Shown piece by piece: positions 1 to 64,000 of a DNA stretch of 64,000 nucleotides. Source of the DNA: Nitrospira sp. (GTDB lineage: Bacteria > Nitrospirota > Nitrospiria > Nitrospirales > Nitrospiraceae); assembly GCA_015709715.1 (NCBI GenBank), contig CP054184.1, forward strand, positions 3,333,001 to 3,397,000, given 5' to 3'. The first letter of the stretch is position 1, and each line of letters begins with the position of its first letter. The translations under genes were made by a program, and so were the position numbers. The notes below the pieces were generated by a model, which made no database searches, was not told where the DNA came from, and worked only from the letters and a program-made list of their open reading frames with translations.

Positions 1-1
1 C

Positions 2-322
2 TTCTGCAAGGACAGCGAGGTGCCGATCATCGGTATCGTCGAGAATATGAGCGGGTTGGAATGTCCCCATTGCCATCAACATGTAGAGGTGTTCCGCAAG
101 GGCGGCGGGGAGGCGTCGGCAGCGGATATGGGCGTGCCGTTCCTGGGCCGGATTCCGCTGGATCCGGACGTGGTGATGCAGAGCGACGCTGGGGAACCCT
201 TCGCGCTGTTCAATTCCGATACGGCGACGGCCCAGGCGTACCATGACATTGCCAACCAGGTTGAAGCCTTCTGTAAGAAGAGCGGCAGCCTGGTGAAGCT
301 GGCTCCCCGCCACCATCACTGA
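2..322 (+). CDS. Mrp/NBP35-type Fe-S cluster carrier ATPase, C-terminal part
   Basis: The frame is open from the left edge and ends in TGA at 320-322, so only about the last 106 residues are present. The stretch PIIGIVENMSG followed by CPHC is the family hallmark: the P-loop Mrp/ApbC/Ind1 proteins carry this ENM motif and a CxxC pair that binds a bridging Fe-S cluster. LGRIPLDPDV further on is also typical. By family knowledge the protein assembles or transfers Fe-S clusters in the cytoplasm. Its tail is His-rich (HHH at the very end). It lies 11 bases ahead of moeA, so Fe-S and molybdopterin assembly may be co-expressed. The Walker A motif is outside the window. Confidence 0.88.
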   Translation, partial: FCKDSEVPIIGIVENMSGLECPHCHQHVEVFRKGGGEASAADMGVPFLGRIPLDPDVVMQSDAGEPFALFNSDTATAQAYHDIANQVEAFCKKSGSLVKLAPRHHH

Positions 323-333
323 GGAGTGCACGT

Positions 334-1632
334 GTGAAAGCCCCAGATGCCACCAGCGGTTTGACCCCGCTCCACGAGGCGCAACGGATTGTCCTCGAAG
401 CGACTTCCCCATTGGGGCTGGAAAAGATCTCCATTCTGGATACGCTCGGGCGGGTGTTGGGTGAAGACATCATCGCGGAGCGGCACAATCCGCCATGGGA
501 CAATTCAGCCATGGATGGGTTTGCCGTCCGGTCTGAAGACCTCAAGCAGGAGCATTCGATCGCCAAGCCGGTCACCCTCACCGTGATCGAGGACGTGCCT
601 GCCGGGAAAATGCCCACCAAGTCCGTCGGCCCTGGACAGGCTATCCGAATCATGACCGGCGCGCCCATCCCCAAGGGAGCCGACGCCGTCGTGAAGGTTG
701 AGGATACCGAACATACGCCGGATTCCGTGCGGATCTTCAAGCCCGAGGCGCGGGGCTCGAATATCAGGCCGCAGGGCGAGGACGTTAAAGAGGGAGACTG
801 CATCATCCCCAAAGGCACCACGATCCGTTCCGGCGAGGCCGGAATGCTGGCGATTTTGGCCAAGTCCTTCGTGCTGGTGTATCAGCGTCCGCGGGTGGCG
901 ATTCTCTCGACCGGCGACGAATTGGCCGATTTGGATGAACGGTTCAGCGAAGAAAAAATCATCAACTCGAACAGCTATGGTATCGCCGCCGCCGTGCAGG
1001 AAGCCGGTGGGATTCCCCTCTTGTTGGGGATCGCGCGGGACAATCCCGCTGCATTGAAAGAGAAAATTTCACACGGCCTGAACGCCGACATCCTGGTGTT
1101 GTCGGGCGGCGTCTCGATGGGGGACTACGACTTCACGAAGGCGGTGTTCCGCGACCTGGGCGCCGAGATGAATTTCTGGAAATTGGCGATCCGGCCCGGT
1201 CAGCCGCTGGCCTTCGGGAAGATTCAGGGCAAACTGGCCTTCGGCTTGCCGGGCAATCCGGTCTCGTCGATGGTGACATTCGAACAGTTGGTGCGACCGG
1301 CCATGTTGAAACTGTCCGGTGCGCGTCACTACGGGCGTCCATTGGTCGAGGCGGTGTTTCAGGAAAAGTTCTCCAAACGAACCGACCGTCGCCATTTTCT
1401 CCGCGGCGTGTTGTGGCGAGAAGGGGGGCTGTTCAAGGTGCGAACGACCGGCGATCAGGGGTCCGGTATCTTGACCTCGATGGTAAAGGCCAATTGTCTG
1501 ATCGACATTCCCGTTGAAACGGAACGGGTGAATCCCGGCGATGTCGTGACGGTGCAATTGTTGAGCGGATCGGTCTGGATGGAGGAGGCGGCCCCGGCTT
1601 CCTCGATCGGCCATCGTCCCTCCTGCTGCTGA
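334..1632 (+). CDS. moeA: Molybdopterin molybdotransferase MoeA
   Basis: A 432-residue protein that inserts molybdate into adenylylated molybdopterin, the last shared step of Mo-cofactor synthesis in the cytoplasm. Visible family blocks in order are PPWDNSAMDGFAV (about 55-67), MTGAPIPKGADAVV (about 108-121), STGDEL (about 192-197), SGGVSMGDYDF (about 255-265) and FGLPGNPVSS (about 302-311). Length and block order match MoeA throughout. The start is GTG at 334, preceded by GAGGAG seven bases upstream. It is followed 21 bases later by mobB, which uses the same cofactor. No truncation or missing block is seen. The context suggests service to a molybdoenzyme such as nitrite oxidoreductase, which is not in this window. 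Confidence 0.95.
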   Translation: MKAPDATSGLTPLHEAQRIVLEATSPLGLEKISILDTLGRVLGEDIIAERHNPPWDNSAMDGFAVRSEDLKQEHSIAKPVTLTVIEDVPAGKMPTKSVGPGQAIRIMTGAPIPKGADAVVKVEDTEHTPDSVRIFKPEARGSNIRPQGEDVKEGDCIIPKGTTIRSGEAGMLAILAKSFVLVYQRPRVAILSTGDELADLDERFSEEKIINSNSYGIAAAVQEAGGIPLLLGIARDNPAALKEKISHGLNADILVLSGGVSMGDYDFTKAVFRDLGAEMNFWKLAIRPGQPLAFGKIQGKLAFGLPGNPVSSMVTFEQLVRPAMLKLSGARHYGRPLVEAVFQEKFSKRTDRRHFLRGVLWREGGLFKVRTTGDQGSGILTSMVKANCLIDIPVETERVNPGDVVTVQLLSGSVWMEEAAPASSIGHRPSCC

Positions 1633-1653
1633 GCCGCGAAAGGAATTTGTCCC

Positions 1654-2163
1654 ATGGCCGTCCCCATTCTGGCTTTCGTCGGACGATCGAATAGCGGAAA
1701 GACGACGCTCATCGAGCGCGTCATTCCTGAACTGGTACGAGCCGGCTACAAGGTGGCCGCAGTCAAACATGCCGGCCACGGCTTCGATCTTGATACCGAG
1801 GGCAAGGACAGTTGGCGCCATAAACAGGCCGGAGCCAGCAGCGTCGTCATCATTTCCAAGAGCAGTCTGGCGATGTTCGCCGACGTGTCCGACCATATGA
1901 ACGTGGAGGACGTGCGGGAGCGCTATCTGGATGGGTCCTACGATTTGATTCTCGCCGAAGGGTGGCGGAGCGAGGGGTATCCGAAGATTGTCGTCGTGCG
2001 CGACCAAATCGGCGAAGTGCCGGTCTCTCAGGACGGCCTGCTGGCCGTCGTGTCCAACAAGCCGATCGAGATGTCCGTTCCTCTCCTGGATCCCGACGAT
2101 ATCGTGGGGGTGGCCGCCCTGATCATGCGGCATTTCCCCAGGCCTCTGCGGGACGATGCGTAA
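1654..2163 (+). CDS. mobB: Molybdopterin-guanine dinucleotide biosynthesis protein MobB
   Basis: A 169-residue GTP-binding protein of the MobB family, which assists MobA in making molybdopterin guanine dinucleotide. The P-loop GRSNSGKTT lies at about residues 10-18 after a short hydrophobic beta strand. KVAAVKHAGHGFDLDTEGKDS (about 33-53) is the family signature around the second conserved strand, and LILAEGW (about 103-109) is a conserved block. The stop codon overlaps the start of the following cytochrome gene by 8 bases, so the two are translationally coupled. The partner enzyme MobA is encoded separately at 54.7 kb in this window. Confidence 0.94.
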   Translation: MAVPILAFVGRSNSGKTTLIERVIPELVRAGYKVAAVKHAGHGFDLDTEGKDSWRHKQAGASSVVIISKSSLAMFADVSDHMNVEDVRERYLDGSYDLILAEGWRSEGYPKIVVVRDQIGEVPVSQDGLLAVVSNKPIEMSVPLLDPDDIVGVAALIMRHFPRPLRDDA

Positions 2164-2860
2164 GGTTCCTGCCATTGTGATCGGAGCGGTCGTGGCCGGC
2201 GCAGTGGCTGTCGGGGGCGTGGCTGTTCCGCTGACCAACCATCCCAAGTTCTGCGCCAACTGCCATACCATCGCTCCGGCCTATGAAAGTTGGCGACAGT
2301 CATCCCATAAGGAGGTCGAGTGCGTGGCCTGCCATGTGCGGCCCGGTGTGGTGAACTGGCTGCATGACAAGGCGTGGCACGGCACGAGGGATGTCGCCAT
2401 CTATCTGTTCGGCAAACCCACGGAGCCCCATAACCTGCAAGCGCACGTCGATTCGGACGTCTGCTTGGGTTGCCACCGAAACATTCTGCGGCTGTCGGAG
2501 GTGGCGCCGCGCGATCTGCCGCTTCCGGTGAAGGATGTCGGGCTCATCATGAGTCATCGCAAACATATGGAGGCCTTCAATACGCGCGGGCAGGGCGAGG
2601 GTTGTACGACCTGTCATGCGGCGGTCGTCCATGAGCGACCGATCAAGGGATACCCCATCGTGATTCCGCGCGGGCATGTCGCCGCCGACAGCAAGCCATG
2701 GAAGCCTGAACATCCCGAAGGCTCCGTGTTACATAAGCGCGCCATGGCGGATTGCTTTCGTTGCCACGACAACCGAACCGAATATGACGGCAAGGTGTTG
2801 AGCCGAAAATGCGAAACTTGCCACCTGCCCGAGAAGCTCACTGAGTTCTTGTCGTTTTGA
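2156..2860 (+). CDS. Membrane-anchored hexaheme c-type cytochrome (NapC/NirT-like)
   Basis: A 234-residue protein with one N-terminal hydrophobic segment (about 7-26), which probably serves as signal anchor, then six CXXCH haem c motifs: CANCH (starting at residue 33), CVACH, CLGCH, CTTCH, CFRCH and CETCH. A single N-terminal helix followed by closely spaced haems resembles the quinol-dehydrogenase cytochromes of the NapC/NirT group, which have four or five haems; six is more than usual. It would face the periplasm and move electrons from the quinone pool. It overlaps mobB by 8 bases and the next frame by 4 bases. The electron acceptor cannot be told from the sequence. Confidence 0.88.
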   Translation: MRKVPAIVIGAVVAGAVAVGGVAVPLTNHPKFCANCHTIAPAYESWRQSSHKEVECVACHVRPGVVNWLHDKAWHGTRDVAIYLFGKPTEPHNLQAHVDSDVCLGCHRNILRLSEVAPRDLPLPVKDVGLIMSHRKHMEAFNTRGQGEGCTTCHAAVVHERPIKGYPIVIPRGHVAADSKPWKPEHPEGSVLHKRAMADCFRCHDNRTEYDGKVLSRKCETCHLPEKLTEFLSF

Positions 2861-2880
2861 TCCAGGGGAACCGGCAGTCC

Positions 2881-3609
2881 ATGACGTCGTCGGTGGTCGA
2901 GGTGCGCAATCTGACCAAGCGGTTCGGCGGGTTTACCGCGGTGGACGGGATTTCCTTCGACATCCGGCGTGGAGAAATCCTCGGCCTGCTGGGGCCGAAC
3001 GGCGCCGGAAAAACGACGACGTTTCAGATGATGCTCGGTCTGGTCACGCCTACGTCCGGGTCCATTCACATGTTCGGGATGGATCTCCGAACGCACCGGG
3101 AGGCGATTCTGCAGCAGGTCAATTTTTCATCGACCTATATTTCGCTGCCCTATTCGCTGACGGTGGAGGAGAATCTCGCCGTCGTCGGACGGCTCTACGG
3201 GCTGTCCGACATTCCTGGACGCATCGACGCCATGGTGAAGAAACTGGAGATGCAGGAGTGGCGGCATGTGTTGACGCGCAAGTTGTCGTCCGGTCAAATG
3301 ACCCGGCTCACCTTGGCCAAGGCATTCCTCACGGAGCCCAAGGTTCTGTTTTTGGATGAGCCGACCGCCAGTCTGGATCCGGACATTGCGCACAAGATTC
3401 GCGCGCTCCTCTTGGAGGAGCGGCAGGCCAGTGGGCTCAGCATCCTCTATACGTCGCACAATATGCGCGAGATGGAGGCGATGTCGGACCGCATCATCTT
3501 CTTGCAGCGAGGGAAAATCGTCGCAGAGGGAACGGCCCAGGGGATCGCGGCTCGGTTCGGGCAGGCGGACCTTGAGGAGGTGTTCCTCAAGTTGGCGCGC
3601 GAGCAATGA
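2881..3609 (+). CDS. ABC transporter ATP-binding protein
   Basis: About 242 residues from ATG 2881; a TTG at 2857 in the same frame is an alternative. AGGGG at 2864-2868 lies 12 bases before the ATG. All nucleotide-binding-domain motifs are present: Walker A GPNGAGKTTT, signature LSSGQMTR (LSSGQ in place of LSGGQ), Walker B KVLFLDEP followed by the D-loop SLD, and the H-loop SHNM. This is the DrrA/CcmA type that pairs with ABC-2 permeases. It energises the permease at 4090-4881, with a small membrane protein encoded between them. The substrate is unknown; DrrA-type systems export drugs, polysaccharides or haem-related compounds. Confidence 0.92.
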   Translation: MTSSVVEVRNLTKRFGGFTAVDGISFDIRRGEILGLLGPNGAGKTTTFQMMLGLVTPTSGSIHMFGMDLRTHREAILQQVNFSSTYISLPYSLTVEENLAVVGRLYGLSDIPGRIDAMVKKLEMQEWRHVLTRKLSSGQMTRLTLAKAFLTEPKVLFLDEPTASLDPDIAHKIRALLLEERQASGLSILYTSHNMREMEAMSDRIIFLQRGKIVAEGTAQGIAARFGQADLEEVFLKLAREQ

Positions 3610-3643
3610 TCTTCGATGGACGGGGTTGTCTGGAAAGGATGTC

Positions 3644-4084
3644 GTGACGCACATGGTTGACGGCGGGATATCGTTTGGCGCCGGGCTGCTCATCGGTGGA
3701 TTCGGACTCATGCTGGCTTGGGGGCTTCTGTGGCTGGTGGTCGGCAGTATCGGGTTGGCGCGACAGACCTGTGGGTGGCCGATCGTGCTCAGCAGCATCA
3801 GCAGCAGCGCCATCGCGTTGGGCTCGATGTCGGGGCTTGTCTGGTGGATGGAGCCGGCGCGGACTGGGTCGCTGGCCTTCCAGGCAGGTCTTGGGGCAAT
3901 CCCGGTGCTGTTGGTAGGAGCGGCGTTCGGCCGTCTCGCCGACGGGCGGCGGATCGGCCCGGCCTTTGTCGAGGGCAGCCGTATGATGCTGCACCAGTTA
4001 CTCGGACTTCACCAGGGCGGCTGCGGCAACTGTCATCAGCAGCAGCCTTCCTGCCAGGATATGCCCTGCCAGCCCAAGCCGTAG
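3644..4084 (+). CDS. Unknown membrane protein with Cys-rich CGNCH tail
   Basis: About 146 residues from GTG 3644, chosen because AAGGA at 3635-3639 sits 4 bases upstream; ATG 3653 is an alternative. There are three or four hydrophobic segments (about 8-30, 42-60 and 73-95). The hydrophilic C-terminal tail contains CGNCH, a possible haem c motif, followed by two further cysteines within about 12 residues. I recognise no family. The gene lies between the ATPase and permease of an ABC-2 system, so it is probably an accessory subunit. Whether CGNCH binds haem depends on the tail being periplasmic, which I cannot decide; it may instead bind a metal. Confidence 0.7.
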   Translation: MTHMVDGGISFGAGLLIGGFGLMLAWGLLWLVVGSIGLARQTCGWPIVLSSISSSAIALGSMSGLVWWMEPARTGSLAFQAGLGAIPVLLVGAAFGRLADGRRIGPAFVEGSRMMLHQLLGLHQGGCGNCHQQQPSCQDMPCQPKP

Positions 4085-4089
4085 CTCCC

Positions 4090-4881
4090 ATGGCCTATCA
4101 TCGCATCGCCGCTCTGGTCGTTCGTCATCTGTACCTCTATCGCCGCAGTCTACCGCGCATGATGGAGATCGTGTATTGGCCCTTTCTGGATCTGGTGATC
4201 TGGGGGTTCATCACGATGTACCTGGCGAGGTTCCAAGGACAGATGCCGGCGGTGGTGACGTTCCTCCTCGGGGCGCTCATTCTCTGGGACGTGCTGTTTC
4301 GCTCTCAGCAGGGCATTACGATTTCCTTTTTGGAGGAAATCTGGGCCCGCAACCTCATGAATCTGTTTGCCAGCCCCCTCACGCCGAGCGAATTTCTCGC
4401 CGCCACGATGGTGATGAGCCTGTTCAAGGTGACGGCGGTCTCGATCGTCATGTCGGGGTGCGCCTGGCTTTTCTACGGATACAACGTCTTCATCGTCGGC
4501 CTCTGGCTGATCCCCTTCGTGATGAACCTGGTCTTGACCGGTTGGATCATCGGCGTGTTCACCACCTCATTGATCATGCGCTTCGGGCAGGAAGCGGAAG
4601 TCCTCGCCTGGAGCATGGTGTTTCTCTTCCAGCCGATCTCCTGCGTCTTTTATCCCATGGAGGTGTTGCCGGCGTGGTTGCGGCTGGTGGCCCAGGTCAA
4701 TCCGGCCGCCCATGTGTTCGAGGGCATGCGAGCGCTGCTGGCGACGCAGGCGGCCCCGCTGGCCAGCCTCGGCTGGGCGTCGGGCCTGAATCTCTGTTAT
4801 CTCGGCGCGGTGATCTTCTGGTTTCACTACACTTTCCAGGTGTGCAAGGAGCGTGGCGCGTTGGTGCGCGTCGGAGAATAG
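4090..4881 (+). CDS. ABC-2 type transporter permease
   Basis: A 263-residue integral membrane protein with about six hydrophobic segments in the ABC-2 permease arrangement. The PISCVFYPMEVLP block near residue 180 and the NPAAHVFEGMRALL block are typical of this family (DrrB/NodJ type). The start is ATG 4090, 5 bases after the previous stop. It forms an exporter with the ATPase at 2881-3609. The operon ends here, facing the minus-strand gene that ends at 4891. The substrate cannot be inferred. Confidence 0.9.
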   Translation: MAYHRIAALVVRHLYLYRRSLPRMMEIVYWPFLDLVIWGFITMYLARFQGQMPAVVTFLLGALILWDVLFRSQQGITISFLEEIWARNLMNLFASPLTPSEFLAATMVMSLFKVTAVSIVMSGCAWLFYGYNVFIVGLWLIPFVMNLVLTGWIIGVFTTSLIMRFGQEAEVLAWSMVFLFQPISCVFYPMEVLPAWLRLVAQVNPAAHVFEGMRALLATQAAPLASLGWASGLNLCYLGAVIFWFHYTFQVCKERGALVRVGE

Positions 4882-4890
4882 GGCGGGGCG

Positions 4891-6021
4891 CTAGGCGACG
4901 TGCGGCGGATAATTGATCTCAAGGATGGTCGGAACGGAGCTTTGTTCGTCGTAGCGAAGTTCCCAGCGGCTCCAGACGGCCATGCGTGACCCGTCACGGC
5001 GGATGTGGATGAGTTCCCCTTCCCAACGACCGGTGTTCTTCAGTTCCTGTTCGATGGCGGGCAGCGGTTTAGGGAAGAGGGTTTTCAGGAGACTGTGGGA
5101 GCGTTTGCCGATCGTATCGGTGGCCTCCCACCCATAGAGGCGCTCGGCCCCTTTATTCCAAAACCGAATCGTCCCGTCGGGCGTCCGCAACATGACGGCA
5201 TCAAACTCCACGCTGGGCGAGGTTTTTCGTGGCGGTTCCATGCCGCGATACTTGACGATGCGCGCCGGGTTGCCCACCGCGATTGCGTTGGGCGGTACCG
5301 GTTTGGTGACGACCGAACCGGCGCCTACGATGGCGCCCTTTCCGACATGTACTCCGCTCAGCAGGATGGCGCCCGATCCCAGCCAGACGTCGTCCTCGAC
5401 GACGATATTGCCTTTGGAACTGAGAGGTTGTTGCTGGATCAGGTGGTCGGATGCTGTTCCGTGGTTATGGGGGAACATTCGGCAACAGGACCCCATCATG
5501 ACGTGGGCGCCGATACGGATATGCCCGACGTAGGCCGAGAGTTCGCAGTTGATGCCGATCGAGGTCGAGGCCCCCACGGTGATGCTACCCCCGAGCCCGG
5601 TCTCCAGAATAGTATGCCCATCCACATACACGCCTTCTCCCAGCGCAATCTTCCCGCCTCTGGGCGCCTGGTGGATCCGAACATGGTCTGCGATGACGAT
5701 GCGTGGCGCCAATTCCAGATCGGAGTGGTTGATGGTTGCGGTCGGGGCGATATAGCCCGTCGGGTTCATGGCGGCCAATTCCTGCAGGTGGTCGGAGGTG
5801 GTTCGATTCCCGCTCGGCAACAATGCCAGGTGGGTCGCGAGTCGCCCGAATGGAGACCGACCGCCAAACCGCAGCCAAAAACGAGCCCACGCGCGGGCGA
5901 CGTGCCTCCACAACCGATCACGCACGAGGGTTCGAATGCCGGTCACGCCGTTGTCCTGCCAGGCCTCCCGTAGCCTCGCGAGTCGTCGCGCACACCGTTG
6001 GATGGTGGATTCATCACTCAT
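4891..6021 (-). CDS. Hexapeptide-repeat (left-handed beta-helix) acyltransferase fused to a C-terminal PAS domain
   Basis: A 376-residue protein. Residues 1-85 are basic and helical. Residues about 95-265 show hexapeptide repeats of the left-handed beta-helix transferase fold (for example GSITVGASTSIGIN, IRIGAHVMMG and the loop with PHNHG) and end in the AVGNPARIVKYRG block typical of maltose/galactoside-type O-acetyltransferases. Residues about 275-376 are a PAS domain: MLRTPDGTIRFWNKGAERLYGW and the later IHIRRDGSRM block are classic PAS sequences. The transferase would acetylate a sugar or similar acceptor; the PAS part may sense a ligand or mediate dimerisation. This fusion is unusual, because PAS domains normally sit on signalling proteins. 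The gene is monocistronic here. Confidence 0.85.
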   Translation of the reverse strand: MSDESTIQRCARRLARLREAWQDNGVTGIRTLVRDRLWRHVARAWARFWLRFGGRSPFGRLATHLALLPSGNRTTSDHLQELAAMNPTGYIAPTATINHSDLELAPRIVIADHVRIHQAPRGGKIALGEGVYVDGHTILETGLGGSITVGASTSIGINCELSAYVGHIRIGAHVMMGSCCRMFPHNHGTASDHLIQQQPLSSKGNIVVEDDVWLGSGAILLSGVHVGKGAIVGAGSVVTKPVPPNAIAVGNPARIVKYRGMEPPRKTSPSVEFDAVMLRTPDGTIRFWNKGAERLYGWEATDTIGKRSHSLLKTLFPKPLPAIEQELKNTGRWEGELIHIRRDGSRMAVWSRWELRYDEQSSVPTILEINYPPHVA

Positions 6022-6372
6022 TGCAACCTTCTCGCATGGTCGAGCACTTCAGAAAATAAAGACGTGGGCCGATCCTGTCAACTCTCGGCTGACGAACTAG
6101 GGGCTTCCCTAGGGCGTGCGGATAGGAAATCGACTCCATGAGAGGATTTCGCTGGTTGTACCGCAGGTGGCCTCATGGTAGTATCCTACATCCTTCATTG
6201 GGGCCTGGTGAGGGATTCGTTGAAATAGTTCAGGCCTGATCTCGATGTTGCCTTGCCCGGGAATTTAATCGAAAGCCAGACCAAGCCGCTCGAATACGTC
6301 GCGTCTTCGGCCCGTCCTTTCCCTTGCGTTCCTTCGCACAGACAATGTCACTACCCACAGAGGAGGACCCAG
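6022..6372 (+). other. Intergenic region, divergent promoter area
   Basis: 351 bases separate the minus-strand acyltransferase-PAS gene from the plus-strand RRM gene. I see no credible coding frame, tRNA or repeat. It must contain the start signals of both genes. The part next to the RRM gene ends in a strong Shine-Dalgarno sequence, AGGAGG at 6361-6366. I could not choose a convincing -35/-10 pair. Confidence 0.5.
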
Positions 6373-6699
6373 ATGGGTTCCAAAATTTATGTCGGCGGGT
6401 TGCCCTATGCGGCGACTGAACAGCAACTGAGCGATCTGTTCGCGGCGCATGGAACGGTTGAATCGGCCCGCGTGATCACGGACAAGTTCACCGGCCAGTC
6501 GAGAGGCTTCGGGTTTGTCGAAATGGCATCGTCCGAAGAAGCCCAAAAGGCGATCACCGCTCTCAATGGTTCGGACATGGGTGGCCGGACATTGACGGTC
6601 AATGAAGCGCGCCCGCAGGAACCGCGGACCGGCGGGGGACGAAGCGGCGGAGGCATGGGCTTCAACGGTCGCGGCGGATCCAAGCGCGATCGCTGGTAA
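6373..6699 (+). CDS. RRM-domain RNA-binding protein
   Basis: A 108-residue single RNA-recognition-motif protein. RNP2 is KIYVGGLP (residues 4-11) and RNP1 is RGFGFVEM (about 45-52), both intact with the aromatic residues that stack on RNA. After about residue 80 comes a glycine/arginine-rich tail (GGGRSGGG and onward). This is the bacterial glycine-rich RNA-binding protein family, often cold-responsive in cyanobacteria and other phyla. The start follows AGGAGG by 6 bases. It is a monocistronic unit ended by a strong terminator at 6724. Upstream frames add about 40 residues that do not look like protein, so ATG 6373 is preferred. Confidence 0.95.
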   Translation: MGSKIYVGGLPYAATEQQLSDLFAAHGTVESARVITDKFTGQSRGFGFVEMASSEEAQKAITALNGSDMGGRTLTVNEARPQEPRTGGGRSGGGMGFNGRGGSKRDRW

Positions 6700-6723
6700 C
6701 CCTCTCCGCGGTTGAACGAGCAA

Positions 6724-6761
6724 GGGGCAGTCATCCTCAGGGTGACTGCCCCGGTTTTTTT
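6724..6761 (+). terminator. Rho-independent terminator of the RRM gene
   Basis: A perfect 10-bp stem, GGGGCAGTCA at 6724-6733 pairing with TGACTGCCCC at 6743-6752, has a 9-base loop and is followed by GG and seven T residues (6755-6761). Confidence 0.93.
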
Positions 6762-6798
6762 GTGACGACCTCAGACGTGTACCGCAACCGTGGCCGCA

Positions 6799-7509
6799 CT
6801 ATTCGATACGTTTCAAGGTCAAGTCGTCGAAATAGGTCACCGCATCGGCTTTGGTCCAGAGCCCGATCCGTCCGGTTGCGAAGGTGTTGTCACAGACGCG
6901 AAACAGCAACGTCTCATCGTAGAGGGCCTTGATCTCGCAGCCTCGTTGTACGATCCGCAGCCGGTGCCATCCGTTGGTGGCAAGGGGACGGTCTACCTGT
7001 TTGACGACCTGCTGCACGCCTTTTACGACTCGATAGAGGCGTACCTTCTGTTCCACGATGCTGGCCCGCAAAAGGTAGTAATTGCGGTCATCGACTGCCC
7101 GCCAGATGAGGCCTCCCCCCAAGTCCGCCTTGCCCGACACCGCGAGATAGGAGACGTCGGCGTCAAGGTCGGCGCTGTTGGTTCCCTCGATCAGCAGGAG
7201 TTTGTGCGCTTGATCGGTCCCTTTGGGGAGGAGCTGCGCCAGGACTTGGGAGCCGCTGTTGGCCCGATCGGTAATCAGGATTTTCCATTCGCCGGCTGGG
7301 CGCCCGTCGAACAGGGTGCCGACGACGAATGAACCGGGGAGGGAGCCAGGGGCGATATGGTCAAAGTTCCACTCCCGGGTCGAGTGCGATTCCGAATCGG
7401 CTGCCGGCGCGGGAGCACTCCAGAGGCTGAACAGGCATCCGAGGACAAAGAAGGACCAACCCCACCGGATCGATGAACCGGACACTGTGGCCTGGTCTCG
7501 CGTGGTCAT
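6799..7509 (-). CDS. Secreted beta-sandwich (LamG / DUF1080-like) protein
   Basis: A 236-residue protein. It has a signal peptide (hydrophobic about 17-35, ending PAPAADS). The mature part looks like a concanavalin-type beta sandwich: ADVSYLAVSGKADLGGGLIW, then RNYYLLRAS, then NGWHRLRIVQRG and GRIGLWTKADAVTYFDDL. These blocks match the 3-keto-disaccharide hydrolase / DUF1080 and LamG group of exported domains. No catalytic residue could be assigned, so it may only bind a ligand. It lies 78 bases downstream of a secreted TPR protein on the same strand and may be co-transcribed with the efflux operon upstream. Confidence 0.75.
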   Translation of the reverse strand: MTTRDQATVSGSSIRWGWSFFVLGCLFSLWSAPAPAADSESHSTREWNFDHIAPGSLPGSFVVGTLFDGRPAGEWKILITDRANSGSQVLAQLLPKGTDQAHKLLLIEGTNSADLDADVSYLAVSGKADLGGGLIWRAVDDRNYYLLRASIVEQKVRLYRVVKGVQQVVKQVDRPLATNGWHRLRIVQRGCEIKALYDETLLFRVCDNTFATGRIGLWTKADAVTYFDDLTLKRIE

Positions 7510-7587
7510 GCGCGGTCCCGTCCTGCGATTACGCCCTGTGGTCTGGAAGGCCGTGAACAGAAACCTGTGGGTGCGACAGAGCCATGG

Positions 7588-8469
7588 TCACGGCATTTCC
7601 AGTTCGCGAAGCTTCGACTCGGCCTGTTCCAGCCACGGGCGGTTGGCAGGGGTGTCCCGTTCGAGGCGCAGGTAATGCCGCAGCTCCTGGGCCGCGTCCG
7701 TGCGGCGGCCGAGTGCGGCCAGGGTGTAGCCGAGGTTGAAGCGGATTTTAGCGTCATTGGGACGTACCCGGAGTGCCGTGCGAAACTCACCGACCGCCCC
7801 TTCCAGATCCTGTTTGTCGATCAGGGCCAAGGCCAGGTTGAAGTGGGCATTCACGTCGTCCGGTTGCAGTTCGAGGGCGGTCCGATATTCGGCGATGGCG
7901 CCTTCAGTATCGCCTTTGGCCTTGAGGGTCACGCCGAGATTGTTGTGAGCATTCACATCGTCGGGCCGATGGCGAAGCACCGTCCGGAATTCGGCGATGG
8001 CGCCCTCCAGGTCTCCTCGCTCCTTGAGCGCCACGCCATAGTCATTGTGGGCCTTCAGGTCATCCGGTTTCAGGCGCAGGGCGGCTTTGAATTCGGTAAG
8101 GGCGTCATCGTACCGGCCGATGTCCAGAAGTGTGTTGGCCAGGTTGAGGTGCGCGGCAAAATAGTTGGCTTGGAGCCGCAATGCATGGGTGAATTCGTCG
8201 ATCGCCTGGGCCAAGTCTCCCTTAAAGACGAAGGCCACGCCGAGGTCATTGTGGCGCATCGCTTCCGCGTCGTTGTCGATCGGCTTGGTGATCTTGTCCG
8301 TGATCGACAGCACTTCTTCTTCCACCGTTACGGGCTGGTCGGGCGGTGGAGCTGGAGGCGCCGGCTTGGCGGGTGCCGCCGCCGACGGGCCAATCGCGGA
8401 CAGGGACAAGCAGAGAAATAGAGCGGGGCCGAGAGAAATCAGGAAACGGAGACGGACAACGTCCGACAT
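7588..8469 (-). CDS. Secreted tetratricopeptide-repeat protein
   Basis: 293 residues from the ATG at 8469, which is preceded by a GAAGGA ribosome site and gives a clear signal peptide (hydrophobic about 9-32, then a proline-rich linker). About six consecutive 34-residue TPR units follow from about residue 75 (for example AHNNLGVTLKAKGDTEGAIAEY and AHFNLALALIDKQDLEGAV), with a partial one at the end. Proteins like this act as periplasmic scaffolds. A longer frame opening at 8613 lacks a signal peptide at its front and is less likely. The gene lies between the efflux outer-membrane protein (148 bases upstream) and a secreted beta-sandwich protein. Confidence 0.88.
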   Translation of the reverse strand: MSDVVRLRFLISLGPALFLCLSLSAIGPSAAAPAKPAPPAPPPDQPVTVEEEVLSITDKITKPIDNDAEAMRHNDLGVAFVFKGDLAQAIDEFTHALRLQANYFAAHLNLANTLLDIGRYDDALTEFKAALRLKPDDLKAHNDYGVALKERGDLEGAIAEFRTVLRHRPDDVNAHNNLGVTLKAKGDTEGAIAEYRTALELQPDDVNAHFNLALALIDKQDLEGAVGEFRTALRVRPNDAKIRFNLGYTLAALGRRTDAAQELRHYLRLERDTPANRPWLEQAESKLRELEMP

Positions 8470-8617
8470 GGAGGTCCTTCTATCAGATGGAATGGAATCG
8501 GTGCGGGTGGCGTGCCCGACAACCATTCGCCGCTCGGGCGAAACGCCGGACGACGTGGTGCCACATAGCCCGATCCCTACGAAAATTTCAAGTTGAAAGT
8601 CCGGCACTTGCAAGCCG

Positions 8618-10123
8618 CTACTGCATTGCCGTTCCCGGCGCGGTTGCGAGGGCGGCCGGGAACTCCGGGCGCCAGCCGCCGCCCAGGGCTTTGTAGAGGC
8701 CGACCATGTCTGTCAGCCTGGCCCGCTCGGTTTGGGTGAGCTGCGTCTCCGCCGCCAGTTGTGTCCGTTGGGCATCGAGCACGTCCAGATAATTGACCAG
8801 CCCCTTGCGATACCGTACCTCCGCGAGCGAGACGGCCGACGAGGCGGCGGCCACCTGCTCGCGCTGCCGCGCGACCTGTTCGGTGCGTGCCTGGATCGAG
8901 ACCAACAGGTCCGCCACTTCCCGAAAGGCGAGCAGAATGGTTTGTTGGTAACCCTCCAACATCTGCTGATACCGCGAGTGGGCGGCATCCAGCCGTGCCA
9001 TGTTGGTGCCGCCTTGAAAGATCAGCAAGGTCACCGAGGGGCCGATGCTGTAATAGGCGCTGTTGCCCGTGAACCAGTTGGCGAACTCCACGCTTTGCAG
9101 GCCGCCTTGGCCGGTGATCGATAGGCTCGGGAAAAAATAGGCGCGAGCCTGCCCGATGCGCGCATTCGCGGCGATGAGCGTCGCTTCGGCTTGAAGGATG
9201 TCGGGCCGGCGTTCGAGCAATTGTGACGGGAGGCCCACGGGAATGGTCGGCTGCACGACGACGCGGCGGAGCGGTTTCGGCGGCAAGGTTAGGCTGCCCG
9301 GTGGCGATCCCGTGAGCACCTCCAGCCGATGCAGTTCCACGGCGCGGAGGCGAGCCAGATCCGGAATCAGCCCCGCGCTTTCCGCAACCAACACTTCCGT
9401 GCGTGTGATGTCCAAGTCGGACGCCAAGCCGACGGAGGCGCGTTTGCCGATGATCTCCAGCGACTCTCGACGTAGCGCGAGCGCCCGTTGGGCGATTTCG
9501 ATTTGTTCGTCCAGTTCACGAATGCGGAAGTACGCCTGCCCGACATCGCCGATCAAGGTCAAGGCGACGGCGCGGGCATCCTGCTCGACGGCCTGGGCCT
9601 CCGCCGAAGCTGCTTCCATCCCTCGGCGAATGCGCCCCCAGACATCCAGTTCCCAGCGCAGGTCCGCCGCGCCGTTCCACAGGTCGAAACTGGTGCCGGG
9701 CGCCGCGAAGACCTGCGGACCTGGCTGCTGATTATTCGCCAACCCCAAGCCGGCGAGAGTGTTCTTTGAAATGGTGAGGTTGGTGTAGGCGCCTTGGACG
9801 TTGACTTGCGGATAGAGGCCGGCCTTCGCGGTCATGACGGAGGCTCGACCCTCCAACACCCGCGAGATCGTGCGGCGCACATCGTGGTTCCGCGTGAGGG
9901 CCTGGCCGATGAATCGGGTCAGCTCCTCATTCTGAAAGGCTCTCCACCATTCGGCTTCGGGCATGCCGTCGACATGGGCGCCCAAGGAACCGGGCGCCAT
10001 CCTGCTCCAGTCCACCGGAGGCCGGTGGTAGTCCGCGCCCTGCAGGCATCCGGTTGCCGACAGGGACAGGATGGTCGCTAGAGTCCAGTGTACGGTTCTG
10101 CTGCGGGCCAAGCTTGCGTTCAT
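8618..10123 (-). CDS. NodT-family outer-membrane efflux lipoprotein (TolC-like)
   Basis: A 501-residue outer-membrane factor. A lipobox LSATGC puts the lipidated cysteine at residue 26. The mature protein carries two outer-membrane-efflux repeats with long helices; YRKGLVNYLDVLDAQRT and the SAYYSIGPSVTLLIF region are typical of NodT/OprM proteins. It provides the channel across the outer membrane for the ABC exporter encoded just upstream. The start overlaps the end of the HlyD gene by 4 bases (ATGA), so the four genes permease, ATPase, adaptor and channel form one operon. Confidence 0.94.
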   Translation of the reverse strand: MNASLARSRTVHWTLATILSLSATGCLQGADYHRPPVDWSRMAPGSLGAHVDGMPEAEWWRAFQNEELTRFIGQALTRNHDVRRTISRVLEGRASVMTAKAGLYPQVNVQGAYTNLTISKNTLAGLGLANNQQPGPQVFAAPGTSFDLWNGAADLRWELDVWGRIRRGMEAASAEAQAVEQDARAVALTLIGDVGQAYFRIRELDEQIEIAQRALALRRESLEIIGKRASVGLASDLDITRTEVLVAESAGLIPDLARLRAVELHRLEVLTGSPPGSLTLPPKPLRRVVVQPTIPVGLPSQLLERRPDILQAEATLIAANARIGQARAYFFPSLSITGQGGLQSVEFANWFTGNSAYYSIGPSVTLLIFQGGTNMARLDAAHSRYQQMLEGYQQTILLAFREVADLLVSIQARTEQVARQREQVAAASSAVSLAEVRYRKGLVNYLDVLDAQRTQLAAETQLTQTERARLTDMVGLYKALGGGWRPEFPAALATAPGTAMQ

Positions 10124-11082
10124 CGCGGTGACTCCGTCGGCGAAACAGGCTCCTCACGGTCGATGAACATATCGACCTGCTGCCCCGTATAGATGGGAAA
10201 GGGCGGGGGGGCGAATCGGTAGATGACCTGCAGGACGCGCGTGTCCACCCGCTCGCTGTTGTCTCCCGTCAGGGCCCGTTTCGGAACGATGTAGGGCTCG
10301 ATGCGGACGAACGTCAATGGAATCGGGTGCGTGGTATCGCCCTTCAGATACGCCACGCCGGGGCGGTTCGGCTGGACCAACGGGGCGTTTACCTCATCGA
10401 CATCGGCGCGGACCTGCAGCCGCTGCGTGTCGCCCACCAACATGAGCGGCTCGGTGGCCCCCATCGTGAGCGCATATTCACCGGCCCGGATGTTCACCTG
10501 CAAGACGGTGCCGGTACGGGGGGCGCGTACGGTGAGCCGATCCAGCAACATCCGGGTTTCGTCGCGCTGGGCGGTGACCTGTTTGAGCGTCGCCTCGAAT
10601 CGGCCCAAGGCCCGCTTGGCCATCTCCAACGCATACCAGGTCCGTTTGACGTCGTCGTCGCTTACCGCCCGGCTGTCTTGCACGGCGCGCAGGCGTTTGA
10701 GCTGTGTCTCGAGGTCTCCGATCCGATAGTTCTGTTCCTCCATCTGCGCCTGCGCGGGAGGGATAGCGGCTTCACGGGCTACTAACTGGGCGCGCAGATC
10801 TCGATCGTCCAATTGGAGGAGCGGATCGCCTTCGCGCACTTGGCTGCCGACGGTGACGAACACCTTGGTGACCAATCCGGCCGTGGGCGGGCCGATGCGC
10901 ACGTTTTCATTGACGGCCTCGATGATGCCGGTGGCCGCGACCGTGGCGGCATAGGGCGAACGAGGCGGCTCAACGAGGGGCGTTGGCATGGGGGACTCCT
11001 TTCCCGCCATGGAGAGCGTCCAGACGGCCAAGCCCACTCCGGCCAGCGCTACCCAGATACTGAATCGATTGAGAATGGTCAT
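10120..11082 (-). CDS. HlyD-family periplasmic adaptor protein
   Basis: A 320-residue membrane-fusion protein. It has an N-terminal membrane anchor (about 9-27), a lipoyl-like half motif with TAGLVTKVFVTVGSQVREGDPLLQLDDRDL (quoted in pieces: TAGLVTKVFVTVGSQV, then REGDPLLQLDDRDL), a coiled-coil hairpin around residues 100-165, the second lipoyl half (LTVRAPRTGTVLQVNI) and beta-barrel strands. It bridges inner-membrane permease and outer-membrane channel. The start overlaps the ATPase stop by 4 bases. The order permease-ATPase-adaptor-channel resembles DevBCA/MacAB-type exporters. The substrate is unknown. Confidence 0.92.
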   Translation of the reverse strand: MTILNRFSIWVALAGVGLAVWTLSMAGKESPMPTPLVEPPRSPYAATVAATGIIEAVNENVRIGPPTAGLVTKVFVTVGSQVREGDPLLQLDDRDLRAQLVAREAAIPPAQAQMEEQNYRIGDLETQLKRLRAVQDSRAVSDDDVKRTWYALEMAKRALGRFEATLKQVTAQRDETRMLLDRLTVRAPRTGTVLQVNIRAGEYALTMGATEPLMLVGDTQRLQVRADVDEVNAPLVQPNRPGVAYLKGDTTHPIPLTFVRIEPYIVPKRALTGDNSERVDTRVLQVIYRFAPPPFPIYTGQQVDMFIDREEPVSPTESPR

Positions 11083-11831
11083 GCGCTGGCCCCTTTCTGA
11101 ATGGGGTGCACGTTCACGATGCGGCCGTCGGTGAGTTCCGCCATGCGGTCTCCGAAATGGAAGATGCGGCTGTCGTGGGTCACCACGATCACGCAGCGGT
11201 CCGGCGCCCGGCCGACGTCGCGAATGAGTTCCATGATTTTTTGCCCGTTCGGCCCGTCGAGCGCGGCGGTCGGTTCATCGCACACCAACAGCTGGGGTTC
11301 ATTGACGAGCGCCCGCGCGACGGCCACCCGTTGCTGTTGACCGCCGGACAGGTTCCGGGGCAGAAACTCGGTGCGGTCGGCCAGCCCCACCCGTTCCAAC
11401 ATGAGCCGAGCCCGCGTGAGGGCGTCTTGGCGGCGGACCTGCTGGATGAGCAGGGGGACGGCAACGTTTTCCGCCGCGGTCAAGGCAGGGAGTAGGTTGA
11501 ATTGTTGATAGATGAACCCCATCGTCTTGCCGCGAAATTCGGTTCGCTTGCCGGGTGTCATGATGGGCAAGGAGACACCCAACACATCGAGCTCGCCCGT
11601 ATCGACATCCAGAATCCCGGCGATGGCCGACAAGAGCGTCGTCTTGCCGCCGCCGGATTCGCCGACCAAGAGCATCAGCTCGCCGAAATAGACATCCAAG
11701 TCGATTCCCTTCAGGACCGTCACGATGGTCTCGCCCGATCCGAACGACTTCACCAGGCCGCGCACTTGCACGGCGATGGCCGAGGGCTGATCTTGGCTTG
11801 CCACTTCTGAGGCTGCTGCCGATGGACCCAT
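11079..11831 (-). CDS. ABC transporter ATP-binding protein (MacB/LolD/DevA type)
   Basis: 250 residues from ATG 11831, which begins 4 bases after the permease stop; longer frames to 12023 run into the permease gene. Walker A is GESGGGKTT, the signature LSGGQQQR, Walker B LLVCDEPTAAL, and the H-loop VTHD. The Q-loop context MGFIYQQFNLLPALT is characteristic of the LolD/MacB/DevA subfamily, which drives mechanotransmission exporters rather than simple import. It works with the FtsX-like permease upstream and the HlyD adaptor downstream. Confidence 0.94.
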   Translation of the reverse strand: MGPSAAASEVASQDQPSAIAVQVRGLVKSFGSGETIVTVLKGIDLDVYFGELMLLVGESGGGKTTLLSAIAGILDVDTGELDVLGVSLPIMTPGKRTEFRGKTMGFIYQQFNLLPALTAAENVAVPLLIQQVRRQDALTRARLMLERVGLADRTEFLPRNLSGGQQQRVAVARALVNEPQLLVCDEPTAALDGPNGQKIMELIRDVGRAPDRCVIVVTHDSRIFHFGDRMAELTDGRIVNVHPIQKGASA

Positions 11832-11835
11832 CCTG

Positions 11836-12966
11836 TCACCGAAAGACGATGGCCGGTTCCAGCCGAGCCAATTTGACGATGCTGATGAGCGCTGAAAAGG
11901 CGCAAATGACCAGGAGTCCCGCCAACACCAGCACCAACAGGGGCCAGGATTCGGCAAAGGGCAACTGCCCTTCGCGAGCGGCCAGGAGACCGAAGGCGCT
12001 GGCCAGACCGATCCCGATCCCATAACCGGTGAGGCCGACGGTAAAGGCTTGCAGCAGGATCATGCGGGCTAGGGTGCCGGTGGAGGCCCCCATGGCCTTG
12101 AGGGCTCCGAATTGACGCAGATTTTCCACCGTGAAGAGATAAAAGGTTTGCCCCGAGATGGCCATCCCGACGATGAATCCCAACAGAATCGTGGTGCCGA
12201 AATTGATCCCGATGCCGGTGTTCTTGAGGACCCACTCGATGGTTCTCAACCCGAACCCTTCGCTCGTGAAGGCCCCCAGCCCGGTCTGCTCGCGAATGCG
12301 CGTGATGACCTCTTCGACGGGCGTCCCCTCCTTGGCCTTGGCCAGCACGTAGGAGAGGGTGCGCCGCTCCCGCGGCACGTAGCTCAGGGCCCGCTCGTAG
12401 GTCGTGTAGACCACCGGAATGTTCGTGAAGGTCTTCTGGGTCTTGGCAATGGCCACCACCCGGGCCAGCCGGTCGTTCAGCTCGAAGGTGGTGCCGACGG
12501 TGACGACCTGCGGGCCGCCCATGCGCTCCACTGCCCACTGGTCGAGGGCAACCGCGTCCGGCTGACGAAGGTCCTCGAATCGTCCCTCTAAAATCTCCGC
12601 CGGACGCCCGATGAGGGTCGCCGAATCCAAGCCCGTCAAGGTGATCTGATGGTATTCTCCGCTCGCCAGCCTGGCCCGCAAGAGCCCCTTGTAGAGTGGG
12701 ACCGCCCACTCGACGCCCTGTACGCTACGGACCCGGTCGACCGTCGTGTCGGCGATCGGCTTCACCTCGTCGACCTGCGCAATGCCGGGATCGGTCACCC
12801 AGATCGGGACGTGTACGTTGGTGATGCTCGATTGCGACCACAGCATGAGGCCCCAGAAAATGGAGCCCTGCTGCACAATCAGCATGACGGAGAACGTCAG
12901 GCCGCAGAGGAGCATGAGGTACTTGGCGCGATCGCCGAAGAGCATGCGGAGTGCGACGTAATTCAT
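11836..12966 (-). CDS. FtsX-like ABC permease (DevC/MacB type)
   Basis: A 376-residue permease with the FtsX architecture: one N-terminal transmembrane helix (about 15-40), a large periplasmic domain of about 220 residues, then three helices near the C-terminus (about 265-290, 315-340 and 345-370). The block ENLRQFGALKAMGAS is the usual cytoplasmic coupling segment. It is the first gene of the efflux operon, with a strong GGAGGAGG ribosome site just before the ATG. DevC-type permeases export glycolipids or peptides; here the cargo is unknown. Confidence 0.92.
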   Translation of the reverse strand: MNYVALRMLFGDRAKYLMLLCGLTFSVMLIVQQGSIFWGLMLWSQSSITNVHVPIWVTDPGIAQVDEVKPIADTTVDRVRSVQGVEWAVPLYKGLLRARLASGEYHQITLTGLDSATLIGRPAEILEGRFEDLRQPDAVALDQWAVERMGGPQVVTVGTTFELNDRLARVVAIAKTQKTFTNIPVVYTTYERALSYVPRERRTLSYVLAKAKEGTPVEEVITRIREQTGLGAFTSEGFGLRTIEWVLKNTGIGINFGTTILLGFIVGMAISGQTFYLFTVENLRQFGALKAMGASTGTLARMILLQAFTVGLTGYGIGIGLASAFGLLAAREGQLPFAESWPLLVLVLAGLLVICAFSALISIVKLARLEPAIVFR

Positions 12967-13176
12967 CCCTCCTCCTCGCGGTGGAGTCGGTCCGGAATCA
13001 GCAGGGATGGTGCCGCGAACGACGCCTTGAAGGGTGAGGACTCTAACTGGCTGGATGTGAAAGGAAAGTGGCCGCGGGAAGAAGCGAAGGCAAGGAGACG
13101 GCCACTGCGGATGCCCGCATATCGGCAGCTGGAGAGGCCGAATGCCAACATACGGGCAGGTCTGTAGCGGGCTGAC

Positions 13177-13569
13177 TCAGGGGACGATGCAGGGCACCAC
13201 GTCCGCAATCCTCGGATCGTTCCAGCTGATGCTTCGCAGCATCGCCTTTGCCAGGCATTTCCACTTATCGTTCTTGTCCTTCCGGCCCTCCAGGCGAATG
13301 CGATATTTCTCGCCCTGTTTCAAGTTCGGAATCAGGTAGAAGGCGTTCTCGAAGTGGCGGATTTTTTCGTTTTCATCACAGGCGTTTTCGAACAAGGTGC
13401 CCTGCAGTTTCCAGCAAATTTTCCATTTGTCGTACCGATCGGGCTGGACGCTCCAATAGACCATGATGTCGCAGGTCCCGTCATCTCGGCAGAAATGCTC
13501 TCCGCCCTCGGTATAGGGCGGGCCGATTAGGCAACGGTCGTACCGGCGGCAGTCGTCGAGGCACGACAA
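13177..13569 (-). CDS. Small Cys-rich protein of unknown function
   Basis: About 130 residues from TTG 13569, chosen because AGGAGGAG lies 4-5 bases upstream. ATG codons at 13650 and 13665 are in frame, but the extra residues are low-complexity and lack ribosome sites. There are ten or so cysteines (CLDDC, then C, then FCRDDGTC, WKICWKL, NACDE, WKCLAK, VVPCIVP), many aromatic residues and many charges. I see no signal peptide and recognise no family. The gene sits 140 bases after the sigma-54 activator on the same strand and before the efflux operon. It may be a target of that activator, but this is only proximity. Confidence 0.55.
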   Translation of the reverse strand: MSCLDDCRRYDRCLIGPPYTEGGEHFCRDDGTCDIMVYWSVQPDRYDKWKICWKLQGTLFENACDENEKIRHFENAFYLIPNLKQGEKYRIRLEGRKDKNDKWKCLAKAMLRSISWNDPRIADVVPCIVP

Positions 13570-13709
13570 ACGGCTCCTCCTCGCAGATCGGCTGTTTTGT
13601 CGGATCGTGGGTAAAGACGATTCACCCGTCGATGGAGGTGCTGTATCCATTCGGGCTCGGCCCATTATCCAAAACGATACAGGGTTCGTGGTCTCTGTGA
13701 GGTGGGACG

Positions 13710-15320
13710 CTACGCCGATCGGCGCGGGGGACGGTGGATGCCCAGTTTCTTCATGCGGTGCTGCAAGGTGGATCGTTTCATGCCGAGTTGCGCAGCGGCG
13801 CCCTCTTTCCCGGCCACGACCCAGTTGGCTTGGGCAAGCATGGCCAAGATGTGGGCCCGCTCGGCTTCGGCCATCGTGCGGGGGGCGCCCCTGTCTTCTT
13901 CTCTGCCGAGTCCGTCGAGGTCGTCCGTTGTCAGCACCGGGCCCTGACTCAGGATCACGGCCCGTTCGATCACGTGTTCCAACTCCCGCACGTTGCCGGG
14001 CCAGCCGTACCCACAGAGCATCCTCATCGTCGTGGCGCTGATCCGCAGGATCGATTTGCGATGGCGCCGGCTGTATTTCTTGGCGAAGTGCCGGGCGAGC
14101 AGGGGGATGTCTTCGCGCCGTTCCCGCAAGGGCGGAAGCCGGAGGGGGAACACGTTGAGGCGGTAGAAGAGGTCGGCTCGAAAGGCGCCCTGTTTCACGA
14201 CCTGGTCCAGTTGGGCGTTGGTTGCGGCCACGACGCGCACCTCTACTCGGATGGTCTTGCCGCCCACCCGGTCGAATTCCTGCGTCTCCAGAACACGCAA
14301 TAGCTTGCCCTGCAGCTTCAGGGGCAGTTCCCCGATTTCGTCCAGGAAGATCGTCCCGCCATGCGCCAGTTCGAAGCGGCCCAGTTTTCGGGCGGTGGCC
14401 CCGGTGAAGGCTCCTCGCTCGTGGCCGAACAGCTCCGACTCGATCAGGGTGGGAGGGAGGGCGGCGCAATTCACGGTGATGATCGGCTGGTCGCGCCGCG
14501 TCGACAGCCGGTGAATCGCCTGTGCGACCAACTCCTTCCCTGTCCCGGTCTCGCCGGTAATCAGGACGGTGGAATCCGTCGAGGCCACCTTCTCGATGGC
14601 CTTCAGCGACTTCTGAAACGCCGGGCTGTCGCCGATCAGCGTCGTCAGGTCCAACGAGGCCTCCCGCTCTTCCCGCAAATAGATGTTTTCCTGCTCCAAC
14701 TGCTCCTTGAGCCGATGGATTTCCTCATAGGCCAAGAGATTGGCGAGGGCTTGCGACAGATGCAGGCTGATTTGTGCCGCCACGGCGAGGTCGCGCTCAG
14801 AAAAGGCGTTGCGCCGTTTGCTGCCGATGGCGAGGAAGCCATAAGGCTTGCCCCGAACCAAGAGGGGACAGAGCATGGCGGACAACACGCCGATGGATTC
14901 GAAGGAGCGGTGTTCGGCGAATCGCGCTTGGTTGTGGCCGGTGAGGAGCAGCGGTTTGCCCGTGGCCAGGAGTTCGGCCGGGGCCATGTAGTCGAAGGGA
15001 AACTGCCGCAACGCCTCCAAGTCCACCGTCACCCCGTCGCAGGACAGCAGTTCGAACCAGAGATCCTCCTGGGGGCCGGTGTGAAGCGCACGAGGCCGCT
15101 CATGTCGTGGTGAATGACCTCGCGCAAGATCGGTTGGATCGTGGGGAGCAGCTGGTCTGCGGTGATCGTGCCCAAGACGACCCGGCTGTTGATCGCCATC
15201 AGCGCGTCCCGTTCCTCTGCAGTCAAGCACGGCTTCGAGCACCGGGGCGATTTGCACACCGAGTTGGTCGAAACGGTCACGGTCTTCTTCGTCGAAGAAT
15301 CCTGGTTTCCCGATGGCCAC
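13710..15320 (-). CDS. Sigma-54-dependent Fis-type transcriptional activator (5' part frameshifted)
   Basis: The frame ends at 13710 and is intact through a GAF domain, an AAA+ sigma-54 domain and a Fis-type helix-turn-helix. Motifs are Walker A GETGTGKE, the sigma-54 contact loop ESELFGHERGAFTGA, Walker B GGTIFLDEIGELP, the arginine-finger region FRADLFYRLNVFPLRLPPLRER, GYGWPGNVRELEH, and the C-terminal helix pair AAQLGMKRSTLQHRMKKLGI. The GTG at 15320 is only where this frame opens; codons about 30-80 of it (15085-15225) do not read as protein, while another frame does (see the adjacent pseudogene entry). Such activators hydrolyse ATP to open sigma-54 promoters in response to a signal at GAF. 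The downstream half could function if expressed. Confidence 0.8.
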   Translation of the reverse strand: MAIGKPGFFDEEDRDRFDQLGVQIAPVLEAVLDCRGTGRADGDQQPGRLGHDHRRPAAPHDPTDLARGHSPRHERPRALHTGPQEDLWFELLSCDGVTVDLEALRQFPFDYMAPAELLATGKPLLLTGHNQARFAEHRSFESIGVLSAMLCPLLVRGKPYGFLAIGSKRRNAFSERDLAVAAQISLHLSQALANLLAYEEIHRLKEQLEQENIYLREEREASLDLTTLIGDSPAFQKSLKAIEKVASTDSTVLITGETGTGKELVAQAIHRLSTRRDQPIITVNCAALPPTLIESELFGHERGAFTGATARKLGRFELAHGGTIFLDEIGELPLKLQGKLLRVLETQEFDRVGGKTIRVEVRVVAATNAQLDQVVKQGAFRADLFYRLNVFPLRLPPLRERREDIPLLARHFAKKYSRRHRKSILRISATTMRMLCGYGWPGNVRELEHVIERAVILSQGPVLTTDDLDGLGREEDRGAPRTMAEAERAHILAMLAQANWVVAGKEGAAAQLGMKRSTLQHRMKKLGIHRPPRRSA

Positions 15321-15765
15321 CGCGGCATCACTCCCAAGATGCGGGTGTGCGGCGCTCGTTCGCTCGACCGAGCCGTTCGCACCGGGGCCACCATCACGCA
15401 GGTACCGTGTGCGATGGCCGGATCAAGGGCAGCCGCTTCTCTCCAGGGCGAGGCGCTGATATCTCGAATCAGCAGGGCGGATTCGGCGCGGACTGCCGCC
15501 TCCTTGACCGTCCCTTCGGCAGGGAGCTGGCCATGGCAAAGGCAGGGGAGTCGGGAGAACGAAGGGCTTCGGAGACAGGGGTAAAGATGCCGGTCGTAGG
15601 GCTATAGAGATAGAAGGCGATGAGGTCACATCCGAGCCGTGCGACCAAGTCCCGTTGCAGGACACGGTCGAACTCCCACAGGGTTTTGGCCTGCACGAGG
15701 GCGCTCAACAAGTCTGATTCGTGGTGGGCCTCTATAAGGGTGCCCATATGCGGGCACTCTACCAT
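15321..15765 (-). pseudogene. N-terminal GAF region of the sigma-54 activator, broken by frameshifts
   Basis: Protein-like sequence hops between three frames on the minus strand. From 15765 (or ATG 15747) MGTLIEAHHESDLLSALVQ up to about 15515 reads as the start of a GAF protein. It continues in a second frame to about 15390 (KEAAVRAESALLIRDIS and GTCVMVAPV), then a third frame carries SAAHPHLGSDAAVAIGKPG and FFDEEDRDRFDQLG. The second frame returns at about 15225 with LTAEERDALMAINSRVVL and QPILREVIHHDMSGLVRF, and the third resumes at about 15085. That is four net shifts of one base. Either the gene is decayed or this stretch has base-calling errors. Neighbouring genes show no such damage. 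Confidence 0.75.
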
Positions 15766-15805
15766 GTCCGAGCGGAGCGAAGAAAGGTGCGGGAGCGGAG
15801 AGCGG

Positions 15806-17263
15806 TTACTCCTGGCGAGCGGCGGATCGCTCTTTCAGGGCCTCCAACCGCTTTTTATCGAGCGTGACGTAGATCGCCTTGTCTTGCGTGACCATCACGG
15901 CGCCTGCCGCCTGTCCCGTGGCCTTCCGTACCCACTTGCGCCTGGTGTAGATCACTTCCCCCTTGCCGCTTTTCTTGAGGTCACTATAGAGCAGGGCCAA
16001 GGTGGCGGCGTCGAGGAGGGTGGTCGGTGTGGGCTCGTGGCCCTTCTCCATCCGCACCACGACATGCGAGCCTGGTACTCCGCGGGCGTGCAGCCACAGG
16101 TCATCGCTGTTGGCCAGGCCGAATGTGAGGGCGTCATTCTCACGGGCGTTCCGGCCGACGAAGATGGCCTGGCCGTCGGCGGATGCAAATCTACGAAACG
16201 GTCCGCGTGGTGACTGGGAGGACGGTTTGTTGCCCTTTCCGCGGAGGCCGGTCGTAGTCGCGGGCGACTGTGCTTGGGGAGGCGGCTGCCACTGACCGCT
16301 CTTGATCAGGTCCAATTCGGTCTGGATACGGCGTAGGTCTGTTTCGATGGCCGCCAAGCGTGGGGTAATTTCCCGTTGGGCCGTGAGGTACTTCCGATAC
16401 TTCGCGAAATACCCATCCATGTTGGCCTGCGGCGACTTGAGGGGATCGAGGGGGATGGTCAGTTCGGGCAGCCGTTCGTCGTAATAGTCGATCACGGAGA
16501 CGGTGCTGAGCCCCTTCTTGAGGGACCCCAAGTTCGCCTTCAATAACTCGCCGTACCGGGCGTAGGACTCGTACCGCCCAGCCTGTTCCAGGTCGCGGCG
16601 AAGGGCTTCCATCCGTCGCACGCCTTTCTTGAGCGCTTTGCGGAGCGCGGATTCCCGTGCATGCACCTGCGTTAGGCGAGCCTCTTCGGTTTCACGCTCA
16701 CCATACTGGCGTTCCAACTTCGCCGACAGGGGAAAGGGATCGTCTTCCGAGGGAGTGGGCAGGGAGTCGGCCGGCAGCTCCTGGGGCGCCGGGACTGCCG
16801 GTGCCGCAGTTGGACGGCCGTAGGGCCGGCCGATGCGCGTTCTGTTATTGCGTAAGGTGGCGAGGACGTGATCGGTACTGTCCAAAAAGAGGAGATCGCC
16901 GTTGCGGCTGAACAGTTCGGCGACCAGCGCCACCGACCCATCCTGTGCGGTCAAATCCAGGCGGACGATTCTGTCGCCGGTGAGGCGCTCCATCCGATCG
17001 ATCCGCGCGCCTCGAATCCTTGCCCGTAGCAGTTGGCAAAAGGAGGGTGGCGTGGGAGGGTTGGCGAGCGGTTGTCGAACGAGATGCAGGCGGGCCGTTC
17101 GCTCATGGATCGAGCAGAGCAGCCGGTGTGTGTGGCCGGGCACACGAATTTCAAGCAGCACCACGTCCGGCAAGGGCTGAAACACTTTCTGAACCCAGCC
17201 CTTGGTCAGGGGAGGGGCCAGTTCCTGGACGACGGCATCAAGTTCTCTCTCGCTGATCGGCAT
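15806..17263 (-). CDS. NFACT-family protein (RqcH/Rqc2-like, fibronectin-binding type)
   Basis: 485 residues from ATG 17263, preceded by GAAGGA; a longer frame to 17323 adds residues unlike the family. The order is an NFACT-N domain (about 1-180, with CQLLRARIRGARIDRMERL), a central coiled-coil (about 200-330) and an NFACT-R domain (about 360-465, with DLWLHARGVPGSHVVVRM and the YTRRKWVRK block). In bacteria RqcH binds stalled 50S-peptidyl-tRNA complexes and adds alanine tails for degradation; older annotations call the family fibronectin-binding. The family is sound, but the exact activity is inferred. Confidence 0.88.
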   Translation of the reverse strand: MPISERELDAVVQELAPPLTKGWVQKVFQPLPDVVLLEIRVPGHTHRLLCSIHERTARLHLVRQPLANPPTPPSFCQLLRARIRGARIDRMERLTGDRIVRLDLTAQDGSVALVAELFSRNGDLLFLDSTDHVLATLRNNRTRIGRPYGRPTAAPAVPAPQELPADSLPTPSEDDPFPLSAKLERQYGERETEEARLTQVHARESALRKALKKGVRRMEALRRDLEQAGRYESYARYGELLKANLGSLKKGLSTVSVIDYYDERLPELTIPLDPLKSPQANMDGYFAKYRKYLTAQREITPRLAAIETDLRRIQTELDLIKSGQWQPPPQAQSPATTTGLRGKGNKPSSQSPRGPFRRFASADGQAIFVGRNARENDALTFGLANSDDLWLHARGVPGSHVVVRMEKGHEPTPTTLLDAATLALLYSDLKKSGKGEVIYTRRKWVRKATGQAAGAVMVTQDKAIYVTLDKKRLEALKERSAARQE

Positions 17264-17435
17264 CGGTCCTTCCTGGATGCGAATGTGAGCGCAATTGTAC
17301 CCATTCTGGTCCCATGAGACCAATTCGCACAGAGGGGGCCCGATCGTGACTTCATTCGGCCGTCACGAGCCGTGGCACTCACATTGCACATCGTTGAAGC
17401 AGGCAGATCCCTCACGGTTTAGGAAGGAGGATGGC

Positions 17436-17663
17436 ATGACCTGCACACGATGCGAGGGGCTCATGGTTTCGGAGCACTTGGTGGATCTCCACGAGAGTTT
17501 CCACCCGATGTGGCTGCGCGGGTATCGTTGTGTCAGCTGCGGCAACATTGTGGATTCCTTGATCCAACGCCACCGGATGGTTCAACGGTCGCATCTGCGG
17601 CCGGTGGCCCCTCCGCCGCCGGTGAAGGCTGCGCTGTTCGACCTCATCAAACTGACTGCCTGA
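17436..17663 (+). CDS. Small zinc-ribbon protein
   Basis: 75 residues from ATG 17436, which has a very strong ribosome site (AGGAAGGAGG at 17421-17430). Two CxxC pairs, CTRC at residues 3-6 and CVSCG around 32-36, with an HESFHP segment between them, indicate a zinc ribbon. The C-terminal half is basic and proline-rich. I cannot name a function. The good ribosome site and the Cys pairs support a real gene rather than chance. Confidence 0.78.
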   Translation: MTCTRCEGLMVSEHLVDLHESFHPMWLRGYRCVSCGNIVDSLIQRHRMVQRSHLRPVAPPPPVKAALFDLIKLTA

Positions 17664-17686
17664 ACGCCTCCCCACGAAATCACGAG

Positions 17687-17712
17687 GTCTCCCACGGGGT
17701 GTCGTGGGAGAC
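17687..17712. other. Perfect hairpin between the zinc-ribbon and HExxH genes
   Basis: GTCTCCCACG (17687-17696) pairs perfectly with CGTGGGAGAC (17703-17712) around a 6-base loop. No T run follows on either strand, so it is not a standard intrinsic terminator. It may attenuate or terminate transcription after the 75-aa gene, or protect an RNA end. Confidence 0.5.
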
Positions 17713-17784
17713 TCGTCCCGCCTTGTCAGGCGCCGATCAGTCGCGTAGAGTGTGCCCGCACCCTGGCATGAAGAGGATCTGGCG

Positions 17785-19332
17785 ATGACGTTGCTGACAG
17801 CCACCCATCTCGAACATCTCATGGCGGAATTCGGCCGGTCGATGCGCCGCCTGTTGCGCGCACTCTGTCGAGACCTGGAACGAAATTATGCCGAACCGGT
17901 CGAGCAGCTAGCCTTGCCGATCGACTGGTTCCGTCTGATCGAACGGGAATTGGAGCCCGCAGCCTATCACCACTGGCGCGTGGTCGGCTGGATCGAAGCC
18001 TTGAACGATCTGCTCTATTTCGTGGATCTCTTCGTCCAGGTGAGAAAAGAGCGGCAGCGTGGCGACCTCGCCCGGCAATTGCTGGCCGAGTTCAAAGAGG
18101 TGTTCTATGAGCATGGGTATGCCGACGAGGTCTTTCCAACGGGACAGCCGGAGCCGCAACGGCTTCTGTCGCGCATCGAGGCGCTGTGCCGTCGGTTGGC
18201 GCGAGAGGTCACGCAAGAGTCTTTGGGGTTTGCTCCACGAAAGGCCTGCGCATGGGTGGCCAAGCAGCGAACCGGCGTCTGGCTCATTCCCTGTGATCTC
18301 AGCGCGGATTTCGAACGGGTCCAAGAGGCCGGGTCTTTTGCCGTCGGTCTCACGGGAGAGTGGTATGAGGCTCCCGGCTCGGTGCGCGCGGCGTTGGCGC
18401 GAGCCGGCCGGCAGGGCAGCTATAGGGTGACGGGTGATGGGATCGATCTGGTGCTTGATGAGACGAGGGTTCCACTCGTGGAGTACAAGCCCGCGGAACG
18501 GTGGCACTGGCAGCGGCAGGAACCGGTGATTTTGCGCGAGACGGCTTCGGGCCCCCTCCTGTTAGGCTCGACCTTGCTATATGGAAAGGATAAGACGCCG
18601 ATCGCGGTCCGGCCCACGGCGCCGGATGTGGCGATCCGCATGAAGCGAGCCCTGTCCGTCATCGCAGCCGCCTGGCCGGAGGGCGACCGGTTGCTGGCTC
18701 TGTTCACCTCGCGTATCTCGCCGCTCAAGGCGAAGGGCGTCGTGAGTTTCAGTTATCGTCACCGGCCTGGCCTCTCCGCCATCAACTGTTTCGACCGCGA
18801 CCTGCTCGATTTGATCGACGACCTCATCCACGAGAACAGTCACCACCATCTCAATCTGCTGCTGCGCAAGGAGCTGTTGTATCGGCACGACCGTAACCAG
18901 GAGGTGTTCTATTCGCCCTGGCGACGCAGCCTGAGGCCGGTGCGGGGCATCCTCCATGCGACCTTTACCTTCACGATGGGGGCTCTCCTGTTCGAGCGGC
19001 TGGTGAGATGGGGGAGCGGCCGAGCGGGAGCCGGACGGTGGCGGAAGGCCGGGCTCACTGCACGGGATCTGCAGCGCGCTCGCTATCGATGTCTCGAAGA
19101 GATTGACTCAGTGCAGTATTCATTACAGGACCTCGACCTTGCAGGCAGTCGGCTGAAATGGCTGACGCGCGCGGGACAGCGATTGGTGAAGCAATTGGCG
19201 GATGCGCTGGCCGGCATCGAAGGACCGATGACGGCGCAAGAACCGCTGGTCAGCCGGTCAGCCTTTGGGCCGGCCTTGCGCCGCCACCGCGCCGAATTAA
19301 CCCGTGCGGGAGAGACCTATCGGCTGGGTTAA
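17785..19332 (+). CDS. HExxH-motif putative peptide beta-hydroxylase-like protein
   Basis: 515 residues from ATG 17785 with AGAGGA 7 bases upstream; GTG 17752 is an in-frame alternative. The stretch DDLIHENSHHHLNLLL (around 350-365) carries a HExxH metal motif, and EVFYSPWRRSLRPVRGILH follows about 25 residues later. This pairing matches the aKG-HExxH-type peptide beta-hydroxylase family known from RiPP clusters. In those systems the enzyme hydroxylates a precursor peptide using iron and 2-oxoglutarate. Here there is no radical-SAM or transporter partner nearby and no evident precursor, so it is an orphan. It ends only 37 bases before the first CRISPR repeat. Confidence 0.75.
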   Translation: MTLLTATHLEHLMAEFGRSMRRLLRALCRDLERNYAEPVEQLALPIDWFRLIERELEPAAYHHWRVVGWIEALNDLLYFVDLFVQVRKERQRGDLARQLLAEFKEVFYEHGYADEVFPTGQPEPQRLLSRIEALCRRLAREVTQESLGFAPRKACAWVAKQRTGVWLIPCDLSADFERVQEAGSFAVGLTGEWYEAPGSVRAALARAGRQGSYRVTGDGIDLVLDETRVPLVEYKPAERWHWQRQEPVILRETASGPLLLGSTLLYGKDKTPIAVRPTAPDVAIRMKRALSVIAAAWPEGDRLLALFTSRISPLKAKGVVSFSYRHRPGLSAINCFDRDLLDLIDDLIHENSHHHLNLLLRKELLYRHDRNQEVFYSPWRRSLRPVRGILHATFTFTMGALLFERLVRWGSGRAGAGRWRKAGLTARDLQRARYRCLEEIDSVQYSLQDLDLAGSRLKWLTRAGQRLVKQLADALAGIEGPMTAQEPLVSRSAFGPALRRHRAELTRAGETYRLG

Positions 19333-19369
19333 GACACGTTCCCGTTCATCCTCGCCCGTCCCGAAGGAA
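19333..19369 (+). promoter_or_regulatory. Short gap before the CRISPR array (possible leader)
   Basis: Only 37 bases separate the HExxH gene from the first repeat. If the array is transcribed on the plus strand, as the tracrRNA pairing implies, this is the upstream edge. It is too short for a usual AT-rich leader, and I see no clear promoter. The adaptation leader may lie here or at the cas2 side (21254-21301), or promoters may sit inside the repeats. Confidence 0.35.
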
Positions 19370-21253
19370 GTTGTGGGTTGCATGCAGGCATCGGTCAGCT
19401 ACATTGGACCCAGGTATTGGCCGACTCGCAGGCGTGTTGTGGGTTGCATGCAGGCATCGGTCAGCTACATTCGCGGCCTACCGTCAACGCCACTGCGTTA
19501 CGTTGTGGGTTGCATGCAGGCATCGGTCAGCTACATTTGCCTGAAGGATCTGCGCGCCCGGTTCATGTTGTGGGTTGCATGCAGGCATCGGTCAGCTACA
19601 TTTGCGTGAACCCGGAGCATCTTGAGCCGGTAAGTTGTGGGTTGCATGCAGGCATCGGTCAGCTACATTTTCCTCGCGCGTAACTCGATGCTCCGCACAG
19701 TTGTGGGTTGCATGCAGGCATCGGTCAGCTACATTAAAGCCCTGGAAGCGCAACGGCTGGAAATTGTTGTGGGTTGCATGCAGGCATCGGTCAGCTACAT
19801 TACCACAAGGCCCCACGCGGCCCCGGTATTGTTGTGGGTTGCATGCAGGCATCGGTCAGCTACATTAGGGCGGCACGGGAATTGGATATGTGGTCTGTTG
19901 TGGGTTGCATGCAGGCATCGGTCAGCTACATTCGGAGACGACAGCACATGCTAACCATTTTAGTTGTGGGTTGCATGCAGGCATCGGTCAGCTACATTTC
20001 CGACAACATGCGCGACGCTTCGAGTAAGGTTGTGGGTTGCATGCAGGCATCGGTCAGCTACATTCCAGCCGATCAGCATTCCGACGCCGACGTAGTTGTG
20101 GGTTGCATGCAGGCATCGGTCAGCTACATTGGGTGAACCTGCAAGCGCTCCGCTTATCATGTTGTGGGTTGCATGCAGGCATCGGTCAGCTACATTTTGC
20201 CAAATCGCTCACTGCCGCCTCACCTGGTTGTGGGTTGCATGCAGGCATCGGTCAGCTACATTTTGGTTGTCGAACGAAGCTTCTACCGCAACTGTTGTGG
20301 GTTGCATGCAGGCATCGGTCAGCTACATTTACACAGCCTCGGGCCGCTGTATCAGTGGTGTTGTGGGTTGCATGCAGGCATCGGTCAGCTACATTCTCAG
20401 CCGAAATCACAGACGCGGCGGCCATGTTGTGGGTTGCATGCAGGCATCGGTCAGCTACATTGTCCGCCGAACTGCGGGCAAAACTGTTAGTGTTGTGGGT
20501 TGCATGCAGGCATCGGTCAGCTACATTCTTATATACACTATCCCATGCGATCACACCGTTGTGGGTTGCATGCAGGCATCGGTCAGCTACATTCGCACAA
20601 GCGTGTACCGAAGCCCATGCCAGGTTGTGGGTTGCATGCAGGCATCGGTCAGCTACATTTCACGAAGAGCGGCACACTCTCGGTCGTCGGTTGTGGGTTG
20701 CATGCAGGCATCGGTCAGCTACATTAGCGATCCACCGAGCCCCCAGGTTTGGAGCGTTGTGGGTTGCATGCAGGCATCGGTCAGCTACATTTATCCGGAC
20801 TGTGGAACCACGTCTTGCACCGTTGTGGGTTGCATGCAGGCATCGGTCAGCTACATTGCGACGACTGGGTTCGGTGGGGGTATTAGTGTTGTGGGTTGCA
20901 TGCAGGCATCGGTCAGCTACATTTGAATATGTCGCGTGATGCGGATGTGTTCGGTTGTGGGTTGCATGCAGGCATCGGTCAGCTACATTGTACGATCATC
21001 GCGGATTTGCGTAATATGCGTTGTGGGTTGCATGCAGGCATCGGTCAGCTACATTACGACGACACGCGGATACAGGATGGTGCCAGTTGTGGGTTGCATG
21101 CAGGCATCGGTCAGCTACATTTAATCGCTTTGGTGAGATTCAGGGCGGATTGTTGTGGGTTGCATGCAGGCATCGGTCAGCTACATTGGATGTATCAGGC
21201 TGGATTGACCTTGCACCGTTGTGGGTTGCATGCAGGCATCGGTCAGCTACATT
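19370..21253 (+). CRISPR. Type II-C CRISPR array, 29 identical 36-bp repeats and 28 spacers
   Basis: The repeat begins GTTGTGGGTTGC and ends GGTCAGCTACATT, is 36 bases long and starts at 19370, 19436, 19502 and so on to 21218 with a 66-base period. I located all 29 copies and found no base change in any copy, including both end repeats. Spacers are 30 bases, with 29 or 31 in four positions (third, fourth, seventh and fourteenth). All spacers look different. The crRNA strand is inferred to be plus, because the anti-repeat at 25526 pairs with the plus-strand repeat, giving spacer-GUUGUGGG order as in other type II-C systems. Several long open frames across the array are artefacts of the 66-base period. 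Confidence 0.98.
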
Positions 21254-21283
21254 GATCCGTGCATAATGCACTGATTGGTCAGA

Positions 21284-21333
21284 AGAAAGCGCCGGGTTTG
21301 GTCAGAAAAAACTGACCTGATCCGGCGCTTTCT
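21284..21333. terminator. Nested inverted repeat between CRISPR array and cas2
   Basis: The outer arms AGAAAGCGCCGG (21284-21295) and CCGGCGCTTTCT (21322-21333) are a perfect 12-bp match. Inside, GGTCAG (21300-21305) and CTGACC (21312-21317) pair around a loop of six A (six U on the other strand). It overlaps the 3' end of cas2 (stop at 21302-21304). No U run follows on either strand, so it may be a convergent barrier between the plus-strand array and the minus-strand cas operon rather than a textbook terminator. Confidence 0.6.
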
Positions 21334-21631
21334 CGGTCGGGCCACGCAACTTTCCATTAAAGACCTTCATACGCTCGTACTGTTTATCCGTGATGGTGAT
21401 CAACCGGACTTCCCCGTCGGGTGGAAGGCAACATTTCACTCTCGCTTCATGCACCAGAGCATTCTCGATGCTTGGGCAGTGCCGGGCATAGACGGAGAAT
21501 TGCAGCATGGTGAAGCCATCGTCGAGCAGCGCATCACGAAAACTGCTGTACGCTTTGCGCGCAGCCTTTGTGTCTGTGGGCAAATCGAACATCGTTAGCA
21601 CCCACACACTGCGGTAGCCTCCGAAGCTCAT
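21302..21631 (-). CDS. cas2: CRISPR-associated endoribonuclease/integrase subunit Cas2
   Basis: A 109-residue Cas2. WVLTMFDLPTDTKAARKAYSSF is the conserved beta1-alpha1 region (in pieces: WVLTMFDLPTDT, then KAARKAYSSF), with the metal-binding Asp in FDLP. YARHCPSIENA and the GEVRLITITDKQYERM segment are typical of type II Cas2. Cas2 bridges two Cas1 dimers in the spacer-integration complex. The start overlaps the cas1 stop by 4 bases (ATGA). It is the last gene of the cas operon and its end runs into the hairpin bordering the array. Confidence 0.96.
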   Translation of the reverse strand: MSFGGYRSVWVLTMFDLPTDTKAARKAYSSFRDALLDDGFTMLQFSVYARHCPSIENALVHEARVKCCLPPDGEVRLITITDKQYERMKVFNGKLRGPTEKAPDQVSFF

Positions 21632-22509
21632 AATTCAGGGATCGCAAGGTGCCGGTCTTCTCCGCACATCACCTGTCGCAAGCTGGCGGCGTAATGATGC
21701 AGCGATTCCATGAGTGGCAATCGAAGACTGCCGATAGAACATGTCCTTGCCAGCAGTTCCAGAAGGGACTGCTTGTGTTCCTTGGTCAATCCCTCCTTCA
21801 CCCCATTCCGTCCGAGGCGATAGACCGTCATGTCAACCTGTGGGCGAAGTGGCTCGACGAGATCGTCTGCCAAACAAAAGCTGTTGTATTGGTTGTGATG
21901 GTGCAGTCCAAACGACGGGTGCAAGCCGGCACCGACTAATGCCCGAGCACAGGCTGTTCGTACGATGGCGTATCCATAGTTGAGCAACCCATTAAGATGC
22001 TCCTCATCGTTCCCCCGGCGAAAATCCTCTCCAAACAACTGTTGCCAATAAAACCGTGCCGCTTGGGCTTCCACATTCGAGGGATCACCACTCCGAACCT
22101 TCGCTGCCATCGCGAGCAACGGCCCTGCCGAGCCTTTGGTGGATTGCAGCGTCCTTGCCTGTCCGGTGATTTTGGCACGAACAATGGCCTGCCAGAGTCG
22201 CTTGCGGACGGGTTCTGAAATCTTGATTTGTTGCGCCATCGTTCTGCTTTGTAGGCTATGACCATCGAGCGGCAACAACACCGCACCAGGCAGATGCTTG
22301 TCGTCACACAGCAGCACATGCACGTTATGCTTCCAGCAGGCGGACATGACAGCCTGCGTATAGGCAATTCCCTGGTGATCTAAGATCAGCAGGCCCAGGT
22401 CTTCCACCGGAACGGTCGCGGTTCCTTGCCCTTGCCGTTCAATCACCAACTGCTGATTGGACAGCGATAAGCGAGCAGGATTGCCTATCTCCACAATTCG
22501 CTTAATCAT
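21628..22509 (-). CDS. cas1: CRISPR-associated integrase Cas1 (type II)
   Basis: 293 residues from ATG 22509, where the protein begins MIKRIVEIGNPARLS as type II Cas1 proteins do; an upstream start at 22536 adds nine residues inside cas9. The expected catalytic region is present: Glu in SNVEAQAARFYW, His in GLHHHNQ, and acidic ADDLVEP. Together with Cas2 it inserts new spacers at the leader end of the array. It overlaps cas9 by 8 bases. No Csn2 or Cas4 gene is present, which fits subtype II-C. Confidence 0.96.
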   Translation of the reverse strand: MIKRIVEIGNPARLSLSNQQLVIERQGQGTATVPVEDLGLLILDHQGIAYTQAVMSACWKHNVHVLLCDDKHLPGAVLLPLDGHSLQSRTMAQQIKISEPVRKRLWQAIVRAKITGQARTLQSTKGSAGPLLAMAAKVRSGDPSNVEAQAARFYWQQLFGEDFRRGNDEEHLNGLLNYGYAIVRTACARALVGAGLHPSFGLHHHNQYNSFCLADDLVEPLRPQVDMTVYRLGRNGVKEGLTKEHKQSLLELLARTCSIGSLRLPLMESLHHYAASLRQVMCGEDRHLAIPEL

Positions 22510-25474
22510 GAGCGGGTGAGACGTCTCCAAGCGCATTCACCTGAATCTTGCTGCATCTCAATGAAAGAACCGACTTCTGGTACTCGGAATCCCGTTCCGT
22601 CCTGGCATCTGCATGGTCCCTGAAATACACTCTCCCGTTAGACCCATCGAGTTTTTGGACCCGCATGAGCTTAACGCCTCCAGGATTTTCAATCTTTGCC
22701 AGATCATTGATGTAGAGAGACATTACAAAGGACCAACCCTCCCCGTAAGTCTTGCCTCCGTCCGCCCAGGGAGGCTGCCGTTGAACGATCGGCAGTTTTG
22801 CAATTCTCGCCCGTCGAGCCGCCTCCATCGTCGTGACGAAGATTCCCTGCCTCTTGCCTGTTGCCTGGTGCTCGATAATTTCTACATGATGGTTATTGCC
22901 ATATTTAAAGAACTTGTATTCTGCTCCGTTACGATCTCGAACCGGAGCTACCGTCTCTCGACTCACCCTTGCTTTGATTCGGACCGAACGAATTGGAGTG
23001 ACACCATCGACATGCCGGAGTGGATTGGTCGGATCGCCGAACGCACGCTTGATATCCCCTCCAGTCTCGTCCAGTCTCGCCGTTACCAGCTCCCTCACTG
23101 CTGCATCCCTGATCTGCGGAATGGCGGTTTCCTTGAAGCCACTGTCCAGCGGCACTCGGTAGACAAAACTCCTTGTCGCCGCGTTGTAGCCATAGGCCGT
23201 ATCCTCGTGGAATGCATCGCGGATTTTATGCACCGGGGCGTGCGAGACAACAATGCTTTGAATCTTGTCGTTGACTGTGGGATAAAAATCCGGCCAGGGT
23301 TCACCGATGGGGAGACGGCGAAGAGACGCCGGACCATGCTGCTGAGCCGATAGCTTCGAAAGATGTTGAAACAGACGCCGACTCGTTAGGGCAATCACGA
23401 CGGCATCGACTGCATGGTGTCGATGGTCGTTTCGATTCTTCTCTATTGCTCCGTCTCCCGCCAATATGCGATTGAGCCCCCAAGTATGTCTGAGCCAGGC
23501 TGTCGCTTCGCCTTTGGACACCTCGACGGTCACGCCGAGAGTGGCCAGATAATCTTTGACTTCCCGGCAGATGTAGCGCGTGTCATTGAGCTGTCGAGTG
23601 ATGAAGCCCTCTGTGTCGATTTCCTTCTGTTCAAATCGCCTCCGCTTCGACCAGGGAAAACAGGGCAAAGCACGAATTCGCTGGAGGATATCCGCGTACT
23701 TTTCAGGGCTGGAAGAATATGCCTCATATGGCGACCTATTATGTTTGATCGTCCGGTTTTCGCGAGCCAGACAGAGCGTTTTGTTCATATAGGAATCGTC
23801 GAGCGTCCGACTGTAGGGCAGGATGTGCTCAATATCCACATCCTGAGAGAACAACATCGCTTCGCCAATCGGCTGCCCTGTATAGAGACAAACACCGCCA
23901 GCTTCTTTCCATAGCCGGTATTTCACCTTGTCGTCACGTGATGGCTGCTGAATGCCTCTGGCACGCAGCGCTTCCTCTGCCTGCTTGTTCAGACTTTCGT
24001 TTTGCTTAGCCTGTTTTGCGAGGGCTATCTTCTGGGCCTTGCTCAGTTTCATGTCTCGAGCCATCTCAACCCGTATGACCGACGGTTTCCCATATTGCCT
24101 GATGACGGTATTGACCACTTTCCTCGCCTCATACAGGGCCTTTTGTACAACGGGATTTCGGAGTTGCGGTGGATTGCCAAGCTTGGCAGCTCCGGTGCCA
24201 CCCCCGCTGCCAGTATGGACGTAGCCTGCCGCAGCACAGGCCTTGTCGTAGGTCAGTCCTTGCTCCAAATGCGGAAGAACCTTTCTGATGGCTTTTAGGG
24301 AGAGTCGAAAGTAGCCGTCCTCCAATTCTATTTGGGCCAGGTTCTCGGCCAACTCTTTCTCGAGACCCCACCAAGTGTGCAGCCGATTCAACAAGCCGGC
24401 CTCATTTTCAATGGTCAGCAAATCGCACACCAATAGATCGCGCTGCTCTTTAGAGAGTTCATTCCATTTCTCGCCAAGAACCTTCCTCAACGCATAGGAT
24501 GTTTGGTCTCCGAGCAGCTCTTCCTTTTTCCCTTCTTCCAGATTGAACAGCTCGCCCTCATGAAGCCCGAGTGTTCTTCTCGCTTTCTTCCAACTCACGG
24601 TTTTTTGCTGTTCCAAGAGACGCAGTAACTTGTCTCGTTCTCCTGAAGACAGGTGTCGATACTCGCGAGTTGTTGGCGATTTGATCTGAAGGTGATTCAG
24701 ATCCTGCAAGAGTCGGAACCTCTGAGCGTCAGGCCAGGCACGGGACGCTCGAAATCGCCGCGGCTCGAACGTGCACCGGCCTACCGATCCACTTTTTACT
24801 TTCAACGGGCGCTGATGAAAAATGATGTTGTGGACGACGACCTTGAAATCCCTCGTCAAGATCGTTGGATGAAATCGGCTTTGCGACTCCCAGAGCAGTT
24901 CGAATTCTTGCCGGTACATTTCTCTTCCGGTATGCCGCTCGCGTTTCTTCTGCTGACCTGCGAGGAATTCGCCCAGTGTGCGACATCCCGCATTCTGAAT
25001 TGCTTGCTGAAGCTGGGAGATGGCCTGTTTGATCTCTCCCTCTTCTTTTGGTTTGGATTTGCGGTTGCTCTCAAATCCTCTTCGATGGCAGAGATGAATG
25101 AGGACCCGGCCAAATTCATAAGGAATCAGAGGCTGGTCTAGCCCTTTCCGCCTGAGTTCGTAGGGGTTGCCTAATGCGTTGTAGTGTGATTCCGCACTCG
25201 TTCTGTCGAGCCAATCTGGCGGGAGGAGGCCGTTGCTGAGCAGCAGTCTGAGTAGCTTTTCCCGGCGGCGACGACGGCGGGAGACCAATCGGCGGGCCAT
25301 GCGCGCCGCACGTCTGGCTTGGTTCTTGGGTTTTCCTCTTACAGCATCCACAGCCTCCTGAAAGATGCGGACTCCGCAGGCTTCTACTCGAACTGGCCGG
25401 TCTTCTGCATCATGGTCGATAAGCGCCCACCCGATGGAATTTGTTCCCAGGTCTAGGCCAAGTGTCTGCGCCAT
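22502..25474 (-). CDS. cas9: CRISPR-associated endonuclease Cas9 (type II-C, compact)
   Basis: 990 residues, within the short II-C size class. RuvC-I LGLDLGTNSIGWA has the catalytic Asp at residue 8. An arginine-rich bridge helix follows (about 55-75). RuvC-II is VIRVEMARDM with Glu 470. The HNH domain VDIEHILPYSRTLDDSYMNK has its catalytic His at 550, preceded by Glu 549 where many Cas9 proteins have Asp. RuvC-III is DHRHHAVDAVVIAL with His 687 and Asp 690. All nuclease positions are therefore filled. The C-terminal third should hold the PAM-interacting domain. Cas9 cleaves DNA matching the crRNA, guided by tracrRNA. It has a GGGAGGA ribosome site and is divergent from the tracrRNA gene, which begins about 50 bases away. 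Confidence 0.97.
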   Translation of the reverse strand: MAQTLGLDLGTNSIGWALIDHDAEDRPVRVEACGVRIFQEAVDAVRGKPKNQARRAARMARRLVSRRRRRREKLLRLLLSNGLLPPDWLDRTSAESHYNALGNPYELRRKGLDQPLIPYEFGRVLIHLCHRRGFESNRKSKPKEEGEIKQAISQLQQAIQNAGCRTLGEFLAGQQKKRERHTGREMYRQEFELLWESQSRFHPTILTRDFKVVVHNIIFHQRPLKVKSGSVGRCTFEPRRFRASRAWPDAQRFRLLQDLNHLQIKSPTTREYRHLSSGERDKLLRLLEQQKTVSWKKARRTLGLHEGELFNLEEGKKEELLGDQTSYALRKVLGEKWNELSKEQRDLLVCDLLTIENEAGLLNRLHTWWGLEKELAENLAQIELEDGYFRLSLKAIRKVLPHLEQGLTYDKACAAAGYVHTGSGGGTGAAKLGNPPQLRNPVVQKALYEARKVVNTVIRQYGKPSVIRVEMARDMKLSKAQKIALAKQAKQNESLNKQAEEALRARGIQQPSRDDKVKYRLWKEAGGVCLYTGQPIGEAMLFSQDVDIEHILPYSRTLDDSYMNKTLCLARENRTIKHNRSPYEAYSSSPEKYADILQRIRALPCFPWSKRRRFEQKEIDTEGFITRQLNDTRYICREVKDYLATLGVTVEVSKGEATAWLRHTWGLNRILAGDGAIEKNRNDHRHHAVDAVVIALTSRRLFQHLSKLSAQQHGPASLRRLPIGEPWPDFYPTVNDKIQSIVVSHAPVHKIRDAFHEDTAYGYNAATRSFVYRVPLDSGFKETAIPQIRDAAVRELVTARLDETGGDIKRAFGDPTNPLRHVDGVTPIRSVRIKARVSRETVAPVRDRNGAEYKFFKYGNNHHVEIIEHQATGKRQGIFVTTMEAARRARIAKLPIVQRQPPWADGGKTYGEGWSFVMSLYINDLAKIENPGGVKLMRVQKLDGSNGRVYFRDHADARTERDSEYQKSVLSLRCSKIQVNALGDVSPAHD

Positions 25475-25487
25475 CGCTTCCTCCCTC

Positions 25488-25516
25488 TTGCAACGTCATA
25501 ACAACTTTGATAGGGT
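25488..25516 (+). promoter_or_regulatory. Candidate tracrRNA promoter
   Basis: TTGCAA (25488-25493) and TAGGGT (25511-25516) are 17 bases apart and would start transcription near 25523, just before the anti-repeat. The -35 match is fair and the -10 match weak, so this is a position-supported guess. Confidence 0.4.
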
Positions 25517-25522
25517 CAGCGC

Positions 25523-25650
25523 CGTTGTAGCTGACCGATGCCTGCATTGCTTCTCATAACAAGGAGTCTTCCTTGAGTGGAAGCTTCGCAGGATAGCCTC
25601 TTCGGAGGTAAACCTTCACGCCTCTCCCACAAGGAGGGGCGTTTTTATTT
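25523..25650 (+). ncRNA. tracrRNA of the type II-C CRISPR-Cas system
   Basis: Bases 25526-25547 (TGTAGCTGACC followed by GATGCCTGCAT) are a 22-base perfect match to the reverse complement of the array repeat. After a short unpaired stretch, CATAAC at 25555-25560 can pair with GUUGUG at the repeat's 5' end, giving the repeat/anti-repeat duplex with a central bulge known from type II systems. Downstream come AAGGAGUC, as in other II-C tracrRNAs, small hairpins (for example CCTCTTCGGAGG near 25597-25608) and a terminator ending about 25646. The 5' end is inferred from the candidate promoter. It is on the same strand as the inferred crRNA strand and divergent from cas9. Confidence 0.92.
25619..25646 (+). 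terminator. Rho-independent terminator of the tracrRNA
   Basis: CGCCTCTCC (25619-25627) pairs with GGAGGGGCG (25633-25641), nine pairs including one wobble, with loop CACAA, followed by TTTTTATTTT from 25642. Confidence 0.9.
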
Positions 25651-25757
25651 TGGGTGAGTGACGTATACGCAACCCCTGTTTGAAAAATATGATCTGGTTC
25701 TGACTCGTATCTTGATCCATGAGTGACCGTAAAACAGGCCGCCCTTCGTTCTCCAAA

Positions 25758-25916
25758 TCAGGGTTTTGGGGCTACAACCTTGCCGTTTTTCCACACATAC
25801 AGCGGAGTGCGGTGCACCCGGGCTATTTGACGAGCCACCTTTGCCGCACATCGCAACGCTCGGCCTACATCTCGCATAAAGGTCTCGCGTCGTAGTCGTT
25901 CATCGGCTGTCGGCAT
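25758..25916 (-). CDS. Small basic protein of unknown function (52 aa)
   Basis: The start ATG at 25916 has an excellent ribosome site (AGGAAGGAGG about 5 bases upstream), which is the main support. The 52 residues are strongly basic and probably mostly helical in the first 35 (DERLRRETFMRDVGRALR and CAAKVARQIARVH), ending in the strand-like TPLYVWKNGKVVAPKP. It resembles small conserved unknowns with a terminal WKNGKVV block, but I cannot name a family. A longer frame to 25961 exists. It stands alone between the tracrRNA terminator and the PKD-domain gene. Confidence 0.7.
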   Translation of the reverse strand: MPTADERLRRETFMRDVGRALRCAAKVARQIARVHRTPLYVWKNGKVVAPKP

Positions 25917-26133
25917 GGCATCCTCCTTCCTAGGCCTGGTTGCCGGGTTTGCTGCCGGCAAGTCCTCATGGGTTGCGAGAGGCTACCATGGCCGCGTGAC
26001 ATCCGAGGTCACTGTCCGCCATATTTTTTGCTTGGTGTCGGACGCTAATCCAGTGAATAGTTGCGAGGGGTAAACGAGGCGGCTCACGCAAGGGGAGCGT
26101 CGATTACGGCGGGAGTGTTTGAGGAGGAGGCCC

Positions 26134-27255
26134 TTACGGCTCGACGGTCACGTCCACATAGGCCGGGACGCTGTCCGCGCCTTTCTTGTCCGTGACGCGC
26201 AGTTTGAAGCGGAAGGTCCGTTTCTCCGACACATAGGGGGCGGTGAAGGAGGGTTCGGGCATGTTGACGTCGAGCATCGCCACTTTGCTGCCTCGCACCT
26301 GGCTCCAGGCGTAGAATAGGGCCTCGCCTTCCGGATCGCGGCTCTGCAACCCGTTCAATCGGACTTTCGTTCCGGCCTTCACGGTCTTGGCCGTACCGGC
26401 GTCCGCAATCGGAATCTCATTGGGCTCGGGGTTCACCTCCACGCGAATGTCGAGCGTCGCCTGTTTCCCGCGATTGGTCACGGTCAAGGTGGTTTTGCCG
26501 TTGCCGGTGATCTGGAGCAGGCCCTCGGGCAGTACCTTCAGCACCTGCTCGTCGCCGGATTGATAGATGGTGCCGGTACTGGGGGAGGAGAGGGGCCGTG
26601 CGATGCCGTCGGCGAATTCCCCGACTACCGGCAGTTCGAAGACCTTGCCTAGCGAGTCGACGTGGCCATAGGCTGAGGATTGCCCGGCGCGTCCGAGTTG
26701 TAAGGGTTTCTCGGTTTCGAAATCGATCGACAACAACTCCGCCTTGGGTTGGACTGTGACGAAGACTTCGTCGAACATGGTCTTGCGGCCCAACCGCCCT
26801 TGTGAGATGTCGGCGACGGCCAGAAGCCGCATCCGTCCAATCGATTCTGCCGGGATCGGTAATGTGCCGCCATAGGGCGGCTGGTGATCCACCGTTGAGG
26901 TCAGTGCGGGTAATGCCACGACCGGCGCCCCTGTGATGCTGTCCTTCTGCCAATACTTCTCGGTCGCCATCCCGCCCTGCGACGATTTGGTTGTGCGTTC
27001 CTCTCTCTGCTCCACGAGCGCGTCCATCTGGTCCTGGTACCAGTAATACCGGACCTCGACCAGCCCGGCTTCCTGACCAGCCTCGATTTCCGCCGACACC
27101 GACTGCCCGGAGGCCAATGTCGATCCGTCGGCGGGCGAGACGATGCGAAACGCGTGGGCTTCTCCGGCCGTCAGGCCGACGAGCAACCCGCCCATCCACA
27201 AGGAGAGCGCCGCGCCGATCCAAATTCGGGAGGGGGTGGGTGTGGAGGTCTGCAT
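26134..27255 (-). CDS. Secreted protein with PKD/immunoglobulin-like domains
   Basis: 373 residues. A signal peptide (hydrophobic about 12-33, ending GEAHAF) precedes an Ig-like part (FRIVSPADGSTLASGQSVSAEI). A central region follows, with LQITGNGKTTLTVTNRGKQATLDI. The C-terminal domain, about 285-373, is PKD-like: PIADAGTAKTVKAGTKVRLNG, then SRDPEGEALFYAWSQ and RFKLRVTDKKGADS. Such proteins bind partners or surfaces in the periplasm or outside the cell. It starts 2 bases after the end of the KimA-like transporter gene, so the two are co-transcribed. The functional link is not obvious. Confidence 0.8.
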   Translation of the reverse strand: MQTSTPTPSRIWIGAALSLWMGGLLVGLTAGEAHAFRIVSPADGSTLASGQSVSAEIEAGQEAGLVEVRYYWYQDQMDALVEQREERTTKSSQGGMATEKYWQKDSITGAPVVALPALTSTVDHQPPYGGTLPIPAESIGRMRLLAVADISQGRLGRKTMFDEVFVTVQPKAELLSIDFETEKPLQLGRAGQSSAYGHVDSLGKVFELPVVGEFADGIARPLSSPSTGTIYQSGDEQVLKVLPEGLLQITGNGKTTLTVTNRGKQATLDIRVEVNPEPNEIPIADAGTAKTVKAGTKVRLNGLQSRDPEGEALFYAWSQVRGSKVAMLDVNMPEPSFTAPYVSEKRTFRFKLRVTDKKGADSVPAYVDVTVEP

Positions 27256-27257
27256 GG

Positions 27258-29072
27258 TTACCTCGTCAAATGGAAGGGGACGTCGGTGAGAATGACGCGG
27301 TCCTTGAACAGGAGGGCGCCCTTCAGCATCAGCGCCCGTTGATTGTGAAGGATGTTCTGCCACCAGCGGGCCGGGAGGATTTCGGGAATCACGACGGTGA
27401 CCCAACATTCCTGATCCTTCTGCAACAGTTCTTCGATGTGTTCCAGCAGCGAGCTGAGGACGGAGCGGTAGGGCGAAGGCAGGACGGTAATGGGGACGCC
27501 GCAGCCCCATTGGGCCCACTGGATTTCGGTTCGCGCCGTTTCTTCCGGGTCGACGTCGACGAGCACGGCCCGGATGTCGCCGGAACGGCTGCGCGCATAA
27601 TCCACCGCCCGGATCACCGCGCGATTCACCCCGCTGATGGGCAGCACGACGATGTTGCGCCGCGGCAGGGGGGGACGGTGCCCCCGCGCGAGCGCCACCT
27701 GTTCGGCCACGGCTTTGTAATGGGAACGGATCGCGCGAAACATCATGATGAGCAACGGAATCAGAACGATGACGATCCATGCGCCATGCGTGAACTTGGT
27801 GCTGGCGATGATTACGGTGGCGATGGCGGTCGTGACGGCGCCGATCCCGTTGACCAGAAGCTTTTTCTCCCAATGGGGGCCCTTCTTGACGAGCCAGCGT
27901 TTCACCATCCCGGCTTGCGAGATGGTGAAGGAGAGAAACACGCCGACCGCATAGAGGGGGATCAGCGCGTGGGTGTCCCCCTTGAAGAGAATGATCAGCA
28001 GGCAAGAGAAGACGCCCAGAATGATCACGCCGTTCGAGAAGACGAGGCGGTCTCCCATCATCGACATTTGGTGCGGCATGTAGCGGTCGCGCGCCAAGAT
28101 CGAGGCCAGGCGGGGAAAGCCGTTGAAGCTGCTGTTGGCGGCCAAGATCAAAATGAGCATCGTGGAGGCCTGCACCAGGTAGTACACCGCCCCGGTGCCG
28201 AACGTGGCCCTGGCGATTTGCGAGACGACGGTCTCGTCCGGTTTCGGCACGATCCCGTAATAGTAGGCCAGGCTGCTGATACCGATGAAGAGGGTGCCGA
28301 GGATCGCCGCCATGCCGATCATGGTGAGCGCGGCGTTTTTGGGTTCGGGTTTCTTGAAGGCGGAGACGCCGTTGGAAATGACCTCGACTCCCGTGAGGGC
28401 CGTACAACCGGACGAGAAGGCGCGCAACAGGAGGAAGAGGGTGAGGGGTTCCGCGGCGGCCAGGCTCGGCGGTGGTTCGGTGCGCGTGGCGTATCCGAGC
28501 AGAATCTGGAGGATGCCGACACCCAGCATGGCGGTGATGGCGGCGATGAAGACATAGGTCGGCACGGCGAAGAATTGCCCGGATTCTCGGACTCCGCGCA
28601 GGTTGACGATCAGCACGAGCAGGATGGCGGCCAGGCAGAGTGCTTCCCGATGGGGGAGAAGCGACGGCACGGCAGACGTAATCGCCGCCATCCCTGCCGC
28701 CACGCTGACCGCGACGGTTAAGACATAGTCGATCATGAGCGCGGCGGCGGCTACCAAGCCGGGCCATTCGCCCAGGTTCGATTTTCCGACAATGTAGGCT
28801 CCGCCGCCCTCCGGATACTCAAAGATAATCTGGCGGTACGACATGGTGAGAATGGCCAACAGTCCGATGATCGACAGGCTGAGCGGAATCGAGTAGCCCA
28901 CCATGGCCGTCCCGGCGAGGATCAACACCAGGAGGATTTCCTCCGTCGCGTAAGCCACGGAAGAAAGGGCGTCCGAAGAAAAGACGGCGAGGGCAAGGCG
29001 CTTGGACAGGCGTTCATGCGCGGCTTGCTTCGTCTTGAGAGGCAGGCCAACGAGCCAGCGTTTCAAGATCAT
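27258..29072 (-). CDS. KimA-like potassium transporter (APC/KUP superfamily)
   Basis: 604 residues from ATG 29072; a TTG at 29108 in the same frame adds a non-family N-terminus. The beginning MILKRWLVGLPLKTKQAAHERL and SSDALSSVAYATEEIL closely follow KimA (formerly YdaO) of Bacillus, as do SYRQIIFEYPEGGGAYIV, FLLLRAFSSGCTALTGVE and KPDETVVSQIA. About twelve membrane helices are followed by a C-terminal cytoplasmic domain (about 450-604) of the type that forms a dimer in KimA. KimA imports K+ driven by protons and is inhibited by c-di-AMP in Bacillus. I looked for a c-di-AMP riboswitch upstream and saw none. It could instead carry amino acids. Confidence 0.82.
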   Translation of the reverse strand: MILKRWLVGLPLKTKQAAHERLSKRLALAVFSSDALSSVAYATEEILLVLILAGTAMVGYSIPLSLSIIGLLAILTMSYRQIIFEYPEGGGAYIVGKSNLGEWPGLVAAAALMIDYVLTVAVSVAAGMAAITSAVPSLLPHREALCLAAILLVLIVNLRGVRESGQFFAVPTYVFIAAITAMLGVGILQILLGYATRTEPPPSLAAAEPLTLFLLLRAFSSGCTALTGVEVISNGVSAFKKPEPKNAALTMIGMAAILGTLFIGISSLAYYYGIVPKPDETVVSQIARATFGTGAVYYLVQASTMLILILAANSSFNGFPRLASILARDRYMPHQMSMMGDRLVFSNGVIILGVFSCLLIILFKGDTHALIPLYAVGVFLSFTISQAGMVKRWLVKKGPHWEKKLLVNGIGAVTTAIATVIIASTKFTHGAWIVIVLIPLLIMMFRAIRSHYKAVAEQVALARGHRPPLPRRNIVVLPISGVNRAVIRAVDYARSRSGDIRAVLVDVDPEETARTEIQWAQWGCGVPITVLPSPYRSVLSSLLEHIEELLQKDQECWVTVVIPEILPARWWQNILHNQRALMLKGALLFKDRVILTDVPFHLTR

Positions 29073-29242
29073 GGGTCGATTATGCCCTAAGTGGCAGAAC
29101 AGAGACAATGGAGCGGCGGCCGTCGCGCACTCGGCTGGGGCTGAACCGCTGCGAATCGGACGTCTCGCGTGGCCGATGGATTATTCTGAGACGCTGATCA
29201 TGAACGATGCATGAAGATCCGATGAAAGGGTGTCCAAAGGGG

Positions 29243-29271
29243 TTGACAGAGACCCTGGACTTCAGTACTCT
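29243..29271 (+). promoter_or_regulatory. Candidate sigma-70 promoter of the multicopper oxidase
   Basis: TTGACA (29243-29248) is a perfect -35 box, and TACTCT at 29266-29271 lies exactly 17 bases later as a weak -10 box. This would give a 5' untranslated leader of about 155 bases. Confidence 0.5.
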
Positions 29272-29298
29272 TCCGCCCGAGTTTTTTCAAGGCCGTAG

Positions 29299-29320
29299 CC
29301 TACGTACGCCATGACGTAGG
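29299..29320 (+). promoter_or_regulatory. Inverted repeat in the leader of the multicopper oxidase
   Basis: CCTACGT (29299-29305) and ACGTAGG (29314-29320) form a perfect 7-bp inverted repeat with an 8-base spacer, downstream of the candidate promoter. It could be an operator or an RNA hairpin. Confidence 0.4.
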
Positions 29321-29433
29321 AGCATCGTCCGAACATGTTCCACCTGTGCTGAGGTTTTCTATGTCCTGCCTGTAACAGGCTCACAACAGTTTTCATCCGT
29401 TCCTTTCTCAACTCTATCCAAGGAGGCCGGTCC

Positions 29434-32400
29434 ATGGATTGTCATTGGTTGACACGTGTCACATCACGCGCGCTCAGCGTCATTGCTGGCGGTGCGTTGG
29501 TGTGCCTGCCGCTGGCCGCATCGGCTGAATCTCAGCCGCATGCGGCCCATGCAGCGCCGCAACAGACGGCGATGTCCCATCAACTCCCGTCGTGGGCGGA
29601 ACAGCTGAAGGGGCAGACGATCATCGAGGATGCGATGGGCGGCAAGCCCGAGCGGTCCGCGATGGTCGAACAGCAGCATCAGCGCATCATGGAGCACCTG
29701 AGCCATGACCCGCAGGTGCAACAAGTCAACACGGGTATGTTCAATACCCAGACCATGATGCACCAGTATGGCGCGGGCGGTCAGGACATGCTCCTGATGT
29801 CCGATCCGCGCATCGAGCCCGTGTCGCTGAACGGGGTGGGGAAGTGCCCCGCCACGGCGCCGGTGAAGCAGTACAACGTGTCGGCGATCAACGTCGAGAT
29901 CACCCTGAATCAGTGGCTCGACTTCTATCCCGGCTACATGTACACGCTGGACGAGAATCTCGACCAGGTGCGCGCGGAAGAGACCAAGAACCGGGACGCC
30001 CGTGAGAAGGAAGGCTTTGACCCGGGCGCGGTGATTCCCGGCGTGCAGGCCCAGTGGATCCAGCCGCTGACGATCCGCGGCAACCAGGGCGACTGCGTCA
30101 AGATCAAGCTGACCAACAAGTTAGAAGGCGGCGAGGACGTCAGCCTCCACATCCACGGTTCCAGCATGGTGGTGAGTGCGACCGGCGCGTCGGCCACCAC
30201 GACCAATCCCGACAGCATTGTGGCCAAGGACAAGAGCGGCGAATTCGAGTGGTACATCCACCCGAGCACGCAGGAAGGGGTGCGGCAGTTCCATACCTTC
30301 GCCAACGACCGCGAACTCACGGTGATGGGGCTCTTCGGGTCCTTCGTGGTCGAACCGCGCGGCTCTGAATATCTGGAGCCGTTGGGAACGGGCGATGCGA
30401 CCCCGGCCACGAGCGGCTGGCAGGTGATCATCAAGAACGGCACCGGTCCGGACTTCCGCGAATTCGTGCTGTACTATCACGAAGTCGGCGACGAAGCCTT
30501 CCGCCCGGTGAACAAGAAGGGCGACTTCCTGCCGCAGCGCGATCCATTGACGGACGCCTATCGTCCGGGTGGCCGTGCGATCAACTATCGCAGCGAGCCG
30601 TTCGGCATCAACAACATGCACGTGCAGCACGAATACTTCGGCTTCGAGGACGAGTCGATGGGGTACAGCTCGTACACCTTCGGTGACCCGTCCCCGACGA
30701 TTCCGCGCTCCTACATGGGCGACCCGGCGAAGTTCCGCCTGGTCCATGGCGGATCCGAAGTGTTTCACAGCCACCATCCGCATGGCGGCACCATCCGCTG
30801 GCCGCGCAGCCCACGTGCCATCGACGACATGAATCTGTGGACGACCAGCGCCAACGGGCCGGTGAAGTACCCGGTCATTCGCGCCAAGACGGACCGTGTG
30901 GACGTGGAAGTGATCGGGCCGTCGGAAGCGTTGGACCTCGAGACGGAGTGCGGTTCCGGTCTCTGTCAGCAGCTGGCCGGTGACTTCCTCTTCCATTGCC
31001 ACGTGGCGCACCATTACGTGGCGGGCATGTGGGGCTACTGGCGCGTGTACAACACCCTGCAGCAGGGTGATCTGCGGAACGATGTGATGCCGGATCTGCG
31101 CGAGTTGCCGGACCGGAAGGGGCGCATCAAGGCTCCGATCACGTCGGACAAGTTGGTCGGCCAGACCGTCGATTGGTTCGGCAAGTCCTTCAAGATCGTC
31201 GAGAAGGGCAAGAGCGATTGGAAGTCCAATCCTGCCACCATCACCATCAAGGATTGGGTGGAGATGCAGTTGCCCACCATGGGCAAGCCGGGCCACAAGA
31301 ACGACGAAAAGGGTCAGATCATTTCGTACGATGCCACCGTGTTGGATTGGGCTTGGGAAGGCACCCGCGCCATGAGCGAGCCCGAGAGCACGATCGACAA
31401 CCCGAAGTACAAGTCCACCCACCCGGGCAAGCGGCATCCGATCACGTTCGAGCCGTTGACCGGAAAGGTGGCGTGGCCGCACTTGACGCCGCACTTCGGC
31501 AAGCGCGTGATGTTTGCGCCGAACCATGTCGGCGCGCCCTGGTTGGAAATGATCCGCCGGGATGCGAACGGCGAGGAGAGCGTGGATCAGGCGTTGCCCG
31601 GTGAAAACGGCAACTGGAGTCTCTGTCCGGCCAATGCCGGACGGAAAAACTACAATGTCCACTTCATCAAGCTCCCGATCACGATCGCCAAGAAGACGGG
31701 CAAGGAGCCGCCGGTGGTCGATCCGAACGGATTGATCTTCGTGCTCCATGAAGAGGAAGCGGAGATTCGCAAGAACGATGACTTGAAGTACCCGCTGGTC
31801 GTCCGCGGCAACATCTACGATTGCGTGGATTGGACGTTGACGAGCGAGTGGGATGACGACGACTACACCAACTTCCAGTCGTCGAAGATCAACACGCACT
31901 GGCACTTCCTGCAGTTCGACAACCAGGCGTCGGACGGCGTGATCACCGGCTTCTCCTATGAACAGTCGGTGCGTCCGTTCACGATGCTGGAGAAGAAGAA
32001 TCCGAAGGGGTTGCCGGTTCCGATGAACACCGTGTTCACCGCCGCCGCCAAGAAGGGCGCGACGACGATTACGGTGAAGAATGCCAAGCAGTTCCATGTC
32101 GGCACGCTGCTCCTCGTGGGCGCCGACAACGTGAAGGGCAATGAAATTTCCCGCATCAAGGCCATCAACGGGAACACGATCACGTTGGCCAAGGGCCTGA
32201 AGCACGATCACCCGGTCAACGACATCGTGACCGTCGAGTTCGTGCGGCAGCGGTTCTGGGTCGATGCGGACGTGGGCACCGTGTTCTGGCATGACCATGC
32301 GTTCGGTGCGACCACCTGGCCGCACGGTGGATTCGGGACCTTCATCGCCGAGCCGGTCGGGTCGACCTATCATGACCCGAAGACCGGGAAGTTGGTGTGG

Positions 32401-34299
32401 AGCGGACCGATCGCGGACATTCATACCAGTGAGCCGGTGGGCCATGGCGTGAACAACAGCTTCCGTGAGTTGATGGTGCAGGTGCATGACACCGTGCCCC
32501 ATACCGTCAACATCGTGACGGCGGGCAATCCTCCCGGGCAGCCGATCGAAGTGGCGCTCGAGGCAGGTAAGACCGTGTCCTTTGCCATGCCGGAGAAGAT
32601 CTACATGACGCCGATGCCGTTCCTGAACGGTGGTACCCACACCACGGGCAGCGGCTTGAACTTCAGGGCGGCGCCGATCGCTCAACGGTTGGCGACCAAT
32701 CCTGACGTGTCACAGGTCTTCAACAGCCAGATCCATGGCGACCCGTATACGCCGACGCTGCGTGCCTATGTCGGCGACACGATGGTGTTCCGTCTCTTGC
32801 ACACGCTCATGAACGAGTCGATGGTCTGGACGCTGTCCGGCCACACGTTCTGGACCGAGCGGTATGCCCCGGATGCCAATCGGAAGAACTCGATCCATAT
32901 CGGCATTGCGGAGCGTTATGACCTTGTGGTGCCCGAAGCGGGTGGCAGCCGGCACCTGGCCGGTGACTACATCCACTTCAACGGCCGGTCCTCGAAGTTT
33001 TCCGAGGGCGGCTGGGGCATCATCCGCGTGTACGACAAGGAGCAAGCAGATCTGAAGAAGCTGCCCGCGGGCTTCTCCAACAAGGGTGAAATGCCGAAGG
33101 CCTTGCCGGTGTGTCCTGGTGATGCTCCGGTGAAGCACTTCAACGTCGTCGCCATGGACTTCCCTGGTATGAAGTTCAACGCGAAGGCGCCGGATGAAAT
33201 CGAAGTGGACTTTGAGCGCAAGATTCTCACGAACAATCCCGAGGCCAAGATCTATGCCTTGGAGGAGGACACAGCGAAGGTGGCGAGCGGCGCACAGCCG
33301 ATGCCGTTGACGTTGCGTGTGAATGCCGGTGACTGCGTCAAGGTGCACTTGAAGAACAAGATGAAGGACAGCAAGGCGTCCTTCTCCGCGATCGGCCTGG
33401 CCTTCGATCCGAAGGATTCCATGGGCGCGAACGTGGGGAACAATCCCGGCGACCAGACCGTGGCGCCGGGCGGTGAGCGCGACTACACCTACTACGCGGA
33501 TCCCTTCAACGGCGAAACCACGTCGCTGGTGTGGGATTGGGGCAATGTCATGACCAATCCGCGGAACGGGTTGTTCGGCGCCATCGTGGTCGGTCCGAAG
33601 GGATCGAAGTACCGCGATCCGAAGACCGGAGCCGACCTGTCCACGAAGAATGCATGGGCGGCGGACGTGATCATCGACCGGTCCATTCCGGGCAATGAAA
33701 CGCGCGCCAACTACCGTGACGTGGCGTTGTTCTTCCAAGACGAAGACAACATCATCGGCACGAGCTTCATGCCGTACGTGCAGAACGTGGCGGGTCTGAC
33801 CGGCGTCAACTATCGGTCGGAGCCGTACAAGTACCGTGAAGAGCAGGGTTGCTCGCTCGGCAAGGTGTTCCAGCCTTGCAAGGCGGACAAGCCTGAGGAT
33901 CCTGCAACCCCGATTATCGAGGCGCATGCAGGCGATCCGGTGCGCATTCACGTACTGGGTGTGAGCAACGAGCAGAACGGCATGTTCAGCGTCGAGAAGC
34001 ACGAGTGGCCGATCGAGCCGTTCATGCGCGGCGCGGACCAGATCAGCGTGGTGGAGTACTCTGGTTCCGAGGTGTTGGATGCGTTCATCCCGTCCGCGGG
34101 TGGCATCTACCGTCTCCCGGGTGACTATGTGTACAGCAACCAGCGGTTGCCGTACTCGCAGTCCGGTCAGTGGGGCTATGTCCGTGTGTTGCCGTCCGGT
34201 GATACGCGGTTGCTGCCCTTGGCCGGTACCGGTGCCGGAACCAAGAGTGCTGCGGTCGAGCAGCCGACGGTGCAAGCGATTCCTGTCGCTGCGCAGTAA
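29434..34299 (+). CDS. Giant multidomain multicopper oxidase (1621 aa)
   Basis: Starts after AGGAGG, with a signal peptide (about 12-32, ending ASAES), so it is periplasmic. Copper motifs: LHIHG (His 239, 241), FHTF (His 287), FHSHHPHGG (445-450) and HCHVAHHYVAGM, giving type-1 Cys 522, His 527 and Met 532 between trinuclear His 521 and 523. A second set follows with THWHF (822, 824), WHDHAFG (953, 955) and WPHGGFG. The C-terminal third has cupredoxin-like sequence (about 1220-1600) without an obvious copper set. Six or more cupredoxin domains are likely, the size class of MnxG-type oxidases. The usual reaction is one-electron substrate oxidation with O2 reduction to water. The substrate (Mn, Fe, Cu(I) or organic) is unknown. 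It is monocistronic, closed by a terminator. Confidence 0.88.
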   Translation: MDCHWLTRVTSRALSVIAGGALVCLPLAASAESQPHAAHAAPQQTAMSHQLPSWAEQLKGQTIIEDAMGGKPERSAMVEQQHQRIMEHLSHDPQVQQVNTGMFNTQTMMHQYGAGGQDMLLMSDPRIEPVSLNGVGKCPATAPVKQYNVSAINVEITLNQWLDFYPGYMYTLDENLDQVRAEETKNRDAREKEGFDPGAVIPGVQAQWIQPLTIRGNQGDCVKIKLTNKLEGGEDVSLHIHGSSMVVSATGASATTTNPDSIVAKDKSGEFEWYIHPSTQEGVRQFHTFANDRELTVMGLFGSFVVEPRGSEYLEPLGTGDATPATSGWQVIIKNGTGPDFREFVLYYHEVGDEAFRPVNKKGDFLPQRDPLTDAYRPGGRAINYRSEPFGINNMHVQHEYFGFEDESMGYSSYTFGDPSPTIPRSYMGDPAKFRLVHGGSEVFHSHHPHGGTIRWPRSPRAIDDMNLWTTSANGPVKYPVIRAKTDRVDVEVIGPSEALDLETECGSGLCQQLAGDFLFHCHVAHHYVAGMWGYWRVYNTLQQGDLRNDVMPDLRELPDRKGRIKAPITSDKLVGQTVDWFGKSFKIVEKGKSDWKSNPATITIKDWVEMQLPTMGKPGHKNDEKGQIISYDATVLDWAWEGTRAMSEPESTIDNPKYKSTHPGKRHPITFEPLTGKVAWPHLTPHFGKRVMFAPNHVGAPWLEMIRRDANGEESVDQALPGENGNWSLCPANAGRKNYNVHFIKLPITIAKKTGKEPPVVDPNGLIFVLHEEEAEIRKNDDLKYPLVVRGNIYDCVDWTLTSEWDDDDYTNFQSSKINTHWHFLQFDNQASDGVITGFSYEQSVRPFTMLEKKNPKGLPVPMNTVFTAAAKKGATTITVKNAKQFHVGTLLLVGADNVKGNEISRIKAINGNTITLAKGLKHDHPVNDIVTVEFVRQRFWVDADVGTVFWHDHAFGATTWPHGGFGTFIAEPVGSTYHDPKTGKLVWSGPIADIHTSEPVGHGVNNSFRELMVQVHDTVPHTVNIVTAGNPPGQPIEVALEAGKTVSFAMPEKIYMTPMPFLNGGTHTTGSGLNFRAAPIAQRLATNPDVSQVFNSQIHGDPYTPTLRAYVGDTMVFRLLHTLMNESMVWTLSGHTFWTERYAPDANRKNSIHIGIAERYDLVVPEAGGSRHLAGDYIHFNGRSSKFSEGGWGIIRVYDKEQADLKKLPAGFSNKGEMPKALPVCPGDAPVKHFNVVAMDFPGMKFNAKAPDEIEVDFERKILTNNPEAKIYALEEDTAKVASGAQPMPLTLRVNAGDCVKVHLKNKMKDSKASFSAIGLAFDPKDSMGANVGNNPGDQTVAPGGERDYTYYADPFNGETTSLVWDWGNVMTNPRNGLFGAIVVGPKGSKYRDPKTGADLSTKNAWAADVIIDRSIPGNETRANYRDVALFFQDEDNIIGTSFMPYVQNVAGLTGVNYRSEPYKYREEQGCSLGKVFQPCKADKPEDPATPIIEAHAGDPVRIHVLGVSNEQNGMFSVEKHEWPIEPFMRGADQISVVEYSGSEVLDAFIPSAGGIYRLPGDYVYSNQRLPYSQSGQWGYVRVLPSGDTRLLPLAGTGAGTKSAAVEQPTVQAIPVAAQ

Positions 34300-34331
34300 G
34301 CCGACGACCACTCTCGATCGGTGAGAGTGAA

Positions 34332-34361
34332 GGGGGGAGCCTTTTCAGGCTCCCCCCTTTT
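34332..34361 (+). terminator. Rho-independent terminator of the multicopper oxidase gene
   Basis: GGGGGGAGCCT (34332-34342) and AGGCTCCCCCC (34347-34357) form a perfect 11-bp stem with loop TTTC, followed by four T. Confidence 0.92.
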
Positions 34362-34460
34362 GTTATGCGCAGGGGATTGTGTATGATCAAAACAATGCAT
34401 TTCGGGCGCAGTTGCCCATCAGGTCGTAATTGATCACCTGCACATTATCGGAGGAATGAC

Positions 34461-35369
34461 ATGCGATTGGCCGGCCTTGTCATGTTCTGCACACTTACCG
34501 TCTGGGGGACTGCATCGTGGGCTTATGAGGAAATCACGGTTTCAGACGGCGGAACGATCACCGGAATCGTCACGATGACGGGAGGGAAGCCCACCCCGAA
34601 AGGATATAACCTGATTACCTACCCCGACCCGGTGTATTGCGGTCGCATTTCGACGGGGACGGGTTGGCGGATTCTCGACGAATTTTCGCTCAATTCCCGC
34701 AGCGGGCTGAAGGATGCCGTTGTGGTCCTGACCGACGCCAAGAAGGGAAAACCGTTCAAGTTCGAACCTCTGACCATCGAAGCCCGTGATTGCCGGTTTC
34801 TGCCCTTCGTGACCGTGGTGAAGGACGGGTCCGAGGTGGTGGTCATGAACATGGACCCCGTCATGCACGACATCCAGGCCTACGAGACGTCGCAGTTGGG
34901 GCCCCGCGTCCTGTTCAACACTCCGTTGCCCATGAATCCGCACCATAAGCGCCTGGTCAATGCGGAGAGTCATGAGCACCTGGCGGGAGAACCGGTCAAG
35001 GAATTGATTCGCATGACCAAGGGACGGCGGATGTTCGTGATGCAATGCGGTTTCCACGCCTATATGGAAAGTTGGGGCTTTGCTGTCGACAACCCGTACT
35101 ACGCCCTGACCGGAGAAGATGGCAGCTTTACCCTGACCGATGTGCCGCCTGGTGAATACACCCTCATGGCCTGGCATCCGGGGGTCGGGACCATGTTGCA
35201 GAAGAAAATCACGGTCACTGAAAAGGGCACGACTGCTGTGGACTTCGGCTTCACCGCCCCGCTTGGTCGCCGCAGCGTCCACGAGATTGCAGAGAATCCC
35301 CACTATGGGCCGGAGTCGCTGGGAAAGGTGGTGGACATCCGCCCGACATTACAACTGCAGGTGCCCTGA
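34461..35369 (+). CDS. Periplasmic cupredoxin-like protein with carboxypeptidase-regulatory-type domain (paralogue 1)
   Basis: 302 residues with a signal peptide (1-21, ending SWAYE). MDPVMHDIQAYET places His 136, and MQCGFHAYMESW places Cys 196, His 199 and Met 202: this His...CxxHxxM arrangement is that of a type-1 copper site. Before and after are beta-rich parts: GGTITGIVTMTGG (about 28-40), and a late NPYYALTGEDGSFTLTD segment with PPGEYTLMAWHPG, a carboxypeptidase-regulatory-like fold. A further conserved Cys is in DPVYCGRIS. It is the first of three related genes and probably carries electrons or copper in the periplasm. The ribosome site GGAGG is 6 bases before the ATG. Confidence 0.78.
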   Translation: MRLAGLVMFCTLTVWGTASWAYEEITVSDGGTITGIVTMTGGKPTPKGYNLITYPDPVYCGRISTGTGWRILDEFSLNSRSGLKDAVVVLTDAKKGKPFKFEPLTIEARDCRFLPFVTVVKDGSEVVVMNMDPVMHDIQAYETSQLGPRVLFNTPLPMNPHHKRLVNAESHEHLAGEPVKELIRMTKGRRMFVMQCGFHAYMESWGFAVDNPYYALTGEDGSFTLTDVPPGEYTLMAWHPGVGTMLQKKITVTEKGTTAVDFGFTAPLGRRSVHEIAENPHYGPESLGKVVDIRPTLQLQVP

Positions 35370-35396
35370 GCCCTGCTCGAACGGAAAGAGAGGAGC

Positions 35397-36335
35397 ATGA
35401 TGACGTCCATACGATCTGGCATGACTCGTTCGATCGCGTTCGCGGCACTCTTGGTGTGGTTCTGTCAGATCGTTCCGTCTGCGTTCGCCTATGAAGTGAT
35501 CGACGTGCAACATGGCGGAACGCTCGATGGCAAGGTGACGTTGTCCGGGCCCATCCCCGAACCGAAGGGGTTTAATCTAATTACGTTTCCGGACCCGACC
35601 TATTGTGGGCGGATCTCTAACGGGAAGGGGTGGCGGTTGCTGCGTGACTTTATCGTGAGCACCGATGGCGGGCTCAAGAACGTCATCGTGACGCTCGAAG
35701 GGGTTGAATCCGGGAAGCCGTTCGATATGTCCGTGCCGTTGATCGAGGCGCGCGATTGTCTGTTCGAGCCGTGGATCACCATCGTGCGGAACGGCCATGC
35801 CGTGGAAGTGGTGAATATGGACCCGGTCATGCATGACATTCAGGGATATGAGACGTCCCTTGAAGCCGGCGCGCGGGTGTTGTTCAATACGCCCCTCATT
35901 TTGAACCATCAACACCAGCGTGGGAACATGCGGGCGGTGCACAACCATGCGCCGGGGAAGTCTCTCGTTGGGCCGATCTATCTGAACAAGGGACGCCGGA
36001 CGTTCTATATGCAGTGCGGGTTTCACGCCTACATGGAAAGTTGGGCCATGGCCGTGAACAATCCCTATTATGCGGTGACCGACGACAAGGGTGCCTTCCG
36101 GATCGAAAACGTTCCGCCCGGCACCTATCAGATGGTTGTGTGGCATCCCCAGGCGGGACCCGGTGTGACGCGCACCGTCACCATCGGTCCTGACGGAACT
36201 ACGACCGAACAGGTCGCGCTCCCGGCTCCGAAGGGGAACAGAACGGCTTACAAGGTGATGGACAATCCACGTTTCGGGCTCGAGTCCCTGGGACATCCCG
36301 TTGAAATCGATCCCCTCGTCGAGCATCAACAGTAA
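35397..36335 (+). CDS. Periplasmic cupredoxin-like protein (paralogue 2)
   Basis: 312 residues, very similar in plan to the preceding gene: signal peptide (about 10-31, ending AFAYE), FPDPTYCGRISNGKGW, MDPVMHDIQGYETS (His 146), MQCGFHAYMESW (Cys 207, His 210, Met 213) and the late NPYYAVTDDKGAFRIEN segment. The candidate copper ligands are all retained, so it is not a decayed copy. Two ATG codons in tandem (35397 and 35400) follow AGAGAGGAG, so either may be used. It lies 27 bases after paralogue 1 and 6 bases before the next gene. The tandem duplication suggests a specialised pair, perhaps serving different partners. Confidence 0.78.
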   Translation: MMTSIRSGMTRSIAFAALLVWFCQIVPSAFAYEVIDVQHGGTLDGKVTLSGPIPEPKGFNLITFPDPTYCGRISNGKGWRLLRDFIVSTDGGLKNVIVTLEGVESGKPFDMSVPLIEARDCLFEPWITIVRNGHAVEVVNMDPVMHDIQGYETSLEAGARVLFNTPLILNHQHQRGNMRAVHNHAPGKSLVGPIYLNKGRRTFYMQCGFHAYMESWAMAVNNPYYAVTDDKGAFRIENVPPGTYQMVVWHPQAGPGVTRTVTIGPDGTTTEQVALPAPKGNRTAYKVMDNPRFGLESLGHPVEIDPLVEHQQ

Positions 36336-36341
36336 GCCGCC

Positions 36342-36977
36342 ATGGGGCGCCTCTTCCGATGGGCACTCAGAGGCCTCCTTGCAATCTGGCTTTTTGTGGT
36401 GGCGAGCCCTGTTGTCGCGGAGGATGGTTCGAGCCGGTCGCCGACGGCGGGGCAGGCCGAATTTTCCGGCACCGTGACGAAGCAGGTTGAGGGTCGCCGT
36501 TTCGAGGCGCAGGTTTTTGCCAAGGGCGATCGCATGCGATTGGAGTACAAGTATGCGATCAAGACGGAGCTTGGCTATTCCACCATCGAAATCATACGCT
36601 TGGATCAACGAGAGACCTGGTACCTTCTCGCGCGACGCAAACAGATCCTGGCCGTCCCCGTCAAACCGGAAGAGATCCTGCCACTTCAACCGCACCTTCC
36701 AGGCGAGCAGAGCAGAACCCTGATCGGGGATGCCACAACGATCGGGCGCCCCTCGAGACTGTTCGAGGTACGTGTGGACTACAATGGTCGCAATGAACGG
36801 CTCTACGAATGGGTGGATGCCGAGACGGGGGTCGTGCTCAAGTTAGTCAGTCAGGACCGCGATTGGTCGGTCGAATATCAACGCATCCGGTATTCTCCTC
36901 AACCTGATTATTATTTTGAGCAGCCGACCGGGTATCAGCGCTGGGTTCCACCGTCAACCAGCGGAGAAAGAGGGTAA
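36342..36977 (+). CDS. Periplasmic outer-membrane lipoprotein-sorting-like protein
   Basis: 211 residues with a signal peptide (about 8-26, ending VVAED). The mature part alternates beta strands in a LolA/DUF4412-like pattern: QAEFSGTVTKQVEGRRFEAQ, then KGDRMRLEYKY, ETWYLLARRKQIL, RLYEWVDAETGVVLKLVSQD. Such half-barrel proteins bind lipids or hydrophobic ligands in the periplasm. It is translated right after cupredoxin paralogue 2 and 7 bases before a HEAT-repeat protein, so all belong to one operon. The fold assignment is by pattern only. Confidence 0.65.
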   Translation: MGRLFRWALRGLLAIWLFVVASPVVAEDGSSRSPTAGQAEFSGTVTKQVEGRRFEAQVFAKGDRMRLEYKYAIKTELGYSTIEIIRLDQRETWYLLARRKQILAVPVKPEEILPLQPHLPGEQSRTLIGDATTIGRPSRLFEVRVDYNGRNERLYEWVDAETGVVLKLVSQDRDWSVEYQRIRYSPQPDYYFEQPTGYQRWVPPSTSGERG

Positions 36978-36984
36978 GGGGCCT

Positions 36985-38361
36985 GTGAGACAACGATTGC
37001 GACCGCTATTGTGTGTGCCCGTCATTCTTTTCAGTATCGGGTTCTGGGGGGGGGCTGGGATGGCGTCCGCGGCCTCTCTGAAAGAGGTCCAGGCTGCATT
37101 CGATAGAAAGCAGTATCAGGAGGCTGTGGATCTTGCCGATCGCACTGCTAACGAAAAAGCCGCCTCGCCTGATGTCCGGCGGATCAAGACTCGCTCCCTG
37201 ATTTTCCTGGGCAAGCCGAAGGATGCCTTGATCGAATACGAAAAGTTGGAGCAGGACCTCAAGCGGGAGGATCGGACTCTCTTGCGGGACGTGGCACTGG
37301 GGTTCGTGTACGTGCTGGTGAAGGACATGCGGGAACAGATGCGTGGCGCCGCCTATACGGCGCTGAAAGATGTGGATTCTCCGGAGACCATTCCTGCCTT
37401 GGAAGATGGATTGAGCGACGGGTCTGGACTGGTACGTGCGTTGGCGGCTGAGGCGTTGGGCAAGCTCGAAGCGGGCCGGCGGTCGCCACGGCTGCGCAAC
37501 GCCTTGGAGGACCAGGCGGGGATGGTCAAGGCGGCGGTCCTGAAGGTATTGGGAAAGAGCGGTGATCGTTCCGTCATTCCCTTGCTGGAGCAAGCGCTCA
37601 AGGATGAGCAGGCACTGGTTCGCCTGGCAGCGGCGGGCGCGCTGTACCATACGGGGCGAACTGCCATGTGGGAAACTGTGCGGCAGGCTGCGGCTGCACA
37701 AAATCCGGAGGAGCGCGCCACGGCCCTCCGGTTGGTCGGGGACCTCAAGGATGCCCGCGGGTTGCCGATTCTTCAGGAGGCCATCACCAGCACCCAACCG
37801 TCGGTACGTGGAGCGGCTGCCGCCGCGCTGGGGGAGTTGGGAAAGGTGCAAGGGATTCCGGCCCTGGAGCAGGCGCTGGAGGACAAGATTCCTGCTGTGA
37901 AGACGTCGGCAGCGATCAGTCTCGGCGAGTTGGGAGTCAAGGATTCGCTGGGGGCACTGCGGAAGGCGCTGACCGATCCGAATCCGGTGGTCAAGGCGGC
38001 GGTCGTGTCCGCATTGCTTCGAGTGGGGGAGCCATTCGATACCGTTGCGAATGACCTCTATGACCTGGCTCAAAATAATGATCCCGGAACCAGGTCGGCC
38101 GTCGCCAAGGCGGTGGGTCGTGCCCGTGGGAGCAACCGACAAGCGGCGGTGGAGTTTCTTTCGGGAATGCTGAAGGATCCGATTCCTCGCCCGCGCATCG
38201 CCGCCGCGAGGGCCTTGGGGCAGATCGGGGGGACGGATCTCCTGCCGATTTTGAAGGCGGCGCTGCATGATGAGGATGATGCCGTCCGAGCGACTGTGGG
38301 CGGGGCGATCGCCCGTATTCTCGGGCACCAGAAGGCAGCGGCTAATCCCGCGAAATCTTGA
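36985..38361 (+). CDS. Exported HEAT-repeat protein
   Basis: 458 residues from GTG 36985, which follows AAGGGG by a few bases and gives a proper signal peptide (about 6-29, ending ASAAS); an upstream start at 36916 would hide the signal. A short TPR-like helical part (about 30-110) precedes some nine or ten HEAT/PBS-lyase-type repeats (about 115-450), each about 31 residues, for example SVIPLLEQALKDEQALVRLAAA and IPALEQALEDKIPAVKTSAAIS. HEAT arrays are scaffolds for protein assembly. Related proteins often sit beside cytochrome and copper-protein genes. It probably organises the periplasmic redox proteins encoded around it. Confidence 0.85.
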   Translation: MRQRLRPLLCVPVILFSIGFWGGAGMASAASLKEVQAAFDRKQYQEAVDLADRTANEKAASPDVRRIKTRSLIFLGKPKDALIEYEKLEQDLKREDRTLLRDVALGFVYVLVKDMREQMRGAAYTALKDVDSPETIPALEDGLSDGSGLVRALAAEALGKLEAGRRSPRLRNALEDQAGMVKAAVLKVLGKSGDRSVIPLLEQALKDEQALVRLAAAGALYHTGRTAMWETVRQAAAAQNPEERATALRLVGDLKDARGLPILQEAITSTQPSVRGAAAAALGELGKVQGIPALEQALEDKIPAVKTSAAISLGELGVKDSLGALRKALTDPNPVVKAAVVSALLRVGEPFDTVANDLYDLAQNNDPGTRSAVAKAVGRARGSNRQAAVEFLSGMLKDPIPRPRIAAARALGQIGGTDLLPILKAALHDEDDAVRATVGGAIARILGHQKAAANPAKS

Positions 38362-38564
38362 GGTCCGAATGGCTGGATTTCAAGTTGACAGGGTGAGTAA
38401 GATTCCAGTATAGACAATCGTTCAGAGGCCGGGTCGTAGGTCAGCGCAGAGCTACGTCAAGTGAACAAGATTGTTGAGGCGAGGGCATGGTCACCCGCCC
38501 TTATCTTTTTGAGTGGGTGTCGGAGTAGTTGTTCGGTTAATGTTCATCACAAGGAGGCAGTGAC

Positions 38565-39362
38565 ATGAAGAAGGGTGCGATGAAAGTTGTGTTCGGCGTT
38601 GCGGCCGCAGCGTTCTTGGCTGCGCCCCTCACCTCGTTTGCCGGAGGCACGATCTCCGGGAAAGTCACCTATCCCGGGAAGTCCGAACAGAAGGAATTCT
38701 CCTTCTCCAAGTTCCCGAACCCGAAGTTTTGTCCGAAGCACCCGAACAAGAGCCTGATGGATGGCGACAAGCGCTTCCTCAAGACCATCGAAGTCGGTAA
38801 GGATGGTGGCTTGAAGGGTGCGGTCGTTTCCGTCGTCGACGTTGAGGATCAGGCATTCCAGGATGGCTTCAAGGGCACGGACGTCGTGGCTGAGTTCTGC
38901 GAGTTCCTGCCGTTCAGCGGGGTGGTCGTGAACAACAAGCCGTTCCGCGCCGTCAACAACGATGCCGATCCTGATGATCCCAAGTCCACCCAGGGCGTGT
39001 TGCATAACCCGCACAGCTTCACGGTGAAGGGCTCCACCTCGGCCACCGGTTTCAACATCGGTTTGGCCAAGAAGGGTGACAAGTTGGAAAAGCCGGTCAC
39101 TTTCCGTGGCGGCGCAGAGAAGTTGGGCTATTACCGGTTGCAGTGCGACCAGCATGAGTTCATGCAGTCCTTCTTCCTCCCGGTGTGGAATCCGTATCAT
39201 GCGGTGGTGAAGGATGATGGTTCCTTTGAGATCCAGGGTGTGCCCGCCGGCAAGCACAAGGTGGTTGTCTGGCATCCGTTCGTCGGGAAGGGCAAGCTGA
39301 ACGAGTTCGAGGTTGAGGTGGCGGAAGGCGGAACGGCCACCCTCAAGGCTGAGATCAAGTAA
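38565..39362 (+). CDS. Periplasmic cupredoxin-like protein (paralogue 3)
   Basis: 265 residues after GGAGG, with a signal peptide (about 5-25, ending SFAGG). It shares the plan of the two upstream paralogues but is more divergent: FSKFPNPKFCPKHPNKS, LHNPHSF (His 147, 150), LQCDQHEFMQSF (Cys 194, His 197, Met 200), then NPYHAVVKDDGSFEIQG and PAGKHKVVVWHPF. It has its own 5' gap of about 200 bases and its own terminator, so it is probably transcribed separately and perhaps strongly. It is lysine-rich, unlike the first two. Confidence 0.78.
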   Translation: MKKGAMKVVFGVAAAAFLAAPLTSFAGGTISGKVTYPGKSEQKEFSFSKFPNPKFCPKHPNKSLMDGDKRFLKTIEVGKDGGLKGAVVSVVDVEDQAFQDGFKGTDVVAEFCEFLPFSGVVVNNKPFRAVNNDADPDDPKSTQGVLHNPHSFTVKGSTSATGFNIGLAKKGDKLEKPVTFRGGAEKLGYYRLQCDQHEFMQSFFLPVWNPYHAVVKDDGSFEIQGVPAGKHKVVVWHPFVGKGKLNEFEVEVAEGGTATLKAEIK

Positions 39363-39396
39363 GCGCGTTTCTATCAAGCGGCGCAGTCCGCCGCGG

Positions 39397-39437
39397 AAGG
39401 GCAGTGGTCGGTCAGGCCACTGCCCTTTCTGCTTTTT
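39397..39437 (+). terminator. Rho-independent terminator after cupredoxin paralogue 3
   Basis: AAGGGCAGTGG (39397-39407) pairs perfectly with CCACTGCCCTT (39417-39427) over a 9-base loop; TTCTGCTTTTTG follows. Confidence 0.88.
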
Positions 39438-39613
39438 GACCGTTGCGTATCTGCGCTATGCAGGGTGTCCGTTACGTAGCGAGGCCTCTCGGATGAAATC
39501 CGGCGGAGGCTCCTGACCACGAGCATTGGTGCGGGGTTGGTTGCCTTGCGTTTCTCTTTCTGAACTGGGTAAGATGCCGAATTTCAACACCGAATTCTCA
39601 CAGTAGGTGATGT

Positions 39614-40615
39614 GTGCCACGTGAATTGTCTCTCGCTGAAGTCTTCCAGCTTGGTTACTACTGGGAGACCAAAATCCTTCTCACTGCGGTGAAATTAGAC
39701 GTGTTTTCGGCTCTCGATGGCCGGGGTCGGACCGTCGACGAGGCAGCCGAAAAGTTAAACGCCAACCCTCGCGCCCTGGAACTGCTTCTCAACGCCCTGG
39801 TTGCGATCAGGCTCTTGCTCAAAACCGGTGAGGTCTATCAGAACACAGAGGTGGCTGCGGCGTATCTGGTGAAGCATGGGCCCCAATATATCGGGCATCT
39901 TCTGCTCCTTCACGATGCGGAATGGGGTAATTGGGGCAAGCTGGAGGAGGCGGTGAAGACCGGCCGCTCACCGGTGTCGCAGCACGTCTTCGAGACCGAT
40001 CCGGCCTTGGGGGCAAACGTGCTGTCGGTCTTGCATCGCATCGGGCAACAAAGTGGGCCTGATTTCGCTAAACGGCTGGCACTTGATCAAGCCGGGACCA
40101 TGCTGGACCTTGGAGGTGGGGCCGGGACCAACGCGATCGCCTTTTGCCGTGTGTATCCCACTCTGACGGCGACGGTGTTTGACCTGGCCACCACCTTGCC
40201 AGTGACCGAGCGAACCGTGAAGGAGGCCGGGCTGGAGGGCAGAATCACACTGAAGGCCGGAGATTTCAATCGAGACCCTCTGGGCGGACCCTATGATGTC
40301 GTGTTGATGTCGGACATCCTCCACTATCAGGACCTGGCGACCAATGCCGCCTTGGTGAAAAAAATCTACAGGCACCTCGCCCCTGGTGGACGGTTGATCA
40401 TAAAAGACCGATTTTTGGATGCTTCGGGCACCAGCCCGGCCTGGACCGCCGCGTTTGCCGTTCATATTTTGGTGAATACGGAGCGCGGCAGCTGTTATCG
40501 CACGGGGGAAGCCATGCAGTGGATGCATGACGCCGGATATGTCTCGGTGGAGGAACTGGAGCGGACGGCCGTGGTGCAGGGCATCAGGCCGAGCGGCGAG
40601 GCCCATCATGTTTGA
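39614..40615 (+). CDS. SAM-dependent O-methyltransferase (family 2, COMT type)
   Basis: 333 residues from GTG 39614. The N-terminal winged-helix dimerisation domain (about 1-100) is followed by the Rossmann domain: TMLDLGGGAGTNAIAF (SAM motif I, about 160-175), DVVLMSDILHYQDLATN and LAPGGRLIIKDRFLD. This is the plant-COMT-like or acetylserotonin-type family, which methylates a hydroxyl or thiol of a small molecule. It overlaps the next gene by 8 bases and opens a cluster of membrane and redox genes, so it could act on a quinone or another cofactor; that is only context. Confidence 0.88.
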   Translation: MPRELSLAEVFQLGYYWETKILLTAVKLDVFSALDGRGRTVDEAAEKLNANPRALELLLNALVAIRLLLKTGEVYQNTEVAAAYLVKHGPQYIGHLLLLHDAEWGNWGKLEEAVKTGRSPVSQHVFETDPALGANVLSVLHRIGQQSGPDFAKRLALDQAGTMLDLGGGAGTNAIAFCRVYPTLTATVFDLATTLPVTERTVKEAGLEGRITLKAGDFNRDPLGGPYDVVLMSDILHYQDLATNAALVKKIYRHLAPGGRLIIKDRFLDASGTSPAWTAAFAVHILVNTERGSCYRTGEAMQWMHDAGYVSVEELERTAVVQGIRPSGEAHHV

Positions 40616-41324
40616 ATTCCTGCGGCAGCCCGGTTTCTTCGGGACGCACGCCACGATAGGAGCGGACCTCAGCCAGCTGATGGCCACGCTCTTTACCGGC
40701 CTGTTCATCGTCGGATGGATTCAAGCTAAACAACATCGCGGGCATGGTCATCACTGGCTGATGCTGGGCGGCATGATCGCGATGGTGGGGTTTTTCACCG
40801 CGTATTACTTGTTTCGGCAACTCGGTGTCTTGGCCGTTGAAGGGAAGGAAGGATTCGGCGGATCCCAGGCCCTGTATGACTATGTGTTCATCCCCGTGCT
40901 GACGGTCCATATCATCCTCGTCATCATCGGGTTGGTGATGGCGGCGTATATGATCGTCTTGGGATTTCGGTCGCAACGCTTTCTGAACGGCGCGCGGGTA
41001 CTCAATGAAGCTTTGTTGCAGACCTCCTGGGGCAAGGTGGGCGCCATTTTCGGCGCCCTGACCGTGATCGTGCTGCTTCTGTTCGGCTCGCGCGTGATGT
41101 CGGCCGGGTTTTCCATGCGCAAGTTGGAAGTCTACCTGGGATTCCTGATTTTGGTTGCGCTGGTCCTTGCGGTGGAGATGGCGATCCAGCGCATTTGGCC
41201 TGACGGCGCGAAGCGCCATCGCGCCTTGGGGCGATTCACCATGGTCATCTACTGCATCCTCTTCCTGACCGGCACCTTTACTTACGCGATGTTGTACATC
41301 CTCTATCCTGGAAAAATCGGATAA
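40608..41324 (+). CDS. DUF420-type integral membrane protein
   Basis: 238 residues with about six hydrophobic helices. The conserved pattern of histidines near helices (TIGADLSQLMATL, QHRGHGHHWLMLG, VFIPVLTVHIILVI, KRHRALGRFTMVIYC) matches the DUF420 / CtaM-like family, which is linked to cytochrome oxidase assembly. The start ATG 40608 overlaps the methyltransferase end, so they are coupled. Its position a few genes before the bd-like oxidase agrees with an assembly role; the exact function is not shown by sequence. Confidence 0.82.
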   Translation: MFEFLRQPGFFGTHATIGADLSQLMATLFTGLFIVGWIQAKQHRGHGHHWLMLGGMIAMVGFFTAYYLFRQLGVLAVEGKEGFGGSQALYDYVFIPVLTVHIILVIIGLVMAAYMIVLGFRSQRFLNGARVLNEALLQTSWGKVGAIFGALTVIVLLLFGSRVMSAGFSMRKLEVYLGFLILVALVLAVEMAIQRIWPDGAKRHRALGRFTMVIYCILFLTGTFTYAMLYILYPGKIG

Positions 41325-41356
41325 CGGGCGGCCGAGAGGGGGAGGGTGGGCAGAAG

Positions 41357-41848
41357 ATGCTGGTGTGCGGGTGCGGCAAGTGGATGCATACAGAAGGTGT
41401 CGAGGAGCGGGTCGGTGCGGGCCCTCCGACGTGGTTCGTACGGTGGGAGTGCCGCTCTTGTCGATGGATGGTCGGCCTCGACGTCCCAGCCGGACAAACC
41501 AACGGCCTCGTGGATCGCCTTCTGTGGAGTGATGATGCCCGGCATCGCTTGGACCGGCTCCCACCCTATGCGGCTCCGTTATTGCGTGAGTTGGTGGAGG
41601 GATTCGTCAGGGCGCGTGGACAGCGTGTCATCACGTACGACGCCATCGAGCAGGCTAAGACAGGGGACGTGGTGTCGTGGGATCCGGAAGCCGAGCGTCG
41701 TTTGGACAAGGTGCCGGCCCCGGTTCGCGCGATGGCACGCGTAGAGTTGGAGCGCACGGCCGTGGATCGGGGTTTGACGTGCGTGACCGTGGCCTTGATG
41801 GAAGAAGTGAAGGCCCGGTATTTCGGCATGGCGGCGCAACGATCGTAA
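41357..41848 (+). CDS. Zinc-ribbon protein with two PCP_red-type repeats
   Basis: 163 residues. The N-terminus has CGCG (residues 4-7) and CRSC (about 32-35), four cysteines fit for zinc. It is followed by two related helical units: about 57-100 (DDARHRLDRLPPYAAPLLRE, then GQRVITYDAIEQA) and about 108-155 (WDPEAERRLDKVPAPVRAMA, then GLTCVTVALMEEVK). These match the PCP_red domain, first seen at the C-terminus of light-independent protochlorophyllide reductase subunit B and later in many non-photosynthetic bacteria near redox genes. The function in such bacteria is unknown. It is located between DUF420 and a bd-like oxidase cluster. Confidence 0.78.
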   Translation: MLVCGCGKWMHTEGVEERVGAGPPTWFVRWECRSCRWMVGLDVPAGQTNGLVDRLLWSDDARHRLDRLPPYAAPLLRELVEGFVRARGQRVITYDAIEQAKTGDVVSWDPEAERRLDKVPAPVRAMARVELERTAVDRGLTCVTVALMEEVKARYFGMAAQRS

Positions 41849-41880
41849 ACGATGGCAGACTCTGTACGGCGAAAGAACGC

Positions 41881-42966
41881 ATGTTACATCGGTTAGCTTT
41901 ACGAGTCCTCCCGAGTTTGACCCTAGCCGTGACGGAGGATTCTGTTCGCACGAGAAAGCGTGTGGTGATGTTCGTACCGGGACTGGTGGCCTTTGCCGTC
42001 TACCGGGCCGCGAAGCACGTCACGTCACTGTCTGAGCCGTTGACCCTCCTCTTGCTGAGCGGACTCGTCTCGCTGGCGACCGCCATCTGCGCCTATCGCG
42101 TGGGGCGTACGGTGCCGTTCTCTCGGTTAATCGATGAAGACGGGGTTCCGCGGATCGTCTGGGTCTTGGCGTGGATCGGCTTCGTCTACGGGGTTCAGCT
42201 GTCACTCCTGGTGCTGGCCCTGCTCTGGCTGGTGGGATACGACTATGCCAAGCATCCTGACGGTCCCGCGATGATGGCGATCATTATTCCTTGTACGGCG
42301 GTTGCGCGCGACGCCTTCGAAATCGGCCATATCCGTTGGCTGGAACGAAGCGGACGTCCCTTCGCGACGTTCCCGGATGGTGTGGCCCTACGGGCGCTGC
42401 TGCGGCGGATTCCGCCGGCGATGATGCAATGGCTGGGGCTGGGCGTCGTCAGTTGCGTGGGGTTGTCCCTCGCTGTGATGCCTCTGGTGAACGGGGATTG
42501 GGCCGTGTTGGTGGAGGGAGCCCTTGTGACGTTGGTAGCGGGGACCGTCGCGCTGCCGGCGTTTCTTTCCGGTCAGGCCGGCGGAAGGGATTGGGTTCCT
42601 CAATTCACCAATATGGGCTGGGGCGAGTTGTTGAAGTTTTGGTGGTGGCCTGGGTTGGCCTTCGCCTCGACTTATTACCTGGTGTTGGTCGGCAGCTGCC
42701 TGTATGTATTGAAACAACCGGTGGCTTCTCCGTGGTTCTTCACGACGGCGGCGGCGGTCGTCGGCGCTGTGATGGCCTTGTATTGTTACTACTTGGGGGA
42801 TCGGCGTGACGTGGAAAACCGCGAGCGCGGCAGCGTGTCCGGCGCCCTCTTGCGATGTCCTTTCGTGATGGGAATTCTCGGAAAGTCCCGGGAGGCTCTT
42901 GTCGGTCCTCCGCTGAGTGAGCCCGCGGCCGCCTTTGAGAAACACAACCAGAGAGTGTCGTCATGA
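41881..42966 (+). CDS. Unknown multi-pass membrane protein before the bd-like oxidase
   Basis: 361 residues from ATG 41881, with eight or so hydrophobic segments. I recognise no family. A single His-rich loop (FEIGHIRWLERSG) and a Trp-rich stretch (LLKFWWWPGLAF) stand out. Its last four bases overlap the ATG of the bd-like oxidase (ATGA), so the two proteins are made together and probably interact. It may be an accessory or second subunit replacing CydB. Confidence 0.75.
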   Translation: MLHRLALRVLPSLTLAVTEDSVRTRKRVVMFVPGLVAFAVYRAAKHVTSLSEPLTLLLLSGLVSLATAICAYRVGRTVPFSRLIDEDGVPRIVWVLAWIGFVYGVQLSLLVLALLWLVGYDYAKHPDGPAMMAIIIPCTAVARDAFEIGHIRWLERSGRPFATFPDGVALRALLRRIPPAMMQWLGLGVVSCVGLSLAVMPLVNGDWAVLVEGALVTLVAGTVALPAFLSGQAGGRDWVPQFTNMGWGELLKFWWWPGLAFASTYYLVLVGSCLYVLKQPVASPWFFTTAAAVVGAVMALYCYYLGDRRDVENRERGSVSGALLRCPFVMGILGKSREALVGPPLSEPAAAFEKHNQRVSS

Positions 42967-44831
42967 TCAAGCGCCTTTGTTTACAGTCCGGGTTCGTGAC
43001 GTTGGTGTGTTGTGCGCTGCTCGCGATCGCCGGCTCGTTGTGGGGCTCTCATCTGCTGGAAAACGCCGAACGGTCCACGGACGTGTACTTTCATACGACG
43101 GGGATTGCCAGTGGGCCGTCCGCACCGACCGGCAACGAGAGCCACTATCCTCAATACGGCGCGCTCGATAGCCGCTTGTTGATGTGGCTCATCATTCAGC
43201 AGCACACCTATTTCGGAGGATTCGTCCTCGCGTTGCCGATCTTTTGCGTCTTGTTGGAATTTCTTGGATTGGTGGCGCGGAATCCTGCGATGGCCATGCG
43301 GTACGATGGTTTGGCGCAGGACCTCCTGAAAGTGGCGCTGCTCGCGATCTCCGTGACGGCCGTCGTCGGCAGCGTCATGCTGACCATGTTCATCGTGCTG
43401 TATCCCAGCTTCATGCAATACATGGGCGGCACGTTCAAGATCATGATGCCGATTTATGCCCTCGTTTTCGTCGGCACCACGTTTCTCACCATTGCCTACT
43501 ATTACAGCTGGGACCGGTTGGCTGGGCCTGATTCCAAGTGGGTCCACCTGTCCATGGGCCTGCTGGCCATCGTCTTCGGCACCTCCTTGCTGCTTCTGGC
43601 GAACGCCTGGTCGGCGTTCATGATGGCTCCGTCAGGGGTTGACGGTCAGGGGCGCTACTTGGGGAATCCATGGCATCTGCTGCGGTCAGCCTTGTGGAAT
43701 CCGCTGAACCTGCACCGGTTCCTTGCCGACATCATGTCGGGGGGCGCTGTGGTGTTGGCCTATGCCTGTTATCGGTTCTTCACCGGAAAGAGTCAGGAGG
43801 AGCGGGCGTATTACGATTGGGTCGGTTATGTCTTCCTCTTCGTCACGGTGTGTGCCCTGTTGCCGATGCCGTTTGCCGGCTACTGGTTGATGCGCTCGGT
43901 GTATGCCTATAGCCAAAGCATGGGCGTGACCATGATGGGCGGGTTGTTGACATGGCTCTTTGTCGTGCAAGCGCTCTTGATCGGCGCTCTCTTTCTGGGC
44001 GTCAACTATTATCTCTGGCAGAGTATGGGACGGATTCGCGGTGGGGAGCGATACCAAGCCTATTACCAGTATCTGTTGCTCGCCCTGTGCGGCTGTCTGT
44101 TCATCTGGCTGACGCCGCACACCATTCTGATGACCGGAACCGAAGTGAAGGCCATGGGCGGAGCGCAGCACCCTGTGATTGGAAACTATGGAGTGATGTC
44201 GTCGAAGAATGGCGCGGTGAATGTCATGATTTGTATCACCGCCTTGAGTTACATCTTCTACCGTCGTGCAAACCGCACCATGACAATCTCTTGGGCCAGG
44301 AGGGGGAATTTGGCGCTCGGGGTGCTGTTCGGTCTTGGGATGGCCCATATCATCGGGTTGTCGATCTATGGGTTTTACCTCCCGGCCAGTGTTCGAGTGG
44401 CGTTGTCGGGGCCTCAAGCGGTCACGACACTGGTGGTGGTGGCAGTGGGCTTGCTCCTGAATCGACGGATGCTGCAGGGCGCGACCGTTCATGGACCGGT
44501 GCAGTGGGGGCATATTTCGGTTCGTGGGATGGTGGGGTTGTTCGGATTGGCTGCGGCCTTTACGTGGGTGATGGGGCTGATGGGCTACATCCGGTCTTCC
44601 GGTCGCCTGGCGTGGCATGTAAACGAATTGATGCCCGATACGTCGCCCTGGGCGTTCACGCCTTCACTGGGGTTCGCTGCGAAGATGGTCACGATCAACA
44701 TGGTGATGTTTTGGGGAGCCGTATTCTTCCTGTTTTGGGTCTGCGAACGGGGGCAGCAACCGGTTTTGCATGAAGATCTCAGCGCAGAGCGGGAGGCGGG
44801 GTTTCTCCCTTCTCCCTCGCACGAAGCCTAG
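42963..44831 (+). CDS. Cytochrome bd-like membrane oxidase, copy 1 (622 aa)
   Basis: An integral membrane protein with about fourteen hydrophobic helices. It starts with a signal-anchor-like helix and a periplasmic segment (DVYFHTTGIASGPSAPTG), then helices with conserved His and Arg, for example QQHTYFGGFVLALPIF, NPLNLHRFLADIMSGG, PMPFAGYWLMRSVYAY and LMGYIRSSGRLAWHVNE. This is the cytochrome bd-like family found in Nitrospira, related to CydA helices but far longer and without a separate CydB. It may be a terminal oxidase or another electron-transfer membrane subunit; haem and copper sites are not proven by sequence. A paralogue is encoded at 48363-50276. Confidence 0.8.
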   Translation: MIKRLCLQSGFVTLVCCALLAIAGSLWGSHLLENAERSTDVYFHTTGIASGPSAPTGNESHYPQYGALDSRLLMWLIIQQHTYFGGFVLALPIFCVLLEFLGLVARNPAMAMRYDGLAQDLLKVALLAISVTAVVGSVMLTMFIVLYPSFMQYMGGTFKIMMPIYALVFVGTTFLTIAYYYSWDRLAGPDSKWVHLSMGLLAIVFGTSLLLLANAWSAFMMAPSGVDGQGRYLGNPWHLLRSALWNPLNLHRFLADIMSGGAVVLAYACYRFFTGKSQEERAYYDWVGYVFLFVTVCALLPMPFAGYWLMRSVYAYSQSMGVTMMGGLLTWLFVVQALLIGALFLGVNYYLWQSMGRIRGGERYQAYYQYLLLALCGCLFIWLTPHTILMTGTEVKAMGGAQHPVIGNYGVMSSKNGAVNVMICITALSYIFYRRANRTMTISWARRGNLALGVLFGLGMAHIIGLSIYGFYLPASVRVALSGPQAVTTLVVVAVGLLLNRRMLQGATVHGPVQWGHISVRGMVGLFGLAAAFTWVMGLMGYIRSSGRLAWHVNELMPDTSPWAFTPSLGFAAKMVTINMVMFWGAVFFLFWVCERGQQPVLHEDLSAEREAGFLPSPSHEA

Positions 44832-44862
44832 ACGGGAGTCCATCGAAAGGTATGGTGCGGAA

Positions 44863-45525
44863 ATGAGTAGGAAGGTGTTGTATGGTGCTCTGTGGATGCT
44901 GGGACTCTTGGGGTTGGGAGAGGTAAGCGGAACTCCGCCCGTTGCGTACGCAGGGGATCGAACTGTCCTGGTGTTGGAAGATTTTCAGTCCGCCGATCAA
45001 GATGGATTTCCCCTCGAGTGGCAGCATGAAAATCAGCGTAGTCAGGCCAAGGGGCGCGAAGCATACAGAATCCAGGCCGAGAACGGACAGAAGTTTCTGT
45101 CCGCGAAGGATGCTGGGCAGCGGGTCAAGAAGCGGAAGATCGAGTGGGATCCCAAGGCATATCCCATTTTGACGTGGCGCTGGCGTCTCCACAAGGCTCC
45201 TGATGGGTCTGAGCCGATTGCGGCCGTATACGCTTCGCTTGATACGGATCTCCTATTTATCCCCGTGTTCACGAAATACATCTGGAGCGGGGGAAAGCCG
45301 GAAGGCACGATCGTCGAAGGCGGCATGTTCAGTGGTTCCGAGATCGTCGTGCAAAGCGGCTTGCGTCCCGTAGGGGAGTGGGTCGAGGAGCGTATCAATG
45401 TCTACGAGGACTTCAAGCGCATTCACAAACATGAGCCGGCGGAAAAGGCCTGGGGGATCTCATTGTTTGCTGGGCCGGGGGTGGAGATTGATTTCGGTTC
45501 GATTACGGTGAGTGCGGCGAAGTGA
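44863..45525 (+). CDS. Secreted DUF3047-like protein
   Basis: 220 residues from ATG 44863, where a signal peptide begins (about 5-30, ending AYAGD); earlier in-frame ATG codons place it behind a basic region. The mature part has the pattern of DUF3047 proteins: VLEDFQSADQDGFPLEWQ, YPILTWRWRLHKAPDGSEP, AVYASLDTDLLF, VVQSGLRPVGEWVEERINVY and the closing VEIDFGSITV. This beta-sandwich family is periplasmic and of unknown role. It follows the bd-like oxidase after 31 bases. Confidence 0.75.
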   Translation: MSRKVLYGALWMLGLLGLGEVSGTPPVAYAGDRTVLVLEDFQSADQDGFPLEWQHENQRSQAKGREAYRIQAENGQKFLSAKDAGQRVKKRKIEWDPKAYPILTWRWRLHKAPDGSEPIAAVYASLDTDLLFIPVFTKYIWSGGKPEGTIVEGGMFSGSEIVVQSGLRPVGEWVEERINVYEDFKRIHKHEPAEKAWGISLFAGPGVEIDFGSITVSAAK

Positions 45526-45559
45526 GTTGTTCGGAGGATATGTCGAGGGATGGAGCTGT

Positions 45560-45955
45560 ATGACAGCTATCAACAGACCGTCGCGCCGCGCCATCTTCGA
45601 TGTGGTCTTCGGTGTGCTCGTCATGGGCACCGTCGGAGCGTTAATTGGAACGATTCTGGGGGGCTCGTCTATCCCATTGGCTTCTGGATTGGGCCTGGCG
45701 CTTGGCGCCGTGGTCGGGTTTCTCGGCGGACGTCGATTTCTGGTGAGTATTTTGGTGGGCGCCGTGCTTGGTGGCCTATTGGCGTGGGTGATCGCGGGTA
45801 TGGAAAAAGTATCGTTCGGAGCCGGGGCGGGCGCGGCCATGGGGGGATTTCTCGGCGTCCAGATTTCAATGCTTTTGGATATGCGGGCTGCTCGAAAGGC
45901 TATGGAGGCGGAGGAGAGGGCCGCCTCCCCCCAGCCGGCAGAGACCAAATCGTGA
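45560..45955 (+). CDS. Small glycine-rich multi-helix membrane protein
   Basis: 131 residues from ATG 45560, with GGAG 4 bases before; an ATG at 45512 inside the previous gene adds 16 residues. Four glycine-rich hydrophobic helices lie between residues 10 and 105 (VMGTVGALIGTILGG, GLALGAVVGFLGG, ILVGAVLGGLLAWVIAG, GAGAAMGGFLGVQ), and a charged tail follows. It is typical of small membrane proteins of unknown function. It lies within the oxidase region, 15 bases before the first SUMF1-type gene. Confidence 0.65.
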   Translation: MTAINRPSRRAIFDVVFGVLVMGTVGALIGTILGGSSIPLASGLGLALGAVVGFLGGRRFLVSILVGAVLGGLLAWVIAGMEKVSFGAGAGAAMGGFLGVQISMLLDMRAARKAMEAEERAASPQPAETKS

Positions 45956-45970
45956 GGGGCGAGTAGGGTC

Positions 45971-46885
45971 ATGGAAAATAGAGGTGTATTGATCGGGTCG
46001 ATCATCTTCGTGTTTGCCTCGTTCATCCTGATGATCGCGGGCTTGGTGTACGAGTCCTACAAGGCCAAACAGATGCGAGAGCTGGCATTGTCGATCAAGA
46101 CCGAGACCAAGGCCGTCGAGGTGGCGGCGGCCCAGGATTTTTCCATGTACAAGACGCTCGTTGGAGATGATGGGCGCGAGATGGTTCAGATCTCAGAGGG
46201 ACCGTTCGTGATGGGCAGCCGTGACAACGACAGCGACCCTGACGAAAAGCCGGAACACCAGGTGTATCTAAAGGCCTTCTTCATCGATAAGAAGGAAGTG
46301 ACGCAAGATGAGTACGATCGTTTCGCCAAGATGACGAAGCGGTTTAAACGAAAAATCGAGGTATTCGAGGACGATCCGGCCAAGCTCCTGAAACCTGAAA
46401 ATCCGATGATCGCTGTTACGTGGGACGATGCGGAGGCCTACTGCAAATGGGCCGGGAAGCGTTTGCCCACCGAGGCGGAATGGGAGAAGGCAGCGCGCGG
46501 AGAGGGGAAGCGTCGATATCCGTGGGGAGAGGAGTTTGCTGTCGGATCGGCGAATATTGACGGCAACGAAGATGGATTTCGTTATCTGGGGCCTCCTGGT
46601 TCATTCGAGTCTGGTCGTAGTCCGTACGGTGTCTATGACATGACTGGCAACGTTGCCGAATGGGTTGCCGATTTTTACGATGAAAATTATTATCGCAAGG
46701 CTCCCTACCGTGACCCGAAGGGGCCGGATCAGGGTGAGCAACGTGTCATTCGCGGCGGCTCATGGCGGGAAACGAAGCGGAATGTACGGACCTCCAAGCG
46801 CTTCCAAGCGAAACCGTGGCGACATGACATCACAGTCGGATTTCGCTGCGCGAAAGACATCGAGGTAGATAGGGCATCCAGATAA
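45971..46885 (+). CDS. Membrane-anchored SUMF1 / formylglycine-enzyme-fold protein, copy 1
   Basis: 304 residues. One N-terminal helix (about 8-29) anchors it, and a SUMF1 (FGE-sulfatase) domain fills about 60-300: GPFVMGSRDNDSDPDEKPEH, FFIDKKEVTQDEYDRF, AVTWDDAEAYCKWAGKRLPT, EAEWEKAARGE, GNVAEWVADFYD, VIRGGSWRE and VGFRCAKD. Genuine formylglycine-generating enzymes have a catalytic Cys in a YRCAAR-like segment before the final GFRC; here that segment reads NVRTSKRF, without Cys. It is therefore unlikely to make formylglycine and may be structural, as for other SUMF1-fold proteins near cytochromes. Confidence 0.85.
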   Translation: MENRGVLIGSIIFVFASFILMIAGLVYESYKAKQMRELALSIKTETKAVEVAAAQDFSMYKTLVGDDGREMVQISEGPFVMGSRDNDSDPDEKPEHQVYLKAFFIDKKEVTQDEYDRFAKMTKRFKRKIEVFEDDPAKLLKPENPMIAVTWDDAEAYCKWAGKRLPTEAEWEKAARGEGKRRYPWGEEFAVGSANIDGNEDGFRYLGPPGSFESGRSPYGVYDMTGNVAEWVADFYDENYYRKAPYRDPKGPDQGEQRVIRGGSWRETKRNVRTSKRFQAKPWRHDITVGFRCAKDIEVDRASR

Positions 46886-46896
46886 GACCCGGCGCC

Positions 46897-47808
46897 ATGC
46901 TTGAAACACGCTTCAAGGTCGTTTTTCTTTTGGTGGTGCTGCTCGCCGCCAGCATGCCGCTGGTGGGGATTCTCCAAGGGACTATTTCTACGCCATTTGA
47001 AGCACAGCCGAAGCATTCCCTTGATGATGTCGGCGACTCGTCCCCCGAACCGGCATCTTTGGAGGCGCCGTTGGCGGAAGAACTTGTGGCTATTCCGGCC
47101 GGTCCGTTCGTGCTTGGGACGAATCAGGGGGGATTTGATGAACGACCGGAACGGACGATCTATCTAGACGAGTTTCTCATCGATCGTTATGAAGTGACCA
47201 ATTCGCAATATGCAGCTTTTGTTGCGGCCACAGGTCATCGAAAAGCAGGCCCCCCTTCGCGCTATGCAAAAAATACGGGTCGAATGCGGGGGGTGAACCA
47301 GCCTGCCGTGTACGTATCCTGGGATGACGCCAAGGCCTACTGTGCCTGGAGTGGAAGGCGTTTACCTACTGAGGCCGAATGGGAAAAGGCCATGCGGGGC
47401 GAGGATGGCCGACTTTGGCCATGGGGAAATATTGAGATCCCTGACGGCGCAAATTGGGCTCGCGTAGATGATGGGTTTGGCGTGGCTGCCCCTGTGGGAC
47501 GAGTAAAAAGTGACGCCAGTCCCTATGGTGTCATGGATGGTGCAGGTAATGTGATGGAGTGGGTTGAGGATTGGTATTTGGAGACTGCTTACAAGGAGGC
47601 TCCGGATCGAAACCCCCCCGTCCCTGAATTCGGCATATATAAGGTGTTGCGGGGTGCCGCATATACGAGTTCGGGGTTGGATCTGCGCATCACAGCCCGC
47701 AGTAAAATGATGCCGGATTTTCGAGATGAAACCATCGGCTTTCGCTGTGCCCAATCGGTGAGTGGAAAAGGTAGGATTGAGTCCGAAGTTCTGCGCGGAA
47801 AATCATAG
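46897..47808 (+). CDS. Membrane-anchored SUMF1 / formylglycine-enzyme-fold protein, copy 2
   Basis: 303 residues, a relative of the previous protein: N-terminal helix (about 8-25), then GPFVLGTNQGGFDERPE, FLIDRYEVTNSQYAAF, YVSWDDAKAYCAWSGRRLPT, EAEWEKAMRGE, GNVMEWVEDWY, VLRGAAYTS and IGFRCAQS. The segment before GFRC (ITARSKMMPDFRDE) again lacks the catalytic Cys. It starts 11 bases after copy 1 and its end overlaps, tail to tail by 6 bases, a small minus-strand gene. Both copies precede the second bd-like oxidase cluster and may scaffold it on the periplasmic side. Confidence 0.83.
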   Translation: MLETRFKVVFLLVVLLAASMPLVGILQGTISTPFEAQPKHSLDDVGDSSPEPASLEAPLAEELVAIPAGPFVLGTNQGGFDERPERTIYLDEFLIDRYEVTNSQYAAFVAATGHRKAGPPSRYAKNTGRMRGVNQPAVYVSWDDAKAYCAWSGRRLPTEAEWEKAMRGEDGRLWPWGNIEIPDGANWARVDDGFGVAAPVGRVKSDASPYGVMDGAGNVMEWVEDWYLETAYKEAPDRNPPVPEFGIYKVLRGAAYTSSGLDLRITARSKMMPDFRDETIGFRCAQSVSGKGRIESEVLRGKS

Positions 47809-47907
47809 AAAATCAAAGTAGTAGAGGATCAGAAACACGGCCAAAATGATATTGACAACCATTCCGGCCAAAACTATAATGTCGAACACTTTTGAGTTTT
47901 TTGCCAT
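47803..47907 (-). CDS. 34-aa single-helix membrane protein
   Basis: Begins MAKNSKVFDIIVLAG and continues as one strongly hydrophobic helix ending in LILYYFDFL. AAGGGGA lies 6 bases before the ATG at 47907. It is antisense to the neighbouring genes, ends 6 bases inside the SUMF1-like gene and starts 101 bases from a divergent plus-strand mini-gene. Its look resembles small oxidase subunits such as CydX or CcoQ in type, not sequence. No family is recognised. Confidence 0.65.
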   Translation of the reverse strand: MAKNSKVFDIIVLAGMVVNIILAVFLILYYFDFL

Positions 47908-48008
47908 AAAAATCCCCTTAAAAAACAATTAAGTGAGGGATTTTGATTAGCACAGAGTAGGTGGTGTGTCAATTTAAAATACGCACTTAAAACGCTGGGA
48001 GAATTACG

Positions 48009-48125
48009 ATGGAAGCTGCTCAGGACGACGTCAAGATTAAGATTGGGAAAATGATTTTCTACATTACCTGTGCAGTGAGCACGTGGTTCTTCTATTGGTT
48101 CGGAGGGATTCAGTGCCCTTGTTGA
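48009..48125 (+). CDS. 38-aa single-helix membrane protein with CPC end
   Basis: Begins MEAAQDDVKIKIGKMIF, with a helix over about 14-33 (FYITCAVSTWFFYWF), then GGIQCPC and stop. GGGAGA precedes the ATG by 6 bases. It is the first of two mini-genes that lead into the second bd-like oxidase, so it is probably a small subunit of that complex. The terminal Cys-Pro-Cys could bind a metal or haem; this is a guess. Confidence 0.68.
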   Translation: MEAAQDDVKIKIGKMIFYITCAVSTWFFYWFGGIQCPC

Positions 48126-48175
48126 GCCCGCGTCCTCTGACTGTAAAACGCTTATCATCTTGAAGGGGGTTTGAG

Positions 48176-48298
48176 ATGGGGCAGACGATCGTATATTTCG
48201 TGGTATCGATACTGATTTGTGTTTCATTTTTTGCGGCCGTTGATCACTTCTTGATGGACGCCCAGGGACTGGATTTCTGGTATCTCCTGCGGAAGTAA
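48176..48298 (+). CDS. 40-aa single-helix membrane protein
   Basis: Begins MGQTIVYFVVSILICVSFF, continues AAVDHFLMDAQGLDF and ends WYLLRK: one N-terminal helix with an acidic, aromatic tail. AAGGGGG lies 7 bases before the ATG. It stands 50 bases after the previous mini-gene and 64 bases before the bd-like oxidase, on the same strand. A role as small oxidase subunit is likely from position only. Confidence 0.68.
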   Translation: MGQTIVYFVVSILICVSFFAAVDHFLMDAQGLDFWYLLRK

Positions 48299-48362
48299 TC
48301 GTCTGGATGTCAGGGGGTCTGAGTCTGTTTTTCACATACGAGATGTATCAAGGAGGTAACCC

Positions 48363-50276
48363 ATGGGCTCTGTAACCCGCACGAAGTTGATGTCGATCAT
48401 GGCGCTGGTCGCGATGATCGGCCTCCTCCTCATGCCTGTTTTGGTTGCGATCCCTGCCCTTGCTGCTGATGCACCAGCTGCTGATGCGAAAAAAGAGGGC
48501 GGCGATGCAAAGGTTGAGAAGGGGAGGGATGTTTACTACAAGACGGAGGGTATTGTATCTGGGCCACCCGCTCCCAAGACCACGGATGGAGAGAAGGATT
48601 ATCCAAGGTATAACTTTGAGAGTCGGGTTCTCCTTTGGTTCGCCAACCAGCAGCACCTGTATTACGGTAGCTTCGTTTTGGCGGTTCCGATTTTTTGTAT
48701 GATTATTGAGTTCATGGGGGTTGTGACTAAGGATAAGGCTCTGGCCAAGCGGTATGACCAGCTTGCCTACGACTTTATCAAGATCAGTCTGACTGCTTAT
48801 TCATTGACCGCTATTCTGGGCGGTATTCTGATCTTTACCTTCCTGACTCTCTATCCCGCGTTCTTCCAGTATCTTTCGGGTATTTTCCGTCCTGTCATGC
48901 ACATTTATGCCTTGATGTTCGTGGCGGAGAGCGGAACTCTCTATATCTATTACTACGGCTGGGACAAGATGAAGGAGGGATTCCTGAAGTGGATCCACCT
49001 CAGTATGTCCGTCATTTTGAACGTCATTGGGACGATTCTGATGTTCCTTGCGAACTCCTGGATCGGTTTCATGATGTCTCCTGCCGGTGTGGATGAGCAG
49101 GGGCGGTATCTGGGAAACATTTGGCATGTGATCCACACTGCTTTATGGAATCCCCTCAATCTGCATCGTATTCTCGGTAATATGGCTTTCGGCGGTGGTG
49201 TTGTGGCTGCCTACGCAGCCTATCGATTCCTTTCTGCTAAAACGGATGAGGAGCGAGCTCACTATGACTGGATGGGCTATATTGCGATGGCCCTGGGAGT
49301 GTCATTCTTGATTCCTCTGCCGTTTGCTGGGTACTGGTTGATGCGCGAGGTCTACGCCTATCGGCAGCAGATGGGTATTACTCTGATGGGTGGCTTGTTG
49401 GCATGGTTGTTCATTATCCAGGCCACGATGATCGGGATCTTGTTCCTTAGTACTAATTATTACCTTTGGCAGGCGCTTGGCCGTATGCGCGGTGCTGAAA
49501 AGTACCAGCGTTACATCAAGTATCTGGTATTTCTGCTGACTTGTGGATTCCTCGTGTTTATCACTCCTCATACCATGGTTATGACCCCGGCGGAATTGAA
49601 GGCTATGGGTGGTCAGCAACATCCTGTGCTCGGAAATTATGGCGTCATGTCCGCCAAGAACGGGGGCATTAACGTTATCATTACGACCACGGTTTTGAGC
49701 TTTGTCTGGTACATGCGCGGCAATAAGGTTTCGACAGTTTCTTGGTCTAAGTTCGGAAACATCTTCATGGGGTGTTTCTTCTTCTTCGCCTATTTCAACA
49801 TTATTATGCTGGCAGTGTATGGCTATTACATTCCTGCCAACGTGCGCGTGGGCCTCTCAGTTCCTCAGGTGGCCACGACGCTGTCGTGTCTCTTCTTCAT
49901 GTTTGCTCTCAACAGCGTCATGATGAAGGGGGCGAAGCAAATGGGTCCGATTGAATGGGGAAAGATATCGGCTCGATCGCAATATGCTCTTATCATGTTG
50001 GCGACAGCCTTTACCTGGATGATGGGTCTGATGGGATACATTAGGTCATCGGTGCGGCTGTTCTGGCACGTGAATGAGATTATGAGGGATAACTCGCCGT
50101 GGGCCTATACTCACACGGTAGGTTTCGCAGCGAACATGATTTCTGCGAATGTTCTCTTCTTCTGGATCAGCATTATGTTTGTCTTCTGGTTGGGTGCGCT
50201 TGCGGCGAAGAAGGCCCCGGTCGAAGCTAAGGCGCCAATTCCTGGACGTGCTCCAGAGCCGGCCGTAGGTCACTAA
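48363..50276 (+). CDS. Cytochrome bd-like membrane oxidase, copy 2 (637 aa)
   Basis: Starts after AAGGAGGT. Same plan as the 622-aa copy at 42963: N-terminal helix (about 9-35), a longer alanine/lysine-rich periplasmic segment (ADAKKEGGDAKVEKGRDV), then about fourteen helices with matching blocks, for example QQHLYYGSFVLAVPIF, NPLNLHRILGNMAFGG, PLPFAGYWLMREVYAY, and LMGYIRSSVRLFWHVNE. These shared His and Arg residues are candidates for haem binding and proton paths. Its codons are noticeably more AT-rich than those of genes to the left. It is followed by three cytochrome genes in one direction, so it is probably the membrane core of that complex and may reduce oxygen. Confidence 0.82.
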   Translation: MGSVTRTKLMSIMALVAMIGLLLMPVLVAIPALAADAPAADAKKEGGDAKVEKGRDVYYKTEGIVSGPPAPKTTDGEKDYPRYNFESRVLLWFANQQHLYYGSFVLAVPIFCMIIEFMGVVTKDKALAKRYDQLAYDFIKISLTAYSLTAILGGILIFTFLTLYPAFFQYLSGIFRPVMHIYALMFVAESGTLYIYYYGWDKMKEGFLKWIHLSMSVILNVIGTILMFLANSWIGFMMSPAGVDEQGRYLGNIWHVIHTALWNPLNLHRILGNMAFGGGVVAAYAAYRFLSAKTDEERAHYDWMGYIAMALGVSFLIPLPFAGYWLMREVYAYRQQMGITLMGGLLAWLFIIQATMIGILFLSTNYYLWQALGRMRGAEKYQRYIKYLVFLLTCGFLVFITPHTMVMTPAELKAMGGQQHPVLGNYGVMSAKNGGINVIITTTVLSFVWYMRGNKVSTVSWSKFGNIFMGCFFFFAYFNIIMLAVYGYYIPANVRVGLSVPQVATTLSCLFFMFALNSVMMKGAKQMGPIEWGKISARSQYALIMLATAFTWMMGLMGYIRSSVRLFWHVNEIMRDNSPWAYTHTVGFAANMISANVLFFWISIMFVFWLGALAAKKAPVEAKAPIPGRAPEPAVGH

Positions 50277-50371
50277 TTTTAAGGCGATTGAAACGAATCA
50301 AATGGGGGAAGTCGCCTGGGATGTTGCTTAGGGCGACCTTGGGGCTTCCCCCCATGCAGGAGGTTTGAGCT

Positions 50372-51688
50372 GTGATTGAACTCATAAAAGAGGCCTTAGC
50401 GATCGGCTGGCCTGCGCTCGGGATTCTCATCGCCTTATTGTTTTATTTCAAGGCGTCGATTAGTGACCCCGTGGCAAACAAGCGTGCGGTATTCAAGACA
50501 TTCATTGGTATTCTGGGCGCTATTCTGTTGTTTATGGCGATTGCTAATTACAAGATGAATTTCTTCGCCGAATCGAGGCTCTTGCCGGTGTCGCTGGTCT
50601 TGATCACCTCCATGACGTTCATGATGGCCCTTTATTTTACGAATATCAGCGCGTTGCTGAAAATCGGGGGCTTCATGTTCTTCATCGCGGCGGCGCTATC
50701 TGGTTACGGAAATTGGTTGCCTCAAGTTGAAGGTGGATTCCCGCCCATTGAGGAAAAGAAAGACTTTAGCAACATGCCACAGACTGAGCTTGCCGACGAA
50801 GGTGAGAAGATCATCTTCGGAGGAGTGGGGCAGAACAAGGTTCAGGGGGCAATTGGAAAGGGGCAGTGTCCGCTTTGCCATGCCTTTCACAAGGGAATGT
50901 TGGGAGAGCGTGCCCCGAACCTCGATGGGATTCCAGAGCGGGCCGAAACTCAGATTAATGATCCCCGTTATCACAAGGGGAACCCTGCTGCTCGAGATTC
51001 CAACCAGAAAGAGGCATTCCCTGGTTCTGGCACAGCCGAAAATGGAATCGAATATATTGCGGAGTCGCATGCCTGCCCTAGTTGCTTCGTCGTGGCAGGT
51101 TTTGGCGTGAAGGGTACGAACGATAAAGAAAGTCCGATGCCCTCAATCCATAAGCCGCCAATTTCATTGAGTCTTCCAGAGTTGGCCGCGGTCGATACGT
51201 GGCTCTACGTTCGTGAAGGGCGGGAGGCTCCATCTTTCGATGAGATCGTTAAGGCCTATGAAAAGTTTATCCCAGAATCCGAGCGCCCGAAGCCGCCCAC
51301 AGAGGGTGAGGCCAAAGGTGGTGGCGGTAGTGCACTAATGGCTGACGGAACAGAGCCCGTGGATCAGATTTTTGCCAAGGGTCAGTGCGTTGCTTGCCAC
51401 ACGATCCCTGGCATCCCTGGGGCGACCGGCACCATCGGTCCGAAGCTTGTTGAGGGAACAAACGCGCCGCTACGGATCAAAGACAAGGATTACAAGGGCA
51501 AGGCGAAGAACGTTCCGGACTATATTATGGAGTCCATCATTGAACCGAGCGCTTATGTCGTAAAGGGCTTTCCGGACAACACTATGCCGAAAGTGTTTGG
51601 TCAGAAGCTTAGTGCCGGAGCCTTGAAGAAGCTTGTAGACTACCTCTCGCAGGTGCAAGAGGGGAAGGAGCCGCCAAAGGCCTCGTAA
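50372..51688 (+). CDS. Membrane-bound dihaem c-type cytochrome (438 aa)
   Basis: Starts at GTG 50372 after AGGAGG. Four hydrophobic helices fill about the first 115 residues; the rest is periplasmic with haem motifs CPLCH (166-170) and CVACH (339-343). A third near-motif, CPSCF (around 230), lacks the His. After the second haem comes YIMESIIEPSAYVVKGFPDNTMP, typical of class-I cytochrome c with its axial Met. The joining of a quinone-type helical part to two cytochrome domains suggests electron entry from the membrane. It lies in series with the bd-like oxidase and two further cytochromes. Confidence 0.88.
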   Translation: MIELIKEALAIGWPALGILIALLFYFKASISDPVANKRAVFKTFIGILGAILLFMAIANYKMNFFAESRLLPVSLVLITSMTFMMALYFTNISALLKIGGFMFFIAAALSGYGNWLPQVEGGFPPIEEKKDFSNMPQTELADEGEKIIFGGVGQNKVQGAIGKGQCPLCHAFHKGMLGERAPNLDGIPERAETQINDPRYHKGNPAARDSNQKEAFPGSGTAENGIEYIAESHACPSCFVVAGFGVKGTNDKESPMPSIHKPPISLSLPELAAVDTWLYVREGREAPSFDEIVKAYEKFIPESERPKPPTEGEAKGGGGSALMADGTEPVDQIFAKGQCVACHTIPGIPGATGTIGPKLVEGTNAPLRIKDKDYKGKAKNVPDYIMESIIEPSAYVVKGFPDNTMPKVFGQKLSAGALKKLVDYLSQVQEGKEPPKAS

Positions 51689-51742
51689 GTTTAGCGGTGC
51701 AGTCCGGCTCTATTCTACTAAGGAACAAAGGGAGATGATGTA

Positions 51743-52780
51743 ATGAAAGCACTAATGTCAGTCGGAGCACTGATTGGTGTCGTCGGACTGCTCATGTTGA
51801 TCGGAATGATCTTCGGGGTGGTTCCCTCGAATACTGTCAGGTTAGTTGAGGGCTATATGCCCATGCAGATCCTGAGTGAGCTGGCGGTTTTTGTGGCTGG
51901 TTTCGCCGGACTGAGTTACTTGCTGAATTCGATGGGGTTTGCAATTCCACGGTTTTGGCAGGGAGTGCTCTTTTGGGTATTCATTCAGAGCTATTTGAAG
52001 TTCCGTGTATATCCGCCGATTCCTTTCAGTGTTCGGGCCATGTACGGTACGGTTTCGATGGTGGCGGTCTTCATGTGGGTTTCTGCCAACGAAGAAGACT
52101 GGAAAAAGTTTCGGCAGCCGATCATCAACGTGCTCGATGCCAATACGGGCTTTCACAAGGCCCTGCGGACTATGTATCTGATTCTGCTGCCCCTCTTGAT
52201 CGGCGGATTTTCCTTCCTCAGTATGAAGCCGAGTGTGGACGAGCCCATTGAGCTTCGGACCGTTCACCCAGCGCCTCCAGCCAGTACTAAGGTGCACGGA
52301 AAGACCTACACGCTTCAGACGTCGCAGAACCCGTTCCGGGTTAATCTCGAAGGTAAGTACGACCAGGAGTACAGCAACAAATTAATTGTTGAACAGGGTA
52401 TGGGCCGCCTAATGGCTCCCAACGCGAATCCCTGGGATGAAAAGGCTGAAGGCTATCTAAAGTATGTGCGCGAGGGCGGAGAAATTTTCTTCCAGAATTG
52501 TCACTTCTGCCACGGGGATAATTTAAACGGTCGTGGCCTCCATGCTTTTGCCTTTAATCCCATTCCTGCCAATTTCACAGACCCAGGCACCATTGCCCAG
52601 TTACAGGAGACGTTCATCTTCTGGCGCGTGGCTAAGGGTGGTATCGGTCTTCCAAATGAAGGCTTCCCTTGGGCATCGGTCATGCCGCCGTGGGAACAAC
52701 ATCTGACTACGGATGAAATCTGGAAGGTGATTCTGTTTGAGTACTGGCACACAGGTTATTATCCGCGAACCTGGGATTAA
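51743..52780 (+). CDS. Membrane-bound monohaem c-type cytochrome (345 aa)
   Basis: Five or six hydrophobic helices lie in the first 165 residues (for example VGALIGVVGLLMLIGMIFG and LSELAVFVAGFAGLSYLL). A periplasmic C-terminal domain with one haem motif, CHFCH at 253-257, follows, then VMPPWEQHLTTDEIWKVI, where the Met is the likely second haem ligand. The pattern is a cytochrome c class-I domain fused to a membrane part. It is 54 bases after the dihaem cytochrome and 46 bases before the NxrC-like gene, so all form one operon. Confidence 0.86.
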   Translation: MKALMSVGALIGVVGLLMLIGMIFGVVPSNTVRLVEGYMPMQILSELAVFVAGFAGLSYLLNSMGFAIPRFWQGVLFWVFIQSYLKFRVYPPIPFSVRAMYGTVSMVAVFMWVSANEEDWKKFRQPIINVLDANTGFHKALRTMYLILLPLLIGGFSFLSMKPSVDEPIELRTVHPAPPASTKVHGKTYTLQTSQNPFRVNLEGKYDQEYSNKLIVEQGMGRLMAPNANPWDEKAEGYLKYVREGGEIFFQNCHFCHGDNLNGRGLHAFAFNPIPANFTDPGTIAQLQETFIFWRVAKGGIGLPNEGFPWASVMPPWEQHLTTDEIWKVILFEYWHTGYYPRTWD

Positions 52781-52826
52781 TGCATATATTTCAAACAACC
52801 TGGGAGAACAGGTGGTGAGGTTAATA

Positions 52827-54611
52827 ATGAGCAAACTGCGTTCGAAAGCAAAGCCCAAGTTGATGGCTGGGGCCTCGCTAAGTGCCATTCTCTTTATGGG
52901 CGGTTTTGTGTCGGTTGGGCATGCCGGAGATATGCCGGAAGGCTTCCAGAAGGGTGAGTTGGCCCCAGCACCTCCAGCCGACATGATTGAAGCTGGTAAG
53001 CGGGTCTATTTCACCAAGTGCGTGTGGTGTCATGGGGTCGATGGTGCAGGCGATGGCCCAGGTGCCGATCGTCTATGGCCACGCCCTCGGAATTTCAACC
53101 AAGGTACGTTTAAAATTCGGCATACGGCGAGCGGAGAACTTCCGCTTTTCAATTACAACGAAAAAATGCCGGATTCGAATAAGAACGACTTGTTGGACAC
53201 AGTCACTCACGGTTTGCCTGGCTCAGCAATGCCACCGTGGGAAGGCATCCTGACGGAGGAGCAGCGTATCCAGGTTCTCGCTTTCGTGACCACTCAGCTT
53301 GTCAAGGATCGAAAATTTACCGACAAGGCTTCGGAAACCCAAACGATTCTTCAAATGGCTACTCTCAAGCCTGCGGAGCCGACTGAGGAAAGTCTCAAGA
53401 AGGGTGCTGAGCTAATTGTTGAAAAGAAGTGTATCGAGTGTCATGGTGTCGAAGGGCGAGGAGACGGTAACGCGTTTAACCTCAAGGATGACTGGGGTTT
53501 TTCCATCCAACCGGCCGACTGGCACAAATGTTGGAACTTCCGGGGGAGCCGTCAGGATCCTTACAATGTGCGTAATATTTTCCGCACGTTCTCAACAGGA
53601 GTGAACGGAACTCCCATGCCGTCTTTTGCGGATAGCACTTCCATTGAAGAGCGGTGGAACATTGCTAACTTCGTGAATTCATTGTGTGAACGTGATGACG
53701 AAGGGAAGCCATTGGGCATCGATCCTCTGACAGATAAGCCCAAAATCAACTTTGTGATTCCTTCTTCCCCGGTTGAAGGGGAAATTTCGGACGATCCTGA
53801 GAATGAGATGTGGAAGAAGCAGGGGCGCCGTTATGTGGCAATGGGTGGTCAAATCACCCATAAGCCTCGTAACTTCGTCAACCGCATTGACGATCTTTGG
53901 GTGAAGTCTCTGTACAACGACAAAAACGTCGTGTACCTGATTCAGTGGGACGATCGTACGAAGAGCGTGGCGGAAGGGAAGCTTCCATGGGCTCCCACCC
54001 AGGTCAATGTTGAAAACTTTGGAGTAAAGGAGCAAGCTCCGAAGACGGGTGAGGAAGGTTCGATCGCCGCGGCACAGAACAACTACACCGTCTACAATGA
54101 CGCTCTCGCATTTCAATTCCCGATCAAATGGCAGGAGATTCCAGCACCATTCAAGCCTCGCTACTTGTTCGGCGATGCAAAGTTTAATGCCGATATCTTG
54201 AAGTGGGAAGCGGATGGCTCGCTGCGTTCCTTTAAGGGGACTGGGTGGGATCAGGACTTTGAAGAGCGTGATGACTTCGAAGAAAAAGTCAAGTTGATGA
54301 AAGCAGAGTGGAAGAATGGCCGTTGGAGCGTAATGATCTCCCGCCCGCTGAAGGGTGATAAGGATGATTATGATGAATACACTCGCTTCGACGTCGGCAA
54401 GTACATTCCGATGGTCTTCTTCGCGTGGGATGGCCATAACGGAGACGCCGGACGGAAGATGGCGGTATCTGCGTTCTATTATACGATTCTTGAGCCACCG
54501 ATCCCGCAGGAAGTCTACATCTACCCGGCAATTATCGCTGTGGGTGTAGTGATTCTTGAAGGTTGGATGCTCACTCGGCGTGCAAACAAGAAGAAGGGTA
54601 AGACTCTGTAA
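52827..54611 (+). CDS. Dihaem cytochrome c with ethylbenzene-dehydrogenase-gamma-like haem domain (NxrC-like)
   Basis: 594 residues from ATG 52827 with GAGG 7 bases before; the upstream frame adds residues overlapping the previous gene. Signal segment about 12-33 (ending GHAGD), two cytochrome c domains with CVWCH (65-69) and CIECH (202-206), each with a later AMPPW/TPMPSF Met region, then an EBDH-gamma-like domain (about 330-555: GGQITHKPRNFVNRIDDLWV, YLIQWDDRTKS, PLKGDKDDYDEYTRFDVGKY) that binds haem b in DMSO-reductase-family complexes. A C-terminal helix lies at about 560-582. This layout matches candidate gamma subunits of nitrite oxidoreductase in Nitrospira. Here no alpha or beta subunit is adjacent; it sits with the bd-like oxidase. 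Confidence 0.83.
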   Translation: MSKLRSKAKPKLMAGASLSAILFMGGFVSVGHAGDMPEGFQKGELAPAPPADMIEAGKRVYFTKCVWCHGVDGAGDGPGADRLWPRPRNFNQGTFKIRHTASGELPLFNYNEKMPDSNKNDLLDTVTHGLPGSAMPPWEGILTEEQRIQVLAFVTTQLVKDRKFTDKASETQTILQMATLKPAEPTEESLKKGAELIVEKKCIECHGVEGRGDGNAFNLKDDWGFSIQPADWHKCWNFRGSRQDPYNVRNIFRTFSTGVNGTPMPSFADSTSIEERWNIANFVNSLCERDDEGKPLGIDPLTDKPKINFVIPSSPVEGEISDDPENEMWKKQGRRYVAMGGQITHKPRNFVNRIDDLWVKSLYNDKNVVYLIQWDDRTKSVAEGKLPWAPTQVNVENFGVKEQAPKTGEEGSIAAAQNNYTVYNDALAFQFPIKWQEIPAPFKPRYLFGDAKFNADILKWEADGSLRSFKGTGWDQDFEERDDFEEKVKLMKAEWKNGRWSVMISRPLKGDKDDYDEYTRFDVGKYIPMVFFAWDGHNGDAGRKMAVSAFYYTILEPPIPQEVYIYPAIIAVGVVILEGWMLTRRANKKKGKTL

Positions 54612-54639
54612 TTGCTAGCCCACAGACTCAGTGGTCTGA

Positions 54640-54676
54640 CGAGGGGGTGAGGAAACTCACCCCCTCGTGTTTTTTG
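54640..54676 (+). terminator. Rho-independent terminator of the cytochrome operon
   Basis: CGAGGGGGTGAG (54640-54651) and CTCACCCCCTCG (54656-54667) form a perfect 12-bp stem with a GAAA tetraloop, followed by TGTTTTTT. Confidence 0.95.
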
Positions 54677-54699
54677 CTCAGGAATAAGCTCAATGATCT

Positions 54700-54716
54700 C
54701 GATCAAATTTTGATCG
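54700..54716. promoter_or_regulatory. Palindromic operator candidate before mobA
   Basis: CGATCAAA at 54700-54707 and TTTGATCG at 54709-54716 are a perfect 8-bp inverted repeat around one base, 7 bases before the mobA start. It is too short and has too tight a loop for an RNA hairpin, so a dimeric repressor site is possible. Its half sites are the reverse order of an FNR site (TTGAT-N4-ATCAA). Confidence 0.45.
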
Positions 54717-54723
54717 TGTTCCG

Positions 54724-55380
54724 GTGAAAATTCGCGGGGGCGGGTTGGGCGTGACCAAGAAGGAAGTCATCGAGAATGTATCGGGCGTTCTGGTTGCCGG
54801 CGGGAAAAGTCGTCGGATGGGGAGCGACAAACGCTTCCTTGAGCTGGCAGGCAAGAGAGTGTTTGACCGCACACTAGCTCTCTTGGAGGTTCTCTTTAGC
54901 GAAAACTTCATTGTCCTGGCGGAGCCAGTTCCTGGTTTACAGTGTGGGACCGCGAGAATTGTCTACGACCGTGTGCCGAATGCCGGTAGCTTAGGCGGCC
55001 TGTATACCGGCTTGCTGACTGCAACACATGAACGGAGTTTTGCAGTTGCCTGTGATATGCCTTTTCTCGACCCAGAGGTTATCCGGTTTATGGCCTCGTT
55101 TGACCCATCGGCTGATGTCGTGGTGGCAGAAGTGAAGGGACAACTACAACCCCTGCACGCAATGTACTCACGCCGGTGCACCCCGTTTCTTCGTGGTATG
55201 GCCGACCAACAAGATCTCAAGATTCAGCATCTGTTTCGTGACCCAAGCCTACGGGTGTCTGTGGTCCGCTCCGAAGATCTGGAGGGAGTAGGAAGTGGCG
55301 TCGCTTCTTTCCAAAACATCAATACACCAGAAGATTTGGCGCGGATTACGAGGGTATCCCGTCTGCATCATGGTGGATGA
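54724..55380 (+). CDS. mobA: Molybdenum cofactor guanylyltransferase MobA
   Basis: 218 residues from GTG 54724; GTG 54751 nine codons later is nearly as good, since neither has a clear ribosome site. GVLVAGGKSRRMGSDKRFLEL is the nucleotidyltransferase signature (in pieces: GVLVAGGKSRRMG, then SDKRFLEL). The middle GGLYTGL and CDMPFLDPE blocks (Asp for metal) and the late FQNINTPEDLARI end are typical of MobA. It joins GMP to molybdopterin, the step after MoeA, working with MobB encoded at 1.65 kb. Its end overlaps the next gene by 11 bases. Confidence 0.93.
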   Translation: MKIRGGGLGVTKKEVIENVSGVLVAGGKSRRMGSDKRFLELAGKRVFDRTLALLEVLFSENFIVLAEPVPGLQCGTARIVYDRVPNAGSLGGLYTGLLTATHERSFAVACDMPFLDPEVIRFMASFDPSADVVVAEVKGQLQPLHAMYSRRCTPFLRGMADQQDLKIQHLFRDPSLRVSVVRSEDLEGVGSGVASFQNINTPEDLARITRVSRLHHGG

Positions 55381-56404
55381 GAACGATGCAGTTTCTTGCG
55401 CCAAGGCTGTATTGATCATTCACCCAGGCGCTCTGGGCGATGTACTTTTGAGCCGTTCCGCCATTCGAACGATCCACCTCAAGTTTCCGCAACATGAACT
55501 TATTTTCTTGGCCGACAGGTCGGTCGGGTCGCTCCTGTTGGAGTGCGGAGAAATCAACCGATTCGTTCCCATTGATTCATCGTGCCTCACGGAGCTGTGT
55601 GCAGGAGAGGAGCACATCCATCCTCTATTCCGGTCTTGGTTGAGTCGTTGTGAATACGTGGTTGGGTGGCTGCGCGATCCCGACGGCGCTGTGGCTGCAA
55701 CGGTTCAAAGTCTCGGCATCCATAACGTGATGGTCATGTCGCCGTTCTCGCCGGGCCTTCGAGCGCGCCACCAGGCGGAGCGTTATTTAGAGACCATTGA
55801 CGGTTTGGGCTGCGCTGCGTCCTCCTTTCAGCCGCTCATGCTTCCTCAGAGACTGAGTGCGGAAGGACCTCGCTACCTTGAGCACGTTGCTCGAAATGAT
55901 TCGAGACCACTCGCGATCATTCATCCCGGGAGCGGCAGCGCACACAAATGTATGGAACCATGGCGGTTGGCAAAGCTTGTCGAATGGATGCGCGGCCAGG
56001 GCTTGTTGCCCATGCTATTAGAAGGTCCGTCAGACCTAGGCTCTGTGACGCAACTTCGATCGCTGTTGCAAAGGCCGGTGGCAGTCATGCGGAATCTGGA
56101 TCTGTGTACCGTCGCTGCGGTGTTGTCGCATGCCACGTTGTTCGTTGGGCATGATTCTGGGATCACGCATCTCGCTGCCGCCCTTTCTGTTCCCACCCTT
56201 GCCTGTTTCGGTCCGACTGATTCTCGGCGATGGGCACCGCTCGGTCCCAACGTGACCACTCTGACCGGAGAGCCGTGCACTTGTCCGACTTGGGATGCCG
56301 TTCAATGCTGTCGTGAACGGAAGTGCCTTCACATCGCACCCGATCGAATGATCGACGGCTGCCGTATGGCTCTGGCGACTCGATCGAGCGCGCCAATTCT
56401 GTGA
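55370..56404 (+). CDS. Glycosyltransferase family 9 (heptosyltransferase-like)
   Basis: 344 residues from ATG 55370, overlapping the mobA end; a longer frame from 55295 lies within mobA. AVLIIHPGALGDVLLSRSAI at the start is the ADP-heptose:LPS transferase signature, AIIHPGSGSAHKCMEPWRL the mid-protein nucleotide-sugar region, and FVGHDSGITHLAAALSVPTLACFGPTDSRRWAP the late conserved block (in pieces: FVGHDSGITHLAAAL, then CFGPTDSRRWAP). It would add a sugar to lipopolysaccharide core on the cytoplasmic side. A Cys-rich segment near the C-terminus (CTCPTWDAVQCCRERKC) is unusual and may bind a metal. Confidence 0.88.
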   Translation: MVDENDAVSCAKAVLIIHPGALGDVLLSRSAIRTIHLKFPQHELIFLADRSVGSLLLECGEINRFVPIDSSCLTELCAGEEHIHPLFRSWLSRCEYVVGWLRDPDGAVAATVQSLGIHNVMVMSPFSPGLRARHQAERYLETIDGLGCAASSFQPLMLPQRLSAEGPRYLEHVARNDSRPLAIIHPGSGSAHKCMEPWRLAKLVEWMRGQGLLPMLLEGPSDLGSVTQLRSLLQRPVAVMRNLDLCTVAAVLSHATLFVGHDSGITHLAAALSVPTLACFGPTDSRRWAPLGPNVTTLTGEPCTCPTWDAVQCCRERKCLHIAPDRMIDGCRMALATRSSAPIL

Positions 56405-56486
56405 CCACGATCTTGTCTCTCATCGCTTGGTATGTTAGATTGCCGGTTTGTTTTTCTCTTTTTCCACGCAGACTTAGGAGTTCCTG

Positions 56487-58241
56487 GTGACGCAAGGGGT
56501 CGTGCAAGACAAAGTCGGTGCGGCATTGATCGGTGCGCTGCAGCTCGCGCGACAGCGGGGGCTGCTCAAGCTTGAGCAGCCCCCGACCGTGACCCTTGAA
56601 GCGCCGAAGCGGCCGGAATGGGGCGATGTGTCGTCCAACCTTGCCATGTCTCTGTCTTCATCCGAGCGGCGCCCACCGTTTGAAATCGCCCAGATCATTC
56701 TCGATCATCTGGAGCAGCGCGAGGAACTGTTCGAGCGCATCGAGATTGTGCGCCCTGGGTTTCTCAACTTCACGGTCAAACGGACACAGTGGTTGGAGGT
56801 GCTTAGGGAGATCGAATCGGCAGGTGAAAAGTTCGGTCATAGTCAACTCGGGCGTGGGCGTCGTGTCCTCGTCGAGTATGTGAGCGCAAATCCCACCGGT
56901 CCATTGCATGTTGGGCATGGGCGTGGTGCGGCGGTCGGGCAGGCGTTGGTGCGCCTGCTTCGCGCCACCGGTCACGAAGCGGTCAGCGAGTACTATATCA
57001 ACGATGCCGGTCGGCAAATGAAGTTGCTGGGTGTATCCGTCCTCGCCCGTTATCTCGAGTCCTTTGGGCGAGTCGTGACTTTTCCGGAGGATGGGTACCA
57101 AGGCGAATACGTTCGCGCCGTGGCTACCCGGATCAAGGCGGCTCAGGGCGATGCCTTGTTGTCGCTGCCGACCGAAGAGGCCGAGCAGCAGAGTCGAGAA
57201 TTTGCTTATCGCGAACTGCTCGACCGCATTCGCCAAGACCTGGATACATTCGGTGTTTCCTTCGAGTCATGGTTCAGCGAAGCCTCGCTGTTGTCAGCCG
57301 GCACCGTGGAACAGGTGCTAGCGGAACTGCGTGCGAAAGACTTGCTGTTTGAGCAAGAGGGAGCGGAGTGGTTTCGGTCCTCCGCCTTCGGGGATGAAAA
57401 GGATCGGGTCGTCAGAAAACGCGAGGGCGACTACACGTATCTCGCATCGGACATTGCCTATCACCGCGATAAGTTGCGCCGGGGGTACGATCTGCTGGTG
57501 GACGTGTGGGGGGCCGATCACCATGGGTATATTCCCCGCATGCAAGGCGTGGTGCAGGCATACGGCTATCCCAAGGAACGGCTGAAGGTCGTACTGGTGC
57601 AGATGGTGAATCTGTTGCGCGGTGGAAAGAAAGTGGAGATGTCCAAGCGGGCGGGAGAATTCATTACTCTGCGAGAGGTTATGGACGAGGTGGGGGCGGA
57701 TGCCGCAAAGTTTTTCTTTCTCATGCGTGATTCCGGCACGCATCTGGATTTCGATTTGGAGCTGGCCAAACAGCAATCGCAAGAGAACCCGGTGTATTAT
57801 GTCCAGTACGCCCACGCTCGCATCGCCAGTTTGCGACGCGTTGCGGCGGCACGCGGGATCGAGTGTCCGCTCCCGAATCAAGCCGACCTCACGCTGCTTG
57901 AGGATCCGGATGAGTTTGCGCTGATCCGGAAATTGTCCCTATTTCCGGTGATAATCCAGGCGAGTGCCGCCGAGCTTGAACCCCATCGGGTTGCCTATTA
58001 TCTCCGAGAGTTGGCGGGGATGCTGCATCCCTTCTACAACAAACATCGCATCCTCCCGCCGATGCCCGACCACGAGGGACCCGGCTCTTCGTCGTCCGAC
58101 CATCCGGCGTCTACGGCACGTCGATCGGAAAGCGGGAATCCGGGATTGACGGGAGCGAGATTGGCCTTGATGTGGAGCGTTCAACAAGTCGTGCGGAACG
58201 GATTGCACGTGCTCGGGGTGTCAGCTCCGGATCAGATGTAG
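56487..58241 (+). CDS. argS: Arginyl-tRNA synthetase
   Basis: 584 residues from GTG 56487, 6-7 bases after AGGAG. An N-terminal Arg-S additional domain (about 1-100) is followed by the HIGH-type motif SANPTGPLHVGHGRG (about 131-145), the catalytic Rossmann core, the KMSKS-like KKVEMSKRAGEF (about 380-391), where ArgRS enzymes often have KMS changes, and the DALR anticodon-binding domain near the end (HPFYNKHRIL). It charges tRNA-Arg. The region around 535-560 is an insert-like serine-rich linker (GPGSSSSDHPASTARRSES). A housekeeping gene, separate from the previous gene by 82 bases. Confidence 0.95.
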   Translation: MTQGVVQDKVGAALIGALQLARQRGLLKLEQPPTVTLEAPKRPEWGDVSSNLAMSLSSSERRPPFEIAQIILDHLEQREELFERIEIVRPGFLNFTVKRTQWLEVLREIESAGEKFGHSQLGRGRRVLVEYVSANPTGPLHVGHGRGAAVGQALVRLLRATGHEAVSEYYINDAGRQMKLLGVSVLARYLESFGRVVTFPEDGYQGEYVRAVATRIKAAQGDALLSLPTEEAEQQSREFAYRELLDRIRQDLDTFGVSFESWFSEASLLSAGTVEQVLAELRAKDLLFEQEGAEWFRSSAFGDEKDRVVRKREGDYTYLASDIAYHRDKLRRGYDLLVDVWGADHHGYIPRMQGVVQAYGYPKERLKVVLVQMVNLLRGGKKVEMSKRAGEFITLREVMDEVGADAAKFFFLMRDSGTHLDFDLELAKQQSQENPVYYVQYAHARIASLRRVAAARGIECPLPNQADLTLLEDPDEFALIRKLSLFPVIIQASAAELEPHRVAYYLRELAGMLHPFYNKHRILPPMPDHEGPGSSSSDHPASTARRSESGNPGLTGARLALMWSVQQVVRNGLHVLGVSAPDQM

Positions 58242-58252
58242 GACCCGAATCC

Positions 58253-59413
58253 ATGCTGTCCTTCCGAGTCACCCATGAAGAATCAACCGGCTGCGCTCGA
58301 GTCGGCGTGCTGAGCACAGGACGTGGAGAGATCCCCACCCCAGCCTTTATGCCGGTCGGCTCGTTGGGCAATGTCCGCACAGTCGATGGCGACGAGCTCC
58401 TCAAGATGGGTTACGGCTTGATCTTGAACAACGCCTATCACCTGTACCTGCGACCGGGCCATAAGATCGTACAAGAGCTTGGCGGAGTCCACGGATTTAC
58501 GGCTTGGCCCGGAGCTATCCTCACGGACAGTGGCGGCTTCCAGGTGTTCAGCTTGGCCAAGTTTTGCAAGGTGACGGATGAAGGGGTAACGTTTCAATCG
58601 CACATCGATGGGTCGGCTCGGTTTATCAGCCCGGAGACGGCGATTGAAATCCAAGAGGCCCTGGGGGCCGATATCATCATGGCTTTCGATCACGTCGTGG
58701 CCTTGCCCTCCTCGCCTGAGCAGGTGCGAGATGCGGCGGTACGGTCCTCGTTGTGGGCGAAGCGTTGTGCGGATGCCAAGCGGCGGACGGACCAGTCGCT
58801 CTTCGGCATCGTGCAGGGAGGGCTGGATCCGGGATTGAGAGGACGGTCGGCCCGTGATCTCGTATCGATCGGATTTGACGGGTATGCCGTCGGTGGATTG
58901 TCGGTGGGTGAGGCCAAGGTCGACATGTACGCCATGTTGGACGTAACGGTTCCTGAACTTCCTTCGAACAAGCCGCGTTATCTGATGGGGGTCGGGATGC
59001 CGGAGGACCTCGTCGAGGGCGTAGCGCGCGGCATTGATCTGTTCGATTGCGTCGTGCCGTCCCGGCATGGTCGAACCGGCTGGCTGTTTACGTCCTTTGG
59101 GCGGGTCGTCATCAAACAGGCGCGGTATGCCCGCGATGAGCAGCCGATCGATCCAGCCTGCCGTTGTCCGGTGTGTATGCGCTACACAAGGGCCTATCTG
59201 CACCATTTGTTCGATGTGAAGGAGATGCTGGGAGCCCGACTCAATACCATTCACAATTTATGGTTTTTCGCGCAACTGATGCAGGACATCCGCAATGCCC
59301 TGCGCAACGGGACCTTTCAGGCGTTTCGGCAGGAGTTTCACCGTACCTATGTGGTGGACCGGCCCGGCGAAGATGCCAGGCCAGAGACGTCGGGCGCGGA
59401 CCGTTTATTCTAA
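58253..59413 (+). CDS. tgt: tRNA-guanine transglycosylase (queuine tRNA-ribosyltransferase)
   Basis: 386 residues from ATG 58253, 11 bases after argS. Catalytic blocks are ILTDSGGFQVFSL (Asp and substrate pocket), DIIMAFDHVV, GIVQGGLDPGLR, YAVGGLSVGEAK and the catalytic nucleophile in GIDLFDCVVPSRHGRTG. Zinc ligands Cys-x-Cys-x2-Cys and His are present in ACRCPVCMRYTRAYLHH. It exchanges guanine for preQ1 at position 34 of tRNA-Asp, -Asn, -His and -Tyr. The tgt-yajC-secD-secF order is the classical arrangement of many bacteria. Confidence 0.96.
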   Translation: MLSFRVTHEESTGCARVGVLSTGRGEIPTPAFMPVGSLGNVRTVDGDELLKMGYGLILNNAYHLYLRPGHKIVQELGGVHGFTAWPGAILTDSGGFQVFSLAKFCKVTDEGVTFQSHIDGSARFISPETAIEIQEALGADIIMAFDHVVALPSSPEQVRDAAVRSSLWAKRCADAKRRTDQSLFGIVQGGLDPGLRGRSARDLVSIGFDGYAVGGLSVGEAKVDMYAMLDVTVPELPSNKPRYLMGVGMPEDLVEGVARGIDLFDCVVPSRHGRTGWLFTSFGRVVIKQARYARDEQPIDPACRCPVCMRYTRAYLHHLFDVKEMLGARLNTIHNLWFFAQLMQDIRNALRNGTFQAFRQEFHRTYVVDRPGEDARPETSGADRLF

Positions 59414-59434
59414 CGAGCGAGATTGGGGGCTACG

Positions 59435-59755
59435 ATGTGGGAGTCGGTGGCATGGGCTCAGGGAGCCTCGGGGAACGGAGCGCCGGGCAGCAGTCTCTTG
59501 TCGCTGGTGCCGTTTGTCCTGATCTTCGCCATCTTTTATTTCATGTTGATTCTGCCGCAGCAGAAGCGCCAGAAGCAGCTGAAAGCGATGGTCGAGGCCC
59601 TGAAAAAGGGCGATAAGGTGATCACCGCATCCGGGATCTGGGGCACGGTCACCAATGTCGGGAAGGCCACAGTGACGCTGCAGATCGCGGACACGACCAA
59701 AATCAAAATTCAGAAAGAGCATATCGCGCGACTGCGCGGTGACGAAGAAGACTAA
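59435..59755 (+). CDS. yajC: Preprotein translocase subunit YajC
   Basis: 106 residues from ATG 59435, after GGGGGC. One membrane helix (LVPFVLIFAIFYFMLI, about 28-44) is followed directly by PQQKRQKQLKAMVEALKKGD and VITASGIWGTVTNV, the YajC signature. It associates with SecDF to aid protein export at the inner membrane. It lies between tgt and secD. Confidence 0.95.
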   Translation: MWESVAWAQGASGNGAPGSSLLSLVPFVLIFAIFYFMLILPQQKRQKQLKAMVEALKKGDKVITASGIWGTVTNVGKATVTLQIADTTKIKIQKEHIARLRGDEED

Positions 59756-59790
59756 CGCGAGCGGTGGAGACGGGAAGGACTGGCGGACGT

Positions 59791-61440
59791 ATGAAAAAAG
59801 TCGGTGGACGGTTGTTGGCGTTGGTGGCCATGGTGGTGGTCTCGGGTATCTTTTTCCTGCCCTCGTATCAACCTCTCTATAAGGAGCTGCCGCGGTGGGT
59901 CAGGGAGGTCCTTCCCGACAAGGGCATTACCTTGGGGCTGGACCTGCAAGGCGGCATCCATTTGGTTTTGGAAGTGGAGGAAGAGCGGGCTGTGGAGATT
60001 GCGGTGGAGCGGACCGCTACGAGCCTGCAAGATCTGCTGGTCGAGAAGAAAATCCCCGCCGAGTCGGTCAAGCGTAGCGGCCCGACGCAGATCACCATTG
60101 GGTTCCAGAACGCGGAGTTGAAAGCCCAGGTGCAGAAGTTGCTGGATGAGTTTCCCACCTATCTGGAAGTGGAATCCCAGGGTTCGGCTCACTCGGTGGT
60201 GTGGGAGTTGCGGGAGGCGGAGATCAAACGCATCAAGGATTCCGCCATCAACCAGGCGTTGGAAACCATTCGGAACCGGATCGACCAGTTCGGCGTGGCG
60301 GAGCCCTTGATCCAGCGGCAAGGTTTGAAGCAGGTGGTGGTGCAGCTTCCCGGCATCAAAGATGCCAAGCTGGCCAAAGATTTGATCAAGCAGACGGCCC
60401 TGCTCGAATTCAAGCTTTTGGATGAGGAAAACCAACTCAAACTGGATCTGCCGGCTCGGGTGCAGAAGGGCAAGGAACGTGAAGAGGCCTTCCTGAAGCA
60501 GGTGGAAGGCAAGGTGCCGGACGGCGACCAGATTCTGTTTGAACGCATCGTCGAGCGGGAGAGCGGCCAGGAATGGCTCACGCCCTATCTGGTCAAGAAG
60601 CGAGTCATGCTGGCGGGCGACGTGCTGAGCGATGCGCGGGTGTCCATCGGGCAATTCAACGAGCCCTATGTGTCGGTGACCTTCGATGCCAAGGGTGCGA
60701 GGGAATTCGATCGCATCACAGGGGAGAACGTCAAAAAGCGCATGGCGATCGTCCTCGACAACAACATCTATTCCGCTCCGGTCATTCAGGAACGGATCAG
60801 CGGCGGCCGTGCACAGATCACCGGTACGTTCTCGATGGAGGAGGCCAACAATCTGGCGATCGTCCTCAGGGCCGGCGCCTTGCCGGCGCCGCTCAAGATC
60901 ATTCAGGACCTGACGGTCGGCCCCTCACTCGGCCGTGACTCGATCGAGAAAGGGGTGAAGGCGACGCTCTTCGCGGGACTACTCGTCATCATCTTCATGG
61001 CGACCTACTATCGGCTGTCCGGCGTGATCGCGAATTTCGCGCTCATGCTCAATCTCATTTGTCTCATCGGGTCGCTTGCGGCGTTGAATGCCACGCTGAC
61101 GTTGCCCGGTATCGCCGGCATCATCCTCACCATCGGCATGGGCGTAGACTCGAACGTCCTGATCTTCGAGCGCATTCGCGAGGAACTGCGCCAGGGCAAG
61201 CCGGTGCGGTTGGCGATCGATGCCGGCTACGATAAGGCGCTCCTCACCATCGTAGACTCACACGTGACGACGTTGATTACCGGATTCGCGCTGTTCCTCT
61301 TCGGCACCGGACCGATCAAGGGCTTTGCCGTCACCCTCTGTCTCGGCATCGCTATCAATCTCTTTACAGCCTTAGTCGGCACCAAGGTCGTGTTCGATGT
61401 GCTGAATCAGCGCAAGAAAGTTGAGCAGCTCAGCATTTAG
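59791..61440 (+). CDS. secD: Protein translocase subunit SecD
   Basis: 549 residues from ATG 59791. The first helix (about 8-25) is followed by the family block GITLGLDLQGGIHLVLEV, a large periplasmic domain (P1, about 45-355), including RIDQFGVAEPLIQRQG, and six C-terminal helices with the conserved GVDSNVLIFERIREELR block and the amphipathic KGFAVTLCLGIAINLFTA region. It pulls exported proteins across using proton motive force with SecF. It lies 35 bases after yajC and 12 bases before secF. Confidence 0.96.
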   Translation: MKKVGGRLLALVAMVVVSGIFFLPSYQPLYKELPRWVREVLPDKGITLGLDLQGGIHLVLEVEEERAVEIAVERTATSLQDLLVEKKIPAESVKRSGPTQITIGFQNAELKAQVQKLLDEFPTYLEVESQGSAHSVVWELREAEIKRIKDSAINQALETIRNRIDQFGVAEPLIQRQGLKQVVVQLPGIKDAKLAKDLIKQTALLEFKLLDEENQLKLDLPARVQKGKEREEAFLKQVEGKVPDGDQILFERIVERESGQEWLTPYLVKKRVMLAGDVLSDARVSIGQFNEPYVSVTFDAKGAREFDRITGENVKKRMAIVLDNNIYSAPVIQERISGGRAQITGTFSMEEANNLAIVLRAGALPAPLKIIQDLTVGPSLGRDSIEKGVKATLFAGLLVIIFMATYYRLSGVIANFALMLNLICLIGSLAALNATLTLPGIAGIILTIGMGVDSNVLIFERIREELRQGKPVRLAIDAGYDKALLTIVDSHVTTLITGFALFLFGTGPIKGFAVTLCLGIAINLFTALVGTKVVFDVLNQRKKVEQLSI

Positions 61441-61452
61441 GAAGGAGTGGGC

Positions 61453-62370
61453 ATGTTCGAAATTTTAGGGAAGACCAACATCGATTTCATGGGGAAGCGC
61501 TACATCAGCTTCGCCATCTCCGGCCTGTTGGCGCTGCTCGGGCTGCTCGCGGTGCTCCAGATTGCGCGCGGAGCTGCGAATTTGGGCATCGACTTTGCCG
61601 GCGGTACGGCCGTGCAGTTGAAATTCGACCAGCCGATCCGGATCGACGAAGCTCGCCGGGCACTGGAAACCAACGGGCTGCAATCGGCCGAGTTGCAGGA
61701 GTTCACCCAGGACAACAAACTCTTGGTGCGCGTCAAGGCCTCGACGACGATCGAGGAAAAAATCGCGGAACGGGTCGTCGCCGTCTTCAGTAAGGAGTTT
61801 CCCGGCAACAAGTTCGTGGTCGATTCCAGCACGGAAATCGGTCCGACGATCGGAAAAAAACTTCAAGAAGACGCCATGATCGCGGTGCTGATTTCCTTCG
61901 TGGGCATTGTGGCCTATATCGCCGTGCGGTTTGAGCTGCGTTTCGGCGTGGCGGCGGCGCTGGCGACGTTCCATGACGTGCTGGCCGTGCTGGGGGTCTT
62001 CTATATCCTTGACAAGGAAATTACCCTGTTGGTCGTGACCGCCCTCTTGACGCTGGCGGGGTATTCCCTCACCGATACCGTCGTGGTCTTCGATCGGATC
62101 CGCGAAAATCTGCGTTCCCGTCGGCGAGAAGATGAGGAAACCATCATCAATGGGGCGATCAATCAAGTGCTGAGCCGGACCATCGTCACCAGTCTGACGG
62201 TCGTGATCGTGTTGATCCCATTGGTGCTGGCCGGCGCCGAGGTCTTGCATGATTTCTCGCTGGCGTTGCTGGGGGGCGTCATGTTCGGCACCTACTCCTC
62301 GGTCTTCGTGGCAAGTCCCCTGTTGCTGCTATGGCCCGGCAGCTCCGGGAACCTCATGAAGCGTCGTTAG
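61453..62370 (+). CDS. secF: Protein translocase subunit SecF
   Basis: 305 residues from ATG 61453 after GAAGGAG; a GTG two codons earlier is possible. It has the SecF opening with a first helix (about 19-38), the block NLGIDFAGGTAVQLKF (about 47-62), a short P1-type domain, and five further helices carrying GYSLTDTVVVFDRIRENL and SRTIVTSLTVVIVLIPLVL. It forms a complex with SecD and YajC. Confidence 0.96.
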   Translation: MFEILGKTNIDFMGKRYISFAISGLLALLGLLAVLQIARGAANLGIDFAGGTAVQLKFDQPIRIDEARRALETNGLQSAELQEFTQDNKLLVRVKASTTIEEKIAERVVAVFSKEFPGNKFVVDSSTEIGPTIGKKLQEDAMIAVLISFVGIVAYIAVRFELRFGVAAALATFHDVLAVLGVFYILDKEITLLVVTALLTLAGYSLTDTVVVFDRIRENLRSRRREDEETIINGAINQVLSRTIVTSLTVVIVLIPLVLAGAEVLHDFSLALLGGVMFGTYSSVFVASPLLLLWPGSSGNLMKRR

Positions 62371-62404
62371 GCATCGACTCCTCCGAGCCGGCGCCGGGGC
62401 CTGC

Positions 62405-64000
62405 ATGAGGACGGACAAGGGCCGTTTGTCGGGGCAAGCCGCATCCATGCTGTTCTGGAGTCGGTCTCACAGCCTCCAACGAAAGATCATCACGGCAATC
62501 GTGATGGTCGGGCTCCTCCCACTGGGGCTGTCGCTCGTGTTGACCTACCTGGAAGAGCGGCGGGCGCTTCGGGAAACGATCGGCGCCAACTTCAAAGAAA
62601 CCGCAGTGGAAGCCGCGCGGCGGATCGAAATGCAGGTCACCCGCGGCATCAACGAGGCTCAGCAGCTGGCCGCCACGCCGTTCCTCCGCACCTCCGTCAC
62701 CGAATCCAACCGCACCTACGTGGACAAGGACGAGAAGACCGTCCAGTCCATGATCAAAGCCTGGCAACAACGCTGGCGGCAGCGGGACAAGCAGAGCGAA
62801 TTTCCCCTGTTCATCAATCGTATCGTCACCAACTACCTGATTCGGTGGCATGACATTCGAAAGGCCGACTACGTCGGCATTTTCGTCACCGACAATCGCG
62901 GGGCGCTAGTCGTGAGTTCGATCCCGCAGGTCGAATACTATTACGGCAAGACGTCGTGGTGGCAGTCGGTCGTGAAGCATGGGACGGGCAAGGTGTTTGT
63001 CAGCGATATCTTCTTCGACCCTGCATTTGGCACGCACGTCGTCAACGTGTCCGCCCCCCTCATCGACGACGAGCAGCACATGGCGATCGGTGCGGTGACT
63101 ATCCTGTTGCGACGGGATACGTTGTTCCATTCCGTGTCTGAAGTCACCATCGGGCGGACTGGTCATGCCATGCTGTTGAGTTCCGACGGCGCCCCGTTGA
63201 TCTGCCCGATCCTGGCGCCTGAAGAGCATACGGTGAGGCCGGAATTGGTAGCCGCCATCGGGGCGAACCAAGCTGGCTGGACCACTGCGACCAATGATTC
63301 GCACGGCGGGCAGAATTCGCTCGTCGGCTTCGCCCCGGTCCGCCTCGGCGAGCATCTCACGTCGGATAGCCTTGGCGGCAAGCGCTGGGTCACCTTCGTT
63401 CGCCAAGACCCCGAGGAGTCGTTCGCCCCGCTCTCGCGGTTGGTGCTCCAGGTGACGGTCTATGGGCTCGGCGTCTTCGGAGTCCTATGGTTAACCGGGC
63501 TGGCCGTGGCGCGACGCATCGCCCGGCCGATCAGCCTGCTGCATGAAGGAGTGCAGCGGATCGGGAGCGGCCGCCTGGACCAGCAGCTCGACCTGAAGAC
63601 CGGCGATGAGATCGAGCAATTGGCCGACGCCTTCAACAAAATGGCGTCCAATTTGCGCGTTTCCTTCGAACAGATCGAACAACGAATGGACGAGGTCCGT
63701 CGGCTGGAGGCGCGCTACCGCGATCTCATTGAGCACTCCCCCGAGATGATCTATCAGCTCAACAAGGCCGGGCAGTTCGTGCACGTGAACCAGACCGGGT
63801 TGGAAAAACTTGGGTATTCGCTGGAGGAAATGTTGCACATGCGTCTCTGGGATCTGGTGCCCAAGGGGCGGGAGACGGAGGTGCTGGCCTATTTGGAGCG
63901 GCTGGTGTCGCAGGGGCGCAGTACGATGGAAACGGTCTTCGTGGCGGCGGACGGTCATCCTATCGATGTCGAGATCCATGCCACGGCGTTGTTCGAGAGC
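62405..64000 (+). CDS. Membrane sensor protein with Cache, HAMP and PAS domains (5' part)
   Basis: Open to the right edge, so at least 532 residues are encoded from ATG 62405 (ATG 62447 is an alternative). A first helix (about 33-53, MVGLLPLGLSLVLTYL) precedes a long periplasmic double-Cache-like region (about 60-345, with YVGIFVTDNRGALVVSS, YGKTSWWQSV and GRTGHAMLLSSDGAPLICPI). A second helix (about 350-370) leads to HAMP (RIARPISLLHEGVQRIGSG and DEIEQLADAFNKMASNL). A PAS domain begins near residue 438 (RYRDLIEHSPEMIYQLNKAG). The output part is outside the window; a histidine kinase is likely. The gene follows secF by 34 bases. Confidence 0.88.
   Translation, partial: MRTDKGRLSGQAASMLFWSRSHSLQRKIITAIVMVGLLPLGLSLVLTYLEERRALRETIGANFKETAVEAARRIEMQVTRGINEAQQLAATPFLRTSVTESNRTYVDKDEKTVQSMIKAWQQRWRQRDKQSEFPLFINRIVTNYLIRWHDIRKADYVGIFVTDNRGALVVSSIPQVEYYYGKTSWWQSVVKHGTGKVFVSDIFFDPAFGTHVVNVSAPLIDDEQHMAIGAVTILLRRDTLFHSVSEVTIGRTGHAMLLSSDGAPLICPILAPEEHTVRPELVAAIGANQAGWTTATNDSHGGQNSLVGFAPVRLGEHLTSDSLGGKRWVTFVRQDPEESFAPLSRLVLQVTVYGLGVFGVLWLTGLAVARRIARPISLLHEGVQRIGSGRLDQQLDLKTGDEIEQLADAFNKMASNLRVSFEQIEQRMDEVRRLEARYRDLIEHSPEMIYQLNKAGQFVHVNQTGLEKLGYSLEEMLHMRLWDLVPKGRETEVLAYLERLVSQGRSTMETVFVAADGHPIDVEIHATALFES

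Follow-up and report, generated by a model that had tools for sequence, protein, structure and literature searches.

Organization of the locus

The window, a stretch of 64,000 nucleotides taken from a Nitrospira genome that is a single contig of 4.16 Mb with two copies each of nxrA and nxrB, carries mini1, mini2, bd3, cyt438, cyt345 and altC in this order on one strand, with gaps of 46–95 bp between them and clear Shine–Dalgarno sequences at most of the genes (Table 1). The original prediction that these six genes share a strand and a single terminator was confirmed in coordinates, strand and stem–T-tract alike. The divergent gene mini3, the sigma-70 type promoter and the second bd-like gene, bd4, had escaped notice in that prediction.

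Table 1. Features at the bd-like locus, in window positions
Feature	Position	Strand	Description
DUF420 (CtaM-family) protein	40527..41324	+	Nitrospinota orthologue directly adjoins the microprotein trio
bd4 (published as bd-like_4)	42963..44831	+	bd3 paralogue, about 54% identity
FGE-sulfatase domain protein 1	45971..46885	+	recurrent neighbour
FGE-sulfatase domain protein 2	46897..47808	+	recurrent neighbour
mini3	47803..47907	-	34-aa single-helix microprotein MAKNSKVFDIIVLAGMVVNIILAVFLILYYFDFL, divergent to the operon
sigma-70 type promoter	47852..47880	+	TTGACA-N17-TATAAT, perfect match, antisense inside mini3
mini1	48009..48125	+	38-aa single-helix microprotein, motif WFFYWF(A/G)
mini2	48176..48298	+	40-aa single-helix microprotein, motif LMx(M/A/V)QGLD(Y/F)(F/W)Y
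bd3 (published name bd-like_3)	48363..50276	+	637 aa, bd-like core, CydA fold residues 81-618
cyt438	50372..51688	+	membrane-anchored dihaem cytochrome c (CPLCH, CVACH)
cyt345	51743..52780	+	membrane-anchored monohaem cytochrome c (CHFCH), His/Met
altC (published name alt_NxrC_2)	52827..54611	+	dihaem c + EB_dh (DMSO-reductase gamma-like) + C-terminal helix
intrinsic terminator	54639..54668	+	13-bp stem, then T-tract

The start of altC is most likely the ATG at 52827, which gives a protein of 594 aa; read from a TTG at 52737, the longest ORF overlaps the preceding gene. No cydB partner is present in the operon, and the stretch from the microproteins to the terminator holds no further gene. A role for bd4 as an obligate partner of bd3, in a CydAA′-like arrangement, was not supported, because in two genomes (G218 and G313) the module persists although bd3 is the sole bd-like gene; bd4, which both lack, is a neighbour of the module but not essential to it.

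The four large genes correspond to the bd-like_3, two cytochromes c and alt_NxrC_2 cluster of the available published accounts (PMC6606698, PMC3578206, PMC8026999), which place it in Nitrospira, Nitrospina and anammox bacteria; Nitrospina gracilis and Kuenenia are the carriers of homologues named there (PMC3578206, PMC8026999). The same accounts cover its bd-like_4 duplicate, propose anchoring of NXR, terminal oxidation and reverse electron flow as roles, and already suggest links from NXR to an oxidase or to the quinone pool (PMC3578206, PMC6606698, PMC8026999). The description of the complex as undescribed can therefore not be upheld for the large genes or for the idea of a link to NXR. In the published accounts of the cluster that were consulted, we found neither the microproteins nor the promoter within mini3 nor copies of bd3 upstream of nxrA described, and these are likely to be new.

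The cluster closely matches that of Nitrospira moscoviensis (bd3 92% identity, cyt438 77%, cyt345 88%, altC 78%), where bd4 lies a few genes away. The bd-like core, the two cytochromes and the alt-NxrC gene are adjacent on one strand both in that species (L119) and in Nitrospinota (L169, L171–L173, L175 and L176). The synteny that the original prediction presupposed is borne out: the order bd3-cyt438-cyt345-altC is kept in several classes of Nitrospirota and in Nitrospinota, and within the order Nitrospirales the microproteins nearly always lie beside bd3.

Three microproteins accompany the bd-like gene

The order was represented by 117 genomes from 24 genera and 4 families, in which matches were found to mini1 in about 109, to mini2 in 105 and to mini3 in 107, nearly always adjoining a bd-like gene; mini3 is single-copy in nearly all genomes of the order. 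Many of the misses fall at contig ends or in genomes without a bd3 locus. Across 108–124 loci, pN/pS was 0.14 for mini1, 0.32 for mini2 and 0.17 for mini3, with a pairwise median of 0.076 for mini3. Conservation and pN/pS together rule out chance ORFs; judged by their sequences, mini1, mini2 and mini3 are real genes under purifying selection; mini1 and mini2 are conserved across Nitrospirota, and mini3 is the best conserved of the three. The 'two tiny subunits' of the original prediction thus stand as conserved and selected genes, but their number does not, as there are three.

Mini3 lies 100 bp upstream of mini1, and the layout in which a divergent mini3 is followed by mini1, mini2 and bd3 was seen at 125 loci. 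At three loci mini3 shares the strand of the operon and precedes it, and at one it lies downstream of altC; in other classes it is found on the operon strand, upstream or downstream. All seven Nitrospinota genomes have the trio in the same divergent layout, there apart from bd3 as a three-gene unit of its own beside a DUF420 (CtaM-family) gene; around the bd3 operon of Nitrospinota no microprotein was found out to 9 kb, the trio being encoded elsewhere in these genomes. Among the loci examined, these seven genomes are the ones in which trio and bd3 are separated. The persistence of the three genes as a set across two phyla, and in two different surroundings, implies that they share a function.

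In most Nitrospirales mini1 ends in CPC. This was rejected as a universal metal-binding tail, since the tail contains His in other families and reads FASVWR in Nitrospinota. A Pfam search gave no credible match to the microproteins, although for sequences so short this is a weak test of homology to CydX, and viral contigs yielded one pattern match and no relative.

A consensus promoter sequence lies within mini3

The sole 12/12 match to the sigma-70 consensus in the 12.6 kb scanned is the one antisense within mini3, about 129 bp upstream of mini1. When loci were aligned on mini3, 12/12 was retained in 109 of 126; at least 11/12 was found in 111 of 131, with a spacer of 17 nt in all. The rare Ile codon ATA is used at the promoter in 78 of 87 cases; in nearby genes it accounts for 3 of 186 Ile codons. 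When mini3 was resampled with synonymous codons, 12/12 was reached in 10 of 20000 trials. The promoter was not found in family f4, outside the order or in Nitrospinota, which makes it a feature of Nitrospirales. The antisense promoter alone is not the cause of mini3 conservation, because the protein is conserved where the promoter is missing or the gene relocated. We infer that the promoter drives transcription of the operon; the high transcription of the cluster reported in N. moscoviensis (PMC6606698) fits such a consensus promoter.

bd3 has a CydA fold with an incomplete set of canonical residues

Bd3 matches Pfam Cyt_bd_oxida_I (E 1.5e-14), and its AlphaFold model (pLDDT 77, pTM 0.76) aligns with 7ose_A over 352 residues (Z 24.4, 3.8 Å). 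ActC/PsrC-like matches of the model (Z 12–15) were taken as shared helical architecture only. H98, H268 and E189, which occupy the columns of H19, H186 and E107 in E. coli CydA, are invariant in 45 of 45 sequences, as are H212, H403, H420 and H569; R495, conserved in 43 of the 45, aligns with R391. In canonical bd, H19 and H186 are haem ligands, as are M393 and E445. The E. coli row of this alignment is backed by the genome's own CydA.

In the column of E. coli M393, bd3 has G497 and no Met counterpart, by sequence alignment only, and helix 537–564, which corresponds to the E. coli E445 helix, has no Glu. The latter is weak evidence because the genome's own canonical CydA has Thr at the E445 position. 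The bd-like family and cluster have been reported as conserved in anaerobic anammox bacteria (PMC3578206), and together with the missing counterparts of M393 and the E445-helix glutamates this speaks against the core being an oxidase in the form originally stated. The same account gives the quinol-binding residues of canonical bd as absent from the bd-like family (PMC3578206), so that any quinone site in bd3 would need to be a new one. In G218 and G313 neither a haem-copper oxidase nor a second bd-like gene is detected; if these organisms respire O2, the bd3 complex would have to reduce it.

The cytochromes and altC

All five c-haem sites of cyt438, cyt345 and altC keep CxxCH and an invariant Met (M256 and M405 in cyt438, M314 in cyt345, M135 and M264 in altC). 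Both haem sites of cyt438 are His/Met, and the protein has a conserved CPxC(F/Y). By profile it matches Kuenenia Kustd1711 (7zs0; E 2.5e-19), a relative whose haems lie at about +350 mV (PMC11791136). The N-terminal membrane parts of cyt438 and cyt345 contain no invariant His, and so look like plain anchors.

AltC had been described as a gamma-like protein. It does have an EB_dh domain, in which the haem Lys of NXR-C is kept (K544; K in 23 and R in 3 of 26), but it scores 56.2 bits against TIGR03477, well below the curated cut-off of 169.85, and the Met haem ligand of NXR-C has been lost. The replacement here is F448, the position being F, W or H in Nitrospiria, which makes haem b of altC doubtful in this organism; the Met is retained in four altC rows from other classes. 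A profile search of the PDB with the gamma part matched 7b04_C and 2ivf_C, and a single-sequence search with that part alone gave no match.

Linkage to nitrite oxidation

Both nxrAB copies of the genome lie downstream of the operon, at about 40 and 66 kb, confirming that the gamma-like gene stands apart from a catalytic alpha/beta pair. In 10 of the 15 Nitrospirales genomes with a second copy of bd3, that copy is directly upstream of nxrA on the same strand, with a gap of about 380–450 bp where measured; at one such locus (L092) the order is bd3′, nxrA, nxrB. Two genomes from other Nitrospirota classes (L177 and L178) have genes for a bd-like protein, a cyt345-like protein, NxrA (about 40% identity) and NxrB (about 44%), together with one for a gamma subunit, all on one strand.

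Complete modules also occur in genomes without detectable NxrA: no NxrA match was obtained in fifteen genomes of families f4–f13 that hold the module or bd3. Members of 'Candidatus Manganitrophaceae' (Nitrospirota) have been reported to lack nitrification genes and to possess bd-like terminal-oxidase complexes (PMC9040806). The predicted link to nitrite oxidation is, on this genomic evidence, real, as relatives of bd3 lie beside nxrA in ten Nitrospirales and two other-class genomes, but the module is not dedicated to NXR.

Discussion

Our preferred reading, to which we assign a probability of roughly 0.45, is that the locus encodes a high-potential cytochrome c–quinone electron-transfer complex that partners NXR, with the microproteins as accessory subunits. 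A constitutively driven operon would give rise to one membrane-bound respiratory complex, built from bd3 as its CydA-fold core, from three periplasmic c-type cytochrome modules that together hold five His/Met haems, and from the three microproteins. Periplasmic high-potential donors, NXR where it is present and others elsewhere, would feed a chain of altC, cyt345 and cyt438, which would exchange electrons with b haems in bd3; uphill reduction of quinone, driven by the proton gradient, could then supply electrons for CO2 fixation. The microproteins would act as CydX-like accessory or assembly subunits. We infer the single complex, the quinone partner and the accessory role of the microproteins.

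The same parts could instead form a cytochrome c oxidase, in which electrons from nitrite, delivered by the cytochromes, would be used by bd3 to reduce O2. The CydA fold and the invariant H98, H268 and E189 would suit such an enzyme, as would the persistence of the module in G218 and G313, where no other oxidase is detectable, and the reported growth on nitrite of Nitrospinae that lack haem-copper oxidases (PMC8026999). Nevertheless, we regard this as rather unlikely: M393 is not conserved, the cluster is reported from anaerobes, as noted above, and the CydAA′ oxidase of Nitrospira is thought to be formed by the separate proteins OR-N1 and OR-N2 (PMC12342949). Since canonical features of the O2 site are incomplete in bd3, and since reports place the family in anaerobes too, beside NXR, transfer from bd3 to the quinone pool is likelier than transfer to O2. 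It is more improbable still that the assembly is a membrane docking hub, anchoring NXR and passing electrons to a separate oxidase, with bd3 mainly a scaffold. Such an anchor has been proposed (PMC6606698), altC is gamma-like and copies of bd3 adjoin nxrA; yet the full module is retained where NxrA is not detectable, and a mere scaffold would have no need of the invariant, putative haem-binding His of bd3.

That the three microproteins form an ancient, hitherto unrecognised small-subunit set of cytochrome c-linked bd-like complexes of Nitrospirota and Nitrospinota, and that in Nitrospirales one of their genes houses the driving promoter in antisense, is in our estimate slightly less than an even bet. 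The unlinked trio of Nitrospinota counts against a shared complex. There the trio adjoins DUF420, of the CtaM oxidase-assembly family (PMC4958251), rather than bd3, as would be expected if the microproteins were an independent unit, for example of assembly or copper/haem-insertion factors, that merely shares the locus in Nitrospirota. We doubt this explanation, because in Nitrospirota mini1 and mini2 lie directly upstream of bd3 on the same strand at nearly all loci on intact contigs, within an operon that has one promoter and one terminator.

The route that electrons from nitrite take in Nitrospira and Nitrospina, towards O2 and towards the quinone pool, is a long-standing question of the nitrogen cycle, and to our knowledge genetic tools are lacking for Nitrospirales. 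The present analysis provides what is likely to be the full part list of a candidate complex. Three of the parts are peptides that would tend to escape ordinary annotation and proteomics. The analysis also brings to light that the core is tied to nxrAB in genomes and that the complex is used without NXR as well.

The candidate complex resembles several known systems and differs from each. With canonical cytochrome bd it shares the CydA fold (Z 24) and the residues aligned to H19, E107, H186 and R391; in contrast to it, bd3 has extra helices in place of the Q-loop, lacks M393 and the E445-helix glutamates, has no cydB and is co-encoded with cytochromes c. AltC is like NxrC and the EBDH gamma subunit in its EB_dh/TIGR03477-like domain, with the haem Lys near K544, but falls below the family cut-off, has F448 in place of Met, carries two extra c-type haems and a C-terminal helix, and is encoded away from nxrAB in this genome. 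Kustd1711, whose gene belongs to the nxr cluster in anammox bacteria (PMC11791136), has a signal peptide, whereas cyt438 has N-terminal membrane helices and the conserved CPxC(F/Y). As regards the microproteins, the three are single-helix proteins of <50 aa co-encoded with a bd-type core. Small subunits of the CydX/CydH type are likewise single-helix proteins of <50 aa encoded with such a core. No sequence relation to these was detected in Pfam, a weak test at such lengths; mini1–3 are set apart from them by being three in number with one divergent, and by persisting as a trio away from the core gene in Nitrospinota.

bd3 copies and oxidase-related genes

In 10 Nitrospirales genomes, nxrA, which encodes the alpha subunit of nitrite oxidoreductase, is directly preceded on the same strand by a second copy of the gene for the bd-like core protein bd3, with an identity of about 76–84%. 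This arrangement does not hold in G289, G293, G310, G021 and G108. Two further genomes, G218 and G313, carry the full module (loci L074 and L072, respectively), and a haem-copper oxidase, another bd-type gene and an NxrA match were all not found in them. Either these two organisms are anaerobes, or bd3 serves as their oxidase. A tandem pair of bd-like genes lies within a single cluster at L088, in the order cyt438-like, bd-like, bd-like, cyt345-like.

Haem ligands, neighbouring genes and mini1

In altC, the gamma-like dihaem protein, Phe, Trp or His replaces the Met haem ligand of NXR-C in Nitrospiria; Met is present at this position in aligned rows from other classes, and the Lys ligand (K544) is retained. 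The membrane cytochrome cyt438 has a Cys pair without a haem His, conserved in 27 of 30 sequences.

In most Nitrospirota loci, two genes for FGE-sulfatase-domain proteins remain close to the module, including at positions between mini3 and mini1; their products are possible maturation factors. Elsewhere in the window, the gene for a protein with multicopper-oxidase domains precedes genes for carboxypeptidase-regulatory-domain proteins and for one with HEAT repeats.

Additional mini1-like ORFs with the IQCPC ending are located apart from bd3 copies. The weak similarity of mini1 (E 0.06–1) to part of some ~330-aa proteins in family f3 may be due to chance.

Coordinates of the features discussed
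Feature	Location	Detail
altC, position of NXR-C Met ligand	window 54168-54170	residue 448
cyt438, CPxC(F/Y)	window 51074-51088	residues 235-239
FGE-sulfatase-domain proteins	window 45971-46885, 46897-47808	
Protein with multicopper-oxidase domains	window 29434-34299	1621 aa
Tandem bd-like cluster	L088 (G211:C5), 4555-10762	
mini1-like ORFs	L089:4677-4922, L090:3960-4169	
f3 protein (example)	G019:C2:1319588	
nxrA-adjoining bd3 copies	L092 (G097:C1:2315000-2331000), L151; G043, G053, G030, G078, G096, G058, G348, G104, G049	
Haem-copper oxidase subunit I match	G000:C1:2283014-2284264 (-)	within 944-aa open frame

The 944-aa frame in G000, with its match to haem-copper oxidase subunit I, calls to mind Nitrospina's fused cbb3 oxidase.
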